A program made the translations under genes and the position numbers. The notes beneath the pieces were generated by a model. That model saw only the letters and a list, made by a program, of their open reading frames with translations. It was not told the DNA's origin and made no database searches. Positions 1 through 64,000 of a stretch of DNA of 64,000 nucleotides are shown here, piece after piece (within the stretch, counting starts at the first letter, position 1; the number at the start of each line of letters is the position of its first letter). The stretch comes from Psychrobacter alimentarius (GTDB lineage Bacteria > Pseudomonadota > Gammaproteobacteria > Pseudomonadales > Moraxellaceae). The stretch is from the NCBI RefSeq assembly GCF_001606025.1, contig NZ_CP014945.1, positions 1,612,001-1,676,000 on the forward strand. The letters run 5' to 3'.

Positions 1-233
1 TTGCCATTGCCACGCTTGGACTGATAAAACCACTCGGCTAAAAACAGCAGAAAAAAGGGCCCGCCAGCGAGCGGCAGTAACCATTCTTGCCAGTGCCCAG
101 GTAAAATACTACTCAATATTGGCTGCCAAGATTCAGGAGAGATGGCCACTATATGCTGGTTCAACGTATTTTTATAGTCATCCAATATCTGACCGTACTG
201 ACCTAGGGTCATAAGATTGTTATCTGCTGCCAT
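1..233 (-). CDS. Membrane protein N-terminus, partial (possibly sterol desaturase family)
   Basis: This reading frame runs off the left edge of the window, so only about 77 N-terminal residues are visible. It begins with ATG at 233 behind a good ribosome-binding site (AGGAG about 8 nt upstream). The visible part is a soluble stretch of about 45 residues followed by a hydrophobic segment with the pattern PLAGGPFFLLFLAEWFYQSKRG. A short N-terminus followed by a membrane helix ending in a basic SKRG-like turn is typical of the sterol desaturase/fatty acid hydroxylase family. The catalytic histidine clusters would lie outside the window, so the family call is a guess. It lies 134 bp downstream of the DUF2868 gene on the same strand and may share its transcript. 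Confidence 0.55.
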   Translation of the reverse strand, partial: MAADNNLMTLGQYGQILDDYKNTLNQHIVAISPESWQPILSSILPGHWQEWLLPLAGGPFFLLFLAEWFYQSKRGNG

Positions 234-367
234 GCTGGACTCCTATCCACTATATCGTCAATGCACTATAAACATTCCTTGTTATGTCAGTATGATACTA
301 AACTTATGAATCAGCATGGATAAAAATGGTGTTCTGTCAGTTCTTATCGGTGATATCAAAAAATTGT

Positions 368-1777
368 CTACAGGTTACGATCAACAACGGTACCACCAAC
401 GTGACTGTCAGGATTGACAAGGCCTATTTTTCGAGCAGAAAGGGCGGTTTGCCACTGCTGATAACGCACGTTGTTAGGATCGTCTGGTGATATGGATATG
501 TCAGCACCAATAGGACTACTTCCTAGTAATTGTACAATCAACCCCTCTGTCGCATGACTGGCGATTTGATCGAGCTTGCGAAGGGTACCACGGTCGGGCA
601 GCGCGCTTTCATGAATGCCCAATAACACCTGTACCGGATGCCTGTCCAAATAAGACGTGAGCCTTGCCATATCATCACGGTCATCGATAATGCCAAAATT
701 TTCGACCTCAAATTTATCATTGAAATGAGTATCCAAACCCAATTGCCACCAATCATCCTGATCTGATGGGTATTCAAGCAAGGCAACCAGTTTTTTGCCC
801 GCACTGATCGTTGCTGTTGGCGCGATGGGCGCTGGTGCTTCTTTAAAATCATCGGCATCCACCACCTGACGCTGCCAAAAGTTCAAAATCTTTTGATAAT
901 AGGGCAGTTTGATATCCAAGCGCATTTTTTTGCGGCGGAACATGAGCGCACAAAATGACCATGCAATCGCACGCGGCACGATACCGTACATCAGCAAGCT
1001 ACCGACAAGCAAACTTGCCCATTGACGCGCAACAGACAACGGCATCGCCTCTGTTACCAAGCGGCTTTGGACGATAGCAGTGCTGTCAGGAACCTCAAAT
1101 CCCACCATACTTGGCAACCAGCCAAGCACTCGCGTTAAGGTAATCAGCGCCTGATCAGAGAGTAAGGTGGACTCCCAGCTAAAGCTATATTGCCTTACCA
1201 CGAGCAAAAATATGATCGCAAAAAGCATGCCGGTTAACGTGGCGAGCCATAACTGGTGGCTGAACTTGCCCAAATACCATCGCATACCGCTGTGATACAA
1301 TTGGCGCTCATATAAATCAACGGCGGCGATAGTGACATCATCCTTGCCGCGTATAAGATAACTGGGACTCACGAAATTGGCGAACCAATTTGAGGATTGT
1401 TTGCCTTGATTGATGAGTGCCATTACCAGCCAGCCGACCAGCATCAGGGTATGAAACCCCAGCAAGCAGACCAACACATAAAAGAAATTCACCACATTGC
1501 TCTGTAATAAGGTGAATAGTCCTAAAAACCCTGAAACACACCACAAGATGCTCATGACAATCATGATGCCTTTGATACGACCGTCAATCTTACCGAGCAC
1601 CCGTGCCAATGCACCATTGCTATCAATACGCGCGGCGCGGCGATGCAACTTTTGGAGGGGCTTGCCGTCTTCATTTTTTAGCTTTTCCGTGATGAGTAGC
1701 GGATCAGTGGCAAAGACGTATTGCTCAGTCTCAAGCGTGCGTACCAGCTCAGTCAATTGGTCTTGGGGGGATAGCAT
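368..1777 (-). CDS. DUF2868 domain-containing integral membrane protein
   Basis: A 469-residue protein. An N-terminal soluble segment (about 1-65) is followed by two close membrane helices (about 70-120), a further helix near 175-195, another near 250-275 around a bend, and a soluble C-terminal third. This layout and the length match the DUF2868 family, whose role is unknown. In other bacteria DUF2868 genes are often paired with a GTPase of the DUF3482 family. The next gene downstream here does not start like a GTPase, so the usual partner is not seen in this window. The C-terminal part (LEYPSDQDDWWQLGLDTHF and onwards) looks like a globular alpha/beta domain. The upstream 208 bp separate it from the divergent SDR gene and should hold both promoters. 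Confidence 0.75.
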   Translation of the reverse strand: MLSPQDQLTELVRTLETEQYVFATDPLLITEKLKNEDGKPLQKLHRRAARIDSNGALARVLGKIDGRIKGIMIVMSILWCVSGFLGLFTLLQSNVVNFFYVLVCLLGFHTLMLVGWLVMALINQGKQSSNWFANFVSPSYLIRGKDDVTIAAVDLYERQLYHSGMRWYLGKFSHQLWLATLTGMLFAIIFLLVVRQYSFSWESTLLSDQALITLTRVLGWLPSMVGFEVPDSTAIVQSRLVTEAMPLSVARQWASLLVGSLLMYGIVPRAIAWSFCALMFRRKKMRLDIKLPYYQKILNFWQRQVVDADDFKEAPAPIAPTATISAGKKLVALLEYPSDQDDWWQLGLDTHFNDKFEVENFGIIDDRDDMARLTSYLDRHPVQVLLGIHESALPDRGTLRKLDQIASHATEGLIVQLLGSSPIGADISISPDDPNNVRYQQWQTALSARKIGLVNPDSHVGGTVVDRNL

Positions 1778-1984
1778 AGGTCGATAACATCCGTATAAAA
1801 GCGTTTATTTGGTAGGCAGTTTTTGAATATTGTAGCCTATATATAATTGCGGTTTTATACCTTTTTGTCATGGTAAATCCAATAAAAATGCGCCAAAATT
1901 GATCATGATAAGACGATATGAATGACAAGTTTCATCAGACGCCATGAACACGCATCACAAAAATAATCAAAAAAAGGAATTGTT

Positions 1985-2755
1985 ATGACGGATACAACGA
2001 CGGGCAAAACCTATCTCATCATTGGTGGTACGGGCGGCATTGGCAGAGCCATGGTTGAGCAGCTCATCAACAGTGAAAAAAGCAGCGAGACGGATGGGCC
2101 TCGCGTTTTTGCAACGTATCATAGAAACGTCCCTGATTTTGCCGCAGACAATCTGTACTGGATACCCATGAACATCTGTGACGAGCAAAGTATCCAGCAA
2201 GCCGCTGACGTCCTCAAGCAGCAAACCGCGCATATTGATTGGGTGGTGAACTGTGCTGGTCTATTACACACGGACGCGCAGCAACCAGAAAAAGCGCTAC
2301 GGCAGATCGAGACGGCGTTTTTTTTACAAAATATGCAGGTGAATGCCTTGGCAAGTTTGCTGATTGCCAAACATTTCAAGCCCTTCTTAGCCAACGCTCA
2401 GCGTACTACGAACAAACCAGCCGTATTTGCAACAATATCGGCACGCGTCGGCAGCATCAGTGACAATCAATTAGGCGGTTGGTACAGCTACCGGATGAGC
2501 AAGGCGGCGCTCAATATGGGCATGAAAAACCTGAGTATTGAGTGGGCAAGATCACTCAAAGATGTGTGCGTCGTTGTCATGCAGCCAGGCACAGTTAATA
2601 CGCAACTGTCTGCGCCTTTTCAAGGAAACGTGGCTGACGGACACTTGTTCTCGCCAGCCTATAGTGCCGAATGCTTATTAGAGGTGTTAAATGGCATGAC
2701 CGCCGCGCAATCAGGAAGTTTTGTCGATTGGGCAGGTGAGTCCATACCTTGGTAA
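1985..2755 (+). CDS. SDR family NAD(P)-dependent oxidoreductase
   Basis: A 256-residue short-chain dehydrogenase/reductase. The cofactor-binding glycine motif GGTGGIG is at residues 14-20, an NCAG motif (variant of NNAG) at about 89-92, a catalytic Ser near 152 in ATISARVGS, and YxxxK at Y169/K173. Length and C-terminus (PGTVNTQLSAPF) resemble the CsgA/C-factor-like SDR subgroup, so it should reduce or oxidise a small carbonyl or hydroxyl substrate with NAD(P)H in the cytoplasm; the substrate cannot be read from sequence. The ATG at 1985 has a purine-rich AAAGGAA ribosome-binding site 6 nt upstream. It is a single-gene unit, divergent from the DUF2868 gene and convergent with the acetyltransferase gene. 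Confidence 0.88.
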   Translation: MTDTTTGKTYLIIGGTGGIGRAMVEQLINSEKSSETDGPRVFATYHRNVPDFAADNLYWIPMNICDEQSIQQAADVLKQQTAHIDWVVNCAGLLHTDAQQPEKALRQIETAFFLQNMQVNALASLLIAKHFKPFLANAQRTTNKPAVFATISARVGSISDNQLGGWYSYRMSKAALNMGMKNLSIEWARSLKDVCVVVMQPGTVNTQLSAPFQGNVADGHLFSPAYSAECLLEVLNGMTAAQSGSFVDWAGESIPW

Positions 2756-2788
2756 AGGTAGTATGTATGAAAATGAGATGAGAGGCGT

Positions 2789-2816
2789 GGCATACAGATC
2801 TATTGAGTTGTATGCC
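2789..2816. terminator. Inverted repeat between convergent genes
   Basis: An 8-bp perfect inverted repeat (GGCATACA at 2789-2796 and TGTATGCC at 2809-2816) with a 12-nt loop lies between the convergent SDR and acetyltransferase genes. There is no clear T-tract on either side, so it is only a weak terminator candidate. Confidence 0.3.
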
Positions 2817-2827
2817 TAATCAGCAGT

Positions 2828-3469
2828 TTAAATCATCAGATACAGCAGACCCAAAATAAACAACGCTGCCATAATAAACAGCAAGCCGCTCAACACTTTG
2901 GTCGTGGTATTCGAATCACTTGGTGCGCGCTCTTTTCTTACCTTGGTTTTTTTGGCAACACGCAGCACCATTTTTACATGTTCAATATTTTCTTCAAGAT
3001 ACGTATCGCCTTCAGGTACAAAACCCAAAGATTCATAAAAGCTGAGCAAATAGGTTTGAGCAGAGAGAATAATGGGCGTTTTTTTGCCATATTTTTTGCG
3101 GCAGCAAGCGATTGCTTGAATCATCATTTGGCGTGCCAGACCCTCTCCTCGTTGCTCTGCCAGTACCAGCACTCGACCAATGGCAGGCATAGGAGTAGGA
3201 GGGTGCGCAGTTTTTATACCAGCAGCATCGACGCTGGCGCTGAGATTGGATTTAAGCTTATTAAATTCAGGCGGAATGATACGGCAATACCCCGCTAACG
3301 CTTGATTTTGATGGGCAATCAGATGCAGACAATCAAAATCGGTATCATCCATGTCTTGATAGACACAGTTTTGTTCGACCACAAACACTTGTGAGCGCGC
3401 TTTTAAAATATGGTACAGATCAACTGAGGTCAGCTCATCAAAGGTTTTAATCGAGAATTCATAGGTCAT
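2828..3469 (-). CDS. ElaA-type GNAT N-acetyltransferase with a C-terminal membrane anchor
   Basis: The reading frame is open back to a TTG at 3562, but the ATG at 3469 is preferred: the ElaA-like domain starts there (MTYEFSIKTFDELT, then VFVVEQNCVYQDMDDTD), and a perfect TATAAT sits at 3567-3572, so a transcript would start at about the TTG. The 213-residue product has the ElaA signature VVEQNCxYQDxD near residue 30, and the acetyl-CoA loop around LAEQRGEGLARQMM. The last 25 or so residues form a hydrophobic helix (LLFIMAALFILGLLYLMI) after a basic, Ser/Thr-rich linker, which is unusual for ElaA and predicts a tail-anchored protein. The acceptor substrate is unknown. Confidence 0.8.
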   Translation of the reverse strand: MTYEFSIKTFDELTSVDLYHILKARSQVFVVEQNCVYQDMDDTDFDCLHLIAHQNQALAGYCRIIPPEFNKLKSNLSASVDAAGIKTAHPPTPMPAIGRVLVLAEQRGEGLARQMMIQAIACCRKKYGKKTPIILSAQTYLLSFYESLGFVPEGDTYLEENIEHVKMVLRVAKKTKVRKERAPSDSNTTTKVLSGLLFIMAALFILGLLYLMI

Positions 3470-3566
3470 AATTAATTGGCTTTTGGCAAATCGGTTATTA
3501 GATATAAAGTGAGGTGAAACGTGGGCGCAAATATCGTCAAAATACCGCGCGGTTTCTAACAAATGG

Positions 3567-3594
3567 CATTATAACGATATATGTGCTTATCAAC
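3567..3594 (-). promoter_or_regulatory. Candidate promoter of the ElaA-like gene
   Basis: On the minus strand a perfect TATAAT is at 3567-3572. A weak -35 (TGGTTG) lies 17 bp upstream and overlaps the 3' end of the ABC transporter gene. The inferred start point is near 3560, which argues against the TTG start codon at 3562. Confidence 0.4.
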
Positions 3595-5443
3595 CATGGA
3601 TAGTTTGGCTGATCTTGTCCAAATTCAAGCTGTCAGACATGGCGCTAAAGATCTCAAAGTACTTACCGCCCTTGCTATACAGCGCTTCGTGTGTGCCTGT
3701 TTCTACCACTTGGCCGTTTTCTATCACCACAAGATCGTCGGCGTCGATGATTTGTGCGATGTTGTGCGAGACCATAATCACTGTGCGGTCTTTTTTGATC
3801 AAATCCAAGCTTTTTTTAACTTGTTGACTGGCAATGGCATCAAGACTGGCGGTTGGTTCATCCAAAAACACAATCGGCGGATCTTTTAGGAACATTCTTG
3901 CCAGCGCGATACGCTGCTGTTGACCGCCCGATAGAGATTTTGCCGTACTCTCATAACCCTCTGGCAATTTGACAATCTGTTCATGAATAGACGCTTTTTT
4001 AGCCGCTACAATGATATCTTCCTCGCTCGCCTCAATATTACCATAGCGAATATTTTCACTGATCGTACCTGAAAAAATATGATTGCTTTGGAGTACCAGA
4101 CCAATATTTTGACGCAGCTCATGAGTATCACACTCAGACAAATCGCGCCCATCTAACAATATCTTACCCGCATCTGGCTCATAAAATTTCACAAGCAGAC
4201 TAATAATGGTACTTTTACCAGCGCCTGAGAGTCCTACCAAAGCCGTAATACGATTGGGCTTGATGGTAAAGCTGACATCTTTCAACGCTTGCGTGCCATT
4301 TGGATAAGTAAAATCGACGTTTTGCAGCTCGATATGACCCTTTAGTTCTCGACTTTTTACACCATCGACGTTTTCAACTTGCGCGTCATCTTCCAAAATA
4401 TCAAAAAACCCTTCGGCATAGGTCAATGCATTATTGATCTGATCATAAATCCGGTGCAGCTGACGAATCGGAGCCGCGACATTTTGAAACAGCAGGACAT
4501 GAAACAAAATCATACCAATGGTCATCTCACCTTTCAACACAAAATAAGAGGTGAGTAAAATAATAGCCACCACACCAATTTGTTCGATAAAGGTCTTTAT
4601 GGCATCGTAAATAAAGCCAATACTACGGATACGCAGTTGATTGTCCGTCATGTCTTTTTGAATATTAAAATGCTTTTCAGCTTCGATGGACTCACGCACA
4701 AAAGACTTGACCACACTGATTGAGTTGATGAGTGAGATCACCAAACCGCTTTTGGCTTCTCGGAACCCACGCATCTGGCGACGAAACCCTTGTAGGCGTT
4801 TTGCTTGTTTTTGACTGATAAAAAAGTAAATGGGAATAATGAATAGGCCGACCAAACCGATCCAAAAATTGGTTGAGAACATAATGATCAGCGAGACAAT
4901 GGCGCTGGCAAACAGCGGCAGCATATCAATAAAAAAGTTCTGTACCAAAGTAGTCAGGCTACTGACGCCATAATCAATACGGGTTTGCAGCTTGCCGCTG
5001 TCGTTTTCGCTACTGGTATAAAACGACATGCGATACGTCAAAATACGCTCGATGATTTTTTGTGACAAGTCGCGCGACAGATTGATACGAATTTTTTCGC
5101 CAAAAAAGCGCTGACCAAACGAGACGAATATCGACAGTATCTCTTTGGTCAATAACACCGCGCTGATGATGGCCAGCATTCGCACGCCAGCGGCCCAAGG
5201 GTCAGACAAGGTAATAATTTCGGTCAAGGTATCGACCGCATAACGCAGTACAAAGGCATTGACCTGCGCGGTAAACGAACCAAGCACCGTCAATATCAAA
5301 GTTGCGATGATAAGCATCTTATAAGGCGCGGCAAAGACAGCCAGTTTTTTGAGGATATCCCACAGTAAGGCTCGCCGTTCTTTTTTCTCGGCGGGGGGCT
5401 TTTTATCTAGGGATGCGCGGCGTGGCTGGGGGGATGTGGGCAT
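3590..5443 (-). CDS. ABC exporter, fused permease and ATPase (MsbA/multidrug type)
   Basis: A 617-residue half-transporter that works as a homodimer in the inner membrane. After a basic, proline-rich N-terminus (about 1-30), six membrane helices fill about 38-340. The nucleotide-binding domain follows, with Walker A GLSGAGKST near 402, signature LSGGQQQR near 506, and Walker B IVFLDEPTAS near 526, then the H-loop SHN. All ATPase motifs look intact. The family exports lipids, drugs or peptides; nothing nearby fixes the substrate. The ATG at 5443 follows the minus-strand end of the HEPN gene by only about 34 bp, so the two may be co-transcribed. The acetyltransferase gene downstream appears to have its own promoter inside the end of this gene. 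Confidence 0.88.
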   Translation of the reverse strand: MPTSPQPRRASLDKKPPAEKKERRALLWDILKKLAVFAAPYKMLIIATLILTVLGSFTAQVNAFVLRYAVDTLTEIITLSDPWAAGVRMLAIISAVLLTKEILSIFVSFGQRFFGEKIRINLSRDLSQKIIERILTYRMSFYTSSENDSGKLQTRIDYGVSSLTTLVQNFFIDMLPLFASAIVSLIIMFSTNFWIGLVGLFIIPIYFFISQKQAKRLQGFRRQMRGFREAKSGLVISLINSISVVKSFVRESIEAEKHFNIQKDMTDNQLRIRSIGFIYDAIKTFIEQIGVVAIILLTSYFVLKGEMTIGMILFHVLLFQNVAAPIRQLHRIYDQINNALTYAEGFFDILEDDAQVENVDGVKSRELKGHIELQNVDFTYPNGTQALKDVSFTIKPNRITALVGLSGAGKSTIISLLVKFYEPDAGKILLDGRDLSECDTHELRQNIGLVLQSNHIFSGTISENIRYGNIEASEEDIIVAAKKASIHEQIVKLPEGYESTAKSLSGGQQQRIALARMFLKDPPIVFLDEPTASLDAIASQQVKKSLDLIKKDRTVIMVSHNIAQIIDADDLVVIENGQVVETGTHEALYSKGGKYFEIFSAMSDSLNLDKISQTIHG

Positions 5444-5477
5444 ATATTAGGTTTATAATTTTATTTTGAGTTTTTAT

Positions 5478-6242
5478 CTAGATTTCAGGATAATCGTCCA
5501 AAGGACTTTGGCAAAGACTTATAGTATTATCTTCAAACTGTATGGCAATTTTTCTTGCTATTAATCTTAAGCGATGAAAGCAAATAATTGCTTCAATTAA
5601 AGTTACATCATCTGGGTGAGCTTCATGAGTCAGTGTATTTCTTCTGTTTGAAATATCTTCATACGCTTTTACCCATTCCTCGGGTATAGGTTCTAAACCA
5701 AGTTTATTCCAGTGATTAACTCTGTTTCTTACACCCATTCTCTCATATTTATTTTGCTCACGTTCAAGAATTCCCGCCAGCATTTTGTCCGAACCCTTGT
5801 TAAGAATGTCTTTTAAAGAAACCTTCTCATCTAGAAAATTTTCTTTATTTTTATCTAATAATTTTTTGTACAAATCAAATTCATATGCTTCAAGAAGGCA
5901 GTAGTTATATAGAATTATTTGAGTGCCTATTATATGCTCAATAGGTATAAATTCTTTTTCATGACCAAATTCCATACCACCATGTTCAGAAATGTCAGAG
6001 AGTTCAGGTGTTCTAAAAATTAAAGAAATAGTTACACTTAACTCATTTGATAAACCATGTACTAACGGTAATAGGTTTTCATCTAAGTCTGGTCTATTAG
6101 CTGCAGTAGCCAAACAAGGAGAGGTAGACCATGCTTCTTGATCCCAGTTCATCATTTTCTTTGCTGAAATTGCCAAATCTGATGTTCTTACTGCCGACAG
6201 TGTAAATAAGTTCATCCGTTCAATGACTTCATTAAATAGCAT
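5478..6242 (-). CDS. HEPN-like domain protein of unknown function
   Basis: A 254-residue, mainly alpha-helical protein that I do not recognise as a whole. The C-terminal part carries the HEPN signature R-N-x3-H (R201, N202, H206, within SNRRNTLTHEA). In HEPN RNases of toxin-antitoxin, abortive infection and CRISPR systems this motif forms the active site; in other HEPN proteins it is only structural. The rest contains a helical region rich in Glu and Lys (120-175). The gene is clearly more AT-rich than its neighbours, suggesting transfer. No nucleotidyltransferase partner (MNT) is adjacent. The ATG at 6242 has an AAGG ribosome-binding site, and four TATG repeats lie directly upstream of it. 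A later in-frame ATG at 6215 is possible. Confidence 0.65.
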   Translation of the reverse strand: MLFNEVIERMNLFTLSAVRTSDLAISAKKMMNWDQEAWSTSPCLATAANRPDLDENLLPLVHGLSNELSVTISLIFRTPELSDISEHGGMEFGHEKEFIPIEHIIGTQIILYNYCLLEAYEFDLYKKLLDKNKENFLDEKVSLKDILNKGSDKMLAGILEREQNKYERMGVRNRVNHWNKLGLEPIPEEWVKAYEDISNRRNTLTHEAHPDDVTLIEAIICFHRLRLIARKIAIQFEDNTISLCQSPLDDYPEI

Positions 6243-6255
6243 ATCAATTTAACCT

Positions 6256-6271
6256 TATGTATGTATGTATG
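6256..6271. repeat. Tetranucleotide repeat (TATG)x4 upstream of the HEPN-like gene
   Basis: Four perfect TATG units (CATA on the minus strand) lie immediately 5' of the ribosome-binding site of the HEPN-like gene. Length change here would alter promoter or leader spacing without touching the coding frame. Confidence 0.6.
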
Positions 6272-6309
6272 TCAGTTTTAAATTGTATAAGAGACAAATA
6301 ATACCCAAA

Positions 6310-7563
6310 CTAAAACGCATCTGCTGGCACAAAAACCTCACCGACCATGATACGGCGTGCTGAACGGCTCATCGATACCTTTTTGGCTTGCCAGCGACCA
6401 TCGACCAGTTCGGTTTTTCCACCGACAAGTAATGTCCCTGACGGATGACCAAAACGTACCTCAAACAATTCGCTACCACCTGCTGCCTGATTGACGAGCG
6501 TCCCTTGCGTGGTGGCCGCAGCAGCAATCGCCACGGCGGCTGTGCCCATCATGGCATGATGCAATTGACCCATACTCATCGCTCGCACCACCAAATCAAT
6601 CTCGCTTGCATCGACCGATTTGCCACTTGACGCACGATAGCTTTGTGCTGCGCCCACCCAAGCAGTCTTAGGAATGTGTTGGCTGGACTGTGCTTCAGAG
6701 ACGTCTTTAAACAGTCCCATCGCAACCCCACCTTTAGCACGAATTTTCTCAAGTTTGGCAAGTAAGTCACCATCGCTATTGATATCGCCTTGCAACTCAG
6801 TACCGGTAAAGCCTAAATCTTCTGCTTTTATAAAGATAGTTGGAATGCCCGCGCTAATGAATGTCGCTTTAACGCTATCTGTCTTTAGGCCACAACCTGA
6901 CACATCAAAGTCATCCACCAAGTTGCCTGTTGGGAACATGTCGCTTGAGGAATCGACCGGATCAATGAATTCGATTTTGACCTCAGCGGCGGGAAAGGTC
7001 ACCCCGTCCAATTCAAAGTCGCCCGTCTCTTGAACCTGTACTTGGCTAGCTGCGTCTTTATAGACTGGCACATGGGCAATAATGGTTTTGCTGATGTTTT
7101 CTTGCCAGATACGCACTTCACAAATACCTCTTTCAGCATTGTCATCGATACTATTAGCAATTTTGTCGGCAGCGACTAGCCCCATGTTAATGGCACAGGC
7201 ACCAACGGCAGCGGTCAAATTACCACAGTTACCCGCCCAGTCAATCATGGGCTTTGCGATATTGACTTGCCCGAACAGATAATTCACATCGTGATCGGGT
7301 TTATCAGAAGCCGATAAAATGACTGTTTTTGAGGTGCTAGAGCTGCCATTACCCAAACCATCGATCTGCTTGCCATAAGGGTCTGGGCTACCGACGACAC
7401 GTAGCAAAAACTTATCACGCGACTCACCAGCGACTTGGCAACGTTCAGGCAAATCAGACAATTTAAAGAATGCCCCTTTTGAGGTACCGCCGCGCATATA
7501 GGTGGCGGGGATAGAGAGTTGCGGGGCGAAAGCGGGTTTTGATTTAGAATTGGTTTGGGCCAC
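6310..7563 (-). CDS. prpF: 2-methylaconitate cis-trans isomerase PrpF
   Basis: PrpF acts in the AcnD-dependent branch of the 2-methylcitrate cycle: it isomerises the 2-methylaconitate made by AcnD so that an aconitase can hydrate it to 2-methylisocitrate. The 417-residue length suits the family. The N-terminus has the family pattern PATYMRGGTSKGAFF, with GNGSSSTSKTVI and WAGNCGNLTAAVG (conserved Cys) following, and a C-terminal HHAMMGTAAVAIAAA segment. It starts with GTG at 7563 behind AAGGAC. In related genomes prpF usually follows acnD directly; here a toxin-antitoxin pair and a terminator lie between them, so prpF may need its own promoter or read-through from the toxin gene. Confidence 0.93.
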   Translation of the reverse strand: MAQTNSKSKPAFAPQLSIPATYMRGGTSKGAFFKLSDLPERCQVAGESRDKFLLRVVGSPDPYGKQIDGLGNGSSSTSKTVILSASDKPDHDVNYLFGQVNIAKPMIDWAGNCGNLTAAVGACAINMGLVAADKIANSIDDNAERGICEVRIWQENISKTIIAHVPVYKDAASQVQVQETGDFELDGVTFPAAEVKIEFIDPVDSSSDMFPTGNLVDDFDVSGCGLKTDSVKATFISAGIPTIFIKAEDLGFTGTELQGDINSDGDLLAKLEKIRAKGGVAMGLFKDVSEAQSSQHIPKTAWVGAAQSYRASSGKSVDASEIDLVVRAMSMGQLHHAMMGTAAVAIAAAATTQGTLVNQAAGGSELFEVRFGHPSGTLLVGGKTELVDGRWQAKKVSMSRSARRIMVGEVFVPADAF

Positions 7564-7643
7564 TGTATTAAGTCCTTTTTATATAGTTATAAGAATGGGT
7601 ATGGTGCCATCAACAAGTAAATATGAACGACTAAGAACCCTCG

Positions 7644-7904
7644 TTAATAATGATAGCGACAAGAAATAATCGTCAAATAGTTGTCATCGACGGCATACAC
7701 CAAACGATTGGCATCATCGATACGTCTTGACCAAAATCCAGATAGATTTTCTTTTAGAGGTTCAGGTTTGCCAATGCCTTCAAACGGATTACGCTTACAT
7801 TCAGTGATGAGTTTGTTAATACGTTTGAGTGTTTTTTTGTCTTGGGTTTGCCAGTACAGATAATCCTTCCACGCAGAATCTGTCCATGCTAGTTGTTCAC
7901 TCAT
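7644..7904 (-). CDS. yoeB: Txe/YoeB family mRNA interferase toxin
   Basis: The product is an 86-residue RelE-superfamily endoribonuclease of the YoeB type, which cleaves mRNA in the ribosome and is blocked by YefM. The N-terminal pattern LAWTDSAWKDYLYWQ, the middle NPFEGIGKPEPLKENL and the C-terminal end SRRIDDANRLVYAV...SCRYHY are all diagnostic; the catalytic Arg and the terminal His-Tyr are present, so the toxin looks intact. The ATG at 7904 is preferred, because homologues start there and AAAGG lies upstream. The frame is also open to a TTG at 7946 that overlaps the antitoxin stop as TTGA. It follows the antitoxin gene by 38 bp. Confidence 0.92.
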   Translation of the reverse strand: MSEQLAWTDSAWKDYLYWQTQDKKTLKRINKLITECKRNPFEGIGKPEPLKENLSGFWSRRIDDANRLVYAVDDNYLTIISCRYHY

Positions 7905-7942
7905 TAGTAGACCTTTTGGATTTATTGTTGAAGCCTTTGAGT

Positions 7943-8257
7943 TCAAGCACTCTCAATATCGCTATCCGTATGCTTATTGTCATCACTTTTATCACTGTCT
8001 TCTACTGTATCAATTAGCTCACGTGTCACAGTCTTGCCAGCTTTGTATTGGGCAATAGATTCCGCTAAATGCGCCGCATTGGCAGGAGATTTCAATAAAT
8101 AAACGGTTTCCATCAGGCTATTGTAATAATCAAGTGACATAACAACCGCATCATCAGCGTCACGGCGGGTCACAATGGTGGCGTTTGCATCATCGTTTAC
8201 CGTATCTAGGACGGACTTTAAATGCTTTCTGGCTTCTGAAAAACTAACGACTCTCAT
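7943..8257 (-). CDS. yefM: YefM/Phd family antitoxin
   Basis: A 104-residue antitoxin that neutralises YoeB and represses its own promoter. The N-terminal dimerisation and DNA-binding fold is clear (MRVVSFSEARKHLKSVLDTVNDD, then VVMSLDYYNSLMETVYLL, as in YefM). The toxin-neutralising segment follows (ANAAHLAESIAQYKAGK). The C-terminus is longer than in typical YefM (about 83-92 residues) and ends in a charged, Asp/Ser-rich tail (DSDKSDDNKHTDSDIESA) that is probably disordered. The ATG is preceded by AAAGGAGTAAGCC. A YefM-type palindrome lies 33 bp upstream of the start. Confidence 0.92.
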   Translation of the reverse strand: MRVVSFSEARKHLKSVLDTVNDDANATIVTRRDADDAVVMSLDYYNSLMETVYLLKSPANAAHLAESIAQYKAGKTVTRELIDTVEDSDKSDDNKHTDSDIESA

Positions 8258-8289
8258 GGCTTACTCCTTTCATGACATTCTGTATAACT

Positions 8290-8307
8290 TGTACAATATA
8301 TAGTACA
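8290..8307. promoter_or_regulatory. YefM-type operator palindrome
   Basis: An 18-bp near-perfect palindrome, TGTACA-N7-GTACA, lies just upstream of yefM. TGTACA is the core half-site of the characterised YefM-YoeB operator in Escherichia coli, so this is very likely the autoregulatory site of the pair. Confidence 0.7.
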
Positions 8308-8370
8308 TATTACGCCATTAATTAAGTAAACTCAATATTTATCTAACACCTAACACTTAGGTATAAGTCG

Positions 8371-8412
8371 TAAATAAAAGCCGATGTCATATAAGACTAT
8401 ATAACATCGGCT
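8371..8412 (-). terminator. Rho-independent terminator after acnD
   Basis: A 9-bp perfect stem (AGCCGATGT at 8379-8387 with ACATCGGCT at 8404-8412) followed on the minus strand by TTTTATTT, 27 bp after the acnD stop. It should end the prpB-prpC-acnD transcript before the toxin-antitoxin pair and prpF. Confidence 0.8.
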
Positions 8413-8438
8413 CTTTGGCTAATCAGGACACACGAGAC

Positions 8439-11096
8439 TTACGCAATATCTAGCGTACCTTCGATAAACTCTTTAGCAAAGCGTTGTAGCATACCGCCAG
8501 CATTGTACATTTTCACTTCATCAGCAGTATCTAATCGGCAGATAATAGGCGTCTCAGTAGTGGTGCCATCAGTACGATGAATCACCAAAGTCATCAACCC
8601 GCCAGCCGAGACGTCACCTGTGACATCAAAAGTTTCTGTACCATCGATATTTAGCGTATGACGAGTCGTGCCTTCTTCAAACTGTAGCGGCAGCGCGCCC
8701 ATGCCCACTAAGTTTTGACGATGAATACGCTCAAAGTCCTCAGCGACGACGGCTTCCACGCCAGCGAGACGCACGCCTTTTGCTGCCCAATCCCGGCTTG
8801 AACCTTGACCATAGCCATCACCTGCGATGATGATAAGCGGCTGCTCACGGTTCATGTAAGTCTCAATCGCCTCCCACATGCGCATGACTTGGCCTTCTGG
8901 TTCGACGCGCGCTAGCGAGCCTTGGACAACTTCACCATTCTCATCACGTACCATCTCGTTGAGCAGCTTAGGATTGGCAAAGGTAGCGCGCTGAGCAGTT
9001 AAATGATCGCCGCGATGGGTAGCGTATGAATTATAGTCCTCGGCAGGCAAGCCCATGGTGTCCAAATACTCGCCAGCAGCAGAATCGCCCAAAATGGCAT
9101 TGGAAGGGGACATATGATCGGTGGTGATGTTGTCACCCAATACGGCAAGTGGGCGCAGACCTGTCAGTTTGTTTTTCTTCGCCATTTTGCCTTCCCAATA
9201 CGGTGGGCGGCGAATATACGTGGTCTGATCACGCCAGTCATATAGTGGACTTAAGGCTTTGCCTGTGTCTTTTTTGGCTTCGTCAAACATGGGGATATAA
9301 ACCGCGTTAAATTGCTCAGGCTTCACGGCAGCCGCGACAATGGCATCAACTTCATCGTCATCAAACCAGATGTCTTTTAGATAGACGTCATTGCCGTCTT
9401 GATCTTGACCCAATACGTCTTTTTCGATATCAAAACGGATGTTACCGGCGATGGCATACGCGATAACAAGCGGCGGCGATGCCAAAAAGGCTTGCTTGGC
9501 ATACGGATGGATACGGCCGTCAAAGTTGCGATTGCCAGATAACACTGCTGTGGTGAATAAATCACGATCGATAATTTCTTGCTCAATATCAGGGTCGAGC
9601 GCGCCGCTCATACCATTACACGTCGTACAAGCAAAGCCAACCACATCAAAGCCGATTTCTTGTAGCTCAGGCATCAGACCTGCTTCTTCTAGGTACATTT
9701 TGACGGTTTTTGAACCGGGTGCTAAGGATGACTTCACCCAAGGTTTACGCAATAAGCCTTTAGCATTGGCATTACGAGCGACGAGGCCTGCTGCCACCAT
9801 GTTGCGTGGGTTTGATGTGTTGGTACAGCTGGTAATGGCAGCAATAATCACCGCGCCATCTGGCATGAGACCATTTTTTGGTTCAGGCAATTTTTCGTCA
9901 GCGCCATGTGCGATACCTTTGGCAACCAAGTCCGTAGTCGATACACGTGCATGGGGACGCGAAGGACCTGCCATATTACGGACGACTGATGACAAATCAA
10001 ACTCAAGGACGCGCGCGTACTCGGCATTTTCCATACCGTCAGCCCACAGGCCCGTTTGTTTGGCATACTGCTCAACCAATTTGATCTGCGCCTCAGAACG
10101 ACCCGTCAGGCGTAGATAGTCGATGGTTTGCTCATCGATATAAAACATGGCAGCCGTTGCGCCATATTCAGGCGTCATATTGGAGATAGAAGCACGGTCA
10201 CCAACTGTAAGCTGGCGTGCACCGTCACCGAAGAATTCAATATAGGTAGAGACCACGCCGGCATCACGCAAAAACTCCGTCATTGCCAGCACCAAGTCCG
10301 TACCAGTAATACCTTTTTGCAATTTGCCTGTTAATTTAACCCCAACGTAATCAGGCAGACGCATATAGGATGGGTTACCTAGCATGACACTTTCGGCTTC
10401 AAGCCCGCCAACACCGATCGAGATAACGCCTAGCGCATCAACCATCGGCGTGTGGCTGTCCGTACCGACTAAGGTATCGGCAAACGCCACTTCTTCACCC
10501 GCTTTATTGTGCACGACTTGTACGACAGGTGACATCTTCTCTAGGTTAATCTGATGCATGATGCCATTGCCCGGTGGCACGACGTTTACATTGTCAAAGG
10601 CATACTGGCACCAGTTGATAAAGTGAAAACGGTCGTCGTTACGGCGCTCTTCAATCGTACGGTTTTTTTCAAAGGCATCTTCTTCAAAGCCTGCGTGCTC
10701 AACCGCTAATGAATGGTCAACGATCAGCTGAGTGGGTACGATAGGGTTTACTTTAGCGGGGTCACCGCCTTGCTCAGCGATGGCATCACGTAGACCCGCC
10801 AAATCAACAAAAGCCGTCTGACCCAAGATATCATGACACACTACGCGGGCAGGGTACCAAGGAAAATCAAGGTCTTGCTTACCCTCGATATGCTGCTTTA
10901 GTGCTGCCGTTAGATCTTCTGGCGGACAACGGCGTACGAGGTTTTCACACAATACTTTTGAGCAGAACGGCAGCTTATCATAAGCACCCGCTTCAATACG
11001 CTCGATAGCTTCGCGGGTGTCAAAGTAATAAAGATCTGTATCAGGAAGTGGTTTTTTGAATTCATCGTTCATGGGTTGTACGAGGGCGTTGTCCAT
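8439..11096 (-). CDS. acnD: Fe/S-dependent 2-methylisocitrate dehydratase AcnD
   Basis: An aconitase-like [4Fe-4S] enzyme (885 residues) that dehydrates 2-methylcitrate in the methylcitrate cycle; its product needs PrpF to continue. The three cluster cysteines are visible: C424 in the SCTNTSNP motif, and C490 and C493 in ACTTCNG. The N-terminal aconitase domain holds DHSLAVEHAG and GTDSHTPM, and the C-terminal swivelling domain holds GDNITTDHMSP and GQGSSRDWAAKG. The length and the neighbouring prpC, prpB and prpF support AcnD rather than AcnA. The ATG at 11096 has an AAGGTGA site. The stop is followed by a strong terminator. Confidence 0.94.
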   Translation of the reverse strand: MDNALVQPMNDEFKKPLPDTDLYYFDTREAIERIEAGAYDKLPFCSKVLCENLVRRCPPEDLTAALKQHIEGKQDLDFPWYPARVVCHDILGQTAFVDLAGLRDAIAEQGGDPAKVNPIVPTQLIVDHSLAVEHAGFEEDAFEKNRTIEERRNDDRFHFINWCQYAFDNVNVVPPGNGIMHQINLEKMSPVVQVVHNKAGEEVAFADTLVGTDSHTPMVDALGVISIGVGGLEAESVMLGNPSYMRLPDYVGVKLTGKLQKGITGTDLVLAMTEFLRDAGVVSTYIEFFGDGARQLTVGDRASISNMTPEYGATAAMFYIDEQTIDYLRLTGRSEAQIKLVEQYAKQTGLWADGMENAEYARVLEFDLSSVVRNMAGPSRPHARVSTTDLVAKGIAHGADEKLPEPKNGLMPDGAVIIAAITSCTNTSNPRNMVAAGLVARNANAKGLLRKPWVKSSLAPGSKTVKMYLEEAGLMPELQEIGFDVVGFACTTCNGMSGALDPDIEQEIIDRDLFTTAVLSGNRNFDGRIHPYAKQAFLASPPLVIAYAIAGNIRFDIEKDVLGQDQDGNDVYLKDIWFDDDEVDAIVAAAVKPEQFNAVYIPMFDEAKKDTGKALSPLYDWRDQTTYIRRPPYWEGKMAKKNKLTGLRPLAVLGDNITTDHMSPSNAILGDSAAGEYLDTMGLPAEDYNSYATHRGDHLTAQRATFANPKLLNEMVRDENGEVVQGSLARVEPEGQVMRMWEAIETYMNREQPLIIIAGDGYGQGSSRDWAAKGVRLAGVEAVVAEDFERIHRQNLVGMGALPLQFEEGTTRHTLNIDGTETFDVTGDVSAGGLMTLVIHRTDGTTTETPIICRLDTADEVKMYNAGGMLQRFAKEFIEGTLDIA

Positions 11097-11300
11097 AAGT
11101 CACCTTTGGCGGTTGGCTAATTTCAATAAGTAGTTAAGCGTTAATATCAGGTAAAAAAGTCATTCCTTTAGCAAAACAACCATCATTACTCTGCGTGCTA
11201 GTAGATTTTGCTAAAAAAATCATAACGGCTATGCAAAAAGAAATAACCGCTATGGGTTTATCAGCCAGCATAATCTTGATACTGGCCGATAGTGATAAGA

Positions 11301-12428
11301 TTAACGCGCACTCATATCTGGTACAGAACGCAGCTCTTCACCGATATATTCCGCACTTGGGCGAATAATGCGGTTGTTGGCACGTTGCTCAAATACGTGA
11401 GCCGCCCAGCCAGTTAAGCGCGAACAGACAAATATTGGTGTGAACAGCTTGGTTGGAATGCCCATAAAGTGATAGGCTGAGGCATGGAAAAAATCGGCAT
11501 TGGCGAACAGTTTTTTCTCGCGCCACATCACGTCTTCAACGCGTACTGATACTGGATATAACACGTTATCATTCACGTCAGCGGCCAGTTTTTCAGACCA
11601 TTGTTTGATGACGACGTTACGCGGATCTGATTCGCTATAGATAGCATGACCAAAGCCCATAATTTTGTCTTTACGTGCCAGCATTGCCATCATCTCTGCT
11701 TCCGCTTCATCCGCTGAACTAAAGCCCTCAATCATATCCATTGCCGCTTCATTCGCACCGCCATGCAAATGACCGCGTAGCGAGCCAATCGCGCCAGTGA
11801 TACAAGAATGGATGTCAGATAAGGTAGAGGCACACACACGAGCGGTAAAGGTCGAGGCATTAAACTCATGCTCAGCGTACAAGATAAGTGAGACGTTCAT
11901 CACCTTAGTGTGCAGCTCGTTTGGCTTTTCACCTTTTAGTAGGTGTAAGAAATGACCGCCAATGGTGTCATCGTCTGTTTCGGTCTCGATACGCACATTG
12001 TCATGGCTAAAGCGATACCAGTAATTAATGATGGCTGGAAATAGCGCTAACATACGATCGGTCTTATCGTTTTGCTGTGTAAAATCGGTTTCGGTCTCAA
12101 GGTTACCCAGCATAGAGCAACCAGTACGCAATACATCCATCGGATGCGCGCTGGCAGGAATACGCTCAAGCACGTCTTTTAATGCTTGCGGTAGACCGCG
12201 CAGGCTTTTGAGCTTGGTTTGATAAGTATCTAATTCACTTTGAGTAGGTAAGTTGCCATAAAGTAGTAAATACGCCACTTCTTCAAAAATACATTTATTC
12301 GCCAGCTCGGACACGTCATAACCGCGATAGGTCAGACCAGAGCCCGATTTGCCAACGGTCGATAATGCCGTCTTACCAGCGACTTGTCCGCGAAGTCCTG
12401 CGCCCGAGAGTTCTTTTTGTGCTGCCAT
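11301..12428 (-). CDS. prpC: 2-methylcitrate synthase PrpC
   Basis: A 375-residue citrate-synthase-family enzyme that condenses propionyl-CoA with oxaloacetate to 2-methylcitrate. The N-terminus GLRGQVAGKTALSTVGKSG and the blocks LTYRGYDVSELA, HLHGGANEAAMDMI and MGFGHAIYSESDPR are typical; the histidines in HGGANE and GFGHAIY and the later acidic residue form the usual active site. The ATG at 12428 has AAGGAATG upstream. It lies 62 bp downstream of prpB and 204 bp upstream of acnD, in one direction. The 204-bp prpC-acnD gap holds no gene. Confidence 0.95.
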   Translation of the reverse strand: MAAQKELSGAGLRGQVAGKTALSTVGKSGSGLTYRGYDVSELANKCIFEEVAYLLLYGNLPTQSELDTYQTKLKSLRGLPQALKDVLERIPASAHPMDVLRTGCSMLGNLETETDFTQQNDKTDRMLALFPAIINYWYRFSHDNVRIETETDDDTIGGHFLHLLKGEKPNELHTKVMNVSLILYAEHEFNASTFTARVCASTLSDIHSCITGAIGSLRGHLHGGANEAAMDMIEGFSSADEAEAEMMAMLARKDKIMGFGHAIYSESDPRNVVIKQWSEKLAADVNDNVLYPVSVRVEDVMWREKKLFANADFFHASAYHFMGIPTKLFTPIFVCSRLTGWAAHVFEQRANNRIIRPSAEYIGEELRSVPDMSAR

Positions 12429-12490
12429 GTTTACATTCCTTTTGTGGGTAGCTTTTTATATTATTAAGTGAAAAATGCTGATTCTTATGA

Positions 12491-13384
12491 TTATTTATTG
12501 TCCGCAAACAGCTTATCTAAGGTCTGCTCAAACTCGTGATAGTTTAGGAAATCATAAAGCTCCATACGGGTTTGCATGGTGTCAACGACTTTGTTTTGTG
12601 TGCCGTCATCTAACAAATGCTGATAGACATTGAGTGCCGCTTTGTTCATCGCACGAAAAGCAGATAGCGGATATAGCACCATATCGACGCCCACGCCATA
12701 TAGCTGGTCTGTGGTATACAGATCGGTCTGACCAAATTCAGTCATATTGGCAAGTACAGGAATGTCGAGTACGTCGGTGAACTTACGGTACATCTCGATG
12801 TCAGTTAATGCTTCAGCGAAGATCATGTCTGCGCCCGCTTCTTGAAAAGCAACGGCACGTTCAACAGCAGCGTCTAAGCCTTCAACGGACAGCGCATCAG
12901 TACGAGCCATCACCACAAAATCAGGATCCGTTTTGGCGTCTAATGCGGCTTTTAAACGATCAACCATCTCTGAGATGCTCACGATTTCTTTGTTTGGGCG
13001 ATGACCACAACGCTTTTGCGCCACTTGATCTTCGATATGGACAGCTGCCACACCTGCTTTTTCCATTTTTCTAATGGTTTGGGCAATGTTGAACGCGCCA
13101 CCAAAGCCTGTATCGATATCGACCAGTAAGGGTGTATCAACCGCATCGGTGATACGGCGAGCATCTTCTAAGACATTATCAAGACTGGTCATGCCCAAAT
13201 CAGGCAAACCAAACGAGGCATTGGCAACACCAGCACCAGAAAGATATAACGCTTGATGCCCGACTTGGGTTGCCATCATTGCGGTGTAGGCATTGATCGC
13301 ACCAGTGATTTGTAGCGGTTGATGATTATCGTTTTTTTGTTTCAGTGCACTGCGAAAACGTGCGCCAGCGGAGGCTAAAGTCAT
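12491..13384 (-). CDS. prpB: Methylisocitrate lyase PrpB
   Basis: PrpB cleaves 2-methylisocitrate to pyruvate and succinate, the last step of propionate oxidation. The 297-residue product from the ATG at 13384 matches the usual length; the frame is open to a TTG at 13441, but the ATG has a good TAAGGATC site. The lyase signature KRCGH is present with C126 as catalytic base, together with DIDTGFGG (metal binding) and [12 protein letters not shown]. It is the first gene of the prpB-prpC-acnD unit. No prpR or GntR-type prp regulator is seen next to it. The AT-rich upstream region should hold the promoter. Confidence 0.95.
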
Positions 13385-13441
13385 GTCGTGATCCTTACAA
13401 GGAGAGTGAATATATCCGTTATTGTTATCGATTATACTCAA

Positions 13442-13670
13442 TTTTTCCTGTCGGCAAAGTCTGATTTAATCATTTTTAGTTAATAATAATTCAAAGTATC
13501 TTTAATATATTTAATAGTATTCAATTATTAAATAGCATTATCCAAAAATAAGTTATTTAAGCAAATCAGTATTCACATTCATAAAACCAGGCTTTTTATT
13601 AATGCTAGATTTTTACATTTAATTACAATTAGAAAAGAGATACTTAAATTGCTATGACAATTTTGAATAC
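13442..13670. promoter_or_regulatory. AT-rich upstream region of the prp operon
   Basis: This non-coding stretch upstream of prpB is strongly AT-rich with several TTTAAT/ATTAAA tracts. It must contain the prp promoter, but I cannot single out a convincing -35/-10 pair or operator. Confidence 0.35.
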
Positions 13671-13705
13671 AAAAAAAGCCCTCATAGCAAGGCTAAAAGG
13701 GCTTT
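13671..13705 (-). terminator. Rho-independent terminator of the NRAMP-like gene
   Basis: AAAGCCC and GGGCTTT pair across a 17-nt loop, followed on the minus strand by a run of seven T. It starts 23 bp after the stop of the transporter gene and separates it from the prp operon downstream. Confidence 0.8.
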
Positions 13706-13727
13706 AATCATAAAATCTAAAAGACTG

Positions 13728-14999
13728 TTAACCAAATACACCAGCAAAATTGACCAAGAATAAGAGCGTAAAACCTGCCAAGAATATTAAGCCTGCAATA
13801 GACAACGCATTCATGCCAGCCGACAGCTTTTTATGGCTTTTGACCAGTGAGTAGTTTAACCAACCAAAGATAGGCGCAGAAATAAACGCTGATACCATGG
13901 CAAATTTAAGCATCGCGCCTAATTGACCGGTGAAGAAAGTAATAATAACCAAACCACCACCGATGGCATAAGTTGTCCAAAAAGCGATTTGCTTTTTATT
14001 AATCTCATTCTCACCTTTGATCAAACGCCAGCATTCGGCATTGGCACGACCATAACCGTCTGCACAGGTAATGGTGGTGCCAAACATACACATGAAGGCG
14101 ACAAAGGCGACCAGCAGTCTTGACCAATCACCAATGGTTGCCGTATACATATTAATCAGCTGATTGATATACGCGCCGCCAACTAGCTCAATCTCTTGAC
14201 CTGAGCCATACTGGACAAACACACCTAGCGCCAAGAAAAATAATGCTAGAATCGCTGAGACCAGATACCCAACATTAAAATCCAGTAAGCCTTGACGATG
14301 AGTCGTATGATCGGCTTTAACTTTGGCTGAGGTCCACATAGAGGTAATCGCAGCAAACTCTAATGGCGCTGGCATCCAGCCCATGAGTGCAACAATAAAT
14401 CCTAAGGTTGCCAAATTCCAAGGCGAGGCGGCGACAAAGTCAGCAGCCATGACTGTAGGTTTGCCAGCAGCAATAACGACGGCGGCAACGGTGGCTGCCG
14501 TTAAGGCAATCATAATCCATTTGGTGACACCATCGAGCAATTTATAATGACCAGCAATGAGAAAAAACCAAGAGACGGCCACGATAATTATCGATAGAGT
14601 AATGGTAGAAAACTCGAGAGACGCCGGTAGCATAAACCCTAAGATCACTGCAGCAAGCAGCGATACCGCCCCCGTACTAATGACGGCTGATAGTATAGAG
14701 AGAATAAAATATACCCACAGGTATAGCTTTGAGCGTTTGGCATAGCCTGCAATCAGACTCTCACCCGTATCATAGACATAGTCAGTGGCAAAGCGAAAAA
14801 ACGGATACTTAAACACGTTGGCCAAAATGATCATAATGGCCAACTGCCAACCATATAGGGCACCTGCTTGTGTTGATGAAATCAGATGAGAACCACCAAT
14901 AGCGGCAGTTGCCATCAAAATACCTGGACCGAAGATGCGCCAACTAAAGCCTTCCTGGCTGGCAGCGCTATCAACAGTGTTGATCTGTTGTGTAGTCAT
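13728..14999 (-). CDS. NRAMP-related membrane transporter lacking the metal-binding motifs
   Basis: A 423-residue protein with about 11 membrane helices in the LeuT-like NRAMP order. The helix-1 region reads FGPGILMATAAIGGSHLIS where metal-transporting NRAMP proteins have a DPGN motif, and the helix-6 region reads LMGWMPAPLEFAAITSMW where they have MPH. Both metal ligand sets therefore appear missing. Such proteins are annotated as divalent metal transporters by homology, but this one may move another substrate. The ATG at 14999 has GAGG upstream. It is followed by its own terminator. A BenM/CatM-like regulator lies 281 bp upstream on the same strand and may control it. Confidence 0.8.
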   Translation of the reverse strand: MTTQQINTVDSAASQEGFSWRIFGPGILMATAAIGGSHLISSTQAGALYGWQLAIMIILANVFKYPFFRFATDYVYDTGESLIAGYAKRSKLYLWVYFILSILSAVISTGAVSLLAAVILGFMLPASLEFSTITLSIIIVAVSWFFLIAGHYKLLDGVTKWIMIALTAATVAAVVIAAGKPTVMAADFVAASPWNLATLGFIVALMGWMPAPLEFAAITSMWTSAKVKADHTTHRQGLLDFNVGYLVSAILALFFLALGVFVQYGSGQEIELVGGAYINQLINMYTATIGDWSRLLVAFVAFMCMFGTTITCADGYGRANAECWRLIKGENEINKKQIAFWTTYAIGGGLVIITFFTGQLGAMLKFAMVSAFISAPIFGWLNYSLVKSHKKLSAGMNALSIAGLIFLAGFTLLFLVNFAGVFG

Positions 15000-15244
15000 A
15001 AATACCTCAAATTATATCAAGCAAAACCCTATCACCACTAGATGACAGGGTGTCTGCAGCGAGAACACTGAGTTAAAAAACGGAAAGGAAAAAAACAAAA
15101 AATAGACGTTTAGTAGCGACTTTAGCATACCTATAATGATACGAGATAATATTTATTTGCCTCATTTATATCCATAAATTGATATGAACTGGTTCAAATA
15201 GTTAATTTAACTTAATAAAATTCATAATGAAAACAGTAATGCTT

Positions 15245-15275
15245 AATGATAAACGCATATTTGAATAAATATGCG
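15245..15275 (-). terminator. Hairpin terminator after the BenM/CatM-like gene
   Basis: A perfect 9-bp stem (CGCATATTT at 15254-15262, AAATATGCG at 15267-15275) with a 4-nt loop lies 6 bp after the LysR stop on the minus strand, followed by GTTTATCATT. The T-tract is weak. Confidence 0.55.
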
Positions 15276-15280
15276 AGCTA

Positions 15281-16297
15281 CTAGGTGAATTGTTGACGTC
15301 GGTAAGTGATGCCGCGTTGCTCATAGACATGGTAGATGGCAGTGAGCAACGCAGGAATCTTAGGATGCACAAAATCTTTGAGAGTATGCAAATAAACAGG
15401 GGAGGTGACATTTTCATGCACCAAACGTTGATAGCTGATTTGCTCGGTACGCACGGTCTGTAAGCTGGCAGGTACCAGCGTAATTCCTTCACCAGCCGCC
15501 ACCAACCCTAAAGCAACTTGTAAATCGCTCACGGTCGTGGTGGTAAAGGGGGAGATGCCATATTGGGCAAACAAATGTAGCAACGGTTCGGTAATAGGCT
15601 CACTCAAAGACGTCTGTGCACGGGTTGAACGATCTTTTGTATTAATAGCTGCATGAGCAGTCAATTTTGTGTTTTTTGATTTTGAGATCGCTGTAGATAT
15701 AGGCAGATGGGTTTGGTGATATAAGATTAAGCGGTTGTTGGCCAAATCTATCAAACGCTGCTCACGCACCTGTGCTAAAGGATGCGATTTGGGCAGTGCG
15801 ACAACATAACGTTCATGACGCAGGAGTATTTGCTGAATCCAAGGGTCTTGGTGGGCAAAGCGGCCAAAACCGATGTCTATTTCACCCGATTTGAGCGCAT
15901 CCATTTGTTGATACGAGCTGATATCTTTGAGTGTGACTTCGATATCGGGGCTTGACTGCTTTAGTTCAGCGATGATTTCGGGGAGCAATCCGTAAAGCAC
16001 AGAGGGAACAAAGCCAATATTTAAGATACTGCTGGGTGCTGATAGGCGCTGGGTCATACTGGTGACCGTATCAATCTCTGTCAAAACGGTGCTGATTTTA
16101 TCGTAAAAAAAAGCGCCCGCTTCCGTCAGATTTAATGGCCTATGGTAGCGGTCAATCAATTCCACCCCCATGTCCGTCTCAAGCTGTTTGAGCAGGCGAC
16201 TCAGACTGGGCTGTGACAATCCTGTTTGGGTCGCAGCCGCGCTAAAGCTACGCAGATCTGCGACGGCAATAAATGCATTAAGCTGTTTTAAATACAT
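15281..16297 (-). CDS. LysR-type regulator, BenM/CatM-like
   Basis: A 338-residue LysR regulator with an N-terminal winged helix-turn-helix (about 1-62, LKQLNAFIAVADLRSFSAAA...LSQPSLSRLLKQLE) and an effector-binding domain. The effector domain strongly resembles BenM/CatM of Acinetobacter: NIGFVPSVLYGLLPEII, DALKSGEIDIGFGR and QVALGLVAAGEGITLVPAS. Those proteins sense muconate or benzoate and control aromatic degradation. No ben or cat genes are in the window, and the effector residues cannot be judged by eye, so the ligand is unknown. The ATG at 16297 sits just after GAGG. A short insertion rich in Lys, Thr and Ser (about 198-222) interrupts the effector domain relative to BenM. Confidence 0.88.
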   Translation of the reverse strand: MYLKQLNAFIAVADLRSFSAAATQTGLSQPSLSRLLKQLETDMGVELIDRYHRPLNLTEAGAFFYDKISTVLTEIDTVTSMTQRLSAPSSILNIGFVPSVLYGLLPEIIAELKQSSPDIEVTLKDISSYQQMDALKSGEIDIGFGRFAHQDPWIQQILLRHERYVVALPKSHPLAQVREQRLIDLANNRLILYHQTHLPISTAISKSKNTKLTAHAAINTKDRSTRAQTSLSEPITEPLLHLFAQYGISPFTTTTVSDLQVALGLVAAGEGITLVPASLQTVRTEQISYQRLVHENVTSPVYLHTLKDFVHPKIPALLTAIYHVYEQRGITYRRQQFT

Positions 16298-16532
16298 AGC
16301 CTCAACTCTTTGATTCAGACGTTATTTTCATATCTTTGATTTCGTGATTTTTGATTTGATGGGCAGCACATTTTAAAAATGTTATCACCAGTAAATAAAT
16401 TGTGCTTGAAGATAACGAGGGGAGCAACTATATTGTTCGTTAACGACAACGTTACATTTTGGTAAGAAATATCATCACTTCATTCTAGCAGTCATTTAAT
16501 GCCAGTAGAATAAACTGGTTTGGTATTATTCT

Positions 16533-17528
16533 ATGAGCGACGAAAAAAACGACATCGATACGGGTTTTGAAGAGAAACTGGCTGAAATTGTCGGTAAAAA
16601 ATCGCGTAATCGTAGCAATCATAATATTTATGAGCGCTTCATCAGTCGTGTTCAGGGTGATGAGGATGGCGATGATATTGAAAATAAAACTTTAAGACCG
16701 TTAGATGATACCGATCAGTCTTTTGCTTATGAGTCATTAAGCACGCATACGTTTGAGCGATTTACCAATCAAGAGAATAAAGAGCCATTTGAAGCCACCA
16801 GCACCACCGATGCAACTTTTGATTTTTCAGATCAAGAGATACCGACCAATAGTAATGCAAACATTGCAAATAAAGCGTTTGGCAGTGAGGTAGACGATGA
16901 TGCACTCACTTTTGATTTTTATGATGATACCGATAGTAGCAGTCAAGCCGTAGATGCTTCTTTAACAAACGCTTCTCCAACAGGGTATGCTGCGACTGAC
17001 GACAGCGCTTATACACGCAATGACAGTCAGGCTGTTATCCCAGAGCCATCAATACCATCGGCCATTCAAGCAGCGTCAGCACAAGATAGGCTGGCGAATA
17101 GCAAAAAACCCCTTATTATCGGTATGATCTTTGGCTCATTATTGATTGTTATGATCGTGCTAGCGCTTATTTATACAGGGATTTTATCAACGCCCATACA
17201 GACTGCGGCGCCCGATAGCACAGAGATAAATAGTGCTAGTGAATCAGACAAAGCAGCACCAGATAACTCGCCAGCGGTAGCCGTCAATACGACACCAACA
17301 TCGTCCAATCCTGTCGAACAACCAGTCGCTAAGACTCAAGATACAGCGGTTGGTGAGAATCCAGAGGCAACTGATACCTCTAAAACAGCCGAAGCACTGC
17401 CTGCTGAATCTAGTGATAACGAGGCTACAGAGACTAAAACTAAAGACTTAGGTGCGGAAGCCGAAATTACTTATGAAGACTTTAGAGAAGAGTCTCAAAA
17501 TACGCTATACCGTGAGTCCAATGACTAG
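16533..17528 (+). CDS. Acidic single-pass membrane protein of unknown function
   Basis: A 331-residue protein that I do not recognise. The cytoplasm-facing N-terminal 185 residues are acidic and rich in Asp, Ser and Thr, with a basic patch near 20-35 (KKSRNRSNHNIYERF). One clear membrane helix (about 193-215, IGMIFGSLLIVMIVLALIY) follows a KKP stop. The C-terminal 115 residues are rich in Ala, Thr, Glu and Ser and probably disordered outside the membrane. The architecture resembles scaffold or envelope-linked proteins, but no domain is visible. The ATG at 16533 has no strong ribosome-binding site. It is monocistronic; its stop codon runs into the palindrome GCGCAATTGCGC (17528-17539). Confidence 0.7.
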   Translation: MSDEKNDIDTGFEEKLAEIVGKKSRNRSNHNIYERFISRVQGDEDGDDIENKTLRPLDDTDQSFAYESLSTHTFERFTNQENKEPFEATSTTDATFDFSDQEIPTNSNANIANKAFGSEVDDDALTFDFYDDTDSSSQAVDASLTNASPTGYAATDDSAYTRNDSQAVIPEPSIPSAIQAASAQDRLANSKKPLIIGMIFGSLLIVMIVLALIYTGILSTPIQTAAPDSTEINSASESDKAAPDNSPAVAVNTTPTSSNPVEQPVAKTQDTAVGENPEATDTSKTAEALPAESSDNEATETKTKDLGAEAEITYEDFREESQNTLYRESND

Positions 17529-17577
17529 CGCAATTGCGCATTTAACCATTTTAGTGTTTATCACGTAAATTCAGACT

Positions 17578-18927
17578 CTACACCTCACCCTTAGCCATAC
17601 GCTCTTCAAAAGACAGTCGCATGTGCGCGCCAACGCTGCGCAGCGGATCGGGCGGCATCCAGCTTGGTGTTGCATGTTTTAAGATAAAATCCAGCTCTGG
17701 GCTGTTTTTACCACAAATATATTCTGCCATATAGTGACCCAAGTAAGTGCCTTTTGCCACGCCAACGCCGTTCATGGCAGCGATGACATACACACCAGCA
17801 GTATGCTCTTTAAAAATAGGCTCATGGTTCATCGTCACACAAATCATACCACCCCACGTGTACTCAAAAGGAACATCGGGCAGTTGCGGGAAACGTGCTA
17901 GGTACGATTTACGGTGTTTAGCTTTTGCTTTATCGATTACCGCTTGAGGGCTGGATAGATTGGGCTGATAGTTCAATGTATTACGAATAAAAATTCGCTT
18001 ATCATCAGTCAGGCGTACCGTGGTGCCGGCAGGGTGGGCAGAGGTGAGTCCCCAAAGTTCTATATTTTTCAATGAAAAATCTTTGCACCGACTCATTTCA
18101 TCATCGGTCAAGGGGCGCGTCAAACTGGCATAAGTAAATATTGGGGTTATCCTATTATTGGATACACCAAATTGTTCCGTAAAAGCATTTGTCGCTAGTA
18201 CGATAATGTCAGCACTGAGGCGCGCTTTTGGAGTTTGGATAATTTTGTTGGCAAAATCTATCTCATCTACAGGGGTGTTTTCTAACAAAGTGACATTGTC
18301 AGGTAGGGCGCTGGCTACCGAAATGGCCAACGCTGCTGGGTTCACTAAAATATTGCCTGGCGTATAAATGGCGCGCTTGTAGTAATGGGTTCCCAATCTT
18401 TTCGCTAGCTCATCATCACTTAATATCTCGTACGGCTCTCCCATGCACTCTAGTGTATCTACAAAATCGGTCAGGCCAGAGAAATGCTTTTCTTCATGAG
18501 CGGCTAAATATTTGCCAGCCTGATGCCAGCATACGTCAAGACCTTGCTGCTTTTGAATACGATCCAAACGTTGAATCGCAAACTTATTTAAATCACGGAC
18601 TTGTGTTGTTGCCAGTGTATCAGGTTCTGTTGGATCTACATTGTGAGGCAAATCAATGATAAATCCTGCGTTACGACCTGAGGAACCTTGACCAACCTCC
18701 ATTGCATCAATAATGGCAATACGCGCCTCTGGGCGTAGCTGCGCCAATCGGTCAGCTGTGGCGAGACCTGAAAAGCCTGCACCAACAACAATGATATCAA
18801 AATACTCGTCTTTTTCAGCTTGTTGTACGGGCATGGGCCGCGTAAAAGGCACGGACTCAAACCAGCCAAGCTGACCATCTATGGCGGGCAATCTTTTGAT
18901 CTGTTGCATGTAGAAATTCTCTATCAT
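17578..18927 (-). CDS. FAD-dependent amine/D-amino-acid oxidase family protein (DadA/PuuB-like)
   Basis: A 449-residue flavoprotein of the DAO superfamily. The FAD-binding Rossmann motif is near 45-55 (DIIVVGAGFSGLATADRL), followed by the acidic residue at the end of beta-2, SSGRNAGFI, and a C-terminal TWGGMICVTMNHEPIF...AAMNGVGVAKGTYLG segment that closes over the flavin. The order and the GRNAGF block are like gamma-glutamylputrescine oxidase and related enzymes that oxidise amines or N-substituted amino acids. The first ATG is at 18927; a second one at 18909 is equally possible. It lies convergent with the acidic membrane protein gene. The substrate is not deducible. Confidence 0.82.
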   Translation of the reverse strand: MIENFYMQQIKRLPAIDGQLGWFESVPFTRPMPVQQAEKDEYFDIIVVGAGFSGLATADRLAQLRPEARIAIIDAMEVGQGSSGRNAGFIIDLPHNVDPTEPDTLATTQVRDLNKFAIQRLDRIQKQQGLDVCWHQAGKYLAAHEEKHFSGLTDFVDTLECMGEPYEILSDDELAKRLGTHYYKRAIYTPGNILVNPAALAISVASALPDNVTLLENTPVDEIDFANKIIQTPKARLSADIIVLATNAFTEQFGVSNNRITPIFTYASLTRPLTDDEMSRCKDFSLKNIELWGLTSAHPAGTTVRLTDDKRIFIRNTLNYQPNLSSPQAVIDKAKAKHRKSYLARFPQLPDVPFEYTWGGMICVTMNHEPIFKEHTAGVYVIAAMNGVGVAKGTYLGHYMAEYICGKNSPELDFILKHATPSWMPPDPLRSVGAHMRLSFEERMAKGEV

Positions 18928-19102
18928 TTGCTAGGTTATTTTTATTGGTTAAATAATAAAGAGATAATCTATCATAAAATATTGATGTAATCGTGCGCTG
19001 ATACCAATGTTTTGTATTTAACCTATGCTGGCTAGGCACAAATATATGGCTATTTATATTCAGATGGAGTTCTTCTTAAATGCAGAAATCATTGAGCAAA
19101 GT

Positions 19103-20059
19103 TCAATGTGGCGTTTTTTTAAACGTATTCGTGATGGTCAAAATACCGAGTATGACCAAGCCTGCGCCAAGCCAAAATCGTATCGTTGCTGACTCATGCA
19201 ATATTAGCCACACAAAAAACATCGCAAACAATGGCTCTGATAACTCAATCACTTGTACCTTGGACGCAGGCAAATACGTTAAAGCACTGGTGGTACAGTA
19301 AAAGCCTAAAATGGTTGGAAAAATAGCCAAACCCAGCAACCCAAGAATGGATTGATATCCTATATGCACAGGATCAAAGGTAATAATAAAGGGGATGAAT
19401 AACAATAGGCTGCCAAATAGTAATAAGTATTTGGTCAAATAAATACCGCCTTGTAAGCCAAAGCGTTGCATCAATACCGAAAATAGCCCATAGCCAATAC
19501 CAGCCAGCGCTGCAAAAAACACCAACGTTAAATCAACGCTGCTTGTCCAAGAAATCACAAAAATACCAGTAATTGCTAATAACACGCCCAAAATAGTATT
19601 AAGTAATAGTTTTTCTTTAAGGAGTAGTGCGCCAAATAGCGTTGCTGATATGGTTGCTGCTGCCATCAAAATCACCACGACATTGGCGGGATTGCCATAC
19701 TGATAAGCTTGGGTCTCAAAAACAAACAGCGTAAAAATACCAAAAAAGGCACAAACAGCAATGGCGGCCATGATGCGCTTATGGCTAGCATGATGATTAA
19801 GAGTAACACGTGCAGGCATGATGAGCTGTTGATACTGAACGTGCCTCGGCGTCTTACTCAGCATAAGAGACAGCAAGACAAAAGCAGCAAGCGTTTTTAA
19901 AAAGGCGACATCGTTACTTTTTAGCCCTGTATTCATAAGTAGCACGCTGAATATGCCTATCGTGGCATTGAGCGCTGCCGCTGCCAAGGCAAATAAAGCA
20001 CCCTTTATGCTAACGATATTTGCTCTACTAAGGTGCTGATTTAGCACTGGCATCTCCAT
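19103..20059 (-). CDS. DMT superfamily transporter (EamA family)
   Basis: A 318-residue protein with ten predicted membrane helices in two EamA repeats (about 15-145 and 165-305). The second repeat has the typical ALTYLPASKVQVIELSEPLFAMFFVWLILHE block. Members export amino acids or other metabolites, or are uncharacterised. The start is at ATG 20059 or the second ATG two codons later; a GGAG sits between them, favouring the latter. It is followed 125 bp upstream by another EamA gene on the same strand, but the two sequences are not close copies, so this is not a recent duplication. Confidence 0.85.
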   Translation of the reverse strand: MEMPVLNQHLSRANIVSIKGALFALAAAALNATIGIFSVLLMNTGLKSNDVAFLKTLAAFVLLSLMLSKTPRHVQYQQLIMPARVTLNHHASHKRIMAAIAVCAFFGIFTLFVFETQAYQYGNPANVVVILMAAATISATLFGALLLKEKLLLNTILGVLLAITGIFVISWTSSVDLTLVFFAALAGIGYGLFSVLMQRFGLQGGIYLTKYLLLFGSLLLFIPFIITFDPVHIGYQSILGLLGLAIFPTILGFYCTTSALTYLPASKVQVIELSEPLFAMFFVWLILHESATIRFWLGAGLVILGILTITNTFKKTPH

Positions 20060-20184
20060 GATCTGACGCTTAAATGAAAATTGACGATCAAAAGCTCAGT
20101 TAATATTGATCCTGACCCGATAAACTCAATACTCAAGAACACTTCGCCTTAGAGTCAAAGCTAAAGAAAGTCAGATACTTGGTA

Positions 20185-21156
20185 TTATTTATAAGCAAGT
20201 CTTCTTCCTAGCCCTAATTTCACATTTGCCAGTAGTAACCCCGATAATATCAATATCATTGCCAGTATCTTCCACCATGTCACAACTTCCCCTGTGAGCA
20301 CTACGGACGTTGTCATACCGAATATGGGTATTAGTAGCGCAAATGGCATCACCTTAGATGCGGTGTTCTTGCTGAGCAAATGCGACCACAGCCCAAAGCC
20401 TACTAGGGTTGAGATGTATACGATAAACCCTAGTGACAGCCAAGACCTCATCGACGCCTCGTTAAAGGTTGCCAGTTGCCATGCATCGGTCTCAAACAGG
20501 AGAGAGCATGGGATCAAAATTACGCAAGCGATAAGACCGCCCCATGCTACCAGTGCGAGAGCAGACAAAGCAGATGCCTTATTTTCTTTAGTATTGGAAG
20601 AAACAGTCCCAGAGGAAACAACAGGCACGTTTGTTTTTTGCTGCGCTGCTCTTAGAGTTGCCTGTGCCGAGGCCTGCTTGGAGGCAATATTGCCAAAGCT
20701 CCAGCCCATTGCGGCAATCAAGATACAGACAAATCCAGCCACAGGCATATCACCGCCGAGATTAAGTGCAATCACGCTAAGTCCCAATACTCCGACCAGC
20801 ATACCAATGATTTGCATGCGACTGACTGCTTCGCCTAGGATAAAGTACGCTAGTAACACGGTGATAAAAATCTGGATTTGCAGCAACAGCGCTGTCAACC
20901 CTGGTGACGCGCCTAGATGCATGGCGGTAAATATAAAGGCGTACTGAATCACAAAGGTACCGATGGCATAAATCAGTAAGGTGCGGTTAAAGGTAGGGGG
21001 TTTAAGAAAAAACACCAACGGCACCGCGGTAAAGAAAAAACGTAGGGCAGTGAGCATCAGTGGTGGGAAGCTCTCGAGCCCCCATGCAATAAAGGTGAAA
21101 TTTACACCCCAAATAAAGGTAACCAGTACAGCCAGTGCAGTATATATAGGGGTCAT
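20185..21156 (-). CDS. EamA family metabolite exporter
   Basis: A 323-residue DMT transporter with two EamA repeats. The N-terminus (VLVTFIWGVNFTFIAWGLESFPPLMLTALRFFFTAVPL) is characteristic of the EamA/RhaT group that includes the Escherichia coli O-acetylserine/cysteine exporter EamA. An extended hydrophilic loop of about 35 residues (about 165-198, rich in Ala, Ser, Thr and Lys) lies between the repeats. The ATG at 21156 has AGGA upstream. It is 66 bp downstream of the LysE-type exporter gene and could be co-transcribed with it, giving a cluster of three small-molecule exporters. Confidence 0.86.
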   Translation of the reverse strand: MTPIYTALAVLVTFIWGVNFTFIAWGLESFPPLMLTALRFFFTAVPLVFFLKPPTFNRTLLIYAIGTFVIQYAFIFTAMHLGASPGLTALLLQIQIFITVLLAYFILGEAVSRMQIIGMLVGVLGLSVIALNLGGDMPVAGFVCILIAAMGWSFGNIASKQASAQATLRAAQQKTNVPVVSSGTVSSNTKENKASALSALALVAWGGLIACVILIPCSLLFETDAWQLATFNEASMRSWLSLGFIVYISTLVGFGLWSHLLSKNTASKVMPFALLIPIFGMTTSVVLTGEVVTWWKILAMILILSGLLLANVKLGLGRRLAYK

Positions 21157-21221
21157 ATGATTATCCTAGGTAATTATTATGCGTTTTTCGTTTGTGATTT
21201 AATCGTCACCTTGCTTGCTTT

Positions 21222-21893
21222 TTAGCGCCATAGCATGACGGCACAATACAGCGTCATCAATACAATCAGTGTATGGATAATCCGCATCACATGCGGTAAA
21301 TGTACCAGTTTGCGCAGCCAGTGCCCGCCTGCCGCCCAGCAGCTGATCGACAAGATATTGATGATGGCACACATAATCAGCAATAGCTGGTTGTCCAGCC
21401 ACGAGTTACTGGTATGAAACATGGCCAGACTGGGTGTCACCATTGTCATGGTCCATGCTTTTGGATTCAGCCACTGAAACAGCAATGCCTGTCCAAAGCT
21501 TAGTGGTAAATCGCCCACGCGGTTTTTTGCGGTGGTTGCGCCACTTGTTTTACTTGCCAGCTCCTGTTGCAGTGCTTCATTGACAACCGCGGTAAAGTCC
21601 GTTTTTGCCATATGATAAGTAAGCCATAATAGATAGAGCGTACCCAGTGCTTTTATCGTCAACATAATCGCCGGAAAGCCAACTACCAAAGTTGCCATAC
21701 CCCAATAGCTCAGTCCAAGCATGACAGCAACGCCTGTCGTAATACCGAGCATATGCCAGCGACATGCCCAAAATCCGCACTTGATACTGCCATGTAGCAG
21801 CATTAAGTTATTGGGTCCGGGTGTGATGGAGTTAATGAATAAGAAAATAGCCAACGCGGTGATGCTACCTTCCAAGCCTGCCGTTATGCCCAT
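21222..21893 (-). CDS. LysE/RhtB family amino acid exporter
   Basis: A 223-residue inner-membrane exporter with about six helices. The conserved SITPGPNNLMLL motif (residues 22-33) and the QWLNPKAWTM block (about 142-151) place it in the LysE/RhtB family, which exports amino acids and related compounds. The ATG at 21893 follows GAGGAG. It is divergent from a MocR-type regulator across a 169-bp gap that contains a pair of long direct repeats, so it is the probable target of that regulator. Confidence 0.9.
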   Translation of the reverse strand: MGITAGLEGSITALAIFLFINSITPGPNNLMLLHGSIKCGFWACRWHMLGITTGVAVMLGLSYWGMATLVVGFPAIMLTIKALGTLYLLWLTYHMAKTDFTAVVNEALQQELASKTSGATTAKNRVGDLPLSFGQALLFQWLNPKAWTMTMVTPSLAMFHTSNSWLDNQLLLIMCAIINILSISCWAAGGHWLRKLVHLPHVMRIIHTLIVLMTLYCAVMLWR

Positions 21894-21937
21894 TTATCTA
21901 TTCTCCTCAAAACTTCAATGTGATTGAAGAGATCAAC

Positions 21938-22017
21938 TATAGTCTAGATGACCATGACAGACCCGATACAGTTCCACTGATGGTGAACAAAGTGTATAGT
22001 CATACTTAACATGACAG
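21938..22017. promoter_or_regulatory. Paired direct repeats between the lysE-type and mocR-type genes
   Basis: The composite unit TATAGTC-N8-CATGACAG occurs twice, at 21938-21960 and 21995-22017, exactly 57 bp apart and in the same orientation. MocR/PdxR regulators are known to bind direct repeats in the gap between their gene and a divergent target, so these are strong operator candidates. Confidence 0.65.
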
Positions 22018-22062
22018 TTTTTTATATTCAGATTCTTATAGTCCAAGATAAGTGCGCTCATT

Positions 22063-23463
22063 ATGGTCGAAAATTACAAACTCAATCCTAATTTGACGAA
22101 GACCGCTGCCGTCGCTGAATGGCTACAGCAGCGTATTGCTTGGCAAATTTACTTGCCCAATCAGCGTGTGCCATCGGTGCGCAAATTAGCAAAATTAATG
22201 GGTATCTCGAGCTTTACGGTGGTGCAAGCCTATGAGCAACTGGTGGCGACCAATGTATTGGTGGCTAAGCCAAGTTCAGGCTACTATGTGAATGTACAAG
22301 CAACACTCGCTCAACCTAATAGTGATAAAAAAGTCGGTACCAAGTACCCCGTTATAGACACACGCTGGCTGGTACAGCAGGTGTTTAGTGACATTCCGCA
22401 TCACCGATCACCAGGGGTAGGAACCTTACCCAGAGACTGGGTGCGTAATGACAAGATGGAATGGGCCATACGGCAGGTCACTCAGCAAGCGGATAGCTTC
22501 ATCTACGACTATGGCGAGGTGCAAGGCTATCTGCCGCTGCGTCAGCAGCTGGTTCAGCAATTGAATGTGCTTGGTATGCAGACCTATGCAGACAATGTCA
22601 TTACCACCGCAGGCATATCGCAAGCCATCACCATGATCGTACAGCTATTAACCGAAGTGGGTGACACGGTAGTGGTTGATGGGCCGGGCTGGTTTTGGCT
22701 ATCGAGTTGCCTACAGCAACAAGGACTCAATGTTGTCGCTGTCGAGCGCGACCATCAAGGCCCCAACATTGAGCAGATGCAAAAGCTGTTTGAGACATAT
22801 CACCCTAAGCTGTATTTGACCAACAGCGTACTACACAATCCCACCTCTTATAATCTACATCCTGCTCGGGCGCACCAAGTGCTCAACCTTATCCATAAAT
22901 ACGATGCGTATATTTTTGAGGATGATTTATACGCCGCGTTTGTACCGGACAGTCAAGTCCTGCGTTATGCCAGTCTTGATCAGTTCGAGCGCGTGTTTTA
23001 TGCGACGGGATTTTCAAAGTCGATGGCATCAGGTTGGCGCGTCGGCCTATTGGTATGCCCCGATAATTTCATTGATGAGGTGCTGCGAATCAAAACCTTG
23101 AGTAATATGAATACGCCAGAATTTGGTGAGCGCGTCATTCACCATCTATGGACGCACGGCGAGTACCGTCGGCAGATTAAAAAAGTCCATCAACACTTAT
23201 ATGATGCGCATGAGAGGATGCGTAAAGCATTACCAAAGATTGGACTTGCCTATCCTGAGCATACGCAGGCAGGCATTTTTGTGTGGGTAGATACTCAGCA
23301 AGATACCAGCCAGTTGGCACTAGATGCCTATAGCGATGGCTGGCTGGTGGCACCTGGGCAGTTGTTTCATCCAGATGCCAGCGCCTCAACCTATCTGCGC
23401 TTGAACGTATCGACGACTAGCGATGCATTTTTAGCATGGTTGGGGAAGTATTTAGACAATTAA
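22063..23463 (+). CDS. MocR/PdxR-type regulator (GntR DNA-binding domain plus aminotransferase domain)
   Basis: A 466-residue chimeric regulator. Residues about 15-80 form a GntR winged helix (RVPSVRKLAKLMGISSFTVVQAYEQLVATNVL). Residues about 115-465 form a fold-type I aminotransferase domain that binds pyridoxal phosphate: the lysine expected to form the internal aldimine is K319 in GFSKSMASGWRVG, the PLP-stacking and phosphate region is TTAGISQAI, and FEDDLYAAF carries the ring-nitrogen Asp. These proteins sense PLP or an amino acid-PLP adduct. The gene is divergent from the LysE-type exporter, suggesting control of amino acid export. No clear ribosome-binding site precedes the ATG. Confidence 0.9.
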   Translation: MVENYKLNPNLTKTAAVAEWLQQRIAWQIYLPNQRVPSVRKLAKLMGISSFTVVQAYEQLVATNVLVAKPSSGYYVNVQATLAQPNSDKKVGTKYPVIDTRWLVQQVFSDIPHHRSPGVGTLPRDWVRNDKMEWAIRQVTQQADSFIYDYGEVQGYLPLRQQLVQQLNVLGMQTYADNVITTAGISQAITMIVQLLTEVGDTVVVDGPGWFWLSSCLQQQGLNVVAVERDHQGPNIEQMQKLFETYHPKLYLTNSVLHNPTSYNLHPARAHQVLNLIHKYDAYIFEDDLYAAFVPDSQVLRYASLDQFERVFYATGFSKSMASGWRVGLLVCPDNFIDEVLRIKTLSNMNTPEFGERVIHHLWTHGEYRRQIKKVHQHLYDAHERMRKALPKIGLAYPEHTQAGIFVWVDTQQDTSQLALDAYSDGWLVAPGQLFHPDASASTYLRLNVSTTSDAFLAWLGKYLDN

Positions 23464-23522
23464 ATATAAGTCTCTATTTTGTTCAGGTGTTTAAAGTCAG
23501 TTTTTTTTGGAATGACTTCTTT

Positions 23523-24800
23523 TTAAATATGTTCAGAATAGCTTCGCAGGGTATCTATATAGTCTGCCCAATCCTGCATCATCTGTATCCTCGTATCAAT
23601 CTCATCGAGTCTGTTATAAGCGCCGCCATGAGTATCTTTGATTCTATGGCCCAACTGCAGTTCTGTGACGATATCTGAGTAACGCAGACCAGGCTGTTCC
23701 ATGAGCAAGGTTTTGGCGGAGGCCCGAAACCCATGCGCGCATTGCACGTCTTTGTAGCCCATGCGGTGGAACACCTGCACCAGCGCGGCCTTACTAATAT
23801 AAGCATTGTTTGAAGCGCGCGTCGACGCAAAGACATAGTCGTTATGACCGCTGATAGAGTGAATATGTCGTAAACGTGCGATGACTTGGGTGGCCAATGG
23901 CACCACTAAATGTGAGACCATATCGTCACGACCTTCACCTTTAGTAGGGGAGAATGCCCATACATTATTGTCCCAGTCGATGTCCTGCCAGCGCATAGAG
24001 CGCAAATCGATACTACGGACAAATATATAGGGTAGTAGATTCATGGCCTCAAGGGTGATCTTGCTTGCCCCTTTAAAATTGGCCATATCTTGTAAAAGCG
24101 TTGCAAACTGATCGGGCTTGGTAATGGCTGGCAAGTGATTACCTGAGCCAGCTGGTGCCAGCTCGCCACGCGTGTCAATCGCCACATTTCTATCGCATAA
24201 TCCGCGCGCGACGGCAAAAGAAAATACTTTTTCGGTATACAGTCGTGTGCTTGCACCAACGAAGGTGGCTTGATTGTCATTATTTTGAATGGCCTCACAC
24301 ACACTTAATATCATCTCACTGGTGATATCGTTCATTCTCAAGTCACCAATCTCATGACACATATAGCCAAGACACAAATCCCAAAACTTGAGCGTCGATT
24401 CACTAAACGCAGGCTTTTTAGATTTGCTGTGTTGGCGACCTGCTGTTTTGTGCGCGCGCCATGCTTGTGCAATCTCAGCGAAAGTAGCGTTCTTTAGATG
24501 GGTATACTTATTGACTTGTTCTTTTTGCTGTATGGCTTTGGGATCAGAGCCGTTTGCGACCATGTTAAGTATGGTTTCCGCTTTATACTTAACCTCGTAT
24601 AGATTAATGTCCTCGACCTTACCCAGCATCATTCTGGGCCGCTTGCCTGTGATGTGGGGATGAGCGTAGCGTAGGTAGTATTCTTTTTTTCCATTTGGAT
24701 AGACACGGATACTCAGACCCGCGACACCTGAAACGCTGACCGAGTAGTCTTTATCTCGGTATTCAAGTTTATTAATATCATTTGCATTATCGACAGCCAT
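23523..24800 (-). CDS. Tyrosine-type site-specific integrase (P4-like)
   Basis: A 425-residue phage/island integrase. The N-terminal DUF4102-type arm-binding domain (about 10-95, GLSIRVYPNGKKEYYLRYAHP) is followed by a core-binding domain (about 105-215) and the catalytic domain. The catalytic residues appear intact: R262 in FVRSIDLRSMRW, H356/R359 in HGFRA, H385 in GHRIKDTHGG, and nucleophile Y395. P4-like integrases usually insert at the 3' end of a tRNA or tmRNA, but no such gene is visible on either side. The ATG at 24800 follows GGATATCC. It is convergent with the mocR-type gene and marks the low-GC segment up to about 26.2 kb as horizontally acquired. Confidence 0.92.
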   Translation of the reverse strand: MAVDNANDINKLEYRDKDYSVSVSGVAGLSIRVYPNGKKEYYLRYAHPHITGKRPRMMLGKVEDINLYEVKYKAETILNMVANGSDPKAIQQKEQVNKYTHLKNATFAEIAQAWRAHKTAGRQHSKSKKPAFSESTLKFWDLCLGYMCHEIGDLRMNDITSEMILSVCEAIQNNDNQATFVGASTRLYTEKVFSFAVARGLCDRNVAIDTRGELAPAGSGNHLPAITKPDQFATLLQDMANFKGASKITLEAMNLLPYIFVRSIDLRSMRWQDIDWDNNVWAFSPTKGEGRDDMVSHLVVPLATQVIARLRHIHSISGHNDYVFASTRASNNAYISKAALVQVFHRMGYKDVQCAHGFRASAKTLLMEQPGLRYSDIVTELQLGHRIKDTHGGAYNRLDEIDTRIQMMQDWADYIDTLRSYSEHI

Positions 24801-24898
24801 AAAGGATATCCGTAAGTTTTATAAAAAGGTGGATGATAGCTAGTGATCCTTTATTTCTATTTTTGTGAGGTCACCATATATTAATGGGCACTTGCTAC

Positions 24899-24923
24899 TG
24901 GACACCAGTATGGACACTGGTGT
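24899..24923. repeat. Combined direct and inverted repeat upstream of the integrase
   Basis: TGGACAC occurs at 24899-24905 and 24911-24917, and the same bases also form an inverted repeat (ACACCAGT at 24902-24909, ACTGGTGT at 24916-24923). It lies about 100 bp upstream of the integrase start and is a candidate integrase binding or crossover site, or an autoregulatory operator. Confidence 0.4.
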
Positions 24924-24971
24924 TTATTATATCAATCATACAGTCCTTTTAAATAAAAGGTTTTTACCATT

Positions 24972-25008
24972 AATCATCCCCAAGGTTCACTTGGGGATGA
25001 TTTTGTCA
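24972..25008 (+). terminator. Strong orphan terminator hairpin
   Basis: A perfect 13-bp stem (AATCATCCCCAAG, loop GTTCA, CTTGGGGATGATT) followed by TTG and TCATAA on the plus strand. No plus-strand gene lies directly before it: the integrase is on the minus strand. It may have belonged to a gene displaced or lost when the element integrated. Confidence 0.6.
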
Positions 25009-25360
25009 TAAAGAGCCATATTAAGTGAAAAATGGGCTAACTAAGAGAGGTCTTGAGAGAAATAAGTGAATTAAAGCGACTGATAAGCGCTTTTACAGTC
25101 AGATAATTGGATTAAATATCGCCTGCACGCTTTATACTTCAATAGATTAAGAGATATTTTTATAAAAATCATGCTCGCGTACGCGCATAGAATTTTTTTA
25201 TCAGGGTAATGGTAGGGTTCTGTGCAAAAAAGAAGATGTTCAAACACGGTATTGCTTATGACTACTTATAATCAATTGTTTACTTTAGAATTATTTAGTG
25301 GAATTATGAGACAGCACGATAATTTATAAACTAACAATTTTTTATAATCGGAGTTAGCTT
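25009..25360. other. AT-rich non-coding stretch in the integrated segment
   Basis: No supported gene, RNA or terminator was seen. The stretch is AT-rich, with a short palindrome (GCGTACGC near 25178) and no frame that looks coding. Confidence 0.4.
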
Positions 25361-25552
25361 ATGTCAGTTTTTACAGATTTTCGAGCAGTATACTTTCTTT
25401 ACTGTATAAAAAAATAGTCAGATAGATCGAGGGTTGTACTGAATCGACAATACAAGCCTGTGGGATTCAATACCGATAACTATATCTAGTATAAAGACTA
25501 TCCTGTTTCTGAAAAACTATGCGAAATCTTATATCTTTTGCAAAAAAGTTAG
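25361..25552 (+). pseudogene. Degraded small conserved protein gene with in-frame amber stops
   Basis: An ATG at 25361 with a good ribosome-binding site (GGAG, 8 nt upstream) opens a frame that reads MSVFTDFRAVYFLYCIKK, TAG, SDRSRVVLNRQYKPVGFNTDNYI, TAG, YKDYPVSEKL... before a third TAG at 25550. The reading continues to look like protein across the first two stops: the YF-x-YC, LNR-x-YKPxGF and DYP patterns resemble a small conserved protein that I recall from phages and islands of related bacteria (from memory, not searched). The three stops are all amber (TAG), at 25415, 25487 and 25550. The simplest reading is a pseudogene in the decaying integrated segment. Amber readthrough is a less likely alternative. 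Confidence 0.55.
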
Positions 25553-25684
25553 TCCTGTATATTATCAATCCCCTTTATACTCTCGAAAACTATCAATTTG
25601 AGGTGTTAATGCAATTACAGATAAGAAATAAATTTAATAAGTTAAAATATTCATAAGCTCCAAAATTTACATTGTGAGGAAATT

Positions 25685-26191
25685 TTGAAATTTAAAGAAT
25701 TAATAAATCTTTCGAGTGACCAAGTAGGACGTATAGACATTGATGAGCTGATCTTAAATTTGCCTAATACACCAGTAGATGTTTTAGAACAGTTTTATCA
25801 AGATCATGGACGTAACTTTCAGTTTCAAGAGCAATATGCTGAATTAGATATTTATAATCTAAACTGGGAGATTGTGAATCTCACATTTGAAAACATGTCA
25901 CATGCTTCAATTTTTCCTTACTTCCAAAAGTGGGTAGATACCTGTTGTAAGAAGTCTCATCGAGTTTCGACAGATTTAAACTGGAAGCTAATTGGTCATA
26001 CAGATCAAACTGTAGCGCACTGGGAACATAATCATACTTGGAAAAGACCACCTATATTTCTTGAGTTAGATTGTGAATTGCATTTAGTTGAAGGCCATTC
26101 AAGGTTCGGCTGTTTAACAGGACTTGTAAGTAATGGGCTGATTTCTCACAATAAGACTCATAAAGTATGGTTAGCAAAGAACGTATATTAA
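25685..26191 (+). CDS. Small protein with a ParB/Srx-like EGHxR motif
   Basis: A 168-residue acidic protein starting with TTG at 25685, 5 nt after a clear GAGGA site. Most of it is helical and unrecognised (LILNLPNTPVDVLEQFYQDHGRNFQFQEQY). The C-terminal part reads LELDCELHLVEGHSRFGCLTGL; a hydrophobic strand followed by EGHxR and a helix is the hallmark of the ParB/sulfiredoxin-like nucleotide-binding fold, as in proteins with EGHTRLGAL. The match covers one motif only, so function is open. It lies alone in a low-GC segment behind the integrase and is followed by a strong terminator, as expected for an island cargo gene. Confidence 0.62.
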   Translation: MKFKELINLSSDQVGRIDIDELILNLPNTPVDVLEQFYQDHGRNFQFQEQYAELDIYNLNWEIVNLTFENMSHASIFPYFQKWVDTCCKKSHRVSTDLNWKLIGHTDQTVAHWEHNHTWKRPPIFLELDCELHLVEGHSRFGCLTGLVSNGLISHNKTHKVWLAKNVY

Positions 26192-26211
26192 GCCCTATAA
26201 CAATTAAGCAC

Positions 26212-26244
26212 AAAAAAGCAGACATCTCGATATCTGCTTTTTTT
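26212..26244. terminator. Bidirectional Rho-independent terminator
   Basis: An 11-bp stem (AAAAAAGCAGA with TCTGCTTTTTT) with T-runs in both directions lies between the convergent ParB-like gene and the reductase gene, and can serve both. Confidence 0.85.
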
Positions 26245-26271
26245 ATTTCTAAATTATCCTTTAAACAATGA

Positions 26272-27399
26272 TTAGCCTTGAGGTTTAATCAAGTATTTCT
26301 CACCAGTCGCTTGTTTGCCATAAGCGGCGATTGATTTTAATTGCAGTGCTTCTTCTAGCGTGACTTCATGAGTATAGCTGCTCGCAAAGGTAGTGGTGAT
26401 TTCTTCTGCCACGCGCTTACGCATTGCTTTCACCGTTTCACTGCCCAGCTTGCCAAGTGCATTAAATAATAAAAATCCATTCACACCCCACGCAAAACCA
26501 AAGTTACGGTTTAAGGTGATCGGGCCGCGGTCTAAGGCACCATAAATATAGGCTTGTTTAAAGGCGTCTGAACCATAGACGCTGTATTCTTCTACATCGT
26601 GAGTAATTGCGGCTTCCATACAGTTTAGAATATCGCTAGACAGCTTGCCGCCACCAATAGGGTCGAATGAAATCGTTGCGCCTGTTTCGATAATCGCTGC
26701 GGTTAAGTCCTTGGTAAACGTCTCACTGCTTGAATTGACCACGTATTTTGCGCCCATATCGCGCAGTAGCTTTTCTTGTGATTCTTTACGTACGATATTG
26801 ATCAGATCAATGCCATCAGCCATACAAATTCGGTTGAGCATTTGCCCGAGGCTAGACGCCGCTGCCGCATGAACAATAGCTTTGTGACCTTCAGCGCGCA
26901 TGGTTTCGACCATTGCCAGTGAGGTAAGCGGATTGACAAAAGACGATGCCGCCTCGGTGGCTGTGGTGCCATCTTTCATCTCTATACAGCTTCTCACATT
27001 CACACAGTGATATTGACGGTACGTACCGCCGCCAATCACAGCGACCATTTTTCCCATGAGTGCTTGCGCGGCTTCTGATGAGCCTGCTGCAACGACGGTA
27101 CCTGCGCCTTCATTACCGACAGGCGTGTCTTTATTTACCCGCGTTTTGAGTGCTGGCATGACTTTCTCAGGCACATCAGCAGTAATTACAGGGCTGTCAT
27201 CGGTGCCTGACTGGGTGGCAGTTGACATGTCAGCGGCGCTGAACATCACCCCAAAGTCAGAGGGGTTCAATGGCATGGCTTCCATGCGCACGACAATTTC
27301 ATCAGGACCGGGCTGCGGCATGTCGATGTCTTTTAAAGACAGGGTTAATTTGTTGTCATCACTGATGGTGGATACCAGTTGTTTGTTTTTATCGGTCAT
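26272..27399 (-). CDS. MDR-family NAD(P)H-dependent reductase (quinone oxidoreductase-like)
   Basis: A 375-residue medium-chain dehydrogenase/reductase. The N-terminal GroES-like domain has MEAMPLNPSDFG, the typical zinc-free quinone/enoyl reductase motif (NPSD), and VGNEGAGTVVAAG. The catalytic zinc cysteine expected in alcohol dehydrogenases is not present. The Rossmann domain follows (AIVHAAAASSLGQMLNRIC; SFDPIGGGKL). An insertion of about 30 residues (about 55-85) lengthens the N-terminal domain. The ATG at 27399 follows AGGAGAAAA. It is probably co-transcribed with the GST gene upstream (78-bp gap), so a role in detoxifying reactive carbonyls or quinones is plausible. Confidence 0.86.
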   Translation of the reverse strand: MTDKNKQLVSTISDDNKLTLSLKDIDMPQPGPDEIVVRMEAMPLNPSDFGVMFSAADMSTATQSGTDDSPVITADVPEKVMPALKTRVNKDTPVGNEGAGTVVAAGSSEAAQALMGKMVAVIGGGTYRQYHCVNVRSCIEMKDGTTATEAASSFVNPLTSLAMVETMRAEGHKAIVHAAAASSLGQMLNRICMADGIDLINIVRKESQEKLLRDMGAKYVVNSSSETFTKDLTAAIIETGATISFDPIGGGKLSSDILNCMEAAITHDVEEYSVYGSDAFKQAYIYGALDRGPITLNRNFGFAWGVNGFLLFNALGKLGSETVKAMRKRVAEEITTTFASSYTHEVTLEEALQLKSIAAYGKQATGEKYLIKPQG

Positions 27400-27476
27400 A
27401 ATGTTTTCTCCTATGAATGATGCGCGGCATCACTCACTATTGTTATCGTATGGGTGTTATTTTATGCTAAAAGCCA

Positions 27477-28154
27477 TTATTTAGGCTGTGCTGCCTGTAT
27501 TTGAGCTTTTATATGTGTCATAAACTCAGGCATATTAGCGACGCGATCAGCCTCTATTTTTTGGGCAATGTCAGATTGAGTCATGGTCTTGTTCCATTCT
27601 TTCATACCGGGTATCTCGGCTAGCACGTCCCAGTCAAGTTGGGTTGAGGCGCAGCCAATGACGACGACGTTTACATAGTGCATATAGATGTCAGCCATCG
27701 TAAGCGCTTTACCTGCAATCCAAGGTGAAAACTGGCACAACTGGTTTAAGGCAGGAATCCCGCGGGCGAGCACTTGACGTACTTCTTGTTTGAGAGTGTC
27801 AGGAGCTTGTGTACCTGAAAACACATAAGGAATGAGGCGGCGGCTCGGTAATTCAAAATACAGCTCTGCTATTTTCATAATTTGACGTACGATTGCGCGC
27901 TCAGTAGCAGATTCAGGATATAACGGGATGTCAGGGTAAGCCTCTTCGATAAAATCACAAATGACACTCGACTCTGATAGCGTCACGCCTTCATCTGTTG
28001 TGATAGCGGGCACTTTACCCACAGGACTAACGGCCAACAACTTGTCGTTGTCAGTGAATATAAGATGTTCTTGAAAAGGTATTTCTTTGTATAACAGCGC
28101 ATGTTTGACGATGTTGTAATAGTTGCTTGTGGGAAAACCATGCAAAGTAATCAT
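27477..28154 (-). CDS. Glutathione S-transferase family protein
   Basis: A 225-residue soluble protein. The N-terminal thioredoxin-like domain (about 1-78) has LHGFPTSNYYNIVKHALLYKEIPF, SPVGKVPAI with the cis-Pro, and LSESSVICDFIEE with the conserved glutathione-binding Glu-Ser. The C-terminal helical domain follows (about 85-215, with WIAGKALTMADIYMHY, the N-capping motif region). It should conjugate or reduce electrophiles using glutathione; the substrate is unknown. The gene is divergent from a LysR regulator 201 bp away, which is the likely regulator of this GST-reductase pair. Confidence 0.9.
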   Translation of the reverse strand: MITLHGFPTSNYYNIVKHALLYKEIPFQEHLIFTDNDKLLAVSPVGKVPAITTDEGVTLSESSVICDFIEEAYPDIPLYPESATERAIVRQIMKIAELYFELPSRRLIPYVFSGTQAPDTLKQEVRQVLARGIPALNQLCQFSPWIAGKALTMADIYMHYVNVVVIGCASTQLDWDVLAEIPGMKEWNKTMTQSDIAQKIEADRVANMPEFMTHIKAQIQAAQPK

Positions 28155-28355
28155 AAATTATTATTCCATTATGGATGTGAGTATTGTTTTTAGTTGTCAT
28201 GTTCAAGCTGCACCTATTATTACTGTTTTTAATGAGGTGATATATAGGGCAAAACGCGAATCACTATTGCCTTTAAGACAATAATAAGGTCAAATTACGT
28301 AATAATTGATACAGATATGTTGGAAAATTGACTGTTTATTGAATGGAGATAGGTT

Positions 28356-29267
28356 TTGGATCAGCTACGGGCGATACGATATTTTAGTAAAGTGGTCGAG
28401 ACAGGCAGTTTTAGCAAAGCGGCGAAGGTATTTGGTGTGCCGCCATCCTCATTATCAAGACGAGTTTCTGATTTAGAAAAGAGTTTGGGCGCGACACTAC
28501 TAAAGCGTTCCACTCGAATCGTGAAGCTGACGGAGGTAGGGCAGGTTTATTATAATGATATGCAGCACATATTGAACCAGCTAGAGCAAAGCAAAGAAAC
28601 GGTACGCAGTTATCAAACCACACCGATCGGACGTCTACGCATAAGCTCGATGGTGGGTTTTGGTGAAAAAATACTACTGCCGTTACTGGATGAGTTTAGT
28701 GTGTTGTATCCGCAAATCGTGCTCGATGTCAGTTTGAGTGATGAGCTGTCAACACTGGGACGTGATGATGTCGATATTGCGATTCGTGGTGGCTACGCAC
28801 CGAACGAGCGGGTGCTTGCAATAAGGCTCATGGATAATGAATTTATTCCAGTGGCGTCCCTCAGCTATTTGGAAAAATATGGCGTACCTGACCATGTCAT
28901 GACGTTAAAGGAACATCGGGGACTTTATTTTAAAGCGCCATCAGGGCGAACCCCTTGGTTATGTTATGTGGATGAGCAATGGCATGATGTCTCAGGGTCC
29001 GTGGTCGCGATCTCAAACAACGGGCCGTGGTTAGCACAAAGAGCCTGTGCGGGCGACGGTATTTTAATGTCTACGCGCTGGGCATTGGCATCCTACCTTG
29101 AGTCTGGTGCGCTGCAAGAACTGACGTTTGAGCATGAGCTGGCAGTCACTCAGCATGCGGACATGGCGATTTATTTACTATATCAAAAACAGCGATATTT
29201 GGTACCCAAGGTAAAGGCGGCGGTCGATTTTTTGGTAGAAAGGATAAAAGTTGGTGGTGAGGTCTAG
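28356..29267 (+). CDS. LysR family transcriptional regulator
   Basis: A 303-residue regulator with an N-terminal helix-turn-helix (LRAIRYFSKVVETGSFSKAAKVFGVPPSSLSRRVSDLE) and a substrate-binding-like effector domain (RISSMVGFGEKILLPLLDEFSVLYPQIVLDVSL; DDVDIAIRGGYAP). It starts with TTG at 28356, supported by GGAGATAGG just upstream and by the usual LysR start position. It is divergent from the GST gene and probably controls the GST and MDR reductase genes. A convergent flavin monooxygenase lies downstream. The effector domain is of the CrgA/DsdC-like group common in gammaproteobacteria. Confidence 0.9.
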   Translation: MDQLRAIRYFSKVVETGSFSKAAKVFGVPPSSLSRRVSDLEKSLGATLLKRSTRIVKLTEVGQVYYNDMQHILNQLEQSKETVRSYQTTPIGRLRISSMVGFGEKILLPLLDEFSVLYPQIVLDVSLSDELSTLGRDDVDIAIRGGYAPNERVLAIRLMDNEFIPVASLSYLEKYGVPDHVMTLKEHRGLYFKAPSGRTPWLCYVDEQWHDVSGSVVAISNNGPWLAQRACAGDGILMSTRWALASYLESGALQELTFEHELAVTQHADMAIYLLYQKQRYLVPKVKAAVDFLVERIKVGGEV

Positions 29268-29305
29268 GGAATAAAGCAATACCATAGACCTCTCTTCTAA
29301 AACTA

Positions 29306-30568
29306 TTATTCGGTTTTTTTAGAGGGTTGATAACGCTGGTAGTGTCTTTGGATCTCTATATACTCAGCAATACGCTTCGCATCATGCCACACACCCCAAA
29401 TAAAGCTAGAGCCTTTGCCCGACAAGTACGGCAACCCGACAAAATAAATACCCGGCTCGCTAGTGACACCCTTGTTATGTATTGGTGCGCCATTGTCTGC
29501 AAAAATATCAAAATCGAGCCAGTGGTAATCATAGCCAAAGCCAGATGCCCAGATAATACTGGTGATATTATCTTTGTCAAAATCGAGCGCGTCGATGGGC
29601 ATGGTCATACACTCAGGTATATCCATAAACACCTTGGCCTCAGGCTCCTCAGGCAAATCTAGACCATTATTTTCAATGTATCTGTCCATTTCTTCAAGAT
29701 TGTCTAAATAGCTTTGTTCGGCACTGACGATGTTATCAACCAAATCATCGTTAAACGATACGGTATTGTTAGTAAATGCCTTGGTCATGCCAACTAGAGT
29801 GATACCCTCATGACCCATCTTTCTAAAATCAACGCTTTGTCCGCCATTCATACCGCTCACTGCAAAACCCTTAATTGGTCGTTGCGGCGGCGTGGTCTCA
29901 TGCCATGTGCCCAAAACACCCAGCCACCACACGTTGTCTCTGTCTCTGTATTTGCGCGGCGGACGCTCATGCGGGCCAACGGATAAGTATACCTTTTTAC
30001 CTGCACTATTTAGCTCTGAGGCAATTTGCACTCCTGATGAGCCAGCACCGACGATCAGTACCGCACCCTCAGGCAGCTGCTCGGGATTTTTATAGTGATC
30101 CGAGTGTATTTGATACAGGCTGGTGTCTTGTGGGGCAATTTTAGGAATAAGTGGCTTTTGAAACGGTCCTGTGGCGACTACGACATTATTGGCAAAAAGC
30201 GTGCCTTGACTGGTGGTGACGCTAAAGCCTTTTTTGTTCTTATTTTTGACAATGTTTTGTACTTCTACGCCCGTCTCAATCGGTGCGTCAATCATCTTGG
30301 CATAGTTTTCAAAATACTCAGCGACTTCGCCGTGCGGCACAAAACTGTCTGGATCATGAGGGAAGTCCATATTTGGAAATTTATCATGCCAGCAGGGACC
30401 GTTGGCGACTAATGAATCCCATCGACGCGTGCGCCACGCCTCGGCAATTCTATTTTTTTCTAAGACGACATGCTCAATACCGAGATGGCCCAAATGCTCA
30501 CTCATCGCAATACCTGCCTGACCTGAACCCACAACCAGTGTGTCTACACTTTTATTATCGATTGACAT
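29306..30568 (-). CDS. Flavin-containing monooxygenase (CzcO-like)
   Basis: A 420-residue NAD(P)H- and FAD-dependent enzyme. The FAD motif GSGQAGIAMSEHLG is at about 13-26, the second dinucleotide-binding motif GAGSSGVQIASEL at about 174-186, and the late ATGPF and IIWASGFGYDYHW blocks are typical of the CzcO/YrpB-type branch of class B monooxygenases. Such enzymes oxygenate N, S or ketone groups of small molecules. The ATG at 30568 has GAGAGAATGG upstream. It is divergent from the RidA gene across a 310-bp gap, and it may contribute to the catabolic cluster that starts there, but this is only suggested by position. Confidence 0.85.
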   Translation of the reverse strand: MSIDNKSVDTLVVGSGQAGIAMSEHLGHLGIEHVVLEKNRIAEAWRTRRWDSLVANGPCWHDKFPNMDFPHDPDSFVPHGEVAEYFENYAKMIDAPIETGVEVQNIVKNKNKKGFSVTTSQGTLFANNVVVATGPFQKPLIPKIAPQDTSLYQIHSDHYKNPEQLPEGAVLIVGAGSSGVQIASELNSAGKKVYLSVGPHERPPRKYRDRDNVWWLGVLGTWHETTPPQRPIKGFAVSGMNGGQSVDFRKMGHEGITLVGMTKAFTNNTVSFNDDLVDNIVSAEQSYLDNLEEMDRYIENNGLDLPEEPEAKVFMDIPECMTMPIDALDFDKDNITSIIWASGFGYDYHWLDFDIFADNGAPIHNKGVTSEPGIYFVGLPYLSGKGSSFIWGVWHDAKRIAEYIEIQRHYQRYQPSKKTE

Positions 30569-30878
30569 ATGACCATTCTCTCTGCATAAAAATTAATATT
30601 TTGAATCATTACTTTTTGAAGATATGACTCTCTATAAAGGTCACATCCACCCAAATCATATTAATTTTTCTGTATTTAAAATGACAATCGTATGTCCTGA
30701 ATAGCTACCTCAAAAAAACCGAATCACTCTGATATGGCTTAGCCTAACCACTGGAAAGGAAATCTTAATTTGCCTTGAATTTGATTTGCGACATACTGTT
30801 TGTAAGGCGATAGCACATCCTTTAACCATTACATACTGTCCATCTTCTTGAAGAATTGAGACTGATAAGAGATCAACC
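30569..30878. promoter_or_regulatory. Divergent promoter region with a 9-bp direct repeat
   Basis: This 310-bp gap separates the monooxygenase and RidA genes. ACATACTGT occurs at 30789-30797 and 30829-30837, 40 bp apart, just upstream of the RidA gene. No gene is seen in the gap. The repeat is a possible operator. Confidence 0.35.
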
Positions 30879-31295
30879 ATGACATCTATGAAACATACCC
30901 GTATTCGAACCTTTAATACCCAAGAAACTTACCCTGAGCAAAATATCGATAACGACTTGTGCCAAGCAGTCGTCGCAAAAGGCAGTATTGTGTTTTTGCG
31001 TGGGCAAATCGGCCAAGACCTAGATACGAGTGAGAGCGTGTGTGTGGGTGATGTCAAAGGCCAAACCGAGCAAGCGATGCACAACATCAGTATGCTGCTA
31101 AAAGAGACAGGTGGTGAGCTGACTGACATCTGCAAAATCACCATCTATATCATAGACCCCAGATACCGCGAAGACGTCTACCGGGTGGTTGGGCGCTGGC
31201 TAAAGGGTGTACATCCTGTCTCTACGGGCATTGTAGTCTCTGCGCTAGCACGTCCTGAATGGCTGGTTGAGATCGATGCGACCGCTGTAATTTAA
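30879..31295 (+). CDS. RidA family protein (enamine/imine deaminase)
   Basis: A 138-residue member of the YjgF/YER057c/UK114 family. RidA proteins hydrolyse reactive enamine/imine intermediates from PLP enzymes or flavin oxidases, and divergent members act in specific catabolic pathways. Visible family blocks are FLRGQIGQDL, GDVKGQTEQAMHNI and the C-terminal ALARPEWLVEIDATAVI, where the classical RidA has RVxxAxxxLPxxVxVEIEAIAV. The conserved catalytic Arg region is altered (ALARPEWLVEI), as in RidA subfamilies linked to catabolic operons. It is the first gene of a plus-strand unit with DUF1028, LysR, deacylase and ABC genes (26-33-bp gaps or less). The start has only a weak ribosome-binding site. 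Confidence 0.88.
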   Translation: MTSMKHTRIRTFNTQETYPEQNIDNDLCQAVVAKGSIVFLRGQIGQDLDTSESVCVGDVKGQTEQAMHNISMLLKETGGELTDICKITIYIIDPRYREDVYRVVGRWLKGVHPVSTGIVVSALARPEWLVEIDATAVI

Positions 31296-31321
31296 AACCA
31301 TAATTATACTAAGGATATATA

Positions 31322-31993
31322 ATGACATTTTCTATTATTGCGCGATGTGAAAAAACAGGGCAGTTGGGTGCAGCGATCAGCTCCTCATCACCCGCCGTGG
31401 CCTCTCGCTGTATTCGTGCCAAGGCAGGCGTTGGCGTAGTTGCTAGTCAAAACATCACTGACCCTAACTTGTCGCAAATACTGATTGAAATGATGCAATA
31501 CAACCTAACCCCGATCGATGCCGGTCATGAGCTGATTAAGAGCACTGAGTTTATTCAGTATCGGCAGCTGATGGCACTTAGCGCGACCGATGCACCTTTT
31601 GTATTTAGCGGTGAGCATACCTTGGGGACGTTTGCGACTGCGCAAGGTAAACGTGCTGCCTGTGCTGGTAATATGCTGTCTAGCACAGCTGTTCCTGAAA
31701 AGATGCTCATGACTTTTGAGCAAAGCGAAGGCTCTCTTGCCAGCAGATTGCTTGAAAGCTTAGTATCGGGTTATCACGCGGGCGGTGAAGAAGGGGAGGT
31801 GCATTCGGCAGGCTTGCTGGTAGTAGACAAGGCCACATGGCCGATTGTCGATCTACGAGTGGATTGGTCAGACACGCCCATAGAGGACTTACAGCAATTG
31901 TGGGGCATCTATGAGCCGCAATTAGATGACTATATTGTGCGAGCCTTGAACCCCACTATTTCACCGAGCTATGGCGTGCCTGGAGACTTATAA
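31322..31993 (+). CDS. DUF1028 family protein
   Basis: A 223-residue protein with the DUF1028 hallmark N-terminus (MTFSIIARCEKTGQLGAAISSSSPAVASRCIRAKAGVGVVASQN), matching an Ntn-hydrolase-like fold family of unknown activity. Other blocks are GNMLSSTAVPEKM and the late AGLLVVDKATWPIVDLRVDWSD. DUF1028 genes often sit with RidA, amidohydrolases/deacylases and amino-acid or peptide ABC transporters, exactly as here. An acylase- or peptidase-like role is inferred from the fold and context, not shown. ATG at 31322 follows AAGGAT, 26 bp after ridA. Confidence 0.88.
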   Translation: MTFSIIARCEKTGQLGAAISSSSPAVASRCIRAKAGVGVVASQNITDPNLSQILIEMMQYNLTPIDAGHELIKSTEFIQYRQLMALSATDAPFVFSGEHTLGTFATAQGKRAACAGNMLSSTAVPEKMLMTFEQSEGSLASRLLESLVSGYHAGGEEGEVHSAGLLVVDKATWPIVDLRVDWSDTPIEDLQQLWGIYEPQLDDYIVRALNPTISPSYGVPGDL

Positions 31994-32020
31994 ACCGCTA
32001 TTTAATAAAAGGGATCTATC

Positions 32021-32989
32021 GTGTTAAGTCGAATTACGTTACGTCAGATGGAATATTTTGTCACTACCGCAGAAAGCGGCAGTATCATCATTGCGTCTGA
32101 AAAAATACATATCTCCTCGCCGTCAATATCGGCCGCGATTGCACATATGGAAGAAGAGCTTCATGTCCAGCTGTTCATTCGCCAGCATGCTAAAGGTTTA
32201 TTGTTGACCGAGATCGGCGAGCAGGTCAAAGATGCCTGTAAAGTGATTTTGGCACAATCCTCTGATCTGTATTCAATGTCGGCTGACTTCACAGGCATTA
32301 TGCGCGGCAAGATCAAAGTCGGCTGTTTTTCAGCCTTTGCGCCTTTTGTTTACGCTGAAATCATACATGGATTTGCAAATTTGTATAAGCAGGTAGATGT
32401 AGAAGCGGTGATTGACGATCATCACAATTTAACGCAAGAGCTTACAAAAAACACTTTAGATCTGGCTTTACTGTACGACTTACATATCGATGAGAACATC
32501 ATCAATTTTACACCGCTGGCTGACTTACCGCCGTACGTTTTATTGTCTGAGACGCACCTGCTGGCCAAGCACAAGGCGGTGACGTTAGAAGAGCTGGCCG
32601 AATATCCAATGATCCTGCTCGATATGCCCTACAGTAATGACTACTTCCTATCTTTGTTTCGCAAAAACAACCTCAAGCCCAACATTATCGACACCTGTAA
32701 ATATGTCGATGTGATTCGCTCGATGGTGGGTAACAACATTGGCTACACCATCTTAAATGTTCGCCCAAAGAGCAACTTATCTAACGATGGTAAAAGGTTG
32801 GTCATGGTTAGAATATCTGGTGATATGAGGCCTATGAAAATCGGCATCGCCACGCCCAAAAACGCCACCCTGACCAATGTCCAACAGGCCTTTTCAAGTC
32901 GCTGCCAAGCTTTTATTTCCAACCAATACATACCTGGCATGAGTGTCTCATATTTCTCCGAAGCACATATCAAAAACCAAAAAGAATAA
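32021..32989 (+). CDS. LysR family regulator within the catabolic operon
   Basis: A 322-residue regulator with the N-terminal helix-turn-helix (LRQMEYFVTTAESGSIIIASEKIHISSPSISAAIAHMEEEL) and an effector domain (KIKVGCFSAFAPFVYAEIIHGF; LDLALLYDL). The recognition-helix region ISSPSISAAI and the effector domain resemble the NAC/Cbl-distant LysR group found with amino acid catabolic genes. It starts with GTG at 32021 behind AAAAGGGAT. It is the third gene in the same direction as ridA and DUF1028, so it would be produced with the genes it probably controls; its effector is likely the transported compound or a metabolite of it. Confidence 0.88.
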   Translation: MLSRITLRQMEYFVTTAESGSIIIASEKIHISSPSISAAIAHMEEELHVQLFIRQHAKGLLLTEIGEQVKDACKVILAQSSDLYSMSADFTGIMRGKIKVGCFSAFAPFVYAEIIHGFANLYKQVDVEAVIDDHHNLTQELTKNTLDLALLYDLHIDENIINFTPLADLPPYVLLSETHLLAKHKAVTLEELAEYPMILLDMPYSNDYFLSLFRKNNLKPNIIDTCKYVDVIRSMVGNNIGYTILNVRPKSNLSNDGKRLVMVRISGDMRPMKIGIATPKNATLTNVQQAFSSRCQAFISNQYIPGMSVSYFSEAHIKNQKE

Positions 32990-32998
32990 GGAAGGCAA

Positions 32999-34135
32999 AT
33001 GCAACATCACTCAGAATGCCTAGCCGTATTAGAACAACTCATTGCTTTTGATACCACCTCTTATAAGAGTAATTTACCACTGATTGACTACGTCAAACAC
33101 TATTTAGATCATAAGAATATCGACATCACTATCAATTATAACGACGCGCAGAACAAAGCCAATCTATTCATTAGCACAGGCCCTAAAGACAGCGCTGGCG
33201 TGTTGTTGTCAGGCCATACCGATGTGGTACCTGTTGATGGTCAAGACTGGGACACTAACCCTTTTGAGGCCGTCATAAAAAACAACAATGTTTATGGTCG
33301 TGGCAGCGCCGATATGAAAGGGTTTATTGCCTGCGCGCTAGTCATAATGAAAAGGGCCGCGGACATGCCCTTAACTTATCCGCTGCATCTGTGCCTATCC
33401 TATGACGAAGAGATCGGCTGCGTGGGTGTCAGGCACATCCTAACGCAACTGAGCAGCTTAATTGTCCCGCCTAGAGTGGTGATTATAGGGGAGCCGACCT
33501 TGATGGATGTGGCTACCAGTCATAAAGGCAAGGCCGTGTTTCAAGTACAGTTTTATGGCACAGAAGGACACTCTGCTCTTGCGCCCAATTATGCCAACGC
33601 CATTCACGCGGCAAGTAGCTTTGTCCAAAGCTTGATTGACAGTCAGCAGGTGGTTGCCAAAGAAGGGCATCTAGATACGGGGTATGACATTCCGTACTCC
33701 ACCATTCATGTGGGTAAGATTAACGGCGGAACAGCGTTAAATGTCGTGCCCAATCTGTGTCAGTTAGACTATGAAATCCGCAATGTCGCAGAAGACAGTA
33801 TTGCCGCGATTCAAACACAGATCTTAAAGGATTTTGCGGCAAAAGATGCCATCTATCGTTATGAGCTGCAAGACATCAATCAGTATCCTGGGCTAATGAC
33901 CAACCAAGCGCAGCCAGAATTAAAAAGTATCCAGGCGTTATTGCCACAGTCCAACATCACCAAACTCTCTTTTGGTACAGAGGCAGGCTTGTTCCAACAA
34001 TGTTTTGACTCTCCTATTTTGGTTTGTGGCCCAGGCTCTATCGAGGTTGCTCACAAACCCAATGAATACATTGCTATTAGTCAATTAAACGCTTGCAGTC
34101 ACTTTTTAGACAAGCTTGTTGCGACGTTGTTATAG
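32999..34135 (+). CDS. ArgE-like M20 deacylase (acetylornithine deacetylase family)
   Basis: A 378-residue zinc peptidase/deacylase of the M20/ArgE group. Metal-site motifs are visible: LLSGHTDVVPVDG (His and catalytic Asp), GRGSADMKGFIACAL (bridging Asp), YDEEIGCVGV (catalytic Glu and ligand Glu), and a late GTEAGLFQQ plus AHKPNEYI block with the last histidine. A dimerisation domain lies between about 178 and 290 (GKAVFQVQFYGTEGHSA). It removes the acyl group from N-acyl amino acids or related amides. In this operon it is more likely catabolic than for arginine synthesis. ATG at 32999 follows AAGGAAGG, 9 bp after the LysR gene. Confidence 0.88.
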   Translation: MQHHSECLAVLEQLIAFDTTSYKSNLPLIDYVKHYLDHKNIDITINYNDAQNKANLFISTGPKDSAGVLLSGHTDVVPVDGQDWDTNPFEAVIKNNNVYGRGSADMKGFIACALVIMKRAADMPLTYPLHLCLSYDEEIGCVGVRHILTQLSSLIVPPRVVIIGEPTLMDVATSHKGKAVFQVQFYGTEGHSALAPNYANAIHAASSFVQSLIDSQQVVAKEGHLDTGYDIPYSTIHVGKINGGTALNVVPNLCQLDYEIRNVAEDSIAAIQTQILKDFAAKDAIYRYELQDINQYPGLMTNQAQPELKSIQALLPQSNITKLSFGTEAGLFQQCFDSPILVCGPGSIEVAHKPNEYIAISQLNACSHFLDKLVATLL

Positions 34136-34168
34136 CTTCACTCCTTAACGAATTTTAGAGGACAGATC

Positions 34169-35683
34169 ATGCAATTTGATTGGGCATATACTTTTAGCTT
34201 GCTAAAAGACACAAACTTCTGGCAAGCCACCTTAACTGTGATTGAACTTAGTGTATTGGTATGGATTTTGGGTATCGTCCTAGGTTTTGTGATGGCACTG
34301 GGCAAAAAATCTAAACTCAAACCTGTCTCGTTATTAAGCCGCGCTTATATCTGGTTATTTCGCAGTATTCCTTTGTTGGTACTTTTGATCTTCATTTACA
34401 GTATGCCGCAGGTGTTTCCACAAACCAGCGTGATCTTATCTTCGTCGTTCATGTCTGGTCTAATTGCCTTAACGTTATGTGAAACCGCCTATATTGCTGA
34501 GATTCATCGCGGTGGTCTCAACTCAGTCCATCAAGCTCAGATAGAAGCGGGTAAGGCGTTAGGTATCAAGCCGATGGGCATTCAGCGACTGATTGTGGTG
34601 CCACAGGCGCTAAGAATCGCCTTACCTACATTGAGCAACGAGTTTGTCGTTATCGTTAAACTCACCTCACTGGTATCAGTTATTTCTCTGACAGAAATCC
34701 TACTGGTTGGACAGCGTTTGTATGCACAGAACTTCTTGGTGCTTGAAACCATGTTGGCGGTCGCGTTTTACTACATCTTGATTGTCACTGTTTTTGGCTT
34801 CTTGATTCAACGCTTTGAAAAGTTTATCGATATTACGCAAAAGAAGCCTGGTATTTTGAAAGAAGGTGAGTTGGTTGGTAATATCAGTAGCAATAAATCA
34901 TTGAATAATTACAAAGAAATAAACCAAGAGCGAAAAGGCGATTATGCACTGGAAGCCATTAATATTCACAAATCTTATGGCGAGCACCATGTACTAAAGG
35001 GTATTGATCTTAACGTAAAATGGGGCGAGGTGGTGTCTATTATTGGCCCATCAGGCTCAGGGAAAACTACTTTTATTCGTACGTTAAATAGCTTGGAGAC
35101 ACTTAATAAAGGCACGGTTAATTTGATGGGTAATCCTTTTCTAAAAGATACTGTTCTTACCGATAAATCTAAGCCCTTTAAAGAGCAAATTATAAATATC
35201 GGCATGGTGTTTCAGAATTTTAATTTGTTCCCGCATAAGACTGTTTTAGAAAATATCATGCTGGCACCTCAGTACCATAAGGTATATGACAAAGGCATCA
35301 ATCAGCTGACCGCAATTGCGATGCTCGACAAAGTCGGTATGAAGTCCCATGCAAAAAAATACCCGCATCAGCTCTCAGGTGGGCAACAGCAGCGGGTAGC
35401 GATTGCCAGAGCCCTCGCGATGGAACCTTCTATTATCTTGTTTGATGAACCAACGTCTGCCTTAGATCCTGAGCTGGTCAGTGAAGTATTAAAAGTAATG
35501 GAACAGCTTGCCAAAGAAGGCTTGACCATGATTATTGTCACGCACGAAATGAGCTTTGCATTCGATATTTCCGACCGTGTCATCTTTATGGAAGGTGGTC
35601 ATATTGTTGAGCAAGGATCACCTGAGGCGCTTAGAAACAGTACCAACGAGCGCTTTAATCAGTTTGTACAAAATATCAATTAA
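34169..35683 (+). CDS. Fused amino-acid ABC transporter permease and ATPase
   Basis: A 504-residue fusion of two subunits that are usually separate (GlnP/HisM-type permease and GlnQ/HisP-type ATPase). Residues about 1-225 form the permease, with the EAA-type cytoplasmic loop [29 protein letters not shown] polar linker of about 35 residues follows. Residues about 262-504 form the ATPase: Walker [10 protein letters not shown] near 293, signature LSGGQQQR near 400, Walker [14 protein letters not shown] near 422. All motifs look functional. It imports polar amino acids or derivatives. The ATG follows GAGGAC, 33 bp after the deacylase gene, and the solute-binding lipoprotein 1 kb downstream is its likely partner. 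Confidence 0.92.
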
Positions 35684-35734
35684 AAGTAAGAACTCGTTTT
35701 CATAGATCAGTTTTTATATCAATCAGAGTCGCCA

Positions 35735-35770
35735 AAAAACCCCTTAATCCATAGATATAAGGGCTTTTTC
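35735..35770. terminator. Bidirectional terminator after the ABC fusion gene
   Basis: CCCTTA at 35741-35746 pairs with TAAGGG at 35758-35763, flanked by A-rich and T-rich runs on both sides, between the convergent ABC fusion and class II aldolase genes. Confidence 0.75.
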
Positions 35771-35839
35771 TTTAGTATTGCATTTTTTATATCAGACAAG
35801 TATGGATAGGCTGGACAAACAAAGTTTTTACTAAAAAAA

Positions 35840-36589
35840 TTATTCAATAAAATCAGGTTCTTGTATCAGCAGTAACCTTTTAATCTCTTCTAAATGTGCT
35901 TCGCTAAAGTCCTCTATAGACTCCCAGTCTTGAGCCGTCTTTTCTGCGATGTCGTCAGGAATGAGGCGCAATGGCTGATTGGTCGCATAGGCGGTTGTGA
36001 GCACTTGGCAGGCGCGCTCAATGGTGTACATGTCATCAAATGCCACACCGATACTGTGCGAGCCGATAAGTACCCCGTGATTGCCCATCATCAGACGACT
36101 ATGCTCGCCTAATAAGCTGGCGAGTCGTTTGCCTTCCGCATTGCTATCAGCCATACCTTGATAGCAATCATCGTAGCTCACACGATTAAAATAGCGCGCC
36201 GTGTTTTGATCAATCGGTTTAATGGTCGGATCTTTTAACGTTGAGATGGTAGTCGTATAAATCGGATGCAAATGCAGCACGCATTTGATATCTGGTCTTA
36301 ATAGATGGATTTGACTGTGTATGGCCCACGCGGTTGGGTCAATTTTTGCCAATAACTCATTATCAGGATTATTGGTATCTAACAAGATTAAATCACTCGC
36401 TTTAATGGTTGAAAAGTGCTGCCATTTTGGATTGATCAGAAATTGACTACCATCTTCAGATACCGACGCACTGAAATGGTTGGCAACCGCCTCATGCATA
36501 TTCAGGCGTGCAAACCAACGAAAACAAGCGGAAAGATCAATGCGTGCCTGCGCTTCACTTTTGAGATTATTACTCTTAGATTCACTCAT
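35840..36589 (-). CDS. Class II aldolase/adducin family protein
   Basis: A 249-residue protein of the AraD/FucA-type zinc aldolase and epimerase family. Visible blocks are the N-terminal CFRWFARLNMHEAVANHFSA (binding of the substrate phosphate or carboxylate), VLHLHPIYTTTI with the metal histidines (HLHP), and LMMGNHGVLIGSHSIGVAFDD with the third metal His. Some members cleave hydroxy-acids or hydroxylated amino-acid-derived substrates. It is on the minus strand between the transporter fusion and the solute-binding protein gene, divergent from the latter. The ATG at 36589 follows GAGGTG. Its place inside the cluster suggests it acts on a hydroxylated intermediate. Confidence 0.87.
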   Translation of the reverse strand: MSESKSNNLKSEAQARIDLSACFRWFARLNMHEAVANHFSASVSEDGSQFLINPKWQHFSTIKASDLILLDTNNPDNELLAKIDPTAWAIHSQIHLLRPDIKCVLHLHPIYTTTISTLKDPTIKPIDQNTARYFNRVSYDDCYQGMADSNAEGKRLASLLGEHSRLMMGNHGVLIGSHSIGVAFDDMYTIERACQVLTTAYATNQPLRLIPDDIAEKTAQDWESIEDFSEAHLEEIKRLLLIQEPDFIE

Positions 36590-36798
36590 AAATCACCTCT
36601 GTATGTAAAATTATTACTATACAGAGTGCATTGAAAACAAAGCGATTTTTTTAAATAGGATTTGCAGTAGTAGTGGGTAGGTTTTTCAAAATTGCTTTTA
36701 ATAGGTCGTCTTTAGTATAACTGAGTTAAGCGATAAAGATGTTACCAACACATTTAATACGGTTGTTTAAATTCATTAACCCACTAGGAATGACTACG

Positions 36799-37659
36799 AT
36801 GAAGCCATTAAAAATGATATTACTTTCTACCGCTGCAGGCTTAGTATTAAATGCCTGTTCGAGTGAAGCACCTACCAGTAGTCAAGAAAGCAGCACCACT
36901 GCTACTGAGAGTGCAGGTGCTGATAAACGAGTACTAACCATAGGCTCTGATATGACCTTTCCGCCTTATGAGTATTTGGATGAGCAGGGCAATCCGGGCG
37001 GGGTAGATGTGGAGATTATGGCCAAAGTAGCGGAGCTTAATGGTGATATCACACCCAAATGGGAAGATACCAGATGGGCAAACCTCATTCCTGGGCTGAA
37101 AGGGGACAAGTTTGATGTGCTGTATTCATCAATGTACATCACTAAAGATCGCTTAGCGCAGATTGATATGATTCCTTATTACAAGACCGACATCTCATTG
37201 CTGGTGCGTGGTGACTCAGACCTTGCACCTCAAGGGGCAGATGACTTATGTGGTCAAAAGGTTGGTGCGATGAAAGGGACAGAATTTGTCAATCAATTAG
37301 GAAAAATATCCGCCAAATGTGTTGAACAAAACCAAGGCGCTATCGAAATTCGTGAATACGAAACCTCACCGCAAACCTCTCAAGCATTACTCTCTAGAGC
37401 TGTAGATATTCAATATGATGATGCCGCCGTCATGAAAGCCGCGGAAATGAAACTTGGCAATCGCGTCAAAATCACTTCAACACAAGAGTTATATCCCATT
37501 GTCGGCGGGATTGGCGTGAAAAAAGGTGATACTGAAACTTATCAAATCATCTCGGACGGTATAGAAAAAATGAAACAGTCTGGTGATCTAGAAAAAATAC
37601 TGAGCGTCTACGGTCTAACCGTTCCAAGCCAAGCAGATATCGATCAAATAATGAATTAA
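36799..37659 (+). CDS. Amino-acid ABC transporter solute-binding lipoprotein
   Basis: A 286-residue family 3 solute-binding protein. The start is placed at the ATG at 36799, 9 nt after AGGA; the frame is open upstream to 36739, but that would add a long non-signal extension. It has a lipoprotein signal (KMILLSTAAGLVLNAC, Cys at about 20) and a Ser/Thr-rich tether. The mature domain starts RVLTIGSDMTFPPYEY and includes GVDVEIMAKVAEL and the hinge region with the KVGAMKGTEF block. It captures an amino-acid-like ligand in the periplasm for the fused permease-ATPase. The gene is followed 39 bp later by the PhyH gene. Confidence 0.9.
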   Translation: MKPLKMILLSTAAGLVLNACSSEAPTSSQESSTTATESAGADKRVLTIGSDMTFPPYEYLDEQGNPGGVDVEIMAKVAELNGDITPKWEDTRWANLIPGLKGDKFDVLYSSMYITKDRLAQIDMIPYYKTDISLLVRGDSDLAPQGADDLCGQKVGAMKGTEFVNQLGKISAKCVEQNQGAIEIREYETSPQTSQALLSRAVDIQYDDAAVMKAAEMKLGNRVKITSTQELYPIVGGIGVKKGDTETYQIISDGIEKMKQSGDLEKILSVYGLTVPSQADIDQIMN

Positions 37660-37698
37660 TCGGATAAGCAGCATAAGTAAAAAAGGAAGGAGTATTAA

Positions 37699-38568
37699 AT
37701 GTTAACCAATGAACAAATTAAGCAGTATCACGATAGAGGTTATTTAGTAGTAGAAAACGCTATTGACTCTACTGATCTCACAGACCTTCTTAATCAAATA
37801 AATTTTTGGATAGATGAGAGTAAGGTACATACCGAAGCTTGGGGATCAACATTAGATGGTAGAGCAAGGTTTGATATTGATCCAAAAGATCACAGTGCCA
37901 AAAACCCCTCTCTACGCCGTGTTACATCACCGACAGAAATATCTGAGTCCTTTGCCAATATGGCATTTAAATCCAATATGTCAGAAATGGCAAGTGACTT
38001 GATAGGTGGTAATGGCACATGCTTTCACCATAGTAAAATCAATGCCAAGTTGTCCAATACGTCGACTACCGTCAAATGGCACCAAGACTTTCCATTTACG
38101 CCGCACACTAATGATGACATGCTCACCGCATTATTGATGATTGGTGAGGTTACGATGGAAAACGGACCGCTACTGGTGGTGCCCGGTAGTCATAAAGAAG
38201 ATCTGTTTTCCCATTGGGAAAATGGGAAATTTGTCGGTAAAGTGAGTGATGACATAGAAGCGAAAAAATGCCAACAGTTTGTACCCTGTATCGGTAAGCC
38301 AGGTTCTATATGCTTTATGCATAGTAGGTTGCTGCATTCATCAGGGCCGAACAAAAGCGACTTGCCCAGATACTTATTCATCTCCGTATACAAGGCAGAA
38401 GATGCACATGCGCTATCACCAAACCCGCTACCAAGTAAGCATGAAGGCGCTTTGGTAAAAGGCGCGATAAGTGGTAATGTTAGATTGACTCCCAACCTTG
38501 TACAGCTGCCAGAAATACCTAAGGGTGCATCGTTTTTCACTCAGCAAGAAATGGCAACGATGGGTTAG
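37699..38568 (+). CDS. Phytanoyl-CoA dioxygenase (PhyH) family 2-oxoglutarate/Fe(II) hydroxylase
   Basis: A 289-residue non-haem iron oxygenase. The facial triad is complete: H128 and D130 in VKWHQDFPF, and distal H213 in RLLHSSGPN, with R224 available to bind 2-oxoglutarate. The N-terminal QIKQYHDRGYLVVENAI segment is typical for PhyH enzymes. Members hydroxylate amino acids and their derivatives (for example ectoine hydroxylase). The gene has a strong AAGGAAGGAG site and follows the solute-binding protein by 39 bp, so the imported compound, or a product of it, is the obvious substrate candidate. The identity of that compound is unknown. Confidence 0.9.
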   Translation: MLTNEQIKQYHDRGYLVVENAIDSTDLTDLLNQINFWIDESKVHTEAWGSTLDGRARFDIDPKDHSAKNPSLRRVTSPTEISESFANMAFKSNMSEMASDLIGGNGTCFHHSKINAKLSNTSTTVKWHQDFPFTPHTNDDMLTALLMIGEVTMENGPLLVVPGSHKEDLFSHWENGKFVGKVSDDIEAKKCQQFVPCIGKPGSICFMHSRLLHSSGPNKSDLPRYLFISVYKAEDAHALSPNPLPSKHEGALVKGAISGNVRLTPNLVQLPEIPKGASFFTQQEMATMG

Positions 38569-38614
38569 TCTGATTTTAGATTACACAATAAAAACCAGTT
38601 GGATTACCGTATAA

Positions 38615-38673
38615 ATAAGAGACTATAGGCTAGGCCTTATAGAGAGCATAACTTCTAGGGCTTAGCCTCTTAT
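38615..38673. repeat. Imperfect inverted repeat after the PhyH gene
   Basis: ATAAGAG at 38615-38621 pairs with CTCTTAT at 38667-38673, and inner GGCTA/TAGCC segments can extend the stem. There is no T-tract. It may be a weak terminator for the convergent genes. Confidence 0.3.
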
Positions 38674-38760
38674 CGAATAGCTTTGATTGTTTAATTTCTC
38701 TAGTCCAAATGCTAGGTACTAGTTTGTTATTCCATTGCACATTACCGTTAAAAAAACGTC

Positions 38761-39651
38761 TTAACTATCATTAAACGCTTCCATAATGATGTTTGCACAT
38801 TGTTCAGGCGCTTCCATTGGTAGCAGATGCCCATTATCCGACAGCTCAATGATTCGTTCGTTAGGTACAAGGTTTTGCCAAACTTTACGAACTTTATCGC
38901 TAATAAACATAGAAGGTTTACCAACGATAATAGTGTAAGGCAAACCAATAGTATTAAGGTCTTTTAAAGCGCCATTGACAAAGGGGGTATCGAAGTAGCT
39001 TGCCAACTCTTGCTCAGGGGTAAACAGCAAGTTGTATTGTCCTTGCTCATTTTGGATGAGACTATTTTTTGCAAAGACATAGAGATTGCTGTCATCAATA
39101 CGCTTAAAGGCACGATGTGCCCGTAGATAGTTATAGTACGATTCAACGCTTTCCCACTGTGCTTGCTTGGCTTGTGTGCTTTTAAAAGGTTCTTGAGTTA
39201 TCTTTAAATCATCAGGTGCTGAGTTCATGATGAGCATCTGCGATTTGGTAAAAGTAACGGGCTCTATTAAGTATAACTGTGAAAATAGCTCTGGACGCTT
39301 AGCAGCTGCAATAGCAGTAGCAGTGGCGCCTTGAGAATGGCCAATACCTACGACAGGGTTATCCTGTGTCTTCTCTAAAAAATCAATCAATATATCAGCA
39401 TCTTGCTCGCGAGTGAGCTTCTTGAGGGATGGTAGATCGTACCAATAACCACGCATAGCAAGACTGTTGATAGTAAATTGCTCACTGAGCTTGGTTAATA
39501 GCGGCAGATAGACACCAGTAGTAAAACCATTACCGCCATAAAAATGTGCAGGAGATAACGGGGCGTTTTCATTATTATTAACCAAAGCAGATAAGTCATA
39601 ATAGCGGGCTTTTTTATCATCTAGAGTCATTGCCCGTTCGAATGCTTGCAT
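38761..39651 (-). CDS. Alpha/beta hydrolase
   Basis: A 296-residue hydrolase. The nucleophile elbow GHSQGA (Ser near 100) follows VVGI, the oxyanion region HFYGGNGFTTGVYLPLL is N-terminal, and the final histidine lies in ELSDNGHLLPMEAPE; an acid residue is likely in TIIVGKPS/FISDKV. The lid region (about 140-215) is helical. The substrate is not predictable. The ATG at 39651 follows AGGGGC. It is followed upstream at 81 bp by a PaaI-like thioesterase gene in the same direction. Confidence 0.86.
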   Translation of the reverse strand: MQAFERAMTLDDKKARYYDLSALVNNNENAPLSPAHFYGGNGFTTGVYLPLLTKLSEQFTINSLAMRGYWYDLPSLKKLTREQDADILIDFLEKTQDNPVVGIGHSQGATATAIAAAKRPELFSQLYLIEPVTFTKSQMLIMNSAPDDLKITQEPFKSTQAKQAQWESVESYYNYLRAHRAFKRIDDSNLYVFAKNSLIQNEQGQYNLLFTPEQELASYFDTPFVNGALKDLNTIGLPYTIIVGKPSMFISDKVRKVWQNLVPNERIIELSDNGHLLPMEAPEQCANIIMEAFNDS

Positions 39652-39732
39652 AGTATTGCCCCTATTATTCGTTAACTATCAAAATTTTCATCAATTATCA
39701 AAAGCATATTAAATAAAAATCTATCATTATGC

Positions 39733-40278
39733 TCATGGCTGCATATCAAATATCAAACAGGTTGTGATGGCATGGGCATATAGTTTGCCATCAGGGCCAA
39801 CGATACGACCTTCAGCCGTTGCGGTTTGTCTCCCGACATGGATAATATTAGCCTCAGCACGTACTAGCGGAATGGCTTTGGTCAAAGCTCGAATCATATT
39901 TACTTTAATCTCGAGCGTGGTATAGCCTTTGCCGGCGGGCAAGGTAGAATGAATAGCGCAGCCGACAGCAGAGTCAAGAATGGTACAAAACCAACCGCCA
40001 TGTACGCTACCTAATGGATTGTAATGTTGCTGACTGGGTCGACCTTGAAAGATGGCTTTACCGCCTTGTATGTGGATAGGAATAAAATCGAGCGTTTCAC
40101 CAATCGGTGGTGAGGGCAACTCTCCTGCAAACATAGCATCAAAAAATGATTGACCACTCATGCTGGCTAGTTGATTAGGCGAGGTTATCCCTACAGAGCC
40201 TAATGTGGCGCGTATACGCGAATCATCAACTTGCCAATTAGCCAGCGTATTATTAACATCTGTTTTTGTAACATCCAT
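39733..40278 (-). CDS. PaaI-type hotdog-fold thioesterase
   Basis: The start is placed at the ATG at 40278 because AAGGA lies 8 nt upstream; the frame extends to an ATG at 40311. The 181-residue product has a hotdog fold: the N-terminal helical part, then NPLGSVHGGWFCTILDSAVGCAIHSTLPAG (the core helix with HGG-x6-D signature) and GYTTLEIKVNMIRALTK, VGRQTATAEGRIVG. Such enzymes hydrolyse acyl-CoA thioesters, especially aryl-CoAs. A set of inverted repeats lies directly upstream and an HxlR regulator gene further upstream on the same strand, so it is likely repressed by that regulator. Confidence 0.85.
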   Translation of the reverse strand: MDVTKTDVNNTLANWQVDDSRIRATLGSVGITSPNQLASMSGQSFFDAMFAGELPSPPIGETLDFIPIHIQGGKAIFQGRPSQQHYNPLGSVHGGWFCTILDSAVGCAIHSTLPAGKGYTTLEIKVNMIRALTKAIPLVRAEANIIHVGRQTATAEGRIVGPDGKLYAHAITTCLIFDMQP

Positions 40279-40377
40279 TTTACAATCCTTGTGTATGGGT
40301 TGTTTATACATTCTATTTGGTGGGCGCAGCTTATAAAGGCCGAGCAGATTTTTTGGAAGAGAATTAGTATAAGATAA

Positions 40378-40425
40378 TATAGTTACTACTAAAAAGATAG
40401 TAACTCTTAAAAAGATAGTTACTAT
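40378..40425. promoter_or_regulatory. Three alternating TAGTAACT/AGTTACTA half-sites (candidate HxlR operator)
   Basis: AGTTACTA at 40381-40388, TAGTAACT at 40398-40405 and TAGTTACT at 40416-40423 form two overlapping inverted repeats spaced by about 18 bp (centre to centre), separated by AAAAAGA spacers. They sit upstream of the thioesterase gene and downstream of the HxlR gene, in a position suited to repressor binding. Confidence 0.55.
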
Positions 40426-40429
40426 GTAT

Positions 40430-40723
40430 ATTTATTATCGTACTTTCATTATTTCTAATAGAAGTGCTGGCAGGTAGCATAAAATTTTAGGCTATCTATG
40501 CCAATATGCATGCATGAGGATGGTAGCTGTTGGTGAGTATGTATCGCTAAAAGAATTCTTTAAAGCAACAAAACGTGTGGATGATTTAAAGGCGAGTTAA
40601 GCAAGATTTTTTTTGCTGGATAACACGAACACAGGCAGTAGCTTATGAAAAAGAGTTGATTGTGCAAAATAAGGGTTGAAAAAGCATCAAGAAATATTAA
40701 CTCTTAAAATCTATATAAAACGC
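40430..40723. other. Intergenic region without a supported gene
   Basis: This 294-bp stretch between the HxlR gene and the repeat array contains only short frames. One of 28 codons (40514-40600 on the plus strand) has no family resemblance and is treated as chance or a remnant. Confidence 0.4.
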
Positions 40724-41188
40724 TTATTTAAACTTTTTCTGGATGGCACGTTTACCAATCTCAACACCAGTCACTTTGTCAATGACGACAGGTTGAATCT
40801 CTTCACTTGTCTCAGAATCTACAAAAATAGCCCTCTGATCGTATTCTGAACAAGGCCTATGAGTAAGACCCCATTCCCTTAACATGAATAGTATCGGTAG
40901 TATATCTTGACCTGCATCCGTTAGTAGATACTCTTCGCGCGGTGGCTGTTTTGAGTAGCGGTGTTTTGTCAATACACCTTCTTCGACTAGAGTGATTAAA
41001 CGTTTGGTCAATACTGAAGGTGCAATGCCTAGACTGTTATGAAATTCATCAAATCGTGTCAGTCCCATATGAGCATCGCGTAAGATCAGCAAGCACCAAG
41101 GATCGCCAAATATTGAAAGGTTGTGAGCGATAGGGCAAGCAATAAGGCTGGGGCGATCTAAAGACACTTTAGCCATAAATATCAACAT
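40724..41188 (-). CDS. HxlR family transcriptional regulator
   Basis: A 154-residue winged helix regulator. The HxlR hallmarks are CPIAHNLSIFGDPWCLLILRDAHMGLTRFDEFHNSLGIAPSVLTKRLITLVEEGVL, with the conserved near-N-terminal Cys (in IACPIAHNL) that in some HxlR proteins senses electrophiles or oxidants, and the C-terminal LREWG block. The ATG at 41176 (giving MAKVSLDR) may be the true start; neither has a good ribosome-binding site. The gene lies upstream of the thioesterase gene on the same strand, with the candidate operator in between, so it probably regulates that gene and maybe the hydrolase. Confidence 0.88.
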   Translation of the reverse strand: MLIFMAKVSLDRPSLIACPIAHNLSIFGDPWCLLILRDAHMGLTRFDEFHNSLGIAPSVLTKRLITLVEEGVLTKHRYSKQPPREEYLLTDAGQDILPILFMLREWGLTHRPCSEYDQRAIFVDSETSEEIQPVVIDKVTGVEIGKRAIQKKFK

Positions 41189-41393
41189 TAATTTTTGATT
41201 TATAAATATTATACCTTAAACGGTCGTAACTTTAGAGACCGTCTTTCAGTCGAGAGTATCGCCGTTTTTTTAGTGAGTCACCATTAAAAGACATCAAAAT
41301 ATTGCGCGAAACTGAATAGGGTTAGAAGGCGAAAATGCCTTCACAAATTATTTTTTTAGGAAAATTTTTGATGCTTTGCTACCTAAATAAATA

Positions 41394-42287
41394 TTATTTG
41401 AGCTTCAAAGCATCAATAACGGCTCGTAGCGCAGGTGACACATTGTGATGCGGATAATATAAATGAAAGCCGCTAAAGGTATGACTGAACTCTCTCAATA
41501 TATGAATAAGCTTGCCGTTTTTTAGCTCATCTTTAATCATATCGATAGGGACATAACCTATACCCAGTCCTCGTTTTGCAGCATCAATCACTGAATAATC
41601 AGTCGAGAACACCCATTGTCCTTGCGTCTTTAATTTATATGGTTGACCATCAATCATAAAATCCCAGTGATACATACCGCCACCCATGAATCGATAGCCC
41701 AAGCAGTTGTGTTCGTTCAACTCTACAGGTGTTTTGGGAAAGCCAAACTCATGGAAGTAGTCTGGCGAACCAACCACAGCAATCTCCTCATCGTAGTCGA
41801 TACGCACCGATATCATACCTTCAGTAACCAAACTACCAAAGCGAACCCCTGCATCAAATTGTGTGCTGATAATATCTGACAAAGCAGTATCGCTGATCAA
41901 CTCGAGTTCAATATCAGGATATAGCTGTTTGAATTTGGCTAGCTTTGGTAATAGCACTTTATCAATAGCATACTGACCAGCACTAATGCGTACCAACCCC
42001 GCAGGCGTTTCGCGCAAATGCTTGAGTCCATCTAACTTCTCATCTAATAAACTAAAACTCTGCTCAGCGGTCACAAACAATGCTTTGCCTGCATGTGTTA
42101 AAGACAAGCTACGTGTGGTTCTCGTGAATAACTGTAGACCTAAGCGCTGCTCTAATAACTTAATAGAGCGGCTCAGGGCGGATTGTGATATCCCAAGTTT
42201 GACAGCAGCTTTAGTAAAACTACTCTCTTGAGCAACCAATAAGAAAGCATGCAGCTCATTATAATTCTCTTGTTGTCGCATATTCAT
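41394..42287 (-). CDS. LysR family regulator, divergent from a Cys-hydrolase gene
   Basis: A 297-residue LysR protein: helix-turn-helix NELHAFLLVAQESSFTKAAVKLGISQSALSRSIKLLEQRLGLQLFTRTTRSLSLT, then the effector domain (RISAGQYAIDKVLLPKLAKF; DAGVRFGSLVTEGMISVRI). The combination resembles the YafC/DsdC-like subgroup often found divergent to an efflux or hydrolase gene. The ATG three codons in (42281) has AGG at a better distance than the one at 42287. It is divergent from the alpha/beta hydrolase, MFS and cyclophilin-like genes and is their likely regulator. Confidence 0.88.
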   Translation of the reverse strand: MNMRQQENYNELHAFLLVAQESSFTKAAVKLGISQSALSRSIKLLEQRLGLQLFTRTTRSLSLTHAGKALFVTAEQSFSLLDEKLDGLKHLRETPAGLVRISAGQYAIDKVLLPKLAKFKQLYPDIELELISDTALSDIISTQFDAGVRFGSLVTEGMISVRIDYDEEIAVVGSPDYFHEFGFPKTPVELNEHNCLGYRFMGGGMYHWDFMIDGQPYKLKTQGQWVFSTDYSVIDAAKRGLGIGYVPIDMIKDELKNGKLIHILREFSHTFSGFHLYYPHHNVSPALRAVIDALKLK

Positions 42288-42476
42288 AACCTGAGTGAAT
42301 AAATAAAAGTTAAAAAATGGGTATTATCACTAGAATCGTAGAAGTATAAGATTATCTCATGACTTTAGAGAATATATTATAAACAATCTTGTCTTGTTTA
42401 TAACACGGCTATTTCTACTCACACGTTATGAATAATCATCAGATAAGTGATGATTTACTATCAAAAAGGACGACCA

Positions 42477-43595
42477 ATGGCCTTACCATCAATGATCAAA
42501 AAGCTTAGCTTGGGAATACTGGTTAGCTCAACTATCCTTGGGGCGAATCATATGGCACAAGCAGCCACATCTACCGTCCCACTTGTACAAAAATGGGATA
42601 AAACTTTTGCTAAAAGTGACAGCGTCACACATCAAAAAGTAACATTCAAAAACCGTTATGGCATCACGCTTGCCGCAGATCTTTATATACCAAAAGCTTA
42701 TAACGGCAAAAAGCTAGCAGCATTGGCTGTTGGCGGGCCTTTTGGCGCTGTGAAAGAACAATCATCAGGCTTATATGCGCAAAAGATGGCAGAACAGGGC
42801 TTTGTTGCTATTGCTTTTGATCCTTCGTATACGGGTGAAAGCAGCGGTACGCCTAGAAATGTAGCATCACCAGATATCAATACGGAAGACTTTAGTGCAG
42901 CGATAGATTACTTAGGGCTGCGTCCTGAGGTCGATAGAAATCGTATTGGCGCTATTGGTATCTGTGGTTGGGGCGGTATGGGTTTGAATGCCGCTGCGAT
43001 GGATACGCGAATCAAAGCAGTCGCCACGACCAGTATGTACGATATGAGTCGTGCGATGGGACATGGGGTAGGTGACGGTGATGATCGCTATGATGCGGGC
43101 GATCGTCAAGCAGTATTGAAACATCTCAATCAACAACGCTGGGTAGGCGCAGAGAAAGGACAACCTGCGACAGCCAATCATGACCTCTATGTAGACGATA
43201 ACGGCAAAGTGACCACAGCAGATCGTATTTTGCCCGAAACTTTAGATAGCAATCCAAACCCTGTACAAAAAGAGTTTTTCGATTACTACCGGACGGATCG
43301 GGGGTTTCATAAAAATGCGGTGAACTCAAATGGCGCATGGACGGCGACGATGCCTTTATCATTTATGAATATGCCACTGCTAAGCTATATTGACGAGATA
43401 TCTCCGCGTCCTATCTTAATCATTGCTGGCGAGGATGCCCATTCACTTTATTTTAGTAAAGATGCTTATCAAAAAGCCAAACAACCAAAAGAACTGGTCA
43501 TTTTACCAAATACGAACCATGTCGATTTATACGACCGCATGGACAAAATCCCTTTTGATAAATTAACAGAATTTTTTAATAGAAACTTGAAATAA
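42477..43595 (+). CDS. Secreted alpha/beta hydrolase with a Cys nucleophile (YcjY/dienelactone hydrolase-like)
   Basis: The start is placed at the ATG at 42477, 10 nt after AAGGAC; the frame begins at 42447. The 372-residue product has a signal peptide (KKLSLGILVSSTILGANHMAQAA). The nucleophile elbow reads GICGWGG with C163 in place of the common serine, as in dienelactone hydrolases. Other typical blocks are KVTFKNRYGITLAADLYIP, PSYTGESSG and PRPILIIAGEDAHSLYFSKDAY, with the final His in NHVDLYD. It hydrolyses an ester or related bond in the periplasm; substrate unknown. It is followed by a clear terminator, so the MFS gene downstream has another promoter. Confidence 0.88.
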   Translation: MALPSMIKKLSLGILVSSTILGANHMAQAATSTVPLVQKWDKTFAKSDSVTHQKVTFKNRYGITLAADLYIPKAYNGKKLAALAVGGPFGAVKEQSSGLYAQKMAEQGFVAIAFDPSYTGESSGTPRNVASPDINTEDFSAAIDYLGLRPEVDRNRIGAIGICGWGGMGLNAAAMDTRIKAVATTSMYDMSRAMGHGVGDGDDRYDAGDRQAVLKHLNQQRWVGAEKGQPATANHDLYVDDNGKVTTADRILPETLDSNPNPVQKEFFDYYRTDRGFHKNAVNSNGAWTATMPLSFMNMPLLSYIDEISPRPILIIAGEDAHSLYFSKDAYQKAKQPKELVILPNTNHVDLYDRMDKIPFDKLTEFFNRNLK

Positions 43596-43623
43596 AAAAA
43601 TAGGGTAGTGAGTTACAAAAATA

Positions 43624-43650
43624 ACCGGCTACGTGATGGCCGGTTTTTCG
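43624..43650 (+). terminator. Rho-independent terminator
   Basis: ACCGGC at 43624-43629 pairs with GCCGGT at 43639-43644, followed by TTTTTCGTTT, 28 bp after the hydrolase stop. Confidence 0.85.
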
Positions 43651-43703
43651 TTTAGCTTAAACCCATTTTTTAATAGATTCTCAATACAATAACGAGAGTG
43701 TGT

Positions 43704-44885
43704 ATGTTGAACACCAAAGAAAAAGAAAAAAATGTAGAACAGCCCGCCTATTGGAGTGGGGTTTTTGCCATGACACTGTGCGTTTTTGCATTAATTGCAT
43801 CAGAGTTTATGCCTGTGAGTCTACTCACGCCGATTGCAGTAGATCTCAGCATCAGTGAGGGGATGGTAGGTCAAGGCATTGCTATTTCAGGTGCTTTTGC
43901 GGTTATCACAAGTTTGACGATTTCTCGTGTAGCAGGCAATATGGATCGTAAAACACTATTGTTGCTTTTAACCGCCATTATGGCCATGTCAGGCGTCATT
44001 GTTGCACTGGCGCAAAACTATATGGTTTACATGATTGGCCGCGCTTTGCTTGGGGTGGTCATAGGCGGGTTTTGGTCAATGTCGGTAGCTATGGCCATGA
44101 GATTAGTGCCACCCTCAGATGTACCGCGCGCCATGGCTATTTTTAACAGTGGCAATGCATTAGCAATGGTCATTGCAGCACCTTTAGGCAGTTATCTTGG
44201 CTCTATTATTGGTTGGCGCGGTGCTTTTTTCTGTCTCGTTCCTGTTGCCATTGTAACCTTTATTTGGCAATGGATTAGTTTACCTTCCATGCAGATTGCC
44301 ACAGATCAAACAGATAAACATCCCACTATTTTAGGGTTGCTCCGTAATCCTATCGTCATGATTGGTATGTTGGCAGTCAGTTTGTTTTTTATGGGTCAAT
44401 TCTCACTTTATACTTACGTTAGACCTTTTCTAGAAACCATTACCCAAGTTGATATTTCCACCTTGTCGCTTATTTTGCTTGGCATTGGCGTGATGGGGTT
44501 TATTGGTACGTGTATTATCAATATATTTTTGGATCGTCGTTTTTATGCGACGCTAATTATGAGTCCTATTTTAATGGCAGTTATTGCATTGACTCTGATA
44601 TTTTTTGGTACATCGACCATAGTTGTGGCCATATTACTTGGAATTTGGGGTCTTTTAGGGACAGGGCTACCTGTTGGTTGGTGGCGCTGGCTTGCTCAGA
44701 CGTTGCCAGAAGATGCTGAAGCAGGTGGCGGCTTAATGGTCGCTGTGGTTCAGCTGGCCATTGCTTTTGGTTCTACACTGGGTGGTGTTTTATTGGATCA
44801 TAGCGGTTTTCAGGCAACATTTGTATTTAGTGCTGTTATTTTAGTGATTTCTGCGTTCTTAACCTCGCGTTTGACCGCGCGATAA
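43704..44885 (+). CDS. MFS transporter, sugar-efflux/NepI-like
   Basis: A 393-residue protein with 12 membrane helices, starting at the ATG at 43704 after GAGAG (the GTG two codons earlier overlaps that site). Family blocks are CVFALIASEFMPVSLLTPIAVDLSISEGMVGQGIAISG, the motif A-like RVAGNMDRKTLLL (a variant of GxxxDRxGRR), and ALLGVVIGGFWSMSVAMAMRLVP. It is an inner-membrane drug/proton antiporter of the DHA1 type, like NepI and YdhP. The LysR gene and hydrolase upstream suggest a shared detoxification role. The cyclophilin-like lipoprotein starts 22 bp downstream, so they are probably one operon. Confidence 0.9.
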   Translation: MLNTKEKEKNVEQPAYWSGVFAMTLCVFALIASEFMPVSLLTPIAVDLSISEGMVGQGIAISGAFAVITSLTISRVAGNMDRKTLLLLLTAIMAMSGVIVALAQNYMVYMIGRALLGVVIGGFWSMSVAMAMRLVPPSDVPRAMAIFNSGNALAMVIAAPLGSYLGSIIGWRGAFFCLVPVAIVTFIWQWISLPSMQIATDQTDKHPTILGLLRNPIVMIGMLAVSLFFMGQFSLYTYVRPFLETITQVDISTLSLILLGIGVMGFIGTCIINIFLDRRFYATLIMSPILMAVIALTLIFFGTSTIVVAILLGIWGLLGTGLPVGWWRWLAQTLPEDAEAGGGLMVAVVQLAIAFGSTLGGVLLDHSGFQATFVFSAVILVISAFLTSRLTAR

Positions 44886-44907
44886 CTACTTTAGGGGAGT
44901 TTGACAG

Positions 44908-45474
44908 ATGAATGTGAACAACCGCATGATCATTATTATGGGTGTTGGTATCTTGCCAGCATTGAGTGCTTGTGCTGACGATCAAAATGGCACATCAAAC
45001 TCGTCTATTGTGCATGAAAGTTTGACGCAAAAAACAAGCCCCAATAATGCAAAACAAACAATATCAGAAAAGGAGCAGGTGAATATGTGGATAACAATTA
45101 ATGGAAATCGTTTTGAAGTGATGGCTGAAGACAACGCGACTTCGCATGCTTTTGCGGCACAATTACCCTTAACGTTAAATATGGAGGATTTGCACAGTAA
45201 TGAGAAGCACGCTCAGCTACCAAATCCACTGCCAACGAATGCCAGTCGTGCAAATACCATTCATAATGGTGACATCATGTTGTATGGCTCATCAACGTTA
45301 GTAGTGTTCTATAAGAGTTTTCCTTCATCATATTCTTATACGCGTATTGGCAGAGTGAGCCAGCCTGACAAGTTAGCTGATGTACTTGGACAAAGTAATG
45401 TGCAAATTGAATTTAGTCGTGACCAACGCCAATCAATGTCAGTGTCCCACAACAAAAATTTAAAAGTCCACTAG
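44908..45474 (+). CDS. Cyclophilin-like-fold lipoprotein
   Basis: A 188-residue lipoprotein: signal peptide with lipobox LSAC (Cys near 22), a polar Ser/Asn/Lys tether to about 55, then a compact beta domain (MWITINGNRFEVMAEDNATSHAFAAQLPLTLNM...GDIMLYGSSTLVVFYKSF) of the cyclophilin-like family of about 110 residues. These domains share the cyclophilin beta-barrel but lack the proline isomerase active site; their function is unknown. The ATG at 44908 follows GGGGAG. It is 22 bp downstream of the MFS gene; the pairing suggests a periplasmic partner of efflux, but this is inference. Confidence 0.85.
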   Translation: MNVNNRMIIIMGVGILPALSACADDQNGTSNSSIVHESLTQKTSPNNAKQTISEKEQVNMWITINGNRFEVMAEDNATSHAFAAQLPLTLNMEDLHSNEKHAQLPNPLPTNASRANTIHNGDIMLYGSSTLVVFYKSFPSSYSYTRIGRVSQPDKLADVLGQSNVQIEFSRDQRQSMSVSHNKNLKVH

Positions 45475-45478
45475 GTTA

Positions 45479-45514
45479 GTGCTCCGTATTCCCATGAGAA
45501 ACTTTAAGGAGCAC
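45479..45514. repeat. Inverted repeat after the cyclophilin-like gene
   Basis: GTGCTCC at 45479-45485 pairs with GGAGCAC at 45508-45514 across a 22-nt loop, 4 bp after the stop codon. No T-tract follows. Confidence 0.35.
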
Positions 45515-45687
45515 ATGATATATGATTGGTTTACGAGGCAGAGGTTATAGCGATTGAGAATGACACGCAAAACAAACTTTCAATTACTGTCTATTTAACA
45601 TAATATACATTATGCGAAAACAAACCAACAGTTTTAGGGGTGAGACATACAGGAACTTATGCCGTGCTTCTTATCCATAATTTTCTG

Positions 45688-45717
45688 ATCCTATAATAAC
45701 TAAGATAGGATTTTTTA
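45688..45717 (+). terminator. Rho-independent terminator of the MFS operon
   Basis: ATCCTAT at 45688-45694 pairs with ATAGGAT at 45705-45711, followed by TTTTTTATAT. It lies between the cyclophilin-like gene and the convergent secreted-protein gene and no gene is seen in the preceding 210 bp. Confidence 0.75.
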
Positions 45718-45740
45718 TATTATCAGTTACCAGTATTTTC

Positions 45741-46217
45741 CTAACGGCAATTTTCAAGAAAATGCTGTCGCAATGATTTTCCACTTTCATCCAAGATTAC
45801 ATCAGCCACTTGGCATTCAGAATCATCGCATGATAAGTCGTAATAAATGTCGCTACCTTGCGCCAAGCTGACTTGAACCAGTCCTTTATCAGTCATCGAA
45901 AACTTTTTGTCTTGAGTATAATCAGGATCTTGAGAATCCCACAGCACATCATAATCAACATTGCAGGACATCTGATTTTTGTCAAAATAAGCTCGCTCAA
46001 GCTGCATGGCCGACTTTAGATCTTGATTGGCATATTGCTCCAATACGACTGGATTATCCATACCTTCGTTATTAACATCTTGCTGATACATCTTGGTAAC
46101 AGTAGCAACCTTCATGACATCAAGCGCTTGAGATGGCTCCGTTGCATTAGCAGCGACAGGATTAGTCGTAAACAACCCTATGGTCAATAATAGCAACAAT
46201 GAACGATATGTTTGCAT
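45741..46217 (-). CDS. Secreted protein of unknown function
   Basis: A 158-residue protein with a signal peptide (SLLLLLTIGLFTTNPVAANA, cleavage near 24-26). The mature part is acidic, with four cysteines (CNVD, CDDSEC, and CR at the C-terminus) suited to disulphide bonds in the periplasm. No family is recognised. ATG at 46217 follows AGAGAA. It is divergent from another small envelope protein gene. Confidence 0.7.
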   Translation of the reverse strand: MQTYRSLLLLLTIGLFTTNPVAANATEPSQALDVMKVATVTKMYQQDVNNEGMDNPVVLEQYANQDLKSAMQLERAYFDKNQMSCNVDYDVLWDSQDPDYTQDKKFSMTDKGLVQVSLAQGSDIYYDLSCDDSECQVADVILDESGKSLRQHFLENCR

Positions 46218-46408
46218 GGCGTTCTCTATAAGATTTGGTCATCTAAGATGTGTCATTCTTATTACATCATACTCATATTATGACTGTGCTGTAATATCGT
46301 ATTATTCAGGTTGATATACTAAAACCCTATCTATTAGCTTCTTTGAGAACTGCTTATTTATATTAATAATAATACTTGTTTCGCTAACAACCACAGTGAG
46401 GATATTTT

Positions 46409-47071
46409 ATGATCAAGCCATGTGCTTCTAAAACCCATTCTTTTAAATTAGCTACTGGTGGCCTTCTGGCGTTCTTACTATTGGCAACTGGTTGCCATTC
46501 TATTGAATCTGATATGACGGCGCCTAATCAATCAAACGCCTACTCGTCAACATCGGTTGCTTCAGATATGAGCCAACAAACCCTTAGACAACAAGCTTTA
46601 CGTATACAACGCGCCCTTGCCAACAAAGACTTTGCTAGAATCACCAATGACATTCATCCGACACGTGGCGTTCGCTTTTCGATGTATGCTTATGTCCGCC
46701 CTGAAGTGGACAAAGTTTTCAGTCGTGAGCAATATGCACAATATTTGCAACAGTCAAAAATACGGTTTACTTGGGGTGAAAAAGACGGTACGGGCGACCC
46801 ATTGATCATGCCACTGCCGACGTATTTGGATACTTGGGTGAAAGGGTCAACGTTTAATGATGCCAGTATCAGTCTCAATGAGCTAAAAAATAATGGCAAC
46901 TCTATCAATAACTTGAAAGAAATATACCAAAACTCAGATGTGGTTGAGTTTTATCACAAAGGCAGCGATGAATATGCAGGTATGGATTGGCGAGTGCTGC
47001 GTCTGGTGTTTGATGAATATCAAGGGAAACGATATTTGGTCGCTATCATTAGCGATCAATGGACTGTTTAG
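46409..47071 (+). CDS. Lipoprotein of unknown function
   Basis: A 220-residue lipoprotein: signal LATGGLLAFLLLATGC with the lipobox Cys near 29, then a Ser/Asn-rich tether and a compact domain of about 165 residues (ALRIQRALANKDFARITNDIHPTRGVRFSMYAYV... ending KRYLVAIISDQWTV). The ATG is supported by GAGGA 7 nt upstream. No domain name is recognised; the fold looks alpha/beta. It is monocistronic, followed by a terminator. Confidence 0.72.
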   Translation: MIKPCASKTHSFKLATGGLLAFLLLATGCHSIESDMTAPNQSNAYSSTSVASDMSQQTLRQQALRIQRALANKDFARITNDIHPTRGVRFSMYAYVRPEVDKVFSREQYAQYLQQSKIRFTWGEKDGTGDPLIMPLPTYLDTWVKGSTFNDASISLNELKNNGNSINNLKEIYQNSDVVEFYHKGSDEYAGMDWRVLRLVFDEYQGKRYLVAIISDQWTV

Positions 47072-47110
47072 TTTTCATCACAACCATATGATTTAGCAAA
47101 TTATTTATAA

Positions 47111-47150
47111 AAAAGGGCAACGTATTGATTAAGGTGTACTGCCCTTTTCT
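47111..47150. terminator. Bidirectional Rho-independent terminator
   Basis: AAAAGGGCA at 47111-47119 pairs with TGCCCTTTT at 47140-47148 across a 20-nt loop, between the convergent lipoprotein and mtfA genes. Confidence 0.8.
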
Positions 47151-47187
47151 TATGGATAGTATACCATATATTCAATATTTGATATAT

Positions 47188-47943
47188 TTAAGAATTTCCC
47201 TTAAGAGTGTCTTGTCGAAAAAACTTGACCATAATATCGTAAATATCAGGATAAGCGTCCACTAGCTTTTTGGGTGTTTCAAAAAACACTTCACTGAGTA
47301 CCGCAAAAAACTCTGCTGGATTGGTTGCACCATACCGGTCAAGTCCTGATTTGCGGTGGGTCTGAAAATTTTCAAAATCACGACTCATGATTTCAGTCCA
47401 CCGAGTAGGATCCATATCAGGTTGCAGCGGCGGAAAACCATTGGCGCGACCATTCATCATATCGAGCTTATGGACAAACTCATGAATGACGACATTGTGA
47501 CCATCGCGCTCACCTGAGTGTTTGGCATCCTTCCATGACAAAACCACAGGACCCCGCTGCCATGCTTCACCGCTACGGTGCTGACTGCCCTCGTGAACAA
47601 TGCCAAATTCATCGACAGTGGTGCTGTCGCTTTTATATGAACCTTGATAAATAATGATTGACGACCAACCATCGTACCACTCGAGACTGAGGTTTAAGAT
47701 AGGTAGACAAGCTTGTAAAGCAATAGACTGTCTAACCGTATCTGTGATCTCAAAGCCTTGCGCACCAGTAATGGATTTGTCCGCCAAAAACAGGGTCGCC
47801 AAATCAAACAAGCGGCTTAGCTCGTCTTCAGTTAACCTATCTAATATCACGATACGCTCAGCTGCTCGTGCCCAGTCTTCATGAGCAAACTCACTACTAT
47901 CCAGTATACGCTGCTCACGCCAGTCTTTTATGATGTTGAACAT
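47188..47943 (-). CDS. mtfA: Zinc-dependent peptidase MtfA
   Basis: The start is placed at the ATG at 47943 (MFNIIKDWREQRIL), with AGGG 9 nt upstream; an earlier ATG at 47979 has no support. The 251-residue product is an M90-family metallopeptidase with the gluzincin motif HEFVH (H154, E155, H158) followed by a downstream Glu in AEFFAVLSEVFFE, the third zinc ligand. In Escherichia coli MtfA binds the repressor Mlc and shows peptidase activity. No mlc or ptsG gene is visible here, so the physiological partner is open. The gene stands alone between two terminated units. Confidence 0.9.
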   Translation of the reverse strand: MFNIIKDWREQRILDSSEFAHEDWARAAERIVILDRLTEDELSRLFDLATLFLADKSITGAQGFEITDTVRQSIALQACLPILNLSLEWYDGWSSIIIYQGSYKSDSTTVDEFGIVHEGSQHRSGEAWQRGPVVLSWKDAKHSGERDGHNVVIHEFVHKLDMMNGRANGFPPLQPDMDPTRWTEIMSRDFENFQTHRKSGLDRYGATNPAEFFAVLSEVFFETPKKLVDAYPDIYDIMVKFFRQDTLKGNS

Positions 47944-48044
47944 ACACTTTATCCCTATTATTCTTAGTATATAGGCCATCCATTTTACACATAGTATAGA
48001 GATAACCAGTAGTACACTATTATAATTACTATATTAAAATGTAT

Positions 48045-48080
48045 AAAAAACGCCGCTCATAAATGAATTATTGAGCGGCG
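48045..48080 (-). terminator. Strong Rho-independent terminator of the autotransporter gene
   Basis: A perfect 9-bp stem (CGCCGCTCA at 48051-48059, TGAGCGGCG at 48072-48080) followed on the minus strand by a run of six T, 26 bp after the stop. Confidence 0.9.
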
Positions 48081-48105
48081 CAGACTTGAGTCCGTATATT
48101 ACGTT

Positions 48106-50157
48106 TTAAAATTGATATTGTAAGCCTAACTGTACTGAGCTATCTTTATCGTCACGTGCAAAGGTGGTATCGCCATTCAGATAAGCATAGACATTGTTAT
48201 GCACCTTATTGCTAACACTCATCTCAAAACGTCCATAGTCATCATCTTTGTCTGCTTGGTTGATACTAATGTCTCTTTTTTGCCCGTCAGCGAAAGAGGT
48301 TGTCGATAAACGGTTCACCAAACCATCTTTGATAACATGCACGTAAACGAGTTTGCTTTGAAGTTTGGCAGGCGTGCCCATCAAATCAAAACCATACTGC
48401 AACTGGTAACCAAGCTCTGAGTCCCATGCTTCACTAGATGTGCTGTCAACTTTAAGGGCTGTGCGAGAGTTGGCATTGCCACTCGTGTAGCCGTCTATAT
48501 CAGCATCGCTATAATTTAAACCTAAAAAAGCACCATGCGCGATGTTTTCCTTAATAAGAAAATTGTAGCCAAGCTCATTGTAAGCACTAAACACGTCGGC
48601 ATCAGCATTACCGCGTTCGCTATTATTAATAATGTTGATACCATTATTGCCATCTAGTCTGACGGTTCTATTCACATCTAAATCATGTTTAGATAAGCTT
48701 ACAGAAGTCGTATTCCACCAAGCGGTGTCTTTTCCGCCCAGTAACAAGTATGCTTGAATACCATAGCTGGTATCTTTTTTAATACCGTTTTCTATGGTTT
48801 TATTATTCTGATTAGCCGCTTTGAGACCTGCACCAACACGCCAGCGAGGCTGCACAACGTATTCGCCATATACGCCAATATTGGCGCGAGTGCCTTCTTG
48901 TAGGTTATCAGTATTGACATAGCTTTGAGAACCGTCCACCCAAACCTGAGTACGTGAAGCGTCAAAGGTGTCATTGTTATCAGTGGCAGGTAAAGCCAAG
49001 GCATTGGCACGCTCAAGAACCGCTGAGTGTGAATCGGTGGCACTGTCCTTTAAAGCGGCGCCCATTTTATTTTGAAGATTCAGCGCGCTTTTGTTTGCGG
49101 CAATGATGTCAGCGTTGGTTTGCTCAACAATCAATCTACTAATGATACGCGAATAGTCACGCATTCTTTGTGCGATGCGTTCTTCACCGAATGCCGCCGT
49201 CAGCACGTCCTCATTATCTAATTCGGGATTGTGCCATGTATAGCCACCTGGGATATTTGGGTTTTCTGTTTGCGTGTAACCATCATAATCAGGTCCAAGG
49301 GCCCAGTTGGTTGCCTCAAATCCTACTACAGGCATCACGTTATCAAAAGATTCCTGATCGCTACAACAGCCAACGCCGTAGGGCTCGTAGGGTTCTGTCG
49401 CACCAGGTGCAATGATGGCCGGATTGACTTCAAGTGTGATACCAAGCTCTTTTGCAATACGAAGTGCGTTTTCACGCAACCCTACATTGGCAGCTACTTC
49501 GTTACCATTATTATCGTAAGCATTGCGACCTGCATTGGCATACATCTTATCGCCTGTAATCAGGCTGTCTAAGTTGATCATACCTAATGCTGTTGATTTT
49601 TCTGCGTCAGTGAGCTGATCAACAAACGCCTTTGAACCATTTAGGCCGCCCTCTTCTGCACCAAATGCGACAAACTGAATATCATGTTCTGTATCAATAC
49701 CAGTCAGGTTATTGGTCAACTCAGTCAGAACGCCAGACCCAGAGGCATTATCGTCCAATGCCTCTAGATTTTCATAGTTTGGATAGGCTACTGCAGAATC
49801 ATAATGTGCGCCGACAAATAGTGTTTTATTGGTATCAGCAATACCTTTTTGGGTCACGATAATGTTATTACTCGTTAGTGTTTGACCTCTAAATAAACCG
49901 CGAGGTGCGACAAAATCAAAAGTCTGACGATCGACTTTATTGTTACTACCATCGATGGTCATACGCTGCTGCATATAATTAGCAGCTTGAACTTCTTTAT
50001 CAGATCCTGTATAGCGACCAGCATAGTCGCGCGCAAGCGTTAACGCCGTTTCTTTACCATAATCACCGTATTGGGCTTCTGCAAATGTTTGTGAGCCTGT
50101 AAGTAGTGTCAGTGCAGCGACAACTGAAATCGTGAGCGGTGATAATTTATTATGCAA
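48106..50157 (-). CDS. Autotransporter aminopeptidase, M28 family (AaaA-like)
   Basis: A 683-residue type Va autotransporter. It starts with TTG at 50157, strongly supported by AAGGAG 7 nt upstream, and has a signal peptide (TISVVAALTLLTGSQTFA). The M28 peptidase domain spans about 35-345: zinc ligands H118 and D120 in GAHYDSA, D136 in ALDDNASGSG, catalytic E168/E169 in FGAEEGG, and D197 in MINLDSL. A linker of about 90 residues leads to a C-terminal beta-barrel (about 410-683) with the final aromatic residue Phe (LGLQYQF). The layout matches AaaA of Pseudomonas aeruginosa. Where many M28 enzymes have SDH for the last zinc ligand, this reads CCSDQESFDN, so the fifth ligand should be checked. 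It exposes the peptidase at the cell surface, probably to harvest amino acids. Confidence 0.9.
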   Translation of the reverse strand: MHNKLSPLTISVVAALTLLTGSQTFAEAQYGDYGKETALTLARDYAGRYTGSDKEVQAANYMQQRMTIDGSNNKVDRQTFDFVAPRGLFRGQTLTSNNIIVTQKGIADTNKTLFVGAHYDSAVAYPNYENLEALDDNASGSGVLTELTNNLTGIDTEHDIQFVAFGAEEGGLNGSKAFVDQLTDAEKSTALGMINLDSLITGDKMYANAGRNAYDNNGNEVAANVGLRENALRIAKELGITLEVNPAIIAPGATEPYEPYGVGCCSDQESFDNVMPVVGFEATNWALGPDYDGYTQTENPNIPGGYTWHNPELDNEDVLTAAFGEERIAQRMRDYSRIISRLIVEQTNADIIAANKSALNLQNKMGAALKDSATDSHSAVLERANALALPATDNNDTFDASRTQVWVDGSQSYVNTDNLQEGTRANIGVYGEYVVQPRWRVGAGLKAANQNNKTIENGIKKDTSYGIQAYLLLGGKDTAWWNTTSVSLSKHDLDVNRTVRLDGNNGINIINNSERGNADADVFSAYNELGYNFLIKENIAHGAFLGLNYSDADIDGYTSGNANSRTALKVDSTSSEAWDSELGYQLQYGFDLMGTPAKLQSKLVYVHVIKDGLVNRLSTTSFADGQKRDISINQADKDDDYGRFEMSVSNKVHNNVYAYLNGDTTFARDDKDSSVQLGLQYQF

Positions 50158-50252
50158 ACTGTTTCTCCTTGGTTAAAGAAATGTAATCGACACTAAAAAA
50201 TAACTCAATTAAATGTGGTTTACAAGAAAAAGAAACACCGCATTTTTTAAAA

Positions 50253-51245
50253 TCAAACCTCCAGCGACAACATATTCATAATCAACTTAATCAAGGTCTC
50301 TTTTTGATTCGGGTCAGACTCAGCGACCAATAAGGTCAAAGCAGCAAGACCTGTGTTATTGATCGCCATCTCACCCTGATCATTGAGTAGGCGTCCGTTA
50401 CGGTGTAAAAAATCTACAAACAAAAAAGCCCCACTGCGTTTATTGCCATCAGTAAAGGGATGGTTTTTCACCATAAAATACAATAAATGCGCCGCTTTAC
50501 TCTCAATAGTCGGATAAGCAGGTTCGCCAAACACAGTTTGCTCTAAATTACCAAGTACACTACTCAAACCATCACCACGAGGCTTAGCAAACAACTCCGT
50601 TGCCTCACCTCTATTAATTAGCTGTGATTTTAAGTTATTGAGCGCGTCCATTGCTTCAGTTGGACTGGGTAATACGCCACCTTCTTGCCCTGCTGGGTTA
50701 TCTAATAATCCTTCATCATAGCGTTGTAACCACAAAAAAGTCTGTGTATAGCGACTGATGATCTCAACCAATCCACGCCCTTCATCCGTTTTCAATTTAG
50801 GGCTCTGGGCAGTTTTCTTAATTAATCTTAACGCTTGCTGCAATTCGGCAGAGTTTTTGTCAAAGCGCTGTTGGTTAAGCGTATAACCTTGCACCAAGTA
50901 TTCACGTAGGCGCTGAGTTGCCCACCGTCTAAACTGCACACCTTGCGGTGATTTGATCCGATAACCTACTGAGATGACCACATCCAAGTCATAAAAAGTC
51001 ACGGGACGATCCGCATTTGCAATATGCATTTTTTGCATATTGCTTTTTTCGGAAACTTCTTCGTCACTTAACGCGTTGGCAATATGACGTGAAATCACGG
51101 ATTGATCGCGACCAAATAGCGCCGTCATTTGTGCCTGTGAGAGCCAAACCGTCTCTTGTTCAAAACGCACATTGACCTGTGCCTTTCCATCCGCACTCTC
51201 ATATATCTCAATGGTTGAGATATCATTATTTTCAATCGCTTTCAT
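50253..51245 (-). CDS. RhuM-Fic/DOC family protein
   Basis: A 330-residue two-domain protein. The N-terminal RhuM-type part (about 8-120) has VNVRFEQETVWLSQAQMTALFGRDQSVISRHIANAL, which looks like a helix-turn-helix, and YRIKSPQGVQFRRWATQRLREYLVQGY. The C-terminal Fic/DOC domain has the core HPFTDGNKRSG (H262 to R270). The Lys in GNKR, instead of the Gly in the canonical GNGR AMP-transferase motif, is like the Doc toxin, which phosphorylates EF-Tu. A toxin or regulatory kinase-like role is inferred. No separate antitoxin gene is adjacent; the N-terminal domain might supply that role. The ATG at 51245 follows GAGG. Confidence 0.88.
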   Translation of the reverse strand: MKAIENNDISTIEIYESADGKAQVNVRFEQETVWLSQAQMTALFGRDQSVISRHIANALSDEEVSEKSNMQKMHIANADRPVTFYDLDVVISVGYRIKSPQGVQFRRWATQRLREYLVQGYTLNQQRFDKNSAELQQALRLIKKTAQSPKLKTDEGRGLVEIISRYTQTFLWLQRYDEGLLDNPAGQEGGVLPSPTEAMDALNNLKSQLINRGEATELFAKPRGDGLSSVLGNLEQTVFGEPAYPTIESKAAHLLYFMVKNHPFTDGNKRSGAFLFVDFLHRNGRLLNDQGEMAINNTGLAALTLLVAESDPNQKETLIKLIMNMLSLEV

Positions 51246-51377
51246 TTGGGTGGCCTCTACGCATACATTAAATATATGAATCAGTGATTACTAATAACAT
51301 GAATTACTGAGCAATGGGTGCTCAATGAGATATCAATACTGCCTGTTTTTTAAGTGCGTTTGAAATAATGAAGGCAA

Positions 51378-51416
51378 TAAAAAACCCAAGTCAGTATATA
51401 TTACCAACTTGGGTTT
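51378..51416 (-). terminator. Rho-independent terminator of the candidate RNA
   Basis: A perfect 10-bp stem (AAACCCAAGT at 51382-51391, ACTTGGGTTT at 51407-51416) followed on the minus strand by TTTTTTATTG. No protein gene on the minus strand leads into it, so it must end a non-coding transcript, or be read weakly on the plus strand. Confidence 0.8.
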
Positions 51417-51486
51417 AATATTTTTGAATGGCATCAGAACAATGTTTCATTCAGTGTTGTGTAATCTACCTCATAACCTGGTACAT

Positions 51487-51617
51487 GGAAGACTCACTGG
51501 ACTGCACCTAGATAACACCTCTAGTGCATTAGCTCAACCACGATTGCGTGGTTGCGCCAGCGAGCTAATGACACTAGAGGTGTTATCTAGGTATTAGCAG
51601 GACTGAAACAGTCTTCC
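51487..51617. repeat. 131-nt near-perfect palindrome with nested central hairpin
   Basis: Outer arms GGAAGACT (51487-51494) and AGTCTTCC (51610-51617) match exactly. The main arms 51507-51535 and 51562-51591 (starting CCTAGATAACACCTCTAGTG) are complementary over about 29 bp with one extra base. A third stem (AACCACG 51536-51542, CGTGGTT 51547-51553) lies at the centre. On either strand it would form one long hairpin or a cruciform. Confidence 0.9.
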
Positions 51618-51705
51618 TTGGGTAAAATGTAATGGCTTGACTCGTGGACGACGCAGCATCGTCCTTCACCGAAAACGGCGAAACGCTAAATCTCACAACG
51701 TCCCT

Positions 51706-51735
51706 ATTCTGCCTTAACCTCAATCAAACTGTCAA
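51706..51735 (-). promoter_or_regulatory. Candidate sigma-70 promoter of the structured RNA
   Basis: On the minus strand TTGACA (51730-51735) is followed after 18 bp by CAGAAT (51706-51711). The -35 is perfect and the -10 matches 4 of 6. Predicted start near 51699. Confidence 0.45.
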
Positions 51736-51773
51736 TCAATTTTTGTTCATTAGCGACAGTCTTTTATACATAT

Positions 51774-51829
51774 GCGTCATCTAGTGTCGCATGATTCTAT
51801 CTAATCATCTGCGCGTCACCTAATGTCGT
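51774..51829. repeat. Two imperfect 17-bp direct repeats upstream of the HEAT-BRCT operon
   Basis: GCGTCATCTAGTGTCGC at 51774-51790 and GCGTCACCTAATGTCGT at 51813-51829 differ at three positions and are 39 bp apart. They lie in the promoter region of the large operon and upstream of the RNA promoter, so they may be an operator for either. Confidence 0.5.
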
Positions 51830-51937
51830 GTTTCCATTTTTTGATTAACAAAAGTTCTTGATATTTATTCTCAAATAGGCTTTTATATGCTTACAAAATA
51901 TCATTCGCTGGCCACATTATTATTAAGGCAAACCATC

Positions 51938-54900
51938 ATGAGTCTGTCGTTCGAACAAATTCAACACGCTTGGCAAGTACAAGATCCAAGCTTGGTCGAA
52001 AAGCTCTGTTTACTTGCTCAGCAACCTGATCCATTGCCTGAGTCACCGATACCAGATGACGAGCTAACATTTGAGCGATTTTTAAATAAGATATGGCGTT
52101 ACTCATTTCGCGAGCAGCCTCCTGAGGTACAGTTTGCAGAACGTGTGGCAATGATGGCAACGGTAGAGTCAGATGAAGGTACTTGCCCTCTTCCTGATCG
52201 CTATAAAATCTACTTAGTTTTAATTGCGCTTTGGGAAGATAAAAGCACTTATTCAAAAGCCATCTTAAAACAGGCTATCCATGAATTGCCTTTGAGTTAT
52301 GGCGTTTGGCGTGGTCTAAAGTATATTTACAAGGTGGCAGAATATGAGCAAGATTATGAGATTTTTGCGCCTATCACTGCCAAAATAGATTTACATCGTT
52401 TTGATCAAAGCATGAGAGATTCGGTCAGTCTTGCTACCAAAACCTATATGAGTCTCAGGGCATGGCGCTATCTTCGAAAACTTGGACAGCAGATGCCTGC
52501 CGGCTATGTTGAGGCGGCCGTCGCTGTGCTCGCCAGCTATAGTGAGACAATGACAATTGGTCAACTACCTCAAATCAACAGCTGGGTACTCAATCACATC
52601 TGTTTTCACAACTCAGCTGATTATGGCGTCAATCGCTTTCACAGTCACGCACCGCGCAAATTGTTTGATAATAAAGGTCGTGCTTTTAAAGCAGCTTGGC
52701 AGCGCGACTCTAAACCCCTTATTCGTTTGCTGGCCACGGCAAGAAATGAAGCCATACGGCAATTTGCAACGGATAGCTTAAAGCATGATTTTAAGATTCA
52801 GCTGCGTGATGTGAATGGTAAGACTATTCAATACTTATCGGCAGGCCAGCTACACAGTCAAGCACGCGATGAGATGATTGTATGGCTGATTGAGCAATCC
52901 CCGCATTTTGAGAAGTCAAAATTTGTAGCACTTGGGTTACATGAGGTGGTACTCAAGTTATTACATTCGAACTGTCCTGCTGCGTATCAATATGCCATCG
53001 GCTATGCTAAAAGCTATGCCCAAGCATTACCGCTATTAGAGCTGATGATGCTTGCGGTATCTGATCACGAGCCTGTTCGCAGCTTTGCCATCAGTATGAT
53101 TTTGAGCCGCAATCCTGTCGCTGACATTGGTGTATCAGGTTGGGGACAATTATTAGATACGTCTTATCATCATAACATTGCCGCTGAACAACTCAGTAAG
53201 CACTTCACGCGCCGCGATCTGACTGCTGAATGGTTTTTTGAGCGCCTGATCAGCAACCAGCGTTACAGCATGCGCTTTGCAATACGTAGACTGCCTGAGC
53301 TATACAGCGCCCAAGAACTTGGCAGTGACTATTTTATCCGTTTGGCAGTACAACTGGATACTTCTACAAATAGTGACAGCAGCGATCTATGCATGAATTT
53401 TGCATTACAAGAGCTCAAGCGTCTCGATCTGAGCCTAGTAGATGTCAACGTTTGGCAGTACCTATTGCTGCATCCTCTAGCGCAGCAGACCATCATTGAT
53501 TGGCTTGATGAAGATATTTTGTCAGCAAACAAGATTCCGATGTCCTACTGGCACGCCCTTGCCTATGAGCCTGATTGGCATAGTAGTAATGAAATCGTGC
53601 AGATAAAAACCTCTCCTTATCTCACGTGCTATAGCCGTGCTCATACTGGCACAAACACTCATTTCGATCATGCAGATCTGATCAAACAATGGCAAAAAGA
53701 TCTAAGTTTTGATGAATATTTGGCAGACACCGTACGCGATTGGTTGGCTGATGTGCGTCGGTTTGCACCAATTGAGTTGGGATTTGATTGGCTCATGATA
53801 CTTGCTCGCAGCGAGCATTCAGAATACCGCGAATTTGCCATTGAGCGCATTAATAAAGGTTTTCTGCCAGCAGATTTTGCGACCAATCAAAACATGTCTT
53901 CAGAAGAAAATTCGCCTGAAGACACAAACGCTGCTCATACTACTCACACGACAGAAGTCACTGTTGATTTGGACAATCAGCGTTATCTATTCACTGGCAA
54001 AATGCAAAGCATGAGTCGAGGCGATGCCGAAAAACTGGTCAAATCAGCCAATGGTGCGATCAGCAGTGCCGTGAATGCCAAGCTGGACTATTTGGTCATC
54101 GGTGATGACGGCTCACCTCTATACGGCGCTGGTCGCAAAGGCAGTAAGCAGCTGAAAGCAGAAGCATTGATTGCTGAAGGCGCTCCGCTCAAAATTATAT
54201 CAGAAACCGCATTTTTGCAGAGATTAATTGGACAAGCACGCGCCGCATCCGAAGACGATACGATGGCAGGTGCTGAGGTCTTATGGTCAATGGCAGTTGA
54301 TGATCCTACCGCGCCTATCAGTGAGCTTGCGATTAGCTATTTGAGTCATCATCACGAGCAAATATGCATGGCATTAACAGACCGACCTGTCGATCCTGAT
54401 GCCATCATTCCTGCTTTATTTTTCAGTGCCGAGCGTGTCATACCTTTATTGAAAAGCAGTCAGCAAGCGCTCCGCAACTTTGGGCTACTGCTTACAAAAT
54501 ACGAGCTGGCCAAGTGGTCGCCAACACCTGCACTGTGGCTGATAATGGCAGAATCGCCTTATTTTGAGGTCACGCAATTATTGCAGCAGGCATTGCTGGC
54601 AGCACCTTCTGTAAGCAATCGTGCCTACCATGTGCCTGTAGAGCAGTTTAATGAATCCATGCTCAATGCATTTATTGGCAGTAAAAAACGACTGGCGCGA
54701 CAACTTGGCATGGCACTATTACAGCGCCATCGCCAATTTCAAAACCCGCAGTCTCTTTATGTATTGAGTCAAAGTGCTGACCGCGAAGTACGCTATGCCG
54801 CTGTGACCATGCTTTGGCAGCAGTACAAAGCGCGCCATGTCTCACCGCAATGGCAGCCAGCAAGCCAGTATGATAAAACCAATAGCACCTCAGGAAACAC

Positions 54901-55417
54901 CCTAAATAACAGCGTAGTAAATACCGAGCCAAATGACTGGTCAACCAATCCCCCTGCCGATTTGAATCAGTTATTGATGCTTTTAAGGCGCGGGCTGTTT
55001 GAGTTGCCACCAGGACGATTAAGTCCTTCTAAAAGCGCTGAGCGATCAAATCCACAAAAAAACGAACAGCGATCAAATCCACAAAAAAACGAACAAGGTC
55101 GTCATTCAAAGCACGCGCAGCGCATGGATAAAACACAAGCAGCAACAGACCAAGAGCAAATCCTCTCACCCAAACCCATACCTGCCAGCCAAGCAAAGCT
55201 AGCCTTGATTGAGACGTTCCGTGATGTGGGATTGGCAGACGAGGATTTTGCCAAGCTGATCATGCCTTTTTTATACACCTTTACCCATTCTGCAGGCAAG
55301 ATGGAGCGTCATGCGTGTTTGGTCGCAGTCACACGCTTATTACATCGTTACCCCAAGTTGTCCGAGCATTTACAGCCCAGTGCTGTCAGCTCAAATGAGT
55401 CAACAGCAAGCAAATAA
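51938..55417 (+). CDS. Very large HEAT-like solenoid protein with a BRCT domain
   Basis: The start is placed at the ATG at 51938 (MSLSFEQIQHAWQ), with AAGG 9 nt upstream; the frame opens at 51887. The 1159-residue protein is mostly amphipathic helices, many in HEAT-like pairs (for example SREHSEYREFAIERI and SQQALRNFGLLLTKYEL). A BRCT domain of the NAD-dependent DNA ligase type lies at about 684-761: YLFTGKMQSMSRGDAEKLV, then DYLVIGDDGSP and ISETAFLQRL. In DNA ligase this domain binds DNA or phosphopeptides. A Gln/Asn-rich low-complexity linker holds an exact 27-bp tandem duplication. No catalytic site is visible, so it is probably a scaffold. It is the first gene of an operon with two more large genes downstream (46-bp gap). 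Confidence 0.85.
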   Translation: MSLSFEQIQHAWQVQDPSLVEKLCLLAQQPDPLPESPIPDDELTFERFLNKIWRYSFREQPPEVQFAERVAMMATVESDEGTCPLPDRYKIYLVLIALWEDKSTYSKAILKQAIHELPLSYGVWRGLKYIYKVAEYEQDYEIFAPITAKIDLHRFDQSMRDSVSLATKTYMSLRAWRYLRKLGQQMPAGYVEAAVAVLASYSETMTIGQLPQINSWVLNHICFHNSADYGVNRFHSHAPRKLFDNKGRAFKAAWQRDSKPLIRLLATARNEAIRQFATDSLKHDFKIQLRDVNGKTIQYLSAGQLHSQARDEMIVWLIEQSPHFEKSKFVALGLHEVVLKLLHSNCPAAYQYAIGYAKSYAQALPLLELMMLAVSDHEPVRSFAISMILSRNPVADIGVSGWGQLLDTSYHHNIAAEQLSKHFTRRDLTAEWFFERLISNQRYSMRFAIRRLPELYSAQELGSDYFIRLAVQLDTSTNSDSSDLCMNFALQELKRLDLSLVDVNVWQYLLLHPLAQQTIIDWLDEDILSANKIPMSYWHALAYEPDWHSSNEIVQIKTSPYLTCYSRAHTGTNTHFDHADLIKQWQKDLSFDEYLADTVRDWLADVRRFAPIELGFDWLMILARSEHSEYREFAIERINKGFLPADFATNQNMSSEENSPEDTNAAHTTHTTEVTVDLDNQRYLFTGKMQSMSRGDAEKLVKSANGAISSAVNAKLDYLVIGDDGSPLYGAGRKGSKQLKAEALIAEGAPLKIISETAFLQRLIGQARAASEDDTMAGAEVLWSMAVDDPTAPISELAISYLSHHHEQICMALTDRPVDPDAIIPALFFSAERVIPLLKSSQQALRNFGLLLTKYELAKWSPTPALWLIMAESPYFEVTQLLQQALLAAPSVSNRAYHVPVEQFNESMLNAFIGSKKRLARQLGMALLQRHRQFQNPQSLYVLSQSADREVRYAAVTMLWQQYKARHVSPQWQPASQYDKTNSTSGNTLNNSVVNTEPNDWSTNPPADLNQLLMLLRRGLFELPPGRLSPSKSAERSNPQKNEQRSNPQKNEQGRHSKHAQRMDKTQAATDQEQILSPKPIPASQAKLALIETFRDVGLADEDFAKLIMPFLYTFTHSAGKMERHACLVAVTRLLHRYPKLSEHLQPSAVSSNESTASK
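55042..55095 (+). repeat. Perfect 27-bp tandem duplication inside the HEAT-BRCT gene
   Basis: Two identical 27-bp units, 55042-55068 and 55069-55095, encode RSNPQKNEQ twice in the linker near the C-terminus. The unit is divisible by three, so gain or loss keeps the frame. Confidence 0.9.
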
Positions 55418-55463
55418 TAAAGATGATCACACCATACGCCGCCATTTCAACTGAGATTAGATC

Positions 55464-58400
55464 ATGAAAACAACCACATTGCCCTACTGGGGTCAAATTA
55501 TAGGCTTGGTTAGCAGACAGCCTGATACTGACAATACGATAAAAAAAACCACAAAGTCAGTTGCGCAGGGTCGCAGTTTGTTTATCACTCGAAAGCCGAT
55601 AGGCGCGTATGAAAGCACTGCAACCTTGTATCGACTTGATAATACGGGTGAGCAAGTAAGCTTAGCAGCCGCTCCATTACCCTGTGCAATGGAGGCCATT
55701 GCCACGGTAACTGATGACGTTATTATGCTGCTTGGCTGTGATGGCCACTTGTATCAGACCGACTGGCAGGGAGAGACAATCCATAAAATCAGTGGCATGT
55801 CGTTATTCACAAGTATTATTGAATTTCACAATAGCACTGAAACTGAAACCGCGGACACAGATATAAACAACATTGAGGGTTTTGCTAAATCCTTATCGAC
55901 GAATAGCAACCCACAAGCGATTGCTATGACCACGCTGCATCAAGCAATCGTCGTGTTGTATCCCCATCACATCGTCATCTGTCCGCTTACTAGTAGTGCT
56001 GCTGGCGATGTTGCTGTTGCTAATGTCAAGGTTATCGTGCAGCCATGTACTGATAGCCAGACTCAAAAATCCACCGCCCTTGCCGCCTCAGGTGACGGTA
56101 AATGGCTGGTGATCGGCGATGAGCTGGGTAACGTTAGTAGTTATCAATGGCTAAGTGATGATGACGATAGTAGTGGTCAGCTGATACAAAGCAGCCGTAA
56201 ACTGCTGCATCAAGGCCGTGTGAGCGCTTTATGCTTTGAGCCTATTGGTCATTACTTTTTTTCAGCAGGCGCAGACAAGCACCTTTATCGCACCCATGTA
56301 CAAGGCGAGCTACAGGCGATAGATAGAGCCAAATCAAGCCAGCATGATCAAATGATTACTGCGCTTTGTGTCTCAGACACGCGCCTATTTAGTAGCGCCG
56401 ATGACAGCAGTGTGAAGTCCTGGGCATTTGATAAAGGTCAGCCAAATACCTGCAAAGACGACCTTAGCAAAACACGGCAACTGGTGTACACAAATTATGC
56501 AGAAAAACCTGCGCTGCTGGCTATTGGGTCAGATCAGAGTCTTCGTTTTTTGCCCATCGATGAGGCGCAGAACAGTAAGTTGCTTGCGGTTGCTATGGTC
56601 ATAGAAGACGGCTACCATCAGCTTCAGCATCGATTGACCGACAGTAGTAATCAGAGTGAAGCAGCATTTTTAGAGGGAATGGCGCTGCTTGAATCACAAG
56701 TGAGTAATCAAACGATAAAGCTGGTTGGCCGTCTCTTGGCAGATCGTAGCAACAGCTTAAGCATCAACCGCGCTCTGCAGTTGGTACAGTGGCTAGCTGG
56801 TATAACGCTTGATGCGCGTTTACCCATACTTGAAGAGCAGCTTCACTCAAATCGTGGCAGCCGTGTGCGTCTTGCCGCATCTGATGGTTTAACGACGGCT
56901 GCTACAACAAACCTCAATGCATTACCCTCATACTTAGAGGATGCGCTTGCACGTTCCACGAATGAGGACGTTATTAGTGCCACGCTACAACGCTATCTAA
57001 CAATCGCCACTCAGGATACAGACAAACAGTCTCGCGTTGTATCCATTTTGCAGGCGGCACTGTCGCACTCCATGTTACCCATTCGCCGGCAAGCATTAGC
57101 ATCGCTTGAGCACTTGCTGCCAGACGCCAGCCCAAAAGCAGATATTATGGCGTTGGATAGCCGCTACTCTGACACCATTCAGGCAGGACTGATTCGACTG
57201 TATCAGCGCGGTTTATTGGATAATCCAGAAGTGTCCCGCCAGCTTATGTTGCTGCAAAGCCACCATCAAGCTGACGTCAGACAAACCGCTTTTTATGCGG
57301 CTTTATTGGCGCAGCCTGAGCTCATTAAGGTCTTAAAGCAGCAAGCCCATGCAAAAGAAGACGCCCAGCTACTACGTACACTGACTGATTTTGATGACTT
57401 TCGCTTACTGCGCGGTACGGTCTTTGACAATATAAAAGTAGATAAGCATACGTCCAATTACGATGAGCTATTAAATGTCATGATAGGATCGCGCTTTGAA
57501 CACCAAACCAAAAATGCGACCGAGCGTACCGTTCAAGAAGATGATACTACTGTCAGTCTTACATTAGATACACAAGATTTTGCCACCCAAGCCGAGCAAA
57601 AACCAGGTAAAAACACTGCCGAAACGGCGACTACGGCAACGATAGTATCACGTCCTATAATTAGCAACGCCTGTCTTGAGCCTCTATTACAAAATCTGAG
57701 CAACCGCTACGAAGATATCAGTTTTCGCGCCGCCTACGCTCTTGCCTGCTTAGAGGATGCGCGCGCATTTGGCACCCTAATACGGTTTATGCATCATGAT
57801 AACGATGCCTCTATTCGTGCAGGGGTTGCGGCTGCCCTAGGTCATCTACAGCTAGCCGATGGGAAAAGCATTTTACCCACCTTGCTTGATGATAGAGATG
57901 CTGGTGTGCGCCAAGTCGCTATGAGCGCCCTAGGAAAACTGGTAGATGATGACTTATCTTGGGTGGCGTTTGGGTTTTCCGCAAAGCATCAAGACATTCA
58001 TGAGCGTGCGCTTGCAATATTGTTGACACAAGTGCTAAACAATAAAAAAGCGATTTCTAACCCATCAGATATGAGCACGGTACTGGATCAAGCACTCAAT
58101 AACCCCTTTACCAGCATTCGCTTGGAAGTGGTAAAAGTGTTACTCAATAAAACGCTTGAACGTGCTACCAAAACCACTATCATTAATATGATTGAACAGC
58201 TACAACACAGCCTGTTTGAAGATGTGCATCAAGTGGCAGTAGAAGAATGGCAGCGACTCTTATTACAGAGCACATCAAAAATAAGTACGGCACCGGACGG
58301 TATAGACACGTACCAGGCGGTGCTGACTTTGCTGCTTGCTGATAACTTTGCCAATATTCGTAAACAAGCTTTTGATACGGCGCTTAAAAATAGCAAGCGC

Positions 58401-61400
58401 TTCGGATTTACCGATCTAATGTTGGACGCACTTGCCAGCCCTCATCTCGATATCAAACGTTTGGTGCTGAGCCAATTACAAACCAAAGCCAGCACTCAGC
58501 AGCTGCGCGTGTTAATGCCCGCCTTGATAGATTTGTTGGCAAATGACAGTCTAGACTTGCGCCAGCAGGCATTAGCAGTCGCGCTAAATTTGACTGATAT
58601 TGGAGTTTCGCTCAACTCGACCACCAACCATGAAGCATTATTTACTGCCGGACTAAGCAGTCCTTACCCTGATATCCAACTGACCGTCGCCAAACTGCTG
58701 GCAAGTCAGTCCATCAATTATCCTGAGCCACTAAAGACGCAGTACGAAGCAAACGCTTATGCCGTGTTTGCACAGTATCTGAATAAAGAGATGCCTATAT
58801 CTGCCAGCCATAAAAAAGACAATGAAGATTACAAACAGTGGCATCAGCAGATCACCGATGCCCTAATAGGGTTGGCAACGCTCTCAGAGCCTAATCAATA
58901 TCACGCTTTAGACTGGTATGCGCGCTACTTACACCATCCTGATGCCGATTTTAGCTCACTTGCGCCCAAGCTTATGTACATTGTCACGCCTCAAGATACC
59001 GAGATACTGGCGACATGGCAACAAGACGAGCGCCCAATCATCCGTCAATCTGCCAGCTTGGCTTTGGCAGTCTGGGGCGACAGCCGCGGGCAGCAGTTTT
59101 TTGGCAACGCATCTACTCATGCCTCTAGCAAAAGCCATAACGACAGCCTGCGCCATCTTGTTGATCCTATTGGGCCTATTCAATGGCTACAAGCGCGCTC
59201 AGGCTTGGGTATTACTCAAGCACAGCAGCTACGGCTGTTATTTGATAATCAAACATATGCGCCAGCCGCCAGATTATTGCTCATATTCAATGCTTTGGTA
59301 TCACCACTCACTCGACCCGAGCGCCTCATTGAGGCATTGAGCTTTGCCGACAATGAGACTGCGGTTGTTTATGCACATGTATTGGCACGCTTTCACCTAC
59401 CTTCGATCTCCAATTGGCAGTATCTCAGTGACTACTTGTCGCAGAAGATTGATACCATTTTGGTAGCTCATCCAAAGATGCTGACGATGTCGTCAGAGAC
59501 AAGCGGTGCCAACACGCGTAGCACGACTGACGCACGCGCCCACATACTCAGTATGGTCAATGTTGCAGGCTTACAGCAATTTGCATATTTAACTCAGCAC
59601 AAGGCACCTTTGATACGTGCTCAAGCGGTGGCAGTTTTGGGTAAGTTATCTCGTCTGCTCTCGCAGCAATCTTATGAGGATGATGCCAAGGTATTTGCCG
59701 CTCTACAAGAATGGCAGCATAGCATTGCAAATATCGAAAATATCGAAAGTATCGATACTTTACTTCAACGTCATCACTCCCCAGCTGATACCGATGAGCT
59801 TAGTCAGCAAGGTATGAGCAATGCTGACATTGATGATACGTATCAAACCCTTGCATTTGGCGCATGGCTTGGCGTCATTCGTGAAAACGATCATAGTAAC
59901 AGCAGCACCGAGCAAGCGATTCGCGGGCTAATGTGGCTGACCAAATCGGCTCTAGCACCAAGTACAGATACGGTATCAACCAAAGCATCAGCCGCCAGCA
60001 ATCAAGGCGAGGCTATCGACTGGTCGGACAGTGTCAGCCGTGCGTTATTGCCTCTGCTTTATCGCCCTCACATTGAAACGCGTGAGCTGGTGTGGGACTG
60101 CTTATCCACGCTGCCTATTTCTGCATTAAAGTTGGCTGAATATGCCATGAATACGCCGTATCGCGATATGGTCAAATGTGGTTTGCACTGCTTGATAAAC
60201 AGCCTTGAAACTGTATCTGTATCGAGCGATAGCAAAGTGGACATAAATGCCGCTGGCAATCAACCACTAACAGACTTACTGTTCACCAATCATGATCTGT
60301 TGGCAGAAGAGACCTATCAACTATTAAAGGAACGTATGGGTCATTTACCAGCCAGCCTCATGGCGCTGAATACAGAGAGCCTACCACTGTTACGGCAAGT
60401 GGTGAGCGAATGGCGTCACATCACAACGCGCACTTCTCAGACAGCAGGCGGGTCTGACCAAGCGCAAGCCTTACGCCAAGACAAATTGACCTTTTTATTA
60501 CAAGCACGTCACTGTCACGACTGGCAGGCACGCTATCAAACCTTTATGCAACTTATCGAGTTTGATGACGTATTGTTTACGGATACAGAATTTGCCGATA
60601 CAGGGTTTAATCATACTAAGCTGATGGATGAGTTGTTTGTCTTTTTAATGGACAGTACAAGCAAATACGAGCAAGAGCAGGTTTTATCCCTCATTACTCA
60701 AGTATTGCAATCTTGCCAGCGTATTCAAACGACAGCGTATCTTGATAATATTGATAAAGCGGTGGACACAAAGATGGTTGAAACAGCGGCGCAAAAAAGC
60801 CGCGAGCAGCTATTATCCTTGCTAGACAACGCCACACTCAAGCTGTCAAACGCGGACTTATACAAATCTATTGCCGCACTGCGCGATACGCACATGGCTA
60901 CTCCCTTACGCGACCGCCTGCAAAAAATGTTCGAACATCCAGCAGCTCATTCATCTCAGGAGCGGCAGCAGCTGTTTGATACACTCGTCATAATCAGTGG
61001 TTACGACCAGCCTATTCATGACTATTTGGGAGAGGATAAAGACGTGCGCTGGCTACAACAACAGTATCCCAGAGATCCTGAGGCGCTATTGTCTTTATTT
61101 ATCTTGCTCCTACGCCATGCCGACTATGGGCATGCCGCTCAGCTACTCAGATCATTGGCTTGGGTCCCTTTAGTATGGACGTCAGATACGGTTATTGGTG
61201 CAGACCAGAGTAAAGAGGAGGATATTGCCACGCGTATTGATAAAACCTTGGCTCTGTCTTATGAGCAGCTACCTGCTAAGTATATGCAAAACCTGATCAA
61301 GGCCGTCTCTTACCGTGCCAAGAAACGTAAAAACCATGCAGACGTCCTAAAAAACACACTCAAAAAAGCCTTATCATACAAAGAGGCGTCAGTGCCGTTT

Positions 61401-63143
61401 TTGGCAGCAGAAGGGTTGGCGCTCTGCGGCAATAGTGAGGGTTTGAGCACGTTAATGGCCAGTATTGACTACCATACTGATGGTGATATGCGTCGCCGTA
61501 GTGTGCTGGCTATTGGTGAGATGATGCAGGTTCATTCTCAACCTACAGACACGCATGCCCTCTATAAGGCGTATGATAAGTTAATCAAACTGGCAGAAGA
61601 TGATGAGCACTACTTACAAGACGTGGCCTCTGAAGCGTTGGGACATATCGCGCAGGGCGGCGCATTTGAATACAGCGCGCAGATTTTTGCTTTATTGACA
61701 GCGCAGTTGTCAGACCCTGAATTACAACCCTATAACCCGGCTATTGCTCATTGGTTAAATGGGCTACGCTGGTTGAACACCAGCAATGCTTGGGCGCAAA
61801 TCCGCAAACACATACAGCGCCAGTTACATGAGCAATTCCTATTTGCACCGCAGCAGCATGCCATCTCCTTATTATCGCATTATGATAGCGATGCGAACAA
61901 AGAGATGCTGTTAGATACTCTCAGACAAGATACCAATCAAGAAGCGATACTAGAAACCGCTTATACGGCTGCGCAAAACCTATGGGGCAACCGTACTGAT
62001 CATATCTATCCGTATGACTGGGCGGCAATACAAAACCCAAATGAAGATTTTACATTGCTAGCAGCGCTTAGCCTAAAACGCATCGTGACGCACAGCACTA
62101 TTGATATGCTGGCACCCTTTATCACTCAGCATATCCATGAACTGCCCGCGCAGATATTTGCCATATTACAAAATGCGCTATTGGCAAAACCTAACATGAG
62201 CCAGCGGCAGCTTCGCAGCTTGATCGACAGCCCGGATGCGCAGATACAGCATATAGGTTTGCGCTATATAACGCAGTACCCTAGTCAGTATCTTGATACG
62301 CAAATGCAGATAGACTGCAAGCAGTACTTGATCACCGCGCAGCATCGATGGCAAACGCTACTGGATATCGTCACAGCGCAGCCTGTCATGAGACACCATG
62401 ATACATGGTTGACTCAAATGCAGCATACAGCCACCACGATTACTCACTTATTGTGGATCACATGCCGCTATGGCGTCCCTGATAATGCTTTATTTGACTG
62501 GTTAAGCGCTCAGCTGACCTTACCTGCCATCAGCAGCGTAGCCGCACTGGCGACGGCGGTCAGCGCGTACTGGCAACAGGCCTTGTTAGGGCTGCTGGCA
62601 CGGCAGGCAAGCGACGATCATCTGCTTGCTGACCTAATACCAACCCTTATCAATATAGCCAACAATCCAATAGCGCCACTGGCAGCAGAAAACAACGCCT
62701 TATTGTCTACCCTGCTTAAGCGATTGACTGTGCAAGAGGCGCAAACAGCTAACGCAAAACTGACATCTACCACTACGCCTCAGCCAGATTCAAGCCAGCC
62801 GTTACTAGCAGCGATTAAGGCCAAAGACGCCGCCGCGCTATATGACTATGCAAAAGACAGCCATGTTGAGACGTCAATACGAATACGCGCCATCGAAGCG
62901 CTTGGGCAGCTGCACGATCCTAATATTGGCACGTGGCTGGATGCTTTAAGCAAAACACCTGCTGATGATGACATGGATATTCAAAAACTGGCTTACAAAG
63001 TTTTGCGCCGCTGGCAACGCGCTATGACGCGCGCTCAGCAAAAACGCCCGCAACTGCCTACTGTAGTAGCGATGAGAAGCATTCATACAAAGACGACAGA
63101 CAAGCTACAGAATCAGGGCGAAGGACATTATCATGACCAATAA
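55464..63143 (+). CDS. Giant WD40 plus HEAT-repeat protein (2559 residues)
   Basis: The longest gene in the window. Residues about 20-385 contain degenerate WD40-type repeats (GKWLVIGDELGNVSSYQW; GRVSALCFEPIGHYFFSAGADKHLYR; MITALCVSDTRLFSSADDSSVKSW). From about 390 to the C-terminus there are many HEAT/armadillo-like helical pairs, such as DDRDAGVRQVAMSALGKL near 815 and a terminal block TSIRIRAIEALGQLHDPNIG. The domain pair fits a large assembly platform; no enzyme motif was found. There is no signal peptide or membrane segment. The ATG at 55464 comes 46 bp after the BRCT-HEAT stop, and its stop overlaps the start of the next gene by 11 bp, so all three are one transcription and translation unit. 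Function is unknown. Confidence 0.85.
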   Translation: MKTTTLPYWGQIIGLVSRQPDTDNTIKKTTKSVAQGRSLFITRKPIGAYESTATLYRLDNTGEQVSLAAAPLPCAMEAIATVTDDVIMLLGCDGHLYQTDWQGETIHKISGMSLFTSIIEFHNSTETETADTDINNIEGFAKSLSTNSNPQAIAMTTLHQAIVVLYPHHIVICPLTSSAAGDVAVANVKVIVQPCTDSQTQKSTALAASGDGKWLVIGDELGNVSSYQWLSDDDDSSGQLIQSSRKLLHQGRVSALCFEPIGHYFFSAGADKHLYRTHVQGELQAIDRAKSSQHDQMITALCVSDTRLFSSADDSSVKSWAFDKGQPNTCKDDLSKTRQLVYTNYAEKPALLAIGSDQSLRFLPIDEAQNSKLLAVAMVIEDGYHQLQHRLTDSSNQSEAAFLEGMALLESQVSNQTIKLVGRLLADRSNSLSINRALQLVQWLAGITLDARLPILEEQLHSNRGSRVRLAASDGLTTAATTNLNALPSYLEDALARSTNEDVISATLQRYLTIATQDTDKQSRVVSILQAALSHSMLPIRRQALASLEHLLPDASPKADIMALDSRYSDTIQAGLIRLYQRGLLDNPEVSRQLMLLQSHHQADVRQTAFYAALLAQPELIKVLKQQAHAKEDAQLLRTLTDFDDFRLLRGTVFDNIKVDKHTSNYDELLNVMIGSRFEHQTKNATERTVQEDDTTVSLTLDTQDFATQAEQKPGKNTAETATTATIVSRPIISNACLEPLLQNLSNRYEDISFRAAYALACLEDARAFGTLIRFMHHDNDASIRAGVAAALGHLQLADGKSILPTLLDDRDAGVRQVAMSALGKLVDDDLSWVAFGFSAKHQDIHERALAILLTQVLNNKKAISNPSDMSTVLDQALNNPFTSIRLEVVKVLLNKTLERATKTTIINMIEQLQHSLFEDVHQVAVEEWQRLLLQSTSKISTAPDGIDTYQAVLTLLLADNFANIRKQAFDTALKNSKRFGFTDLMLDALASPHLDIKRLVLSQLQTKASTQQLRVLMPALIDLLANDSLDLRQQALAVALNLTDIGVSLNSTTNHEALFTAGLSSPYPDIQLTVAKLLASQSINYPEPLKTQYEANAYAVFAQYLNKEMPISASHKKDNEDYKQWHQQITDALIGLATLSEPNQYHALDWYARYLHHPDADFSSLAPKLMYIVTPQDTEILATWQQDERPIIRQSASLALAVWGDSRGQQFFGNASTHASSKSHNDSLRHLVDPIGPIQWLQARSGLGITQAQQLRLLFDNQTYAPAARLLLIFNALVSPLTRPERLIEALSFADNETAVVYAHVLARFHLPSISNWQYLSDYLSQKIDTILVAHPKMLTMSSETSGANTRSTTDARAHILSMVNVAGLQQFAYLTQHKAPLIRAQAVAVLGKLSRLLSQQSYEDDAKVFAALQEWQHSIANIENIESIDTLLQRHHSPADTDELSQQGMSNADIDDTYQTLAFGAWLGVIRENDHSNSSTEQAIRGLMWLTKSALAPSTDTVSTKASAASNQGEAIDWSDSVSRALLPLLYRPHIETRELVWDCLSTLPISALKLAEYAMNTPYRDMVKCGLHCLINSLETVSVSSDSKVDINAAGNQPLTDLLFTNHDLLAEETYQLLKERMGHLPASLMALNTESLPLLRQVVSEWRHITTRTSQTAGGSDQAQALRQDKLTFLLQARHCHDWQARYQTFMQLIEFDDVLFTDTEFADTGFNHTKLMDELFVFLMDSTSKYEQEQVLSLITQVLQSCQRIQTTAYLDNIDKAVDTKMVETAAQKSREQLLSLLDNATLKLSNADLYKSIAALRDTHMATPLRDRLQKMFEHPAAHSSQERQQLFDTLVIISGYDQPIHDYLGEDKDVRWLQQQYPRDPEALLSLFILLLRHADYGHAAQLLRSLAWVPLVWTSDTVIGADQSKEEDIATRIDKTLALSYEQLPAKYMQNLIKAVSYRAKKRKNHADVLKNTLKKALSYKEASVPFLAAEGLALCGNSEGLSTLMASIDYHTDGDMRRRSVLAIGEMMQVHSQPTDTHALYKAYDKLIKLAEDDEHYLQDVASEALGHIAQGGAFEYSAQIFALLTAQLSDPELQPYNPAIAHWLNGLRWLNTSNAWAQIRKHIQRQLHEQFLFAPQQHAISLLSHYDSDANKEMLLDTLRQDTNQEAILETAYTAAQNLWGNRTDHIYPYDWAAIQNPNEDFTLLAALSLKRIVTHSTIDMLAPFITQHIHELPAQIFAILQNALLAKPNMSQRQLRSLIDSPDAQIQHIGLRYITQYPSQYLDTQMQIDCKQYLITAQHRWQTLLDIVTAQPVMRHHDTWLTQMQHTATTITHLLWITCRYGVPDNALFDWLSAQLTLPAISSVAALATAVSAYWQQALLGLLARQASDDHLLADLIPTLINIANNPIAPLAAENNALLSTLLKRLTVQEAQTANAKLTSTTTPQPDSSQPLLAAIKAKDAAALYDYAKDSHVETSIRIRAIEALGQLHDPNIGTWLDALSKTPADDDMDIQKLAYKVLRRWQRAMTRAQQKRPQLPTVVAMRSIHTKTTDKLQNQGEGHYHDQ

Positions 63144-64000
63144 ACAAATAGACAACTTAATTGACCAAACCGCCATCAGTCAAGAGGCGACACCAGCAGA
63201 CAAGGGTGAGACTCACGCTAATGGCGTGATGATGGAGCTCAATTATGCCGCGCCAAGCCATGTGAGCTTATCCTCAGATCAGCAATCTGACCACACCCAG
63301 CATGTGGCATTGTTCACACAGCTAGAGCGTGATGCGGTCAGCTTTCATGGCAAGCTCAAAGATCCACTGATTTTTCGGGACAGCTTACTGGCGTTATTTG
63401 ACGTGGTCAGTAGCGATTACCGCTATGTACCAAAAGACCGTGCCGCCTATACGGTGTTTATGCAAATGCGCCGCGCCAGTCGTCATAAGAACCTATTTTC
63501 TGCGCAGCGTGATTATTTTACATGGCTGTTTGACAATGACCCTTTGGCCTTTTGTCTGCTCGACCCTATCATTCAAGTCCATCAAGCAGGCGTCAGTTTT
63601 GAGGTGTTCAGCCGTGATGAAGGCTGCTATGCGCAACTGACTTTGCAGCACGATTTGTTTGAAACAGTATCTACTCCCGTGCTTGGTACTACCAGCATTG
63701 ACTACAGTAGCGCCTTATTTGATGGTATTGAGCAAATCCGTGATCATCAAATAACCACGTTAGATATTGGTCAAGAAGCGATACGTCTAGAGCGCTCAAA
63801 CGTATCAGAGCCAAAAGATAATTCTGAGACCGAAATGGATAGCGCGGTCAATGAGGATAGTAAACAGGAAGTCATCGAAAAACGCATCAATGTACCCAAA
63901 AGTTGGATACGCGCATTATTGCAAGTACAGTCAGCAGGTCAACTGGCACAAGAACGGATTGACCTTGATCCTATTGCATTATACAACGTGTTGTTTGAGC
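63133..64000 (+). CDS. Third gene of the HEAT operon, partial, unknown function
   Basis: A reading frame opens at the ATG at 63133, inside the last 11 bp of the WD40-HEAT gene, behind AAGGA. It stays open for 289 codons to the window end, so the gene is incomplete and not seen by tools that require a stop. The N-terminal 60 residues are polar. A more conserved-looking block follows (FRDSLLALFDVVSSDYRYVPKDRAAYTVFMQMRR), then YFTWLFDNDPLAFCLLDPIIQVHQAGVSFEVFSRDEGCYAQLTLQ, an acidic linker, and WIRALLQVQSAGQLAQERIDLDPIALYNVLF. I recall similar blocks in SWIM zinc-finger proteins of MoxR-ATPase/VWA operons, but the zinc ligands would lie beyond the window. The translational overlap implies tight coupling with the scaffold protein. 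Confidence 0.85.
   Translation, partial: MTNKQIDNLIDQTAISQEATPADKGETHANGVMMELNYAAPSHVSLSSDQQSDHTQHVALFTQLERDAVSFHGKLKDPLIFRDSLLALFDVVSSDYRYVPKDRAAYTVFMQMRRASRHKNLFSAQRDYFTWLFDNDPLAFCLLDPIIQVHQAGVSFEVFSRDEGCYAQLTLQHDLFETVSTPVLGTTSIDYSSALFDGIEQIRDHQITTLDIGQEAIRLERSNVSEPKDNSETEMDSAVNEDSKQEVIEKRINVPKSWIRALLQVQSAGQLAQERIDLDPIALYNVLFE

Follow-up and report, generated by a model that had tools for sequence, protein, structure and literature searches.

The right end of the window (the whole stretch of DNA analysed, 64,000 nucleotides of the 3.35-Mb genome of Psychrobacter alimentarius) holds three co-directional ORFs, A, B and C, and the question they raise is which system such large proteins belong to. 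A preliminary description of this DNA gave the first two proteins as 1159 and 2559 residues and joined the third ORF to them by an 11-bp overlap, all of which the ORF listing confirms. It placed the three in one transcription unit, read as a multi-protein machine with its catalytic part beyond position 64000 and a SWIM protein next in line. The three ORFs stand, the third ORF is itself a SWIM-finger protein, and the catalytic part does lie beyond 64000, where a reverse transcriptase (RT) gene, D, completes the operon. The unit as described was incomplete, however: the operon ends at the window equivalent of 66717, and an RNA gene, missed in that account, precedes it. The protein-coding features are as follows.

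51938..55417, + strand: gene A, HEAT/BRCT scaffold of 1159 aa (ORF opens at 51887, 1176 aa; HEAT-ARM_XIII, 1021.5 bits)
53894..54226, + strand: BRCT region of A, residues about 653-763 (domain scan, relatives, family profile)
55464..63143, + strand: gene B, WD40/HEAT giant of 2559 aa (HEAT-ARM_XIII, 1348.8 bits)
63133..64000, + strand, continuing to the equivalent of 65286 (L002:634-2787): gene C, SWIM protein of 717 aa (SWIM_XIII, 505.6 bits)
65290-66717 equivalent, outside the window (L002:2791-4218): gene D, retron reverse transcriptase of 475 aa (RT_XIII, 523.9 bits)
51858..51887, + strand: promoter-like TTGATA-18-TTTATA of the operon (found by eye; the mechanical scan did not call the site)

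A and B are separated by 46 bp, B and C overlap by 11 bp, and C and D lie 3 bp apart. Since, for most relatives, the alignment of the A protein begins at codon 10-18 of the longer (51887) reading, and the operon promoter-like sequence touches the earlier ATG, 51938 is the likelier start of A. Gene D is followed by a minus-strand GDSL lipase gene and then by ATP-grasp, transglutaminase, proteasome-like and UvrA-like genes. A RhuM/Fic gene of PADLOC candidate class PDC-S23 also adjoins the operon.

The PADLOC-DB 2.0.0 models HEAT-ARM_XIII, SWIM_XIII and RT_XIII match all four proteins at 506-1349 bits, and all three models are represented in the one operon. Retron RTs are marked by NAxxH, QGAPTSP, YADD and VTG motifs. 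Across 16 relatives, YADD is invariant, as are N, A and H in NAxxH, T and G in VTG, and almost the whole of QGAPTSP, and D carries these retron motifs with an intact active site. Among solved structures, the best match of the RT profile is to the Ec86 RT chains (E 1.8e-67). The closest database relatives of D are from Psychrobacter (91% to P. alimentarius).

Retron type XIII is already known, in that PADLOC-DB has models for it, and it is said to be included in the retron classification of Mestre et al. 2020. Our locus agrees with the published type in four protein matches, all by large margins; it differs from what the models cover in that the RNA is identified, at the operon head, about 14 kb from the RT and divergent in one clade. 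A literature search on the type returned PMC11953036, which lists retron type XIII in Variovorax, and beyond it nothing on the type and, among the papers listed, nothing on a type XIII RNA. A search on WHSWIM returned nothing, and one on a retron msd with the opposite strand returned other RT systems alone. In PMC9252829, PADLOC is described as finding retron ncRNAs with covariance models kept in its repository. We report the type XIII RNA and its divergent placement as found here, with no claim of first in print. Judged from the sequence, the locus is very probably a retron of type XIII together with its RNA gene, identity and RNA gene being taken jointly.

A retron requires an msr-msd RNA, as a rule encoded near the gene of the RT or of the effector. 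The candidate and its neighbours lie upstream of A.

51456..51699, - strand: 244-nt ncRNA gene, oriented divergently to the operon and proposed as its msr-msd (motifs, covariation, covariance model, G-U strand bias)
51687-51699, - strand: a1 (role by analogy with known retrons)
51686, - strand: predicted branching G (role by the same analogy)
51456-51468, - strand: a2 (role by the same analogy)
51646..51682, - strand: two short msr-type stem-loops, 51665-51682 and 51646-51664 (helices 2 and 3; 96-97% of cells paired, 9/13 pairs with double changes)
51502..51600, - strand: long msd-type hairpin (helices 5-7; arm-swap test, below)
51706..51735, - strand: promoter-like site of the RNA gene, TTGACA-18-CAGAAT, lying 6 bases 5' of a1 (scan, 10 of 12)
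51382..51416, - strand: stem plus T run resembling an intrinsic terminator, at the RNA gene's 3' end (scan)
51774..51829, no strand: two operator-like imperfect palindromes, 51774-51790 and 51813-51829, between the divergent promoters (loose pattern)

Known retron RNAs share an anatomy of a1/a2, a branching G, msr and msd, and the candidate has the a1/a2 pairing, branch-G context, msr stem-loops and msd hairpin. The roles of a1, a2 and the branching G are those we presume from this anatomy. In Ec86 (Eco1), a1 is followed by a UUAGC context; the same context follows a1 here, a likeness that accompanies the closeness of the RT profile to the Ec86 RT. The two systems differ in layout: Ec86 has one small effector and its RNA just beside the RT, whereas here three large proteins stand between RNA and RT.

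Region 51440-51700 (261 nt) gives folding z-scores of -8.8 on the plus strand and -10.8 on the minus strand, and Rfam has no match in the window or in L002. A mechanical promoter scan of 51200-52000 called one site, that of the RNA gene; as shuffled sequences average 3.1, this site alone proves nothing, and similar hexamers occur at the same place in relatives. Two terminator-like sites were found in 801 bp, against a shuffle mean of 0.5, and relatives have hairpins with T runs of differing sequence 3' of a2. A site of the operator-like kind was seen upstream of A in 21 of the 26 loci of the family. Genome-wide, the palindrome pattern has 16 matches compared to 13 for a backward control; the motif is thus repeated and conserved here without being enriched across the genome.

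Covariation was measured on several sets of copies. Across 22 sequences of the family, double compensatory changes were seen at 21 of the 79 pairs predicted; in 19 copies picked for diversity (alignment A6, on which covariance model R1 was built) the figure is 49 of 69, and pair cells are paired in 96.3% of cases compared to 71.4% when shuffled and 36-39% with slid partners. A further alignment, A2, left out L048 (flipped hairpin top), L044 (Ns), L054, and L056 and L058 (contig ends). A tally of hairpins came to 61 entries and 25 distinct hairpins, several entries being one locus under two ids. For the long hairpin, the arms of 16 copies were placed by flanking motifs alone, with no structure-fitted alignment, and scored as the best of a few registers, real and control alike. 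Each arm paired 98.6% with its own partner and 58% with a swapped one, while the 5' arms have a mean identity of 32%. Four of 240 swaps reached the lowest own value, 0.82, which is that of L054. With a single fixed register, own-arm pairing had a mean of 84% and a minimum of 27%, compared to 45% for swapped arms. The msd arms could, however, stay perfect by template-switch mutation instead of selection, and the flipped top in L048 shows that such events occur. Since palindromes can be kept in this way, the msr helices speak more strongly for selection than the msd arms do.

The kinds of mismatch point to the strand. In the a1/a2 and msr helices, 361 cells include 50 G-U and 1 A-C; these 50 G-U cells would be mismatches on the other strand, which argues that the minus strand is the RNA. 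The plus strand was also considered as the RNA strand and was dropped on the promoter, the terminator, the G-U evidence and the other orientation in distant relatives. The remaining helices, those of the msd part, include 4 G-U and 11 A-C among 950 cells. Thus the putative msd scarcely uses wobble, as would be expected if it works as DNA. Such a contrast in wobble use, rich in the msr and poor in the msd, may allow the DNA-acting part of a retron RNA to be recognised from sequence alone.

We then asked how faithfully RNA and operon occur together. The RT_XIII model matched 37 of 348 genomes of the family at E up to 1e-60. Twenty-seven scored above 420 bits (25 of the same genus, our own included, plus G195 and G199); the other ten, all below 250 bits, are probably other retrons. 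The preliminary description had proposed surveying homologues for a fixed set of partners, and such a set exists: the order A-B-C-D is kept in 25 of 26 loci of the family, the 26th (L058) being cut by its contig and without A, and nine further operons from other groups, L072 and L073 included, are complete from the RNA through A, B and C to D. Separately, the draft locus L060 has A, B and C split or short, and L059 has a short RT ORF. The start motif of the RNA lies upstream of A in the window and in 24 of the 26 loci; that search did not place it in L054 or L058. On the minus strand after the start motif, intact copies carry two small hairpins, the long hairpin and a2, with a promoter-like site before. 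The hairpin of L044 contains Ns, and L056 is truncated by a contig end.

A DNA pattern made of the conserved motifs flanking the hairpin was searched in contigs of 84,980 species' genomes, with fewer than 0.1 chance matches by rough estimate. It found 34 stretches, 21 in Psychrobacter and 13 elsewhere, the latter including Zooshikella, Thiothrix, Thiofilum, Thiolinea, two Planctomycetes MAGs and one Verrucomicrobia MAG. Gene A adjoins the RNA in 31 of the 34, the stretches L098, L103 and L113 being too short for this to be judged. Of 11 named genomes with the RNA that were searched, nine hold RT_XIII above 530 bits; no RT_XIII match was found in G722 and G725, both of them MAGs with the RNA.

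The covariance model found the RNA in 31 of the 348 family genomes, including all 27 that have the type XIII RT; of these 27, 7 had served to train the model and the remaining 20 are closely related to its training genomes. In G329 the RNA match is partial and on a different contig from the RT, and in G301, which has an RNA match and is not among the 27, the contig stops 274 bases beyond the RNA. In G241, G254 and G294 the RNA ends are retained together with codons 1-95 of A in its longer reading, but their RNA measures 176 nt instead of 244, with the hairpin collapsed, and the rest of A and genes B, C and D were not found in the 18 kb fetched. These are genomes that lost the operon and keep the RNA ends but not the full hairpin. 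Among 369 genomes of the class, the model matched three, all training members; in a draw of the same size, five other genomes with SWIM_XIII matches gave no RNA match. Because many records are the same assemblies, the counts of 26 loci, 34 stretches and 31 covariance-model genomes overlap.

Orientation follows the phylogeny. All 19 assessable Psychrobacter loci are divergent, as is L037 from another genus of the family, and all 12 assessable others are co-directional. In L072 and L073 (another family, found via the SWIM model) and in L054 of the same family, the RNA lies on the operon strand with its hairpin rewritten. In an RT tree of 23 sequences, a branch supported at 100/100 has all nine divergent RTs on the same side, a grouping that suits a single inversion of the RNA gene.

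The domains named in the preliminary description were HEAT and BRCT in A and WD40 and HEAT in B. HEAT in B is clear (HEAT_2, 57.2 bits against a cut-off of 27.7); WD40-type propeller models match B (best E 2.8e-7), yet stay under curated cut-offs. BRCT in this copy of A is also below the Pfam cut-off (13.7 compared to 21.3 bits), but it is secured by relatives that score above it (L129, 31.3 bits; L073, 24.0 bits) and by a profile of 25 A proteins, which matches BRCT domains in the PDB, that of RFC1 at E 1.5e-6 and that of DNA ligase A at E 3.8e-6; the entries matched are 2k6g, 2ebu, 9vse and 2owo. Eight A-like proteins were scanned, and BRCT showed at E up to 0.1 in five of them, L129 and L073 included. 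Where A matches ligase or polymerase families, the match is confined to the BRCT region and was rejected as a sign of an enzyme part: A resembles RFC1 and the NAD-dependent ligase by profile, but its BRCT sits within a HEAT-type protein that has neither ligase nor clamp-loader parts. For A, B and C alike, domain and profile scans recognised neither an enzyme nor a toxin domain. In C, the SWIM ligands C559, C561 and C574 are invariant in 29 sequences and H576 nearly so. Against solved structures, the SWIM profile gives weak winged-helix hints alone (E 0.3-0.4).

The three A-like proteins without BRCT (L071, L076 and L135) belong to a group in which WGR replaces it. WGR scores above the cut-off in L071 (40.1 bits) and just below in L135 (21.0 compared to 22), and was not seen in L076 by domain scan. 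The WGR-type loci L075, L076 and L135 share with ours a HEAT protein, a SWIM protein and a related RT, and gene B was not found in them. Their SWIM-RT gap spans 309-440 nt and folds strongly (z -4.0, -5.9 and -8.4). Model R1 does not recognise this gap; going by these folds, it may be where the RNA of the WGR group sits.

Taken as a whole, the locus is best explained, and in our judgement likely explained, as a type XIII retron with a divergent msr-msd RNA gene followed by A-B-C-D. For its function we lean towards an anti-phage role, inferred from the class to which it belongs; the phage defence that the preliminary description named among its guesses agrees with that PADLOC class. That the locus is a retron whose RT-DNA and scaffold instead serve DNA repair or another housekeeping role is unlikely, though not fanciful: BRCT and WGR domains are common among DNA-repair proteins, the BRCT of A matched those of RFC1 and LigA, and no toxin domain was recognised. 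Such a role fits poorly with a patchy presence (27 of 348 family genomes), with losses by deletion, with a class catalogued for defence and with the neighbouring RhuM/Fic gene of PDC-S23.

It is much less probable that the hairpin element is not an msr-msd at all, but either a mobile palindromic element or a structured sequence that regulates the operon, with the true template elsewhere. Long perfect palindromes are typical of such elements, and this one adjoins the operon's own promoter, far from the RT gene. However, region 51440-51700 is present at a single place in the genome, which rules out a repeat element, and in all 31 matches that could be assessed, which span three phyla, the RNA neighbours gene A. 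Its a1/a2 and msr helices covary and are rich in G-U, no operon gap after gene A exceeds 46 bp, and its occurrence in either orientation relative to A would not be tolerable for a cis leader. Finally, the MoxR/VWA/SWIM scaffold operon of the preliminary description, which likewise has SWIM and helical-repeat proteins, can be set aside with hardly a reservation: HEAT, WD40 and SWIM parts are present, but annotation past 64000 gave a retron RT as fourth gene, in a fixed A-B-C-D order, followed by the lipase and unrelated genes in place of the predicted MoxR AAA+ and VWA genes.

For the type XIII retron, known retron biology suggests how the parts would work. The RT would bind the RNA, prime from the branching G and copy the msd hairpin into single-stranded DNA joined to the RNA; by analogy with Ec86, this RT-DNA is predicted to start near + strand position 51470. 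A, B and C might hold the RT-RNA-DNA complex as a scaffold, although we put little confidence in this step. BRCT domains such as those of RFC1 and DNA ligase A bind DNA ends, and the BRCT of A could conceivably read a DNA end, either of the RT-DNA or of phage DNA. Equally speculatively, phage tampering with the RT-DNA would free or rearrange the scaffold and stop the cell. The general logic given in PMC12548924 is that RT and RT-DNA together neutralise the toxicity of the effector for as long as no phage perturbs the RT-DNA. We tentatively offer a different arrangement for type XIII, doubtful as it is: the template RNA would be an autonomous divergent gene acting in trans on a very large scaffold, and the RT-DNA hairpin, of near-fixed length, nearly free sequence and perfect pairing, would be a DNA-end mimic or tether read by BRCT (WGR in the cousins), not the antitoxin of a small enzyme.

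Type XIII retrons combine giant proteins with no recognised toxin, and with the RNA and its position in hand the system can be reconstituted. A clone starting at gene A or at the RT would miss the template RNA, and an RNA search beside the RT would overlook it. Viral contigs gave no match to the DNA pattern. Among plasmids there was one RT match, in Methylobacterium, with 44% identity over 70% of the query.

At L048 (15757-16003), a locus from a relative, the top of the msd hairpin of the proposed msr-msd RNA gene is inverted compared to all other aligned copies of the family, while the arms and flanks are unaltered. This inverted top is a flip within the palindrome. The RNA gene occurs twice in tandem ahead of a single operon in Thiolinea disciformis (L097, 5480-5965), and the hairpins of the two copies differ from one another.

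In three other genomes (loci L184, L185 and L186), we found an RNA with a collapsed hairpin together with the first 95 codons of gene A, and no B, C or D was found in the 18 kb fetched at each locus. These loci are remnants left by deletion.

In the relatives of the WGR group, a strongly folding gap separates the SWIM and reverse transcriptase (RT) genes (L075, L076 and L135). Our covariance model of the RNA gene, R1, did not recognize this gap, which probably represents another type XIII RNA, a second one that looks unrelated to the first. Proteins resembling the PADLOC model SWIM_XIII were also detected in L071, L077, L078 and L079, where a match to the gene D RT is absent from the fetched stretches, some of which are short contigs. 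Because these stretches show no gene D match, the SWIM family may also act independently of an RT.

Other features in the neighborhood of the RNA gene and operon:

Window 51774-51829: a pair of palindromes 39 bp apart in the interval that separates the divergent promoters, each reading GCG(A/T)C-N6-(T)GTCGC/T
Window 50253-51245, minus strand: RhuM/Fic fusion (Pfam RhuM and Fic), adjoining the RNA gene and operon
Window 48106-50157, minus strand: 683-aa ORF, read by eye as a putative peptidase fused to an outer-membrane barrel
L002 (continuation of the window past 64000), 4292-5700: lipase/ATP-grasp block, directly downstream of the operon

Genome-wide, the palindrome motif is not commoner than a backward control of the same pattern. 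Using a loose pattern, a similar site was found 5' of gene A in 21 of 26 loci, and the pair is possibly an operator common to the RNA gene and the operon.

The RhuM/Fic fusion matches PADLOC candidate class PDC-S23 (448.8 bits). By eye, an ORF start resembling that of the fusion adjoins the remnant at L184-L186. As judged from coordinates, the lipase/ATP-grasp block also lies directly 3' of the operon in genomes G236 and G338, and upstream of it, on the RNA side, in G248, G281, G290, G303 and G327. These genomes share the neighborhood, and the side of the operon on which the block lies differs.
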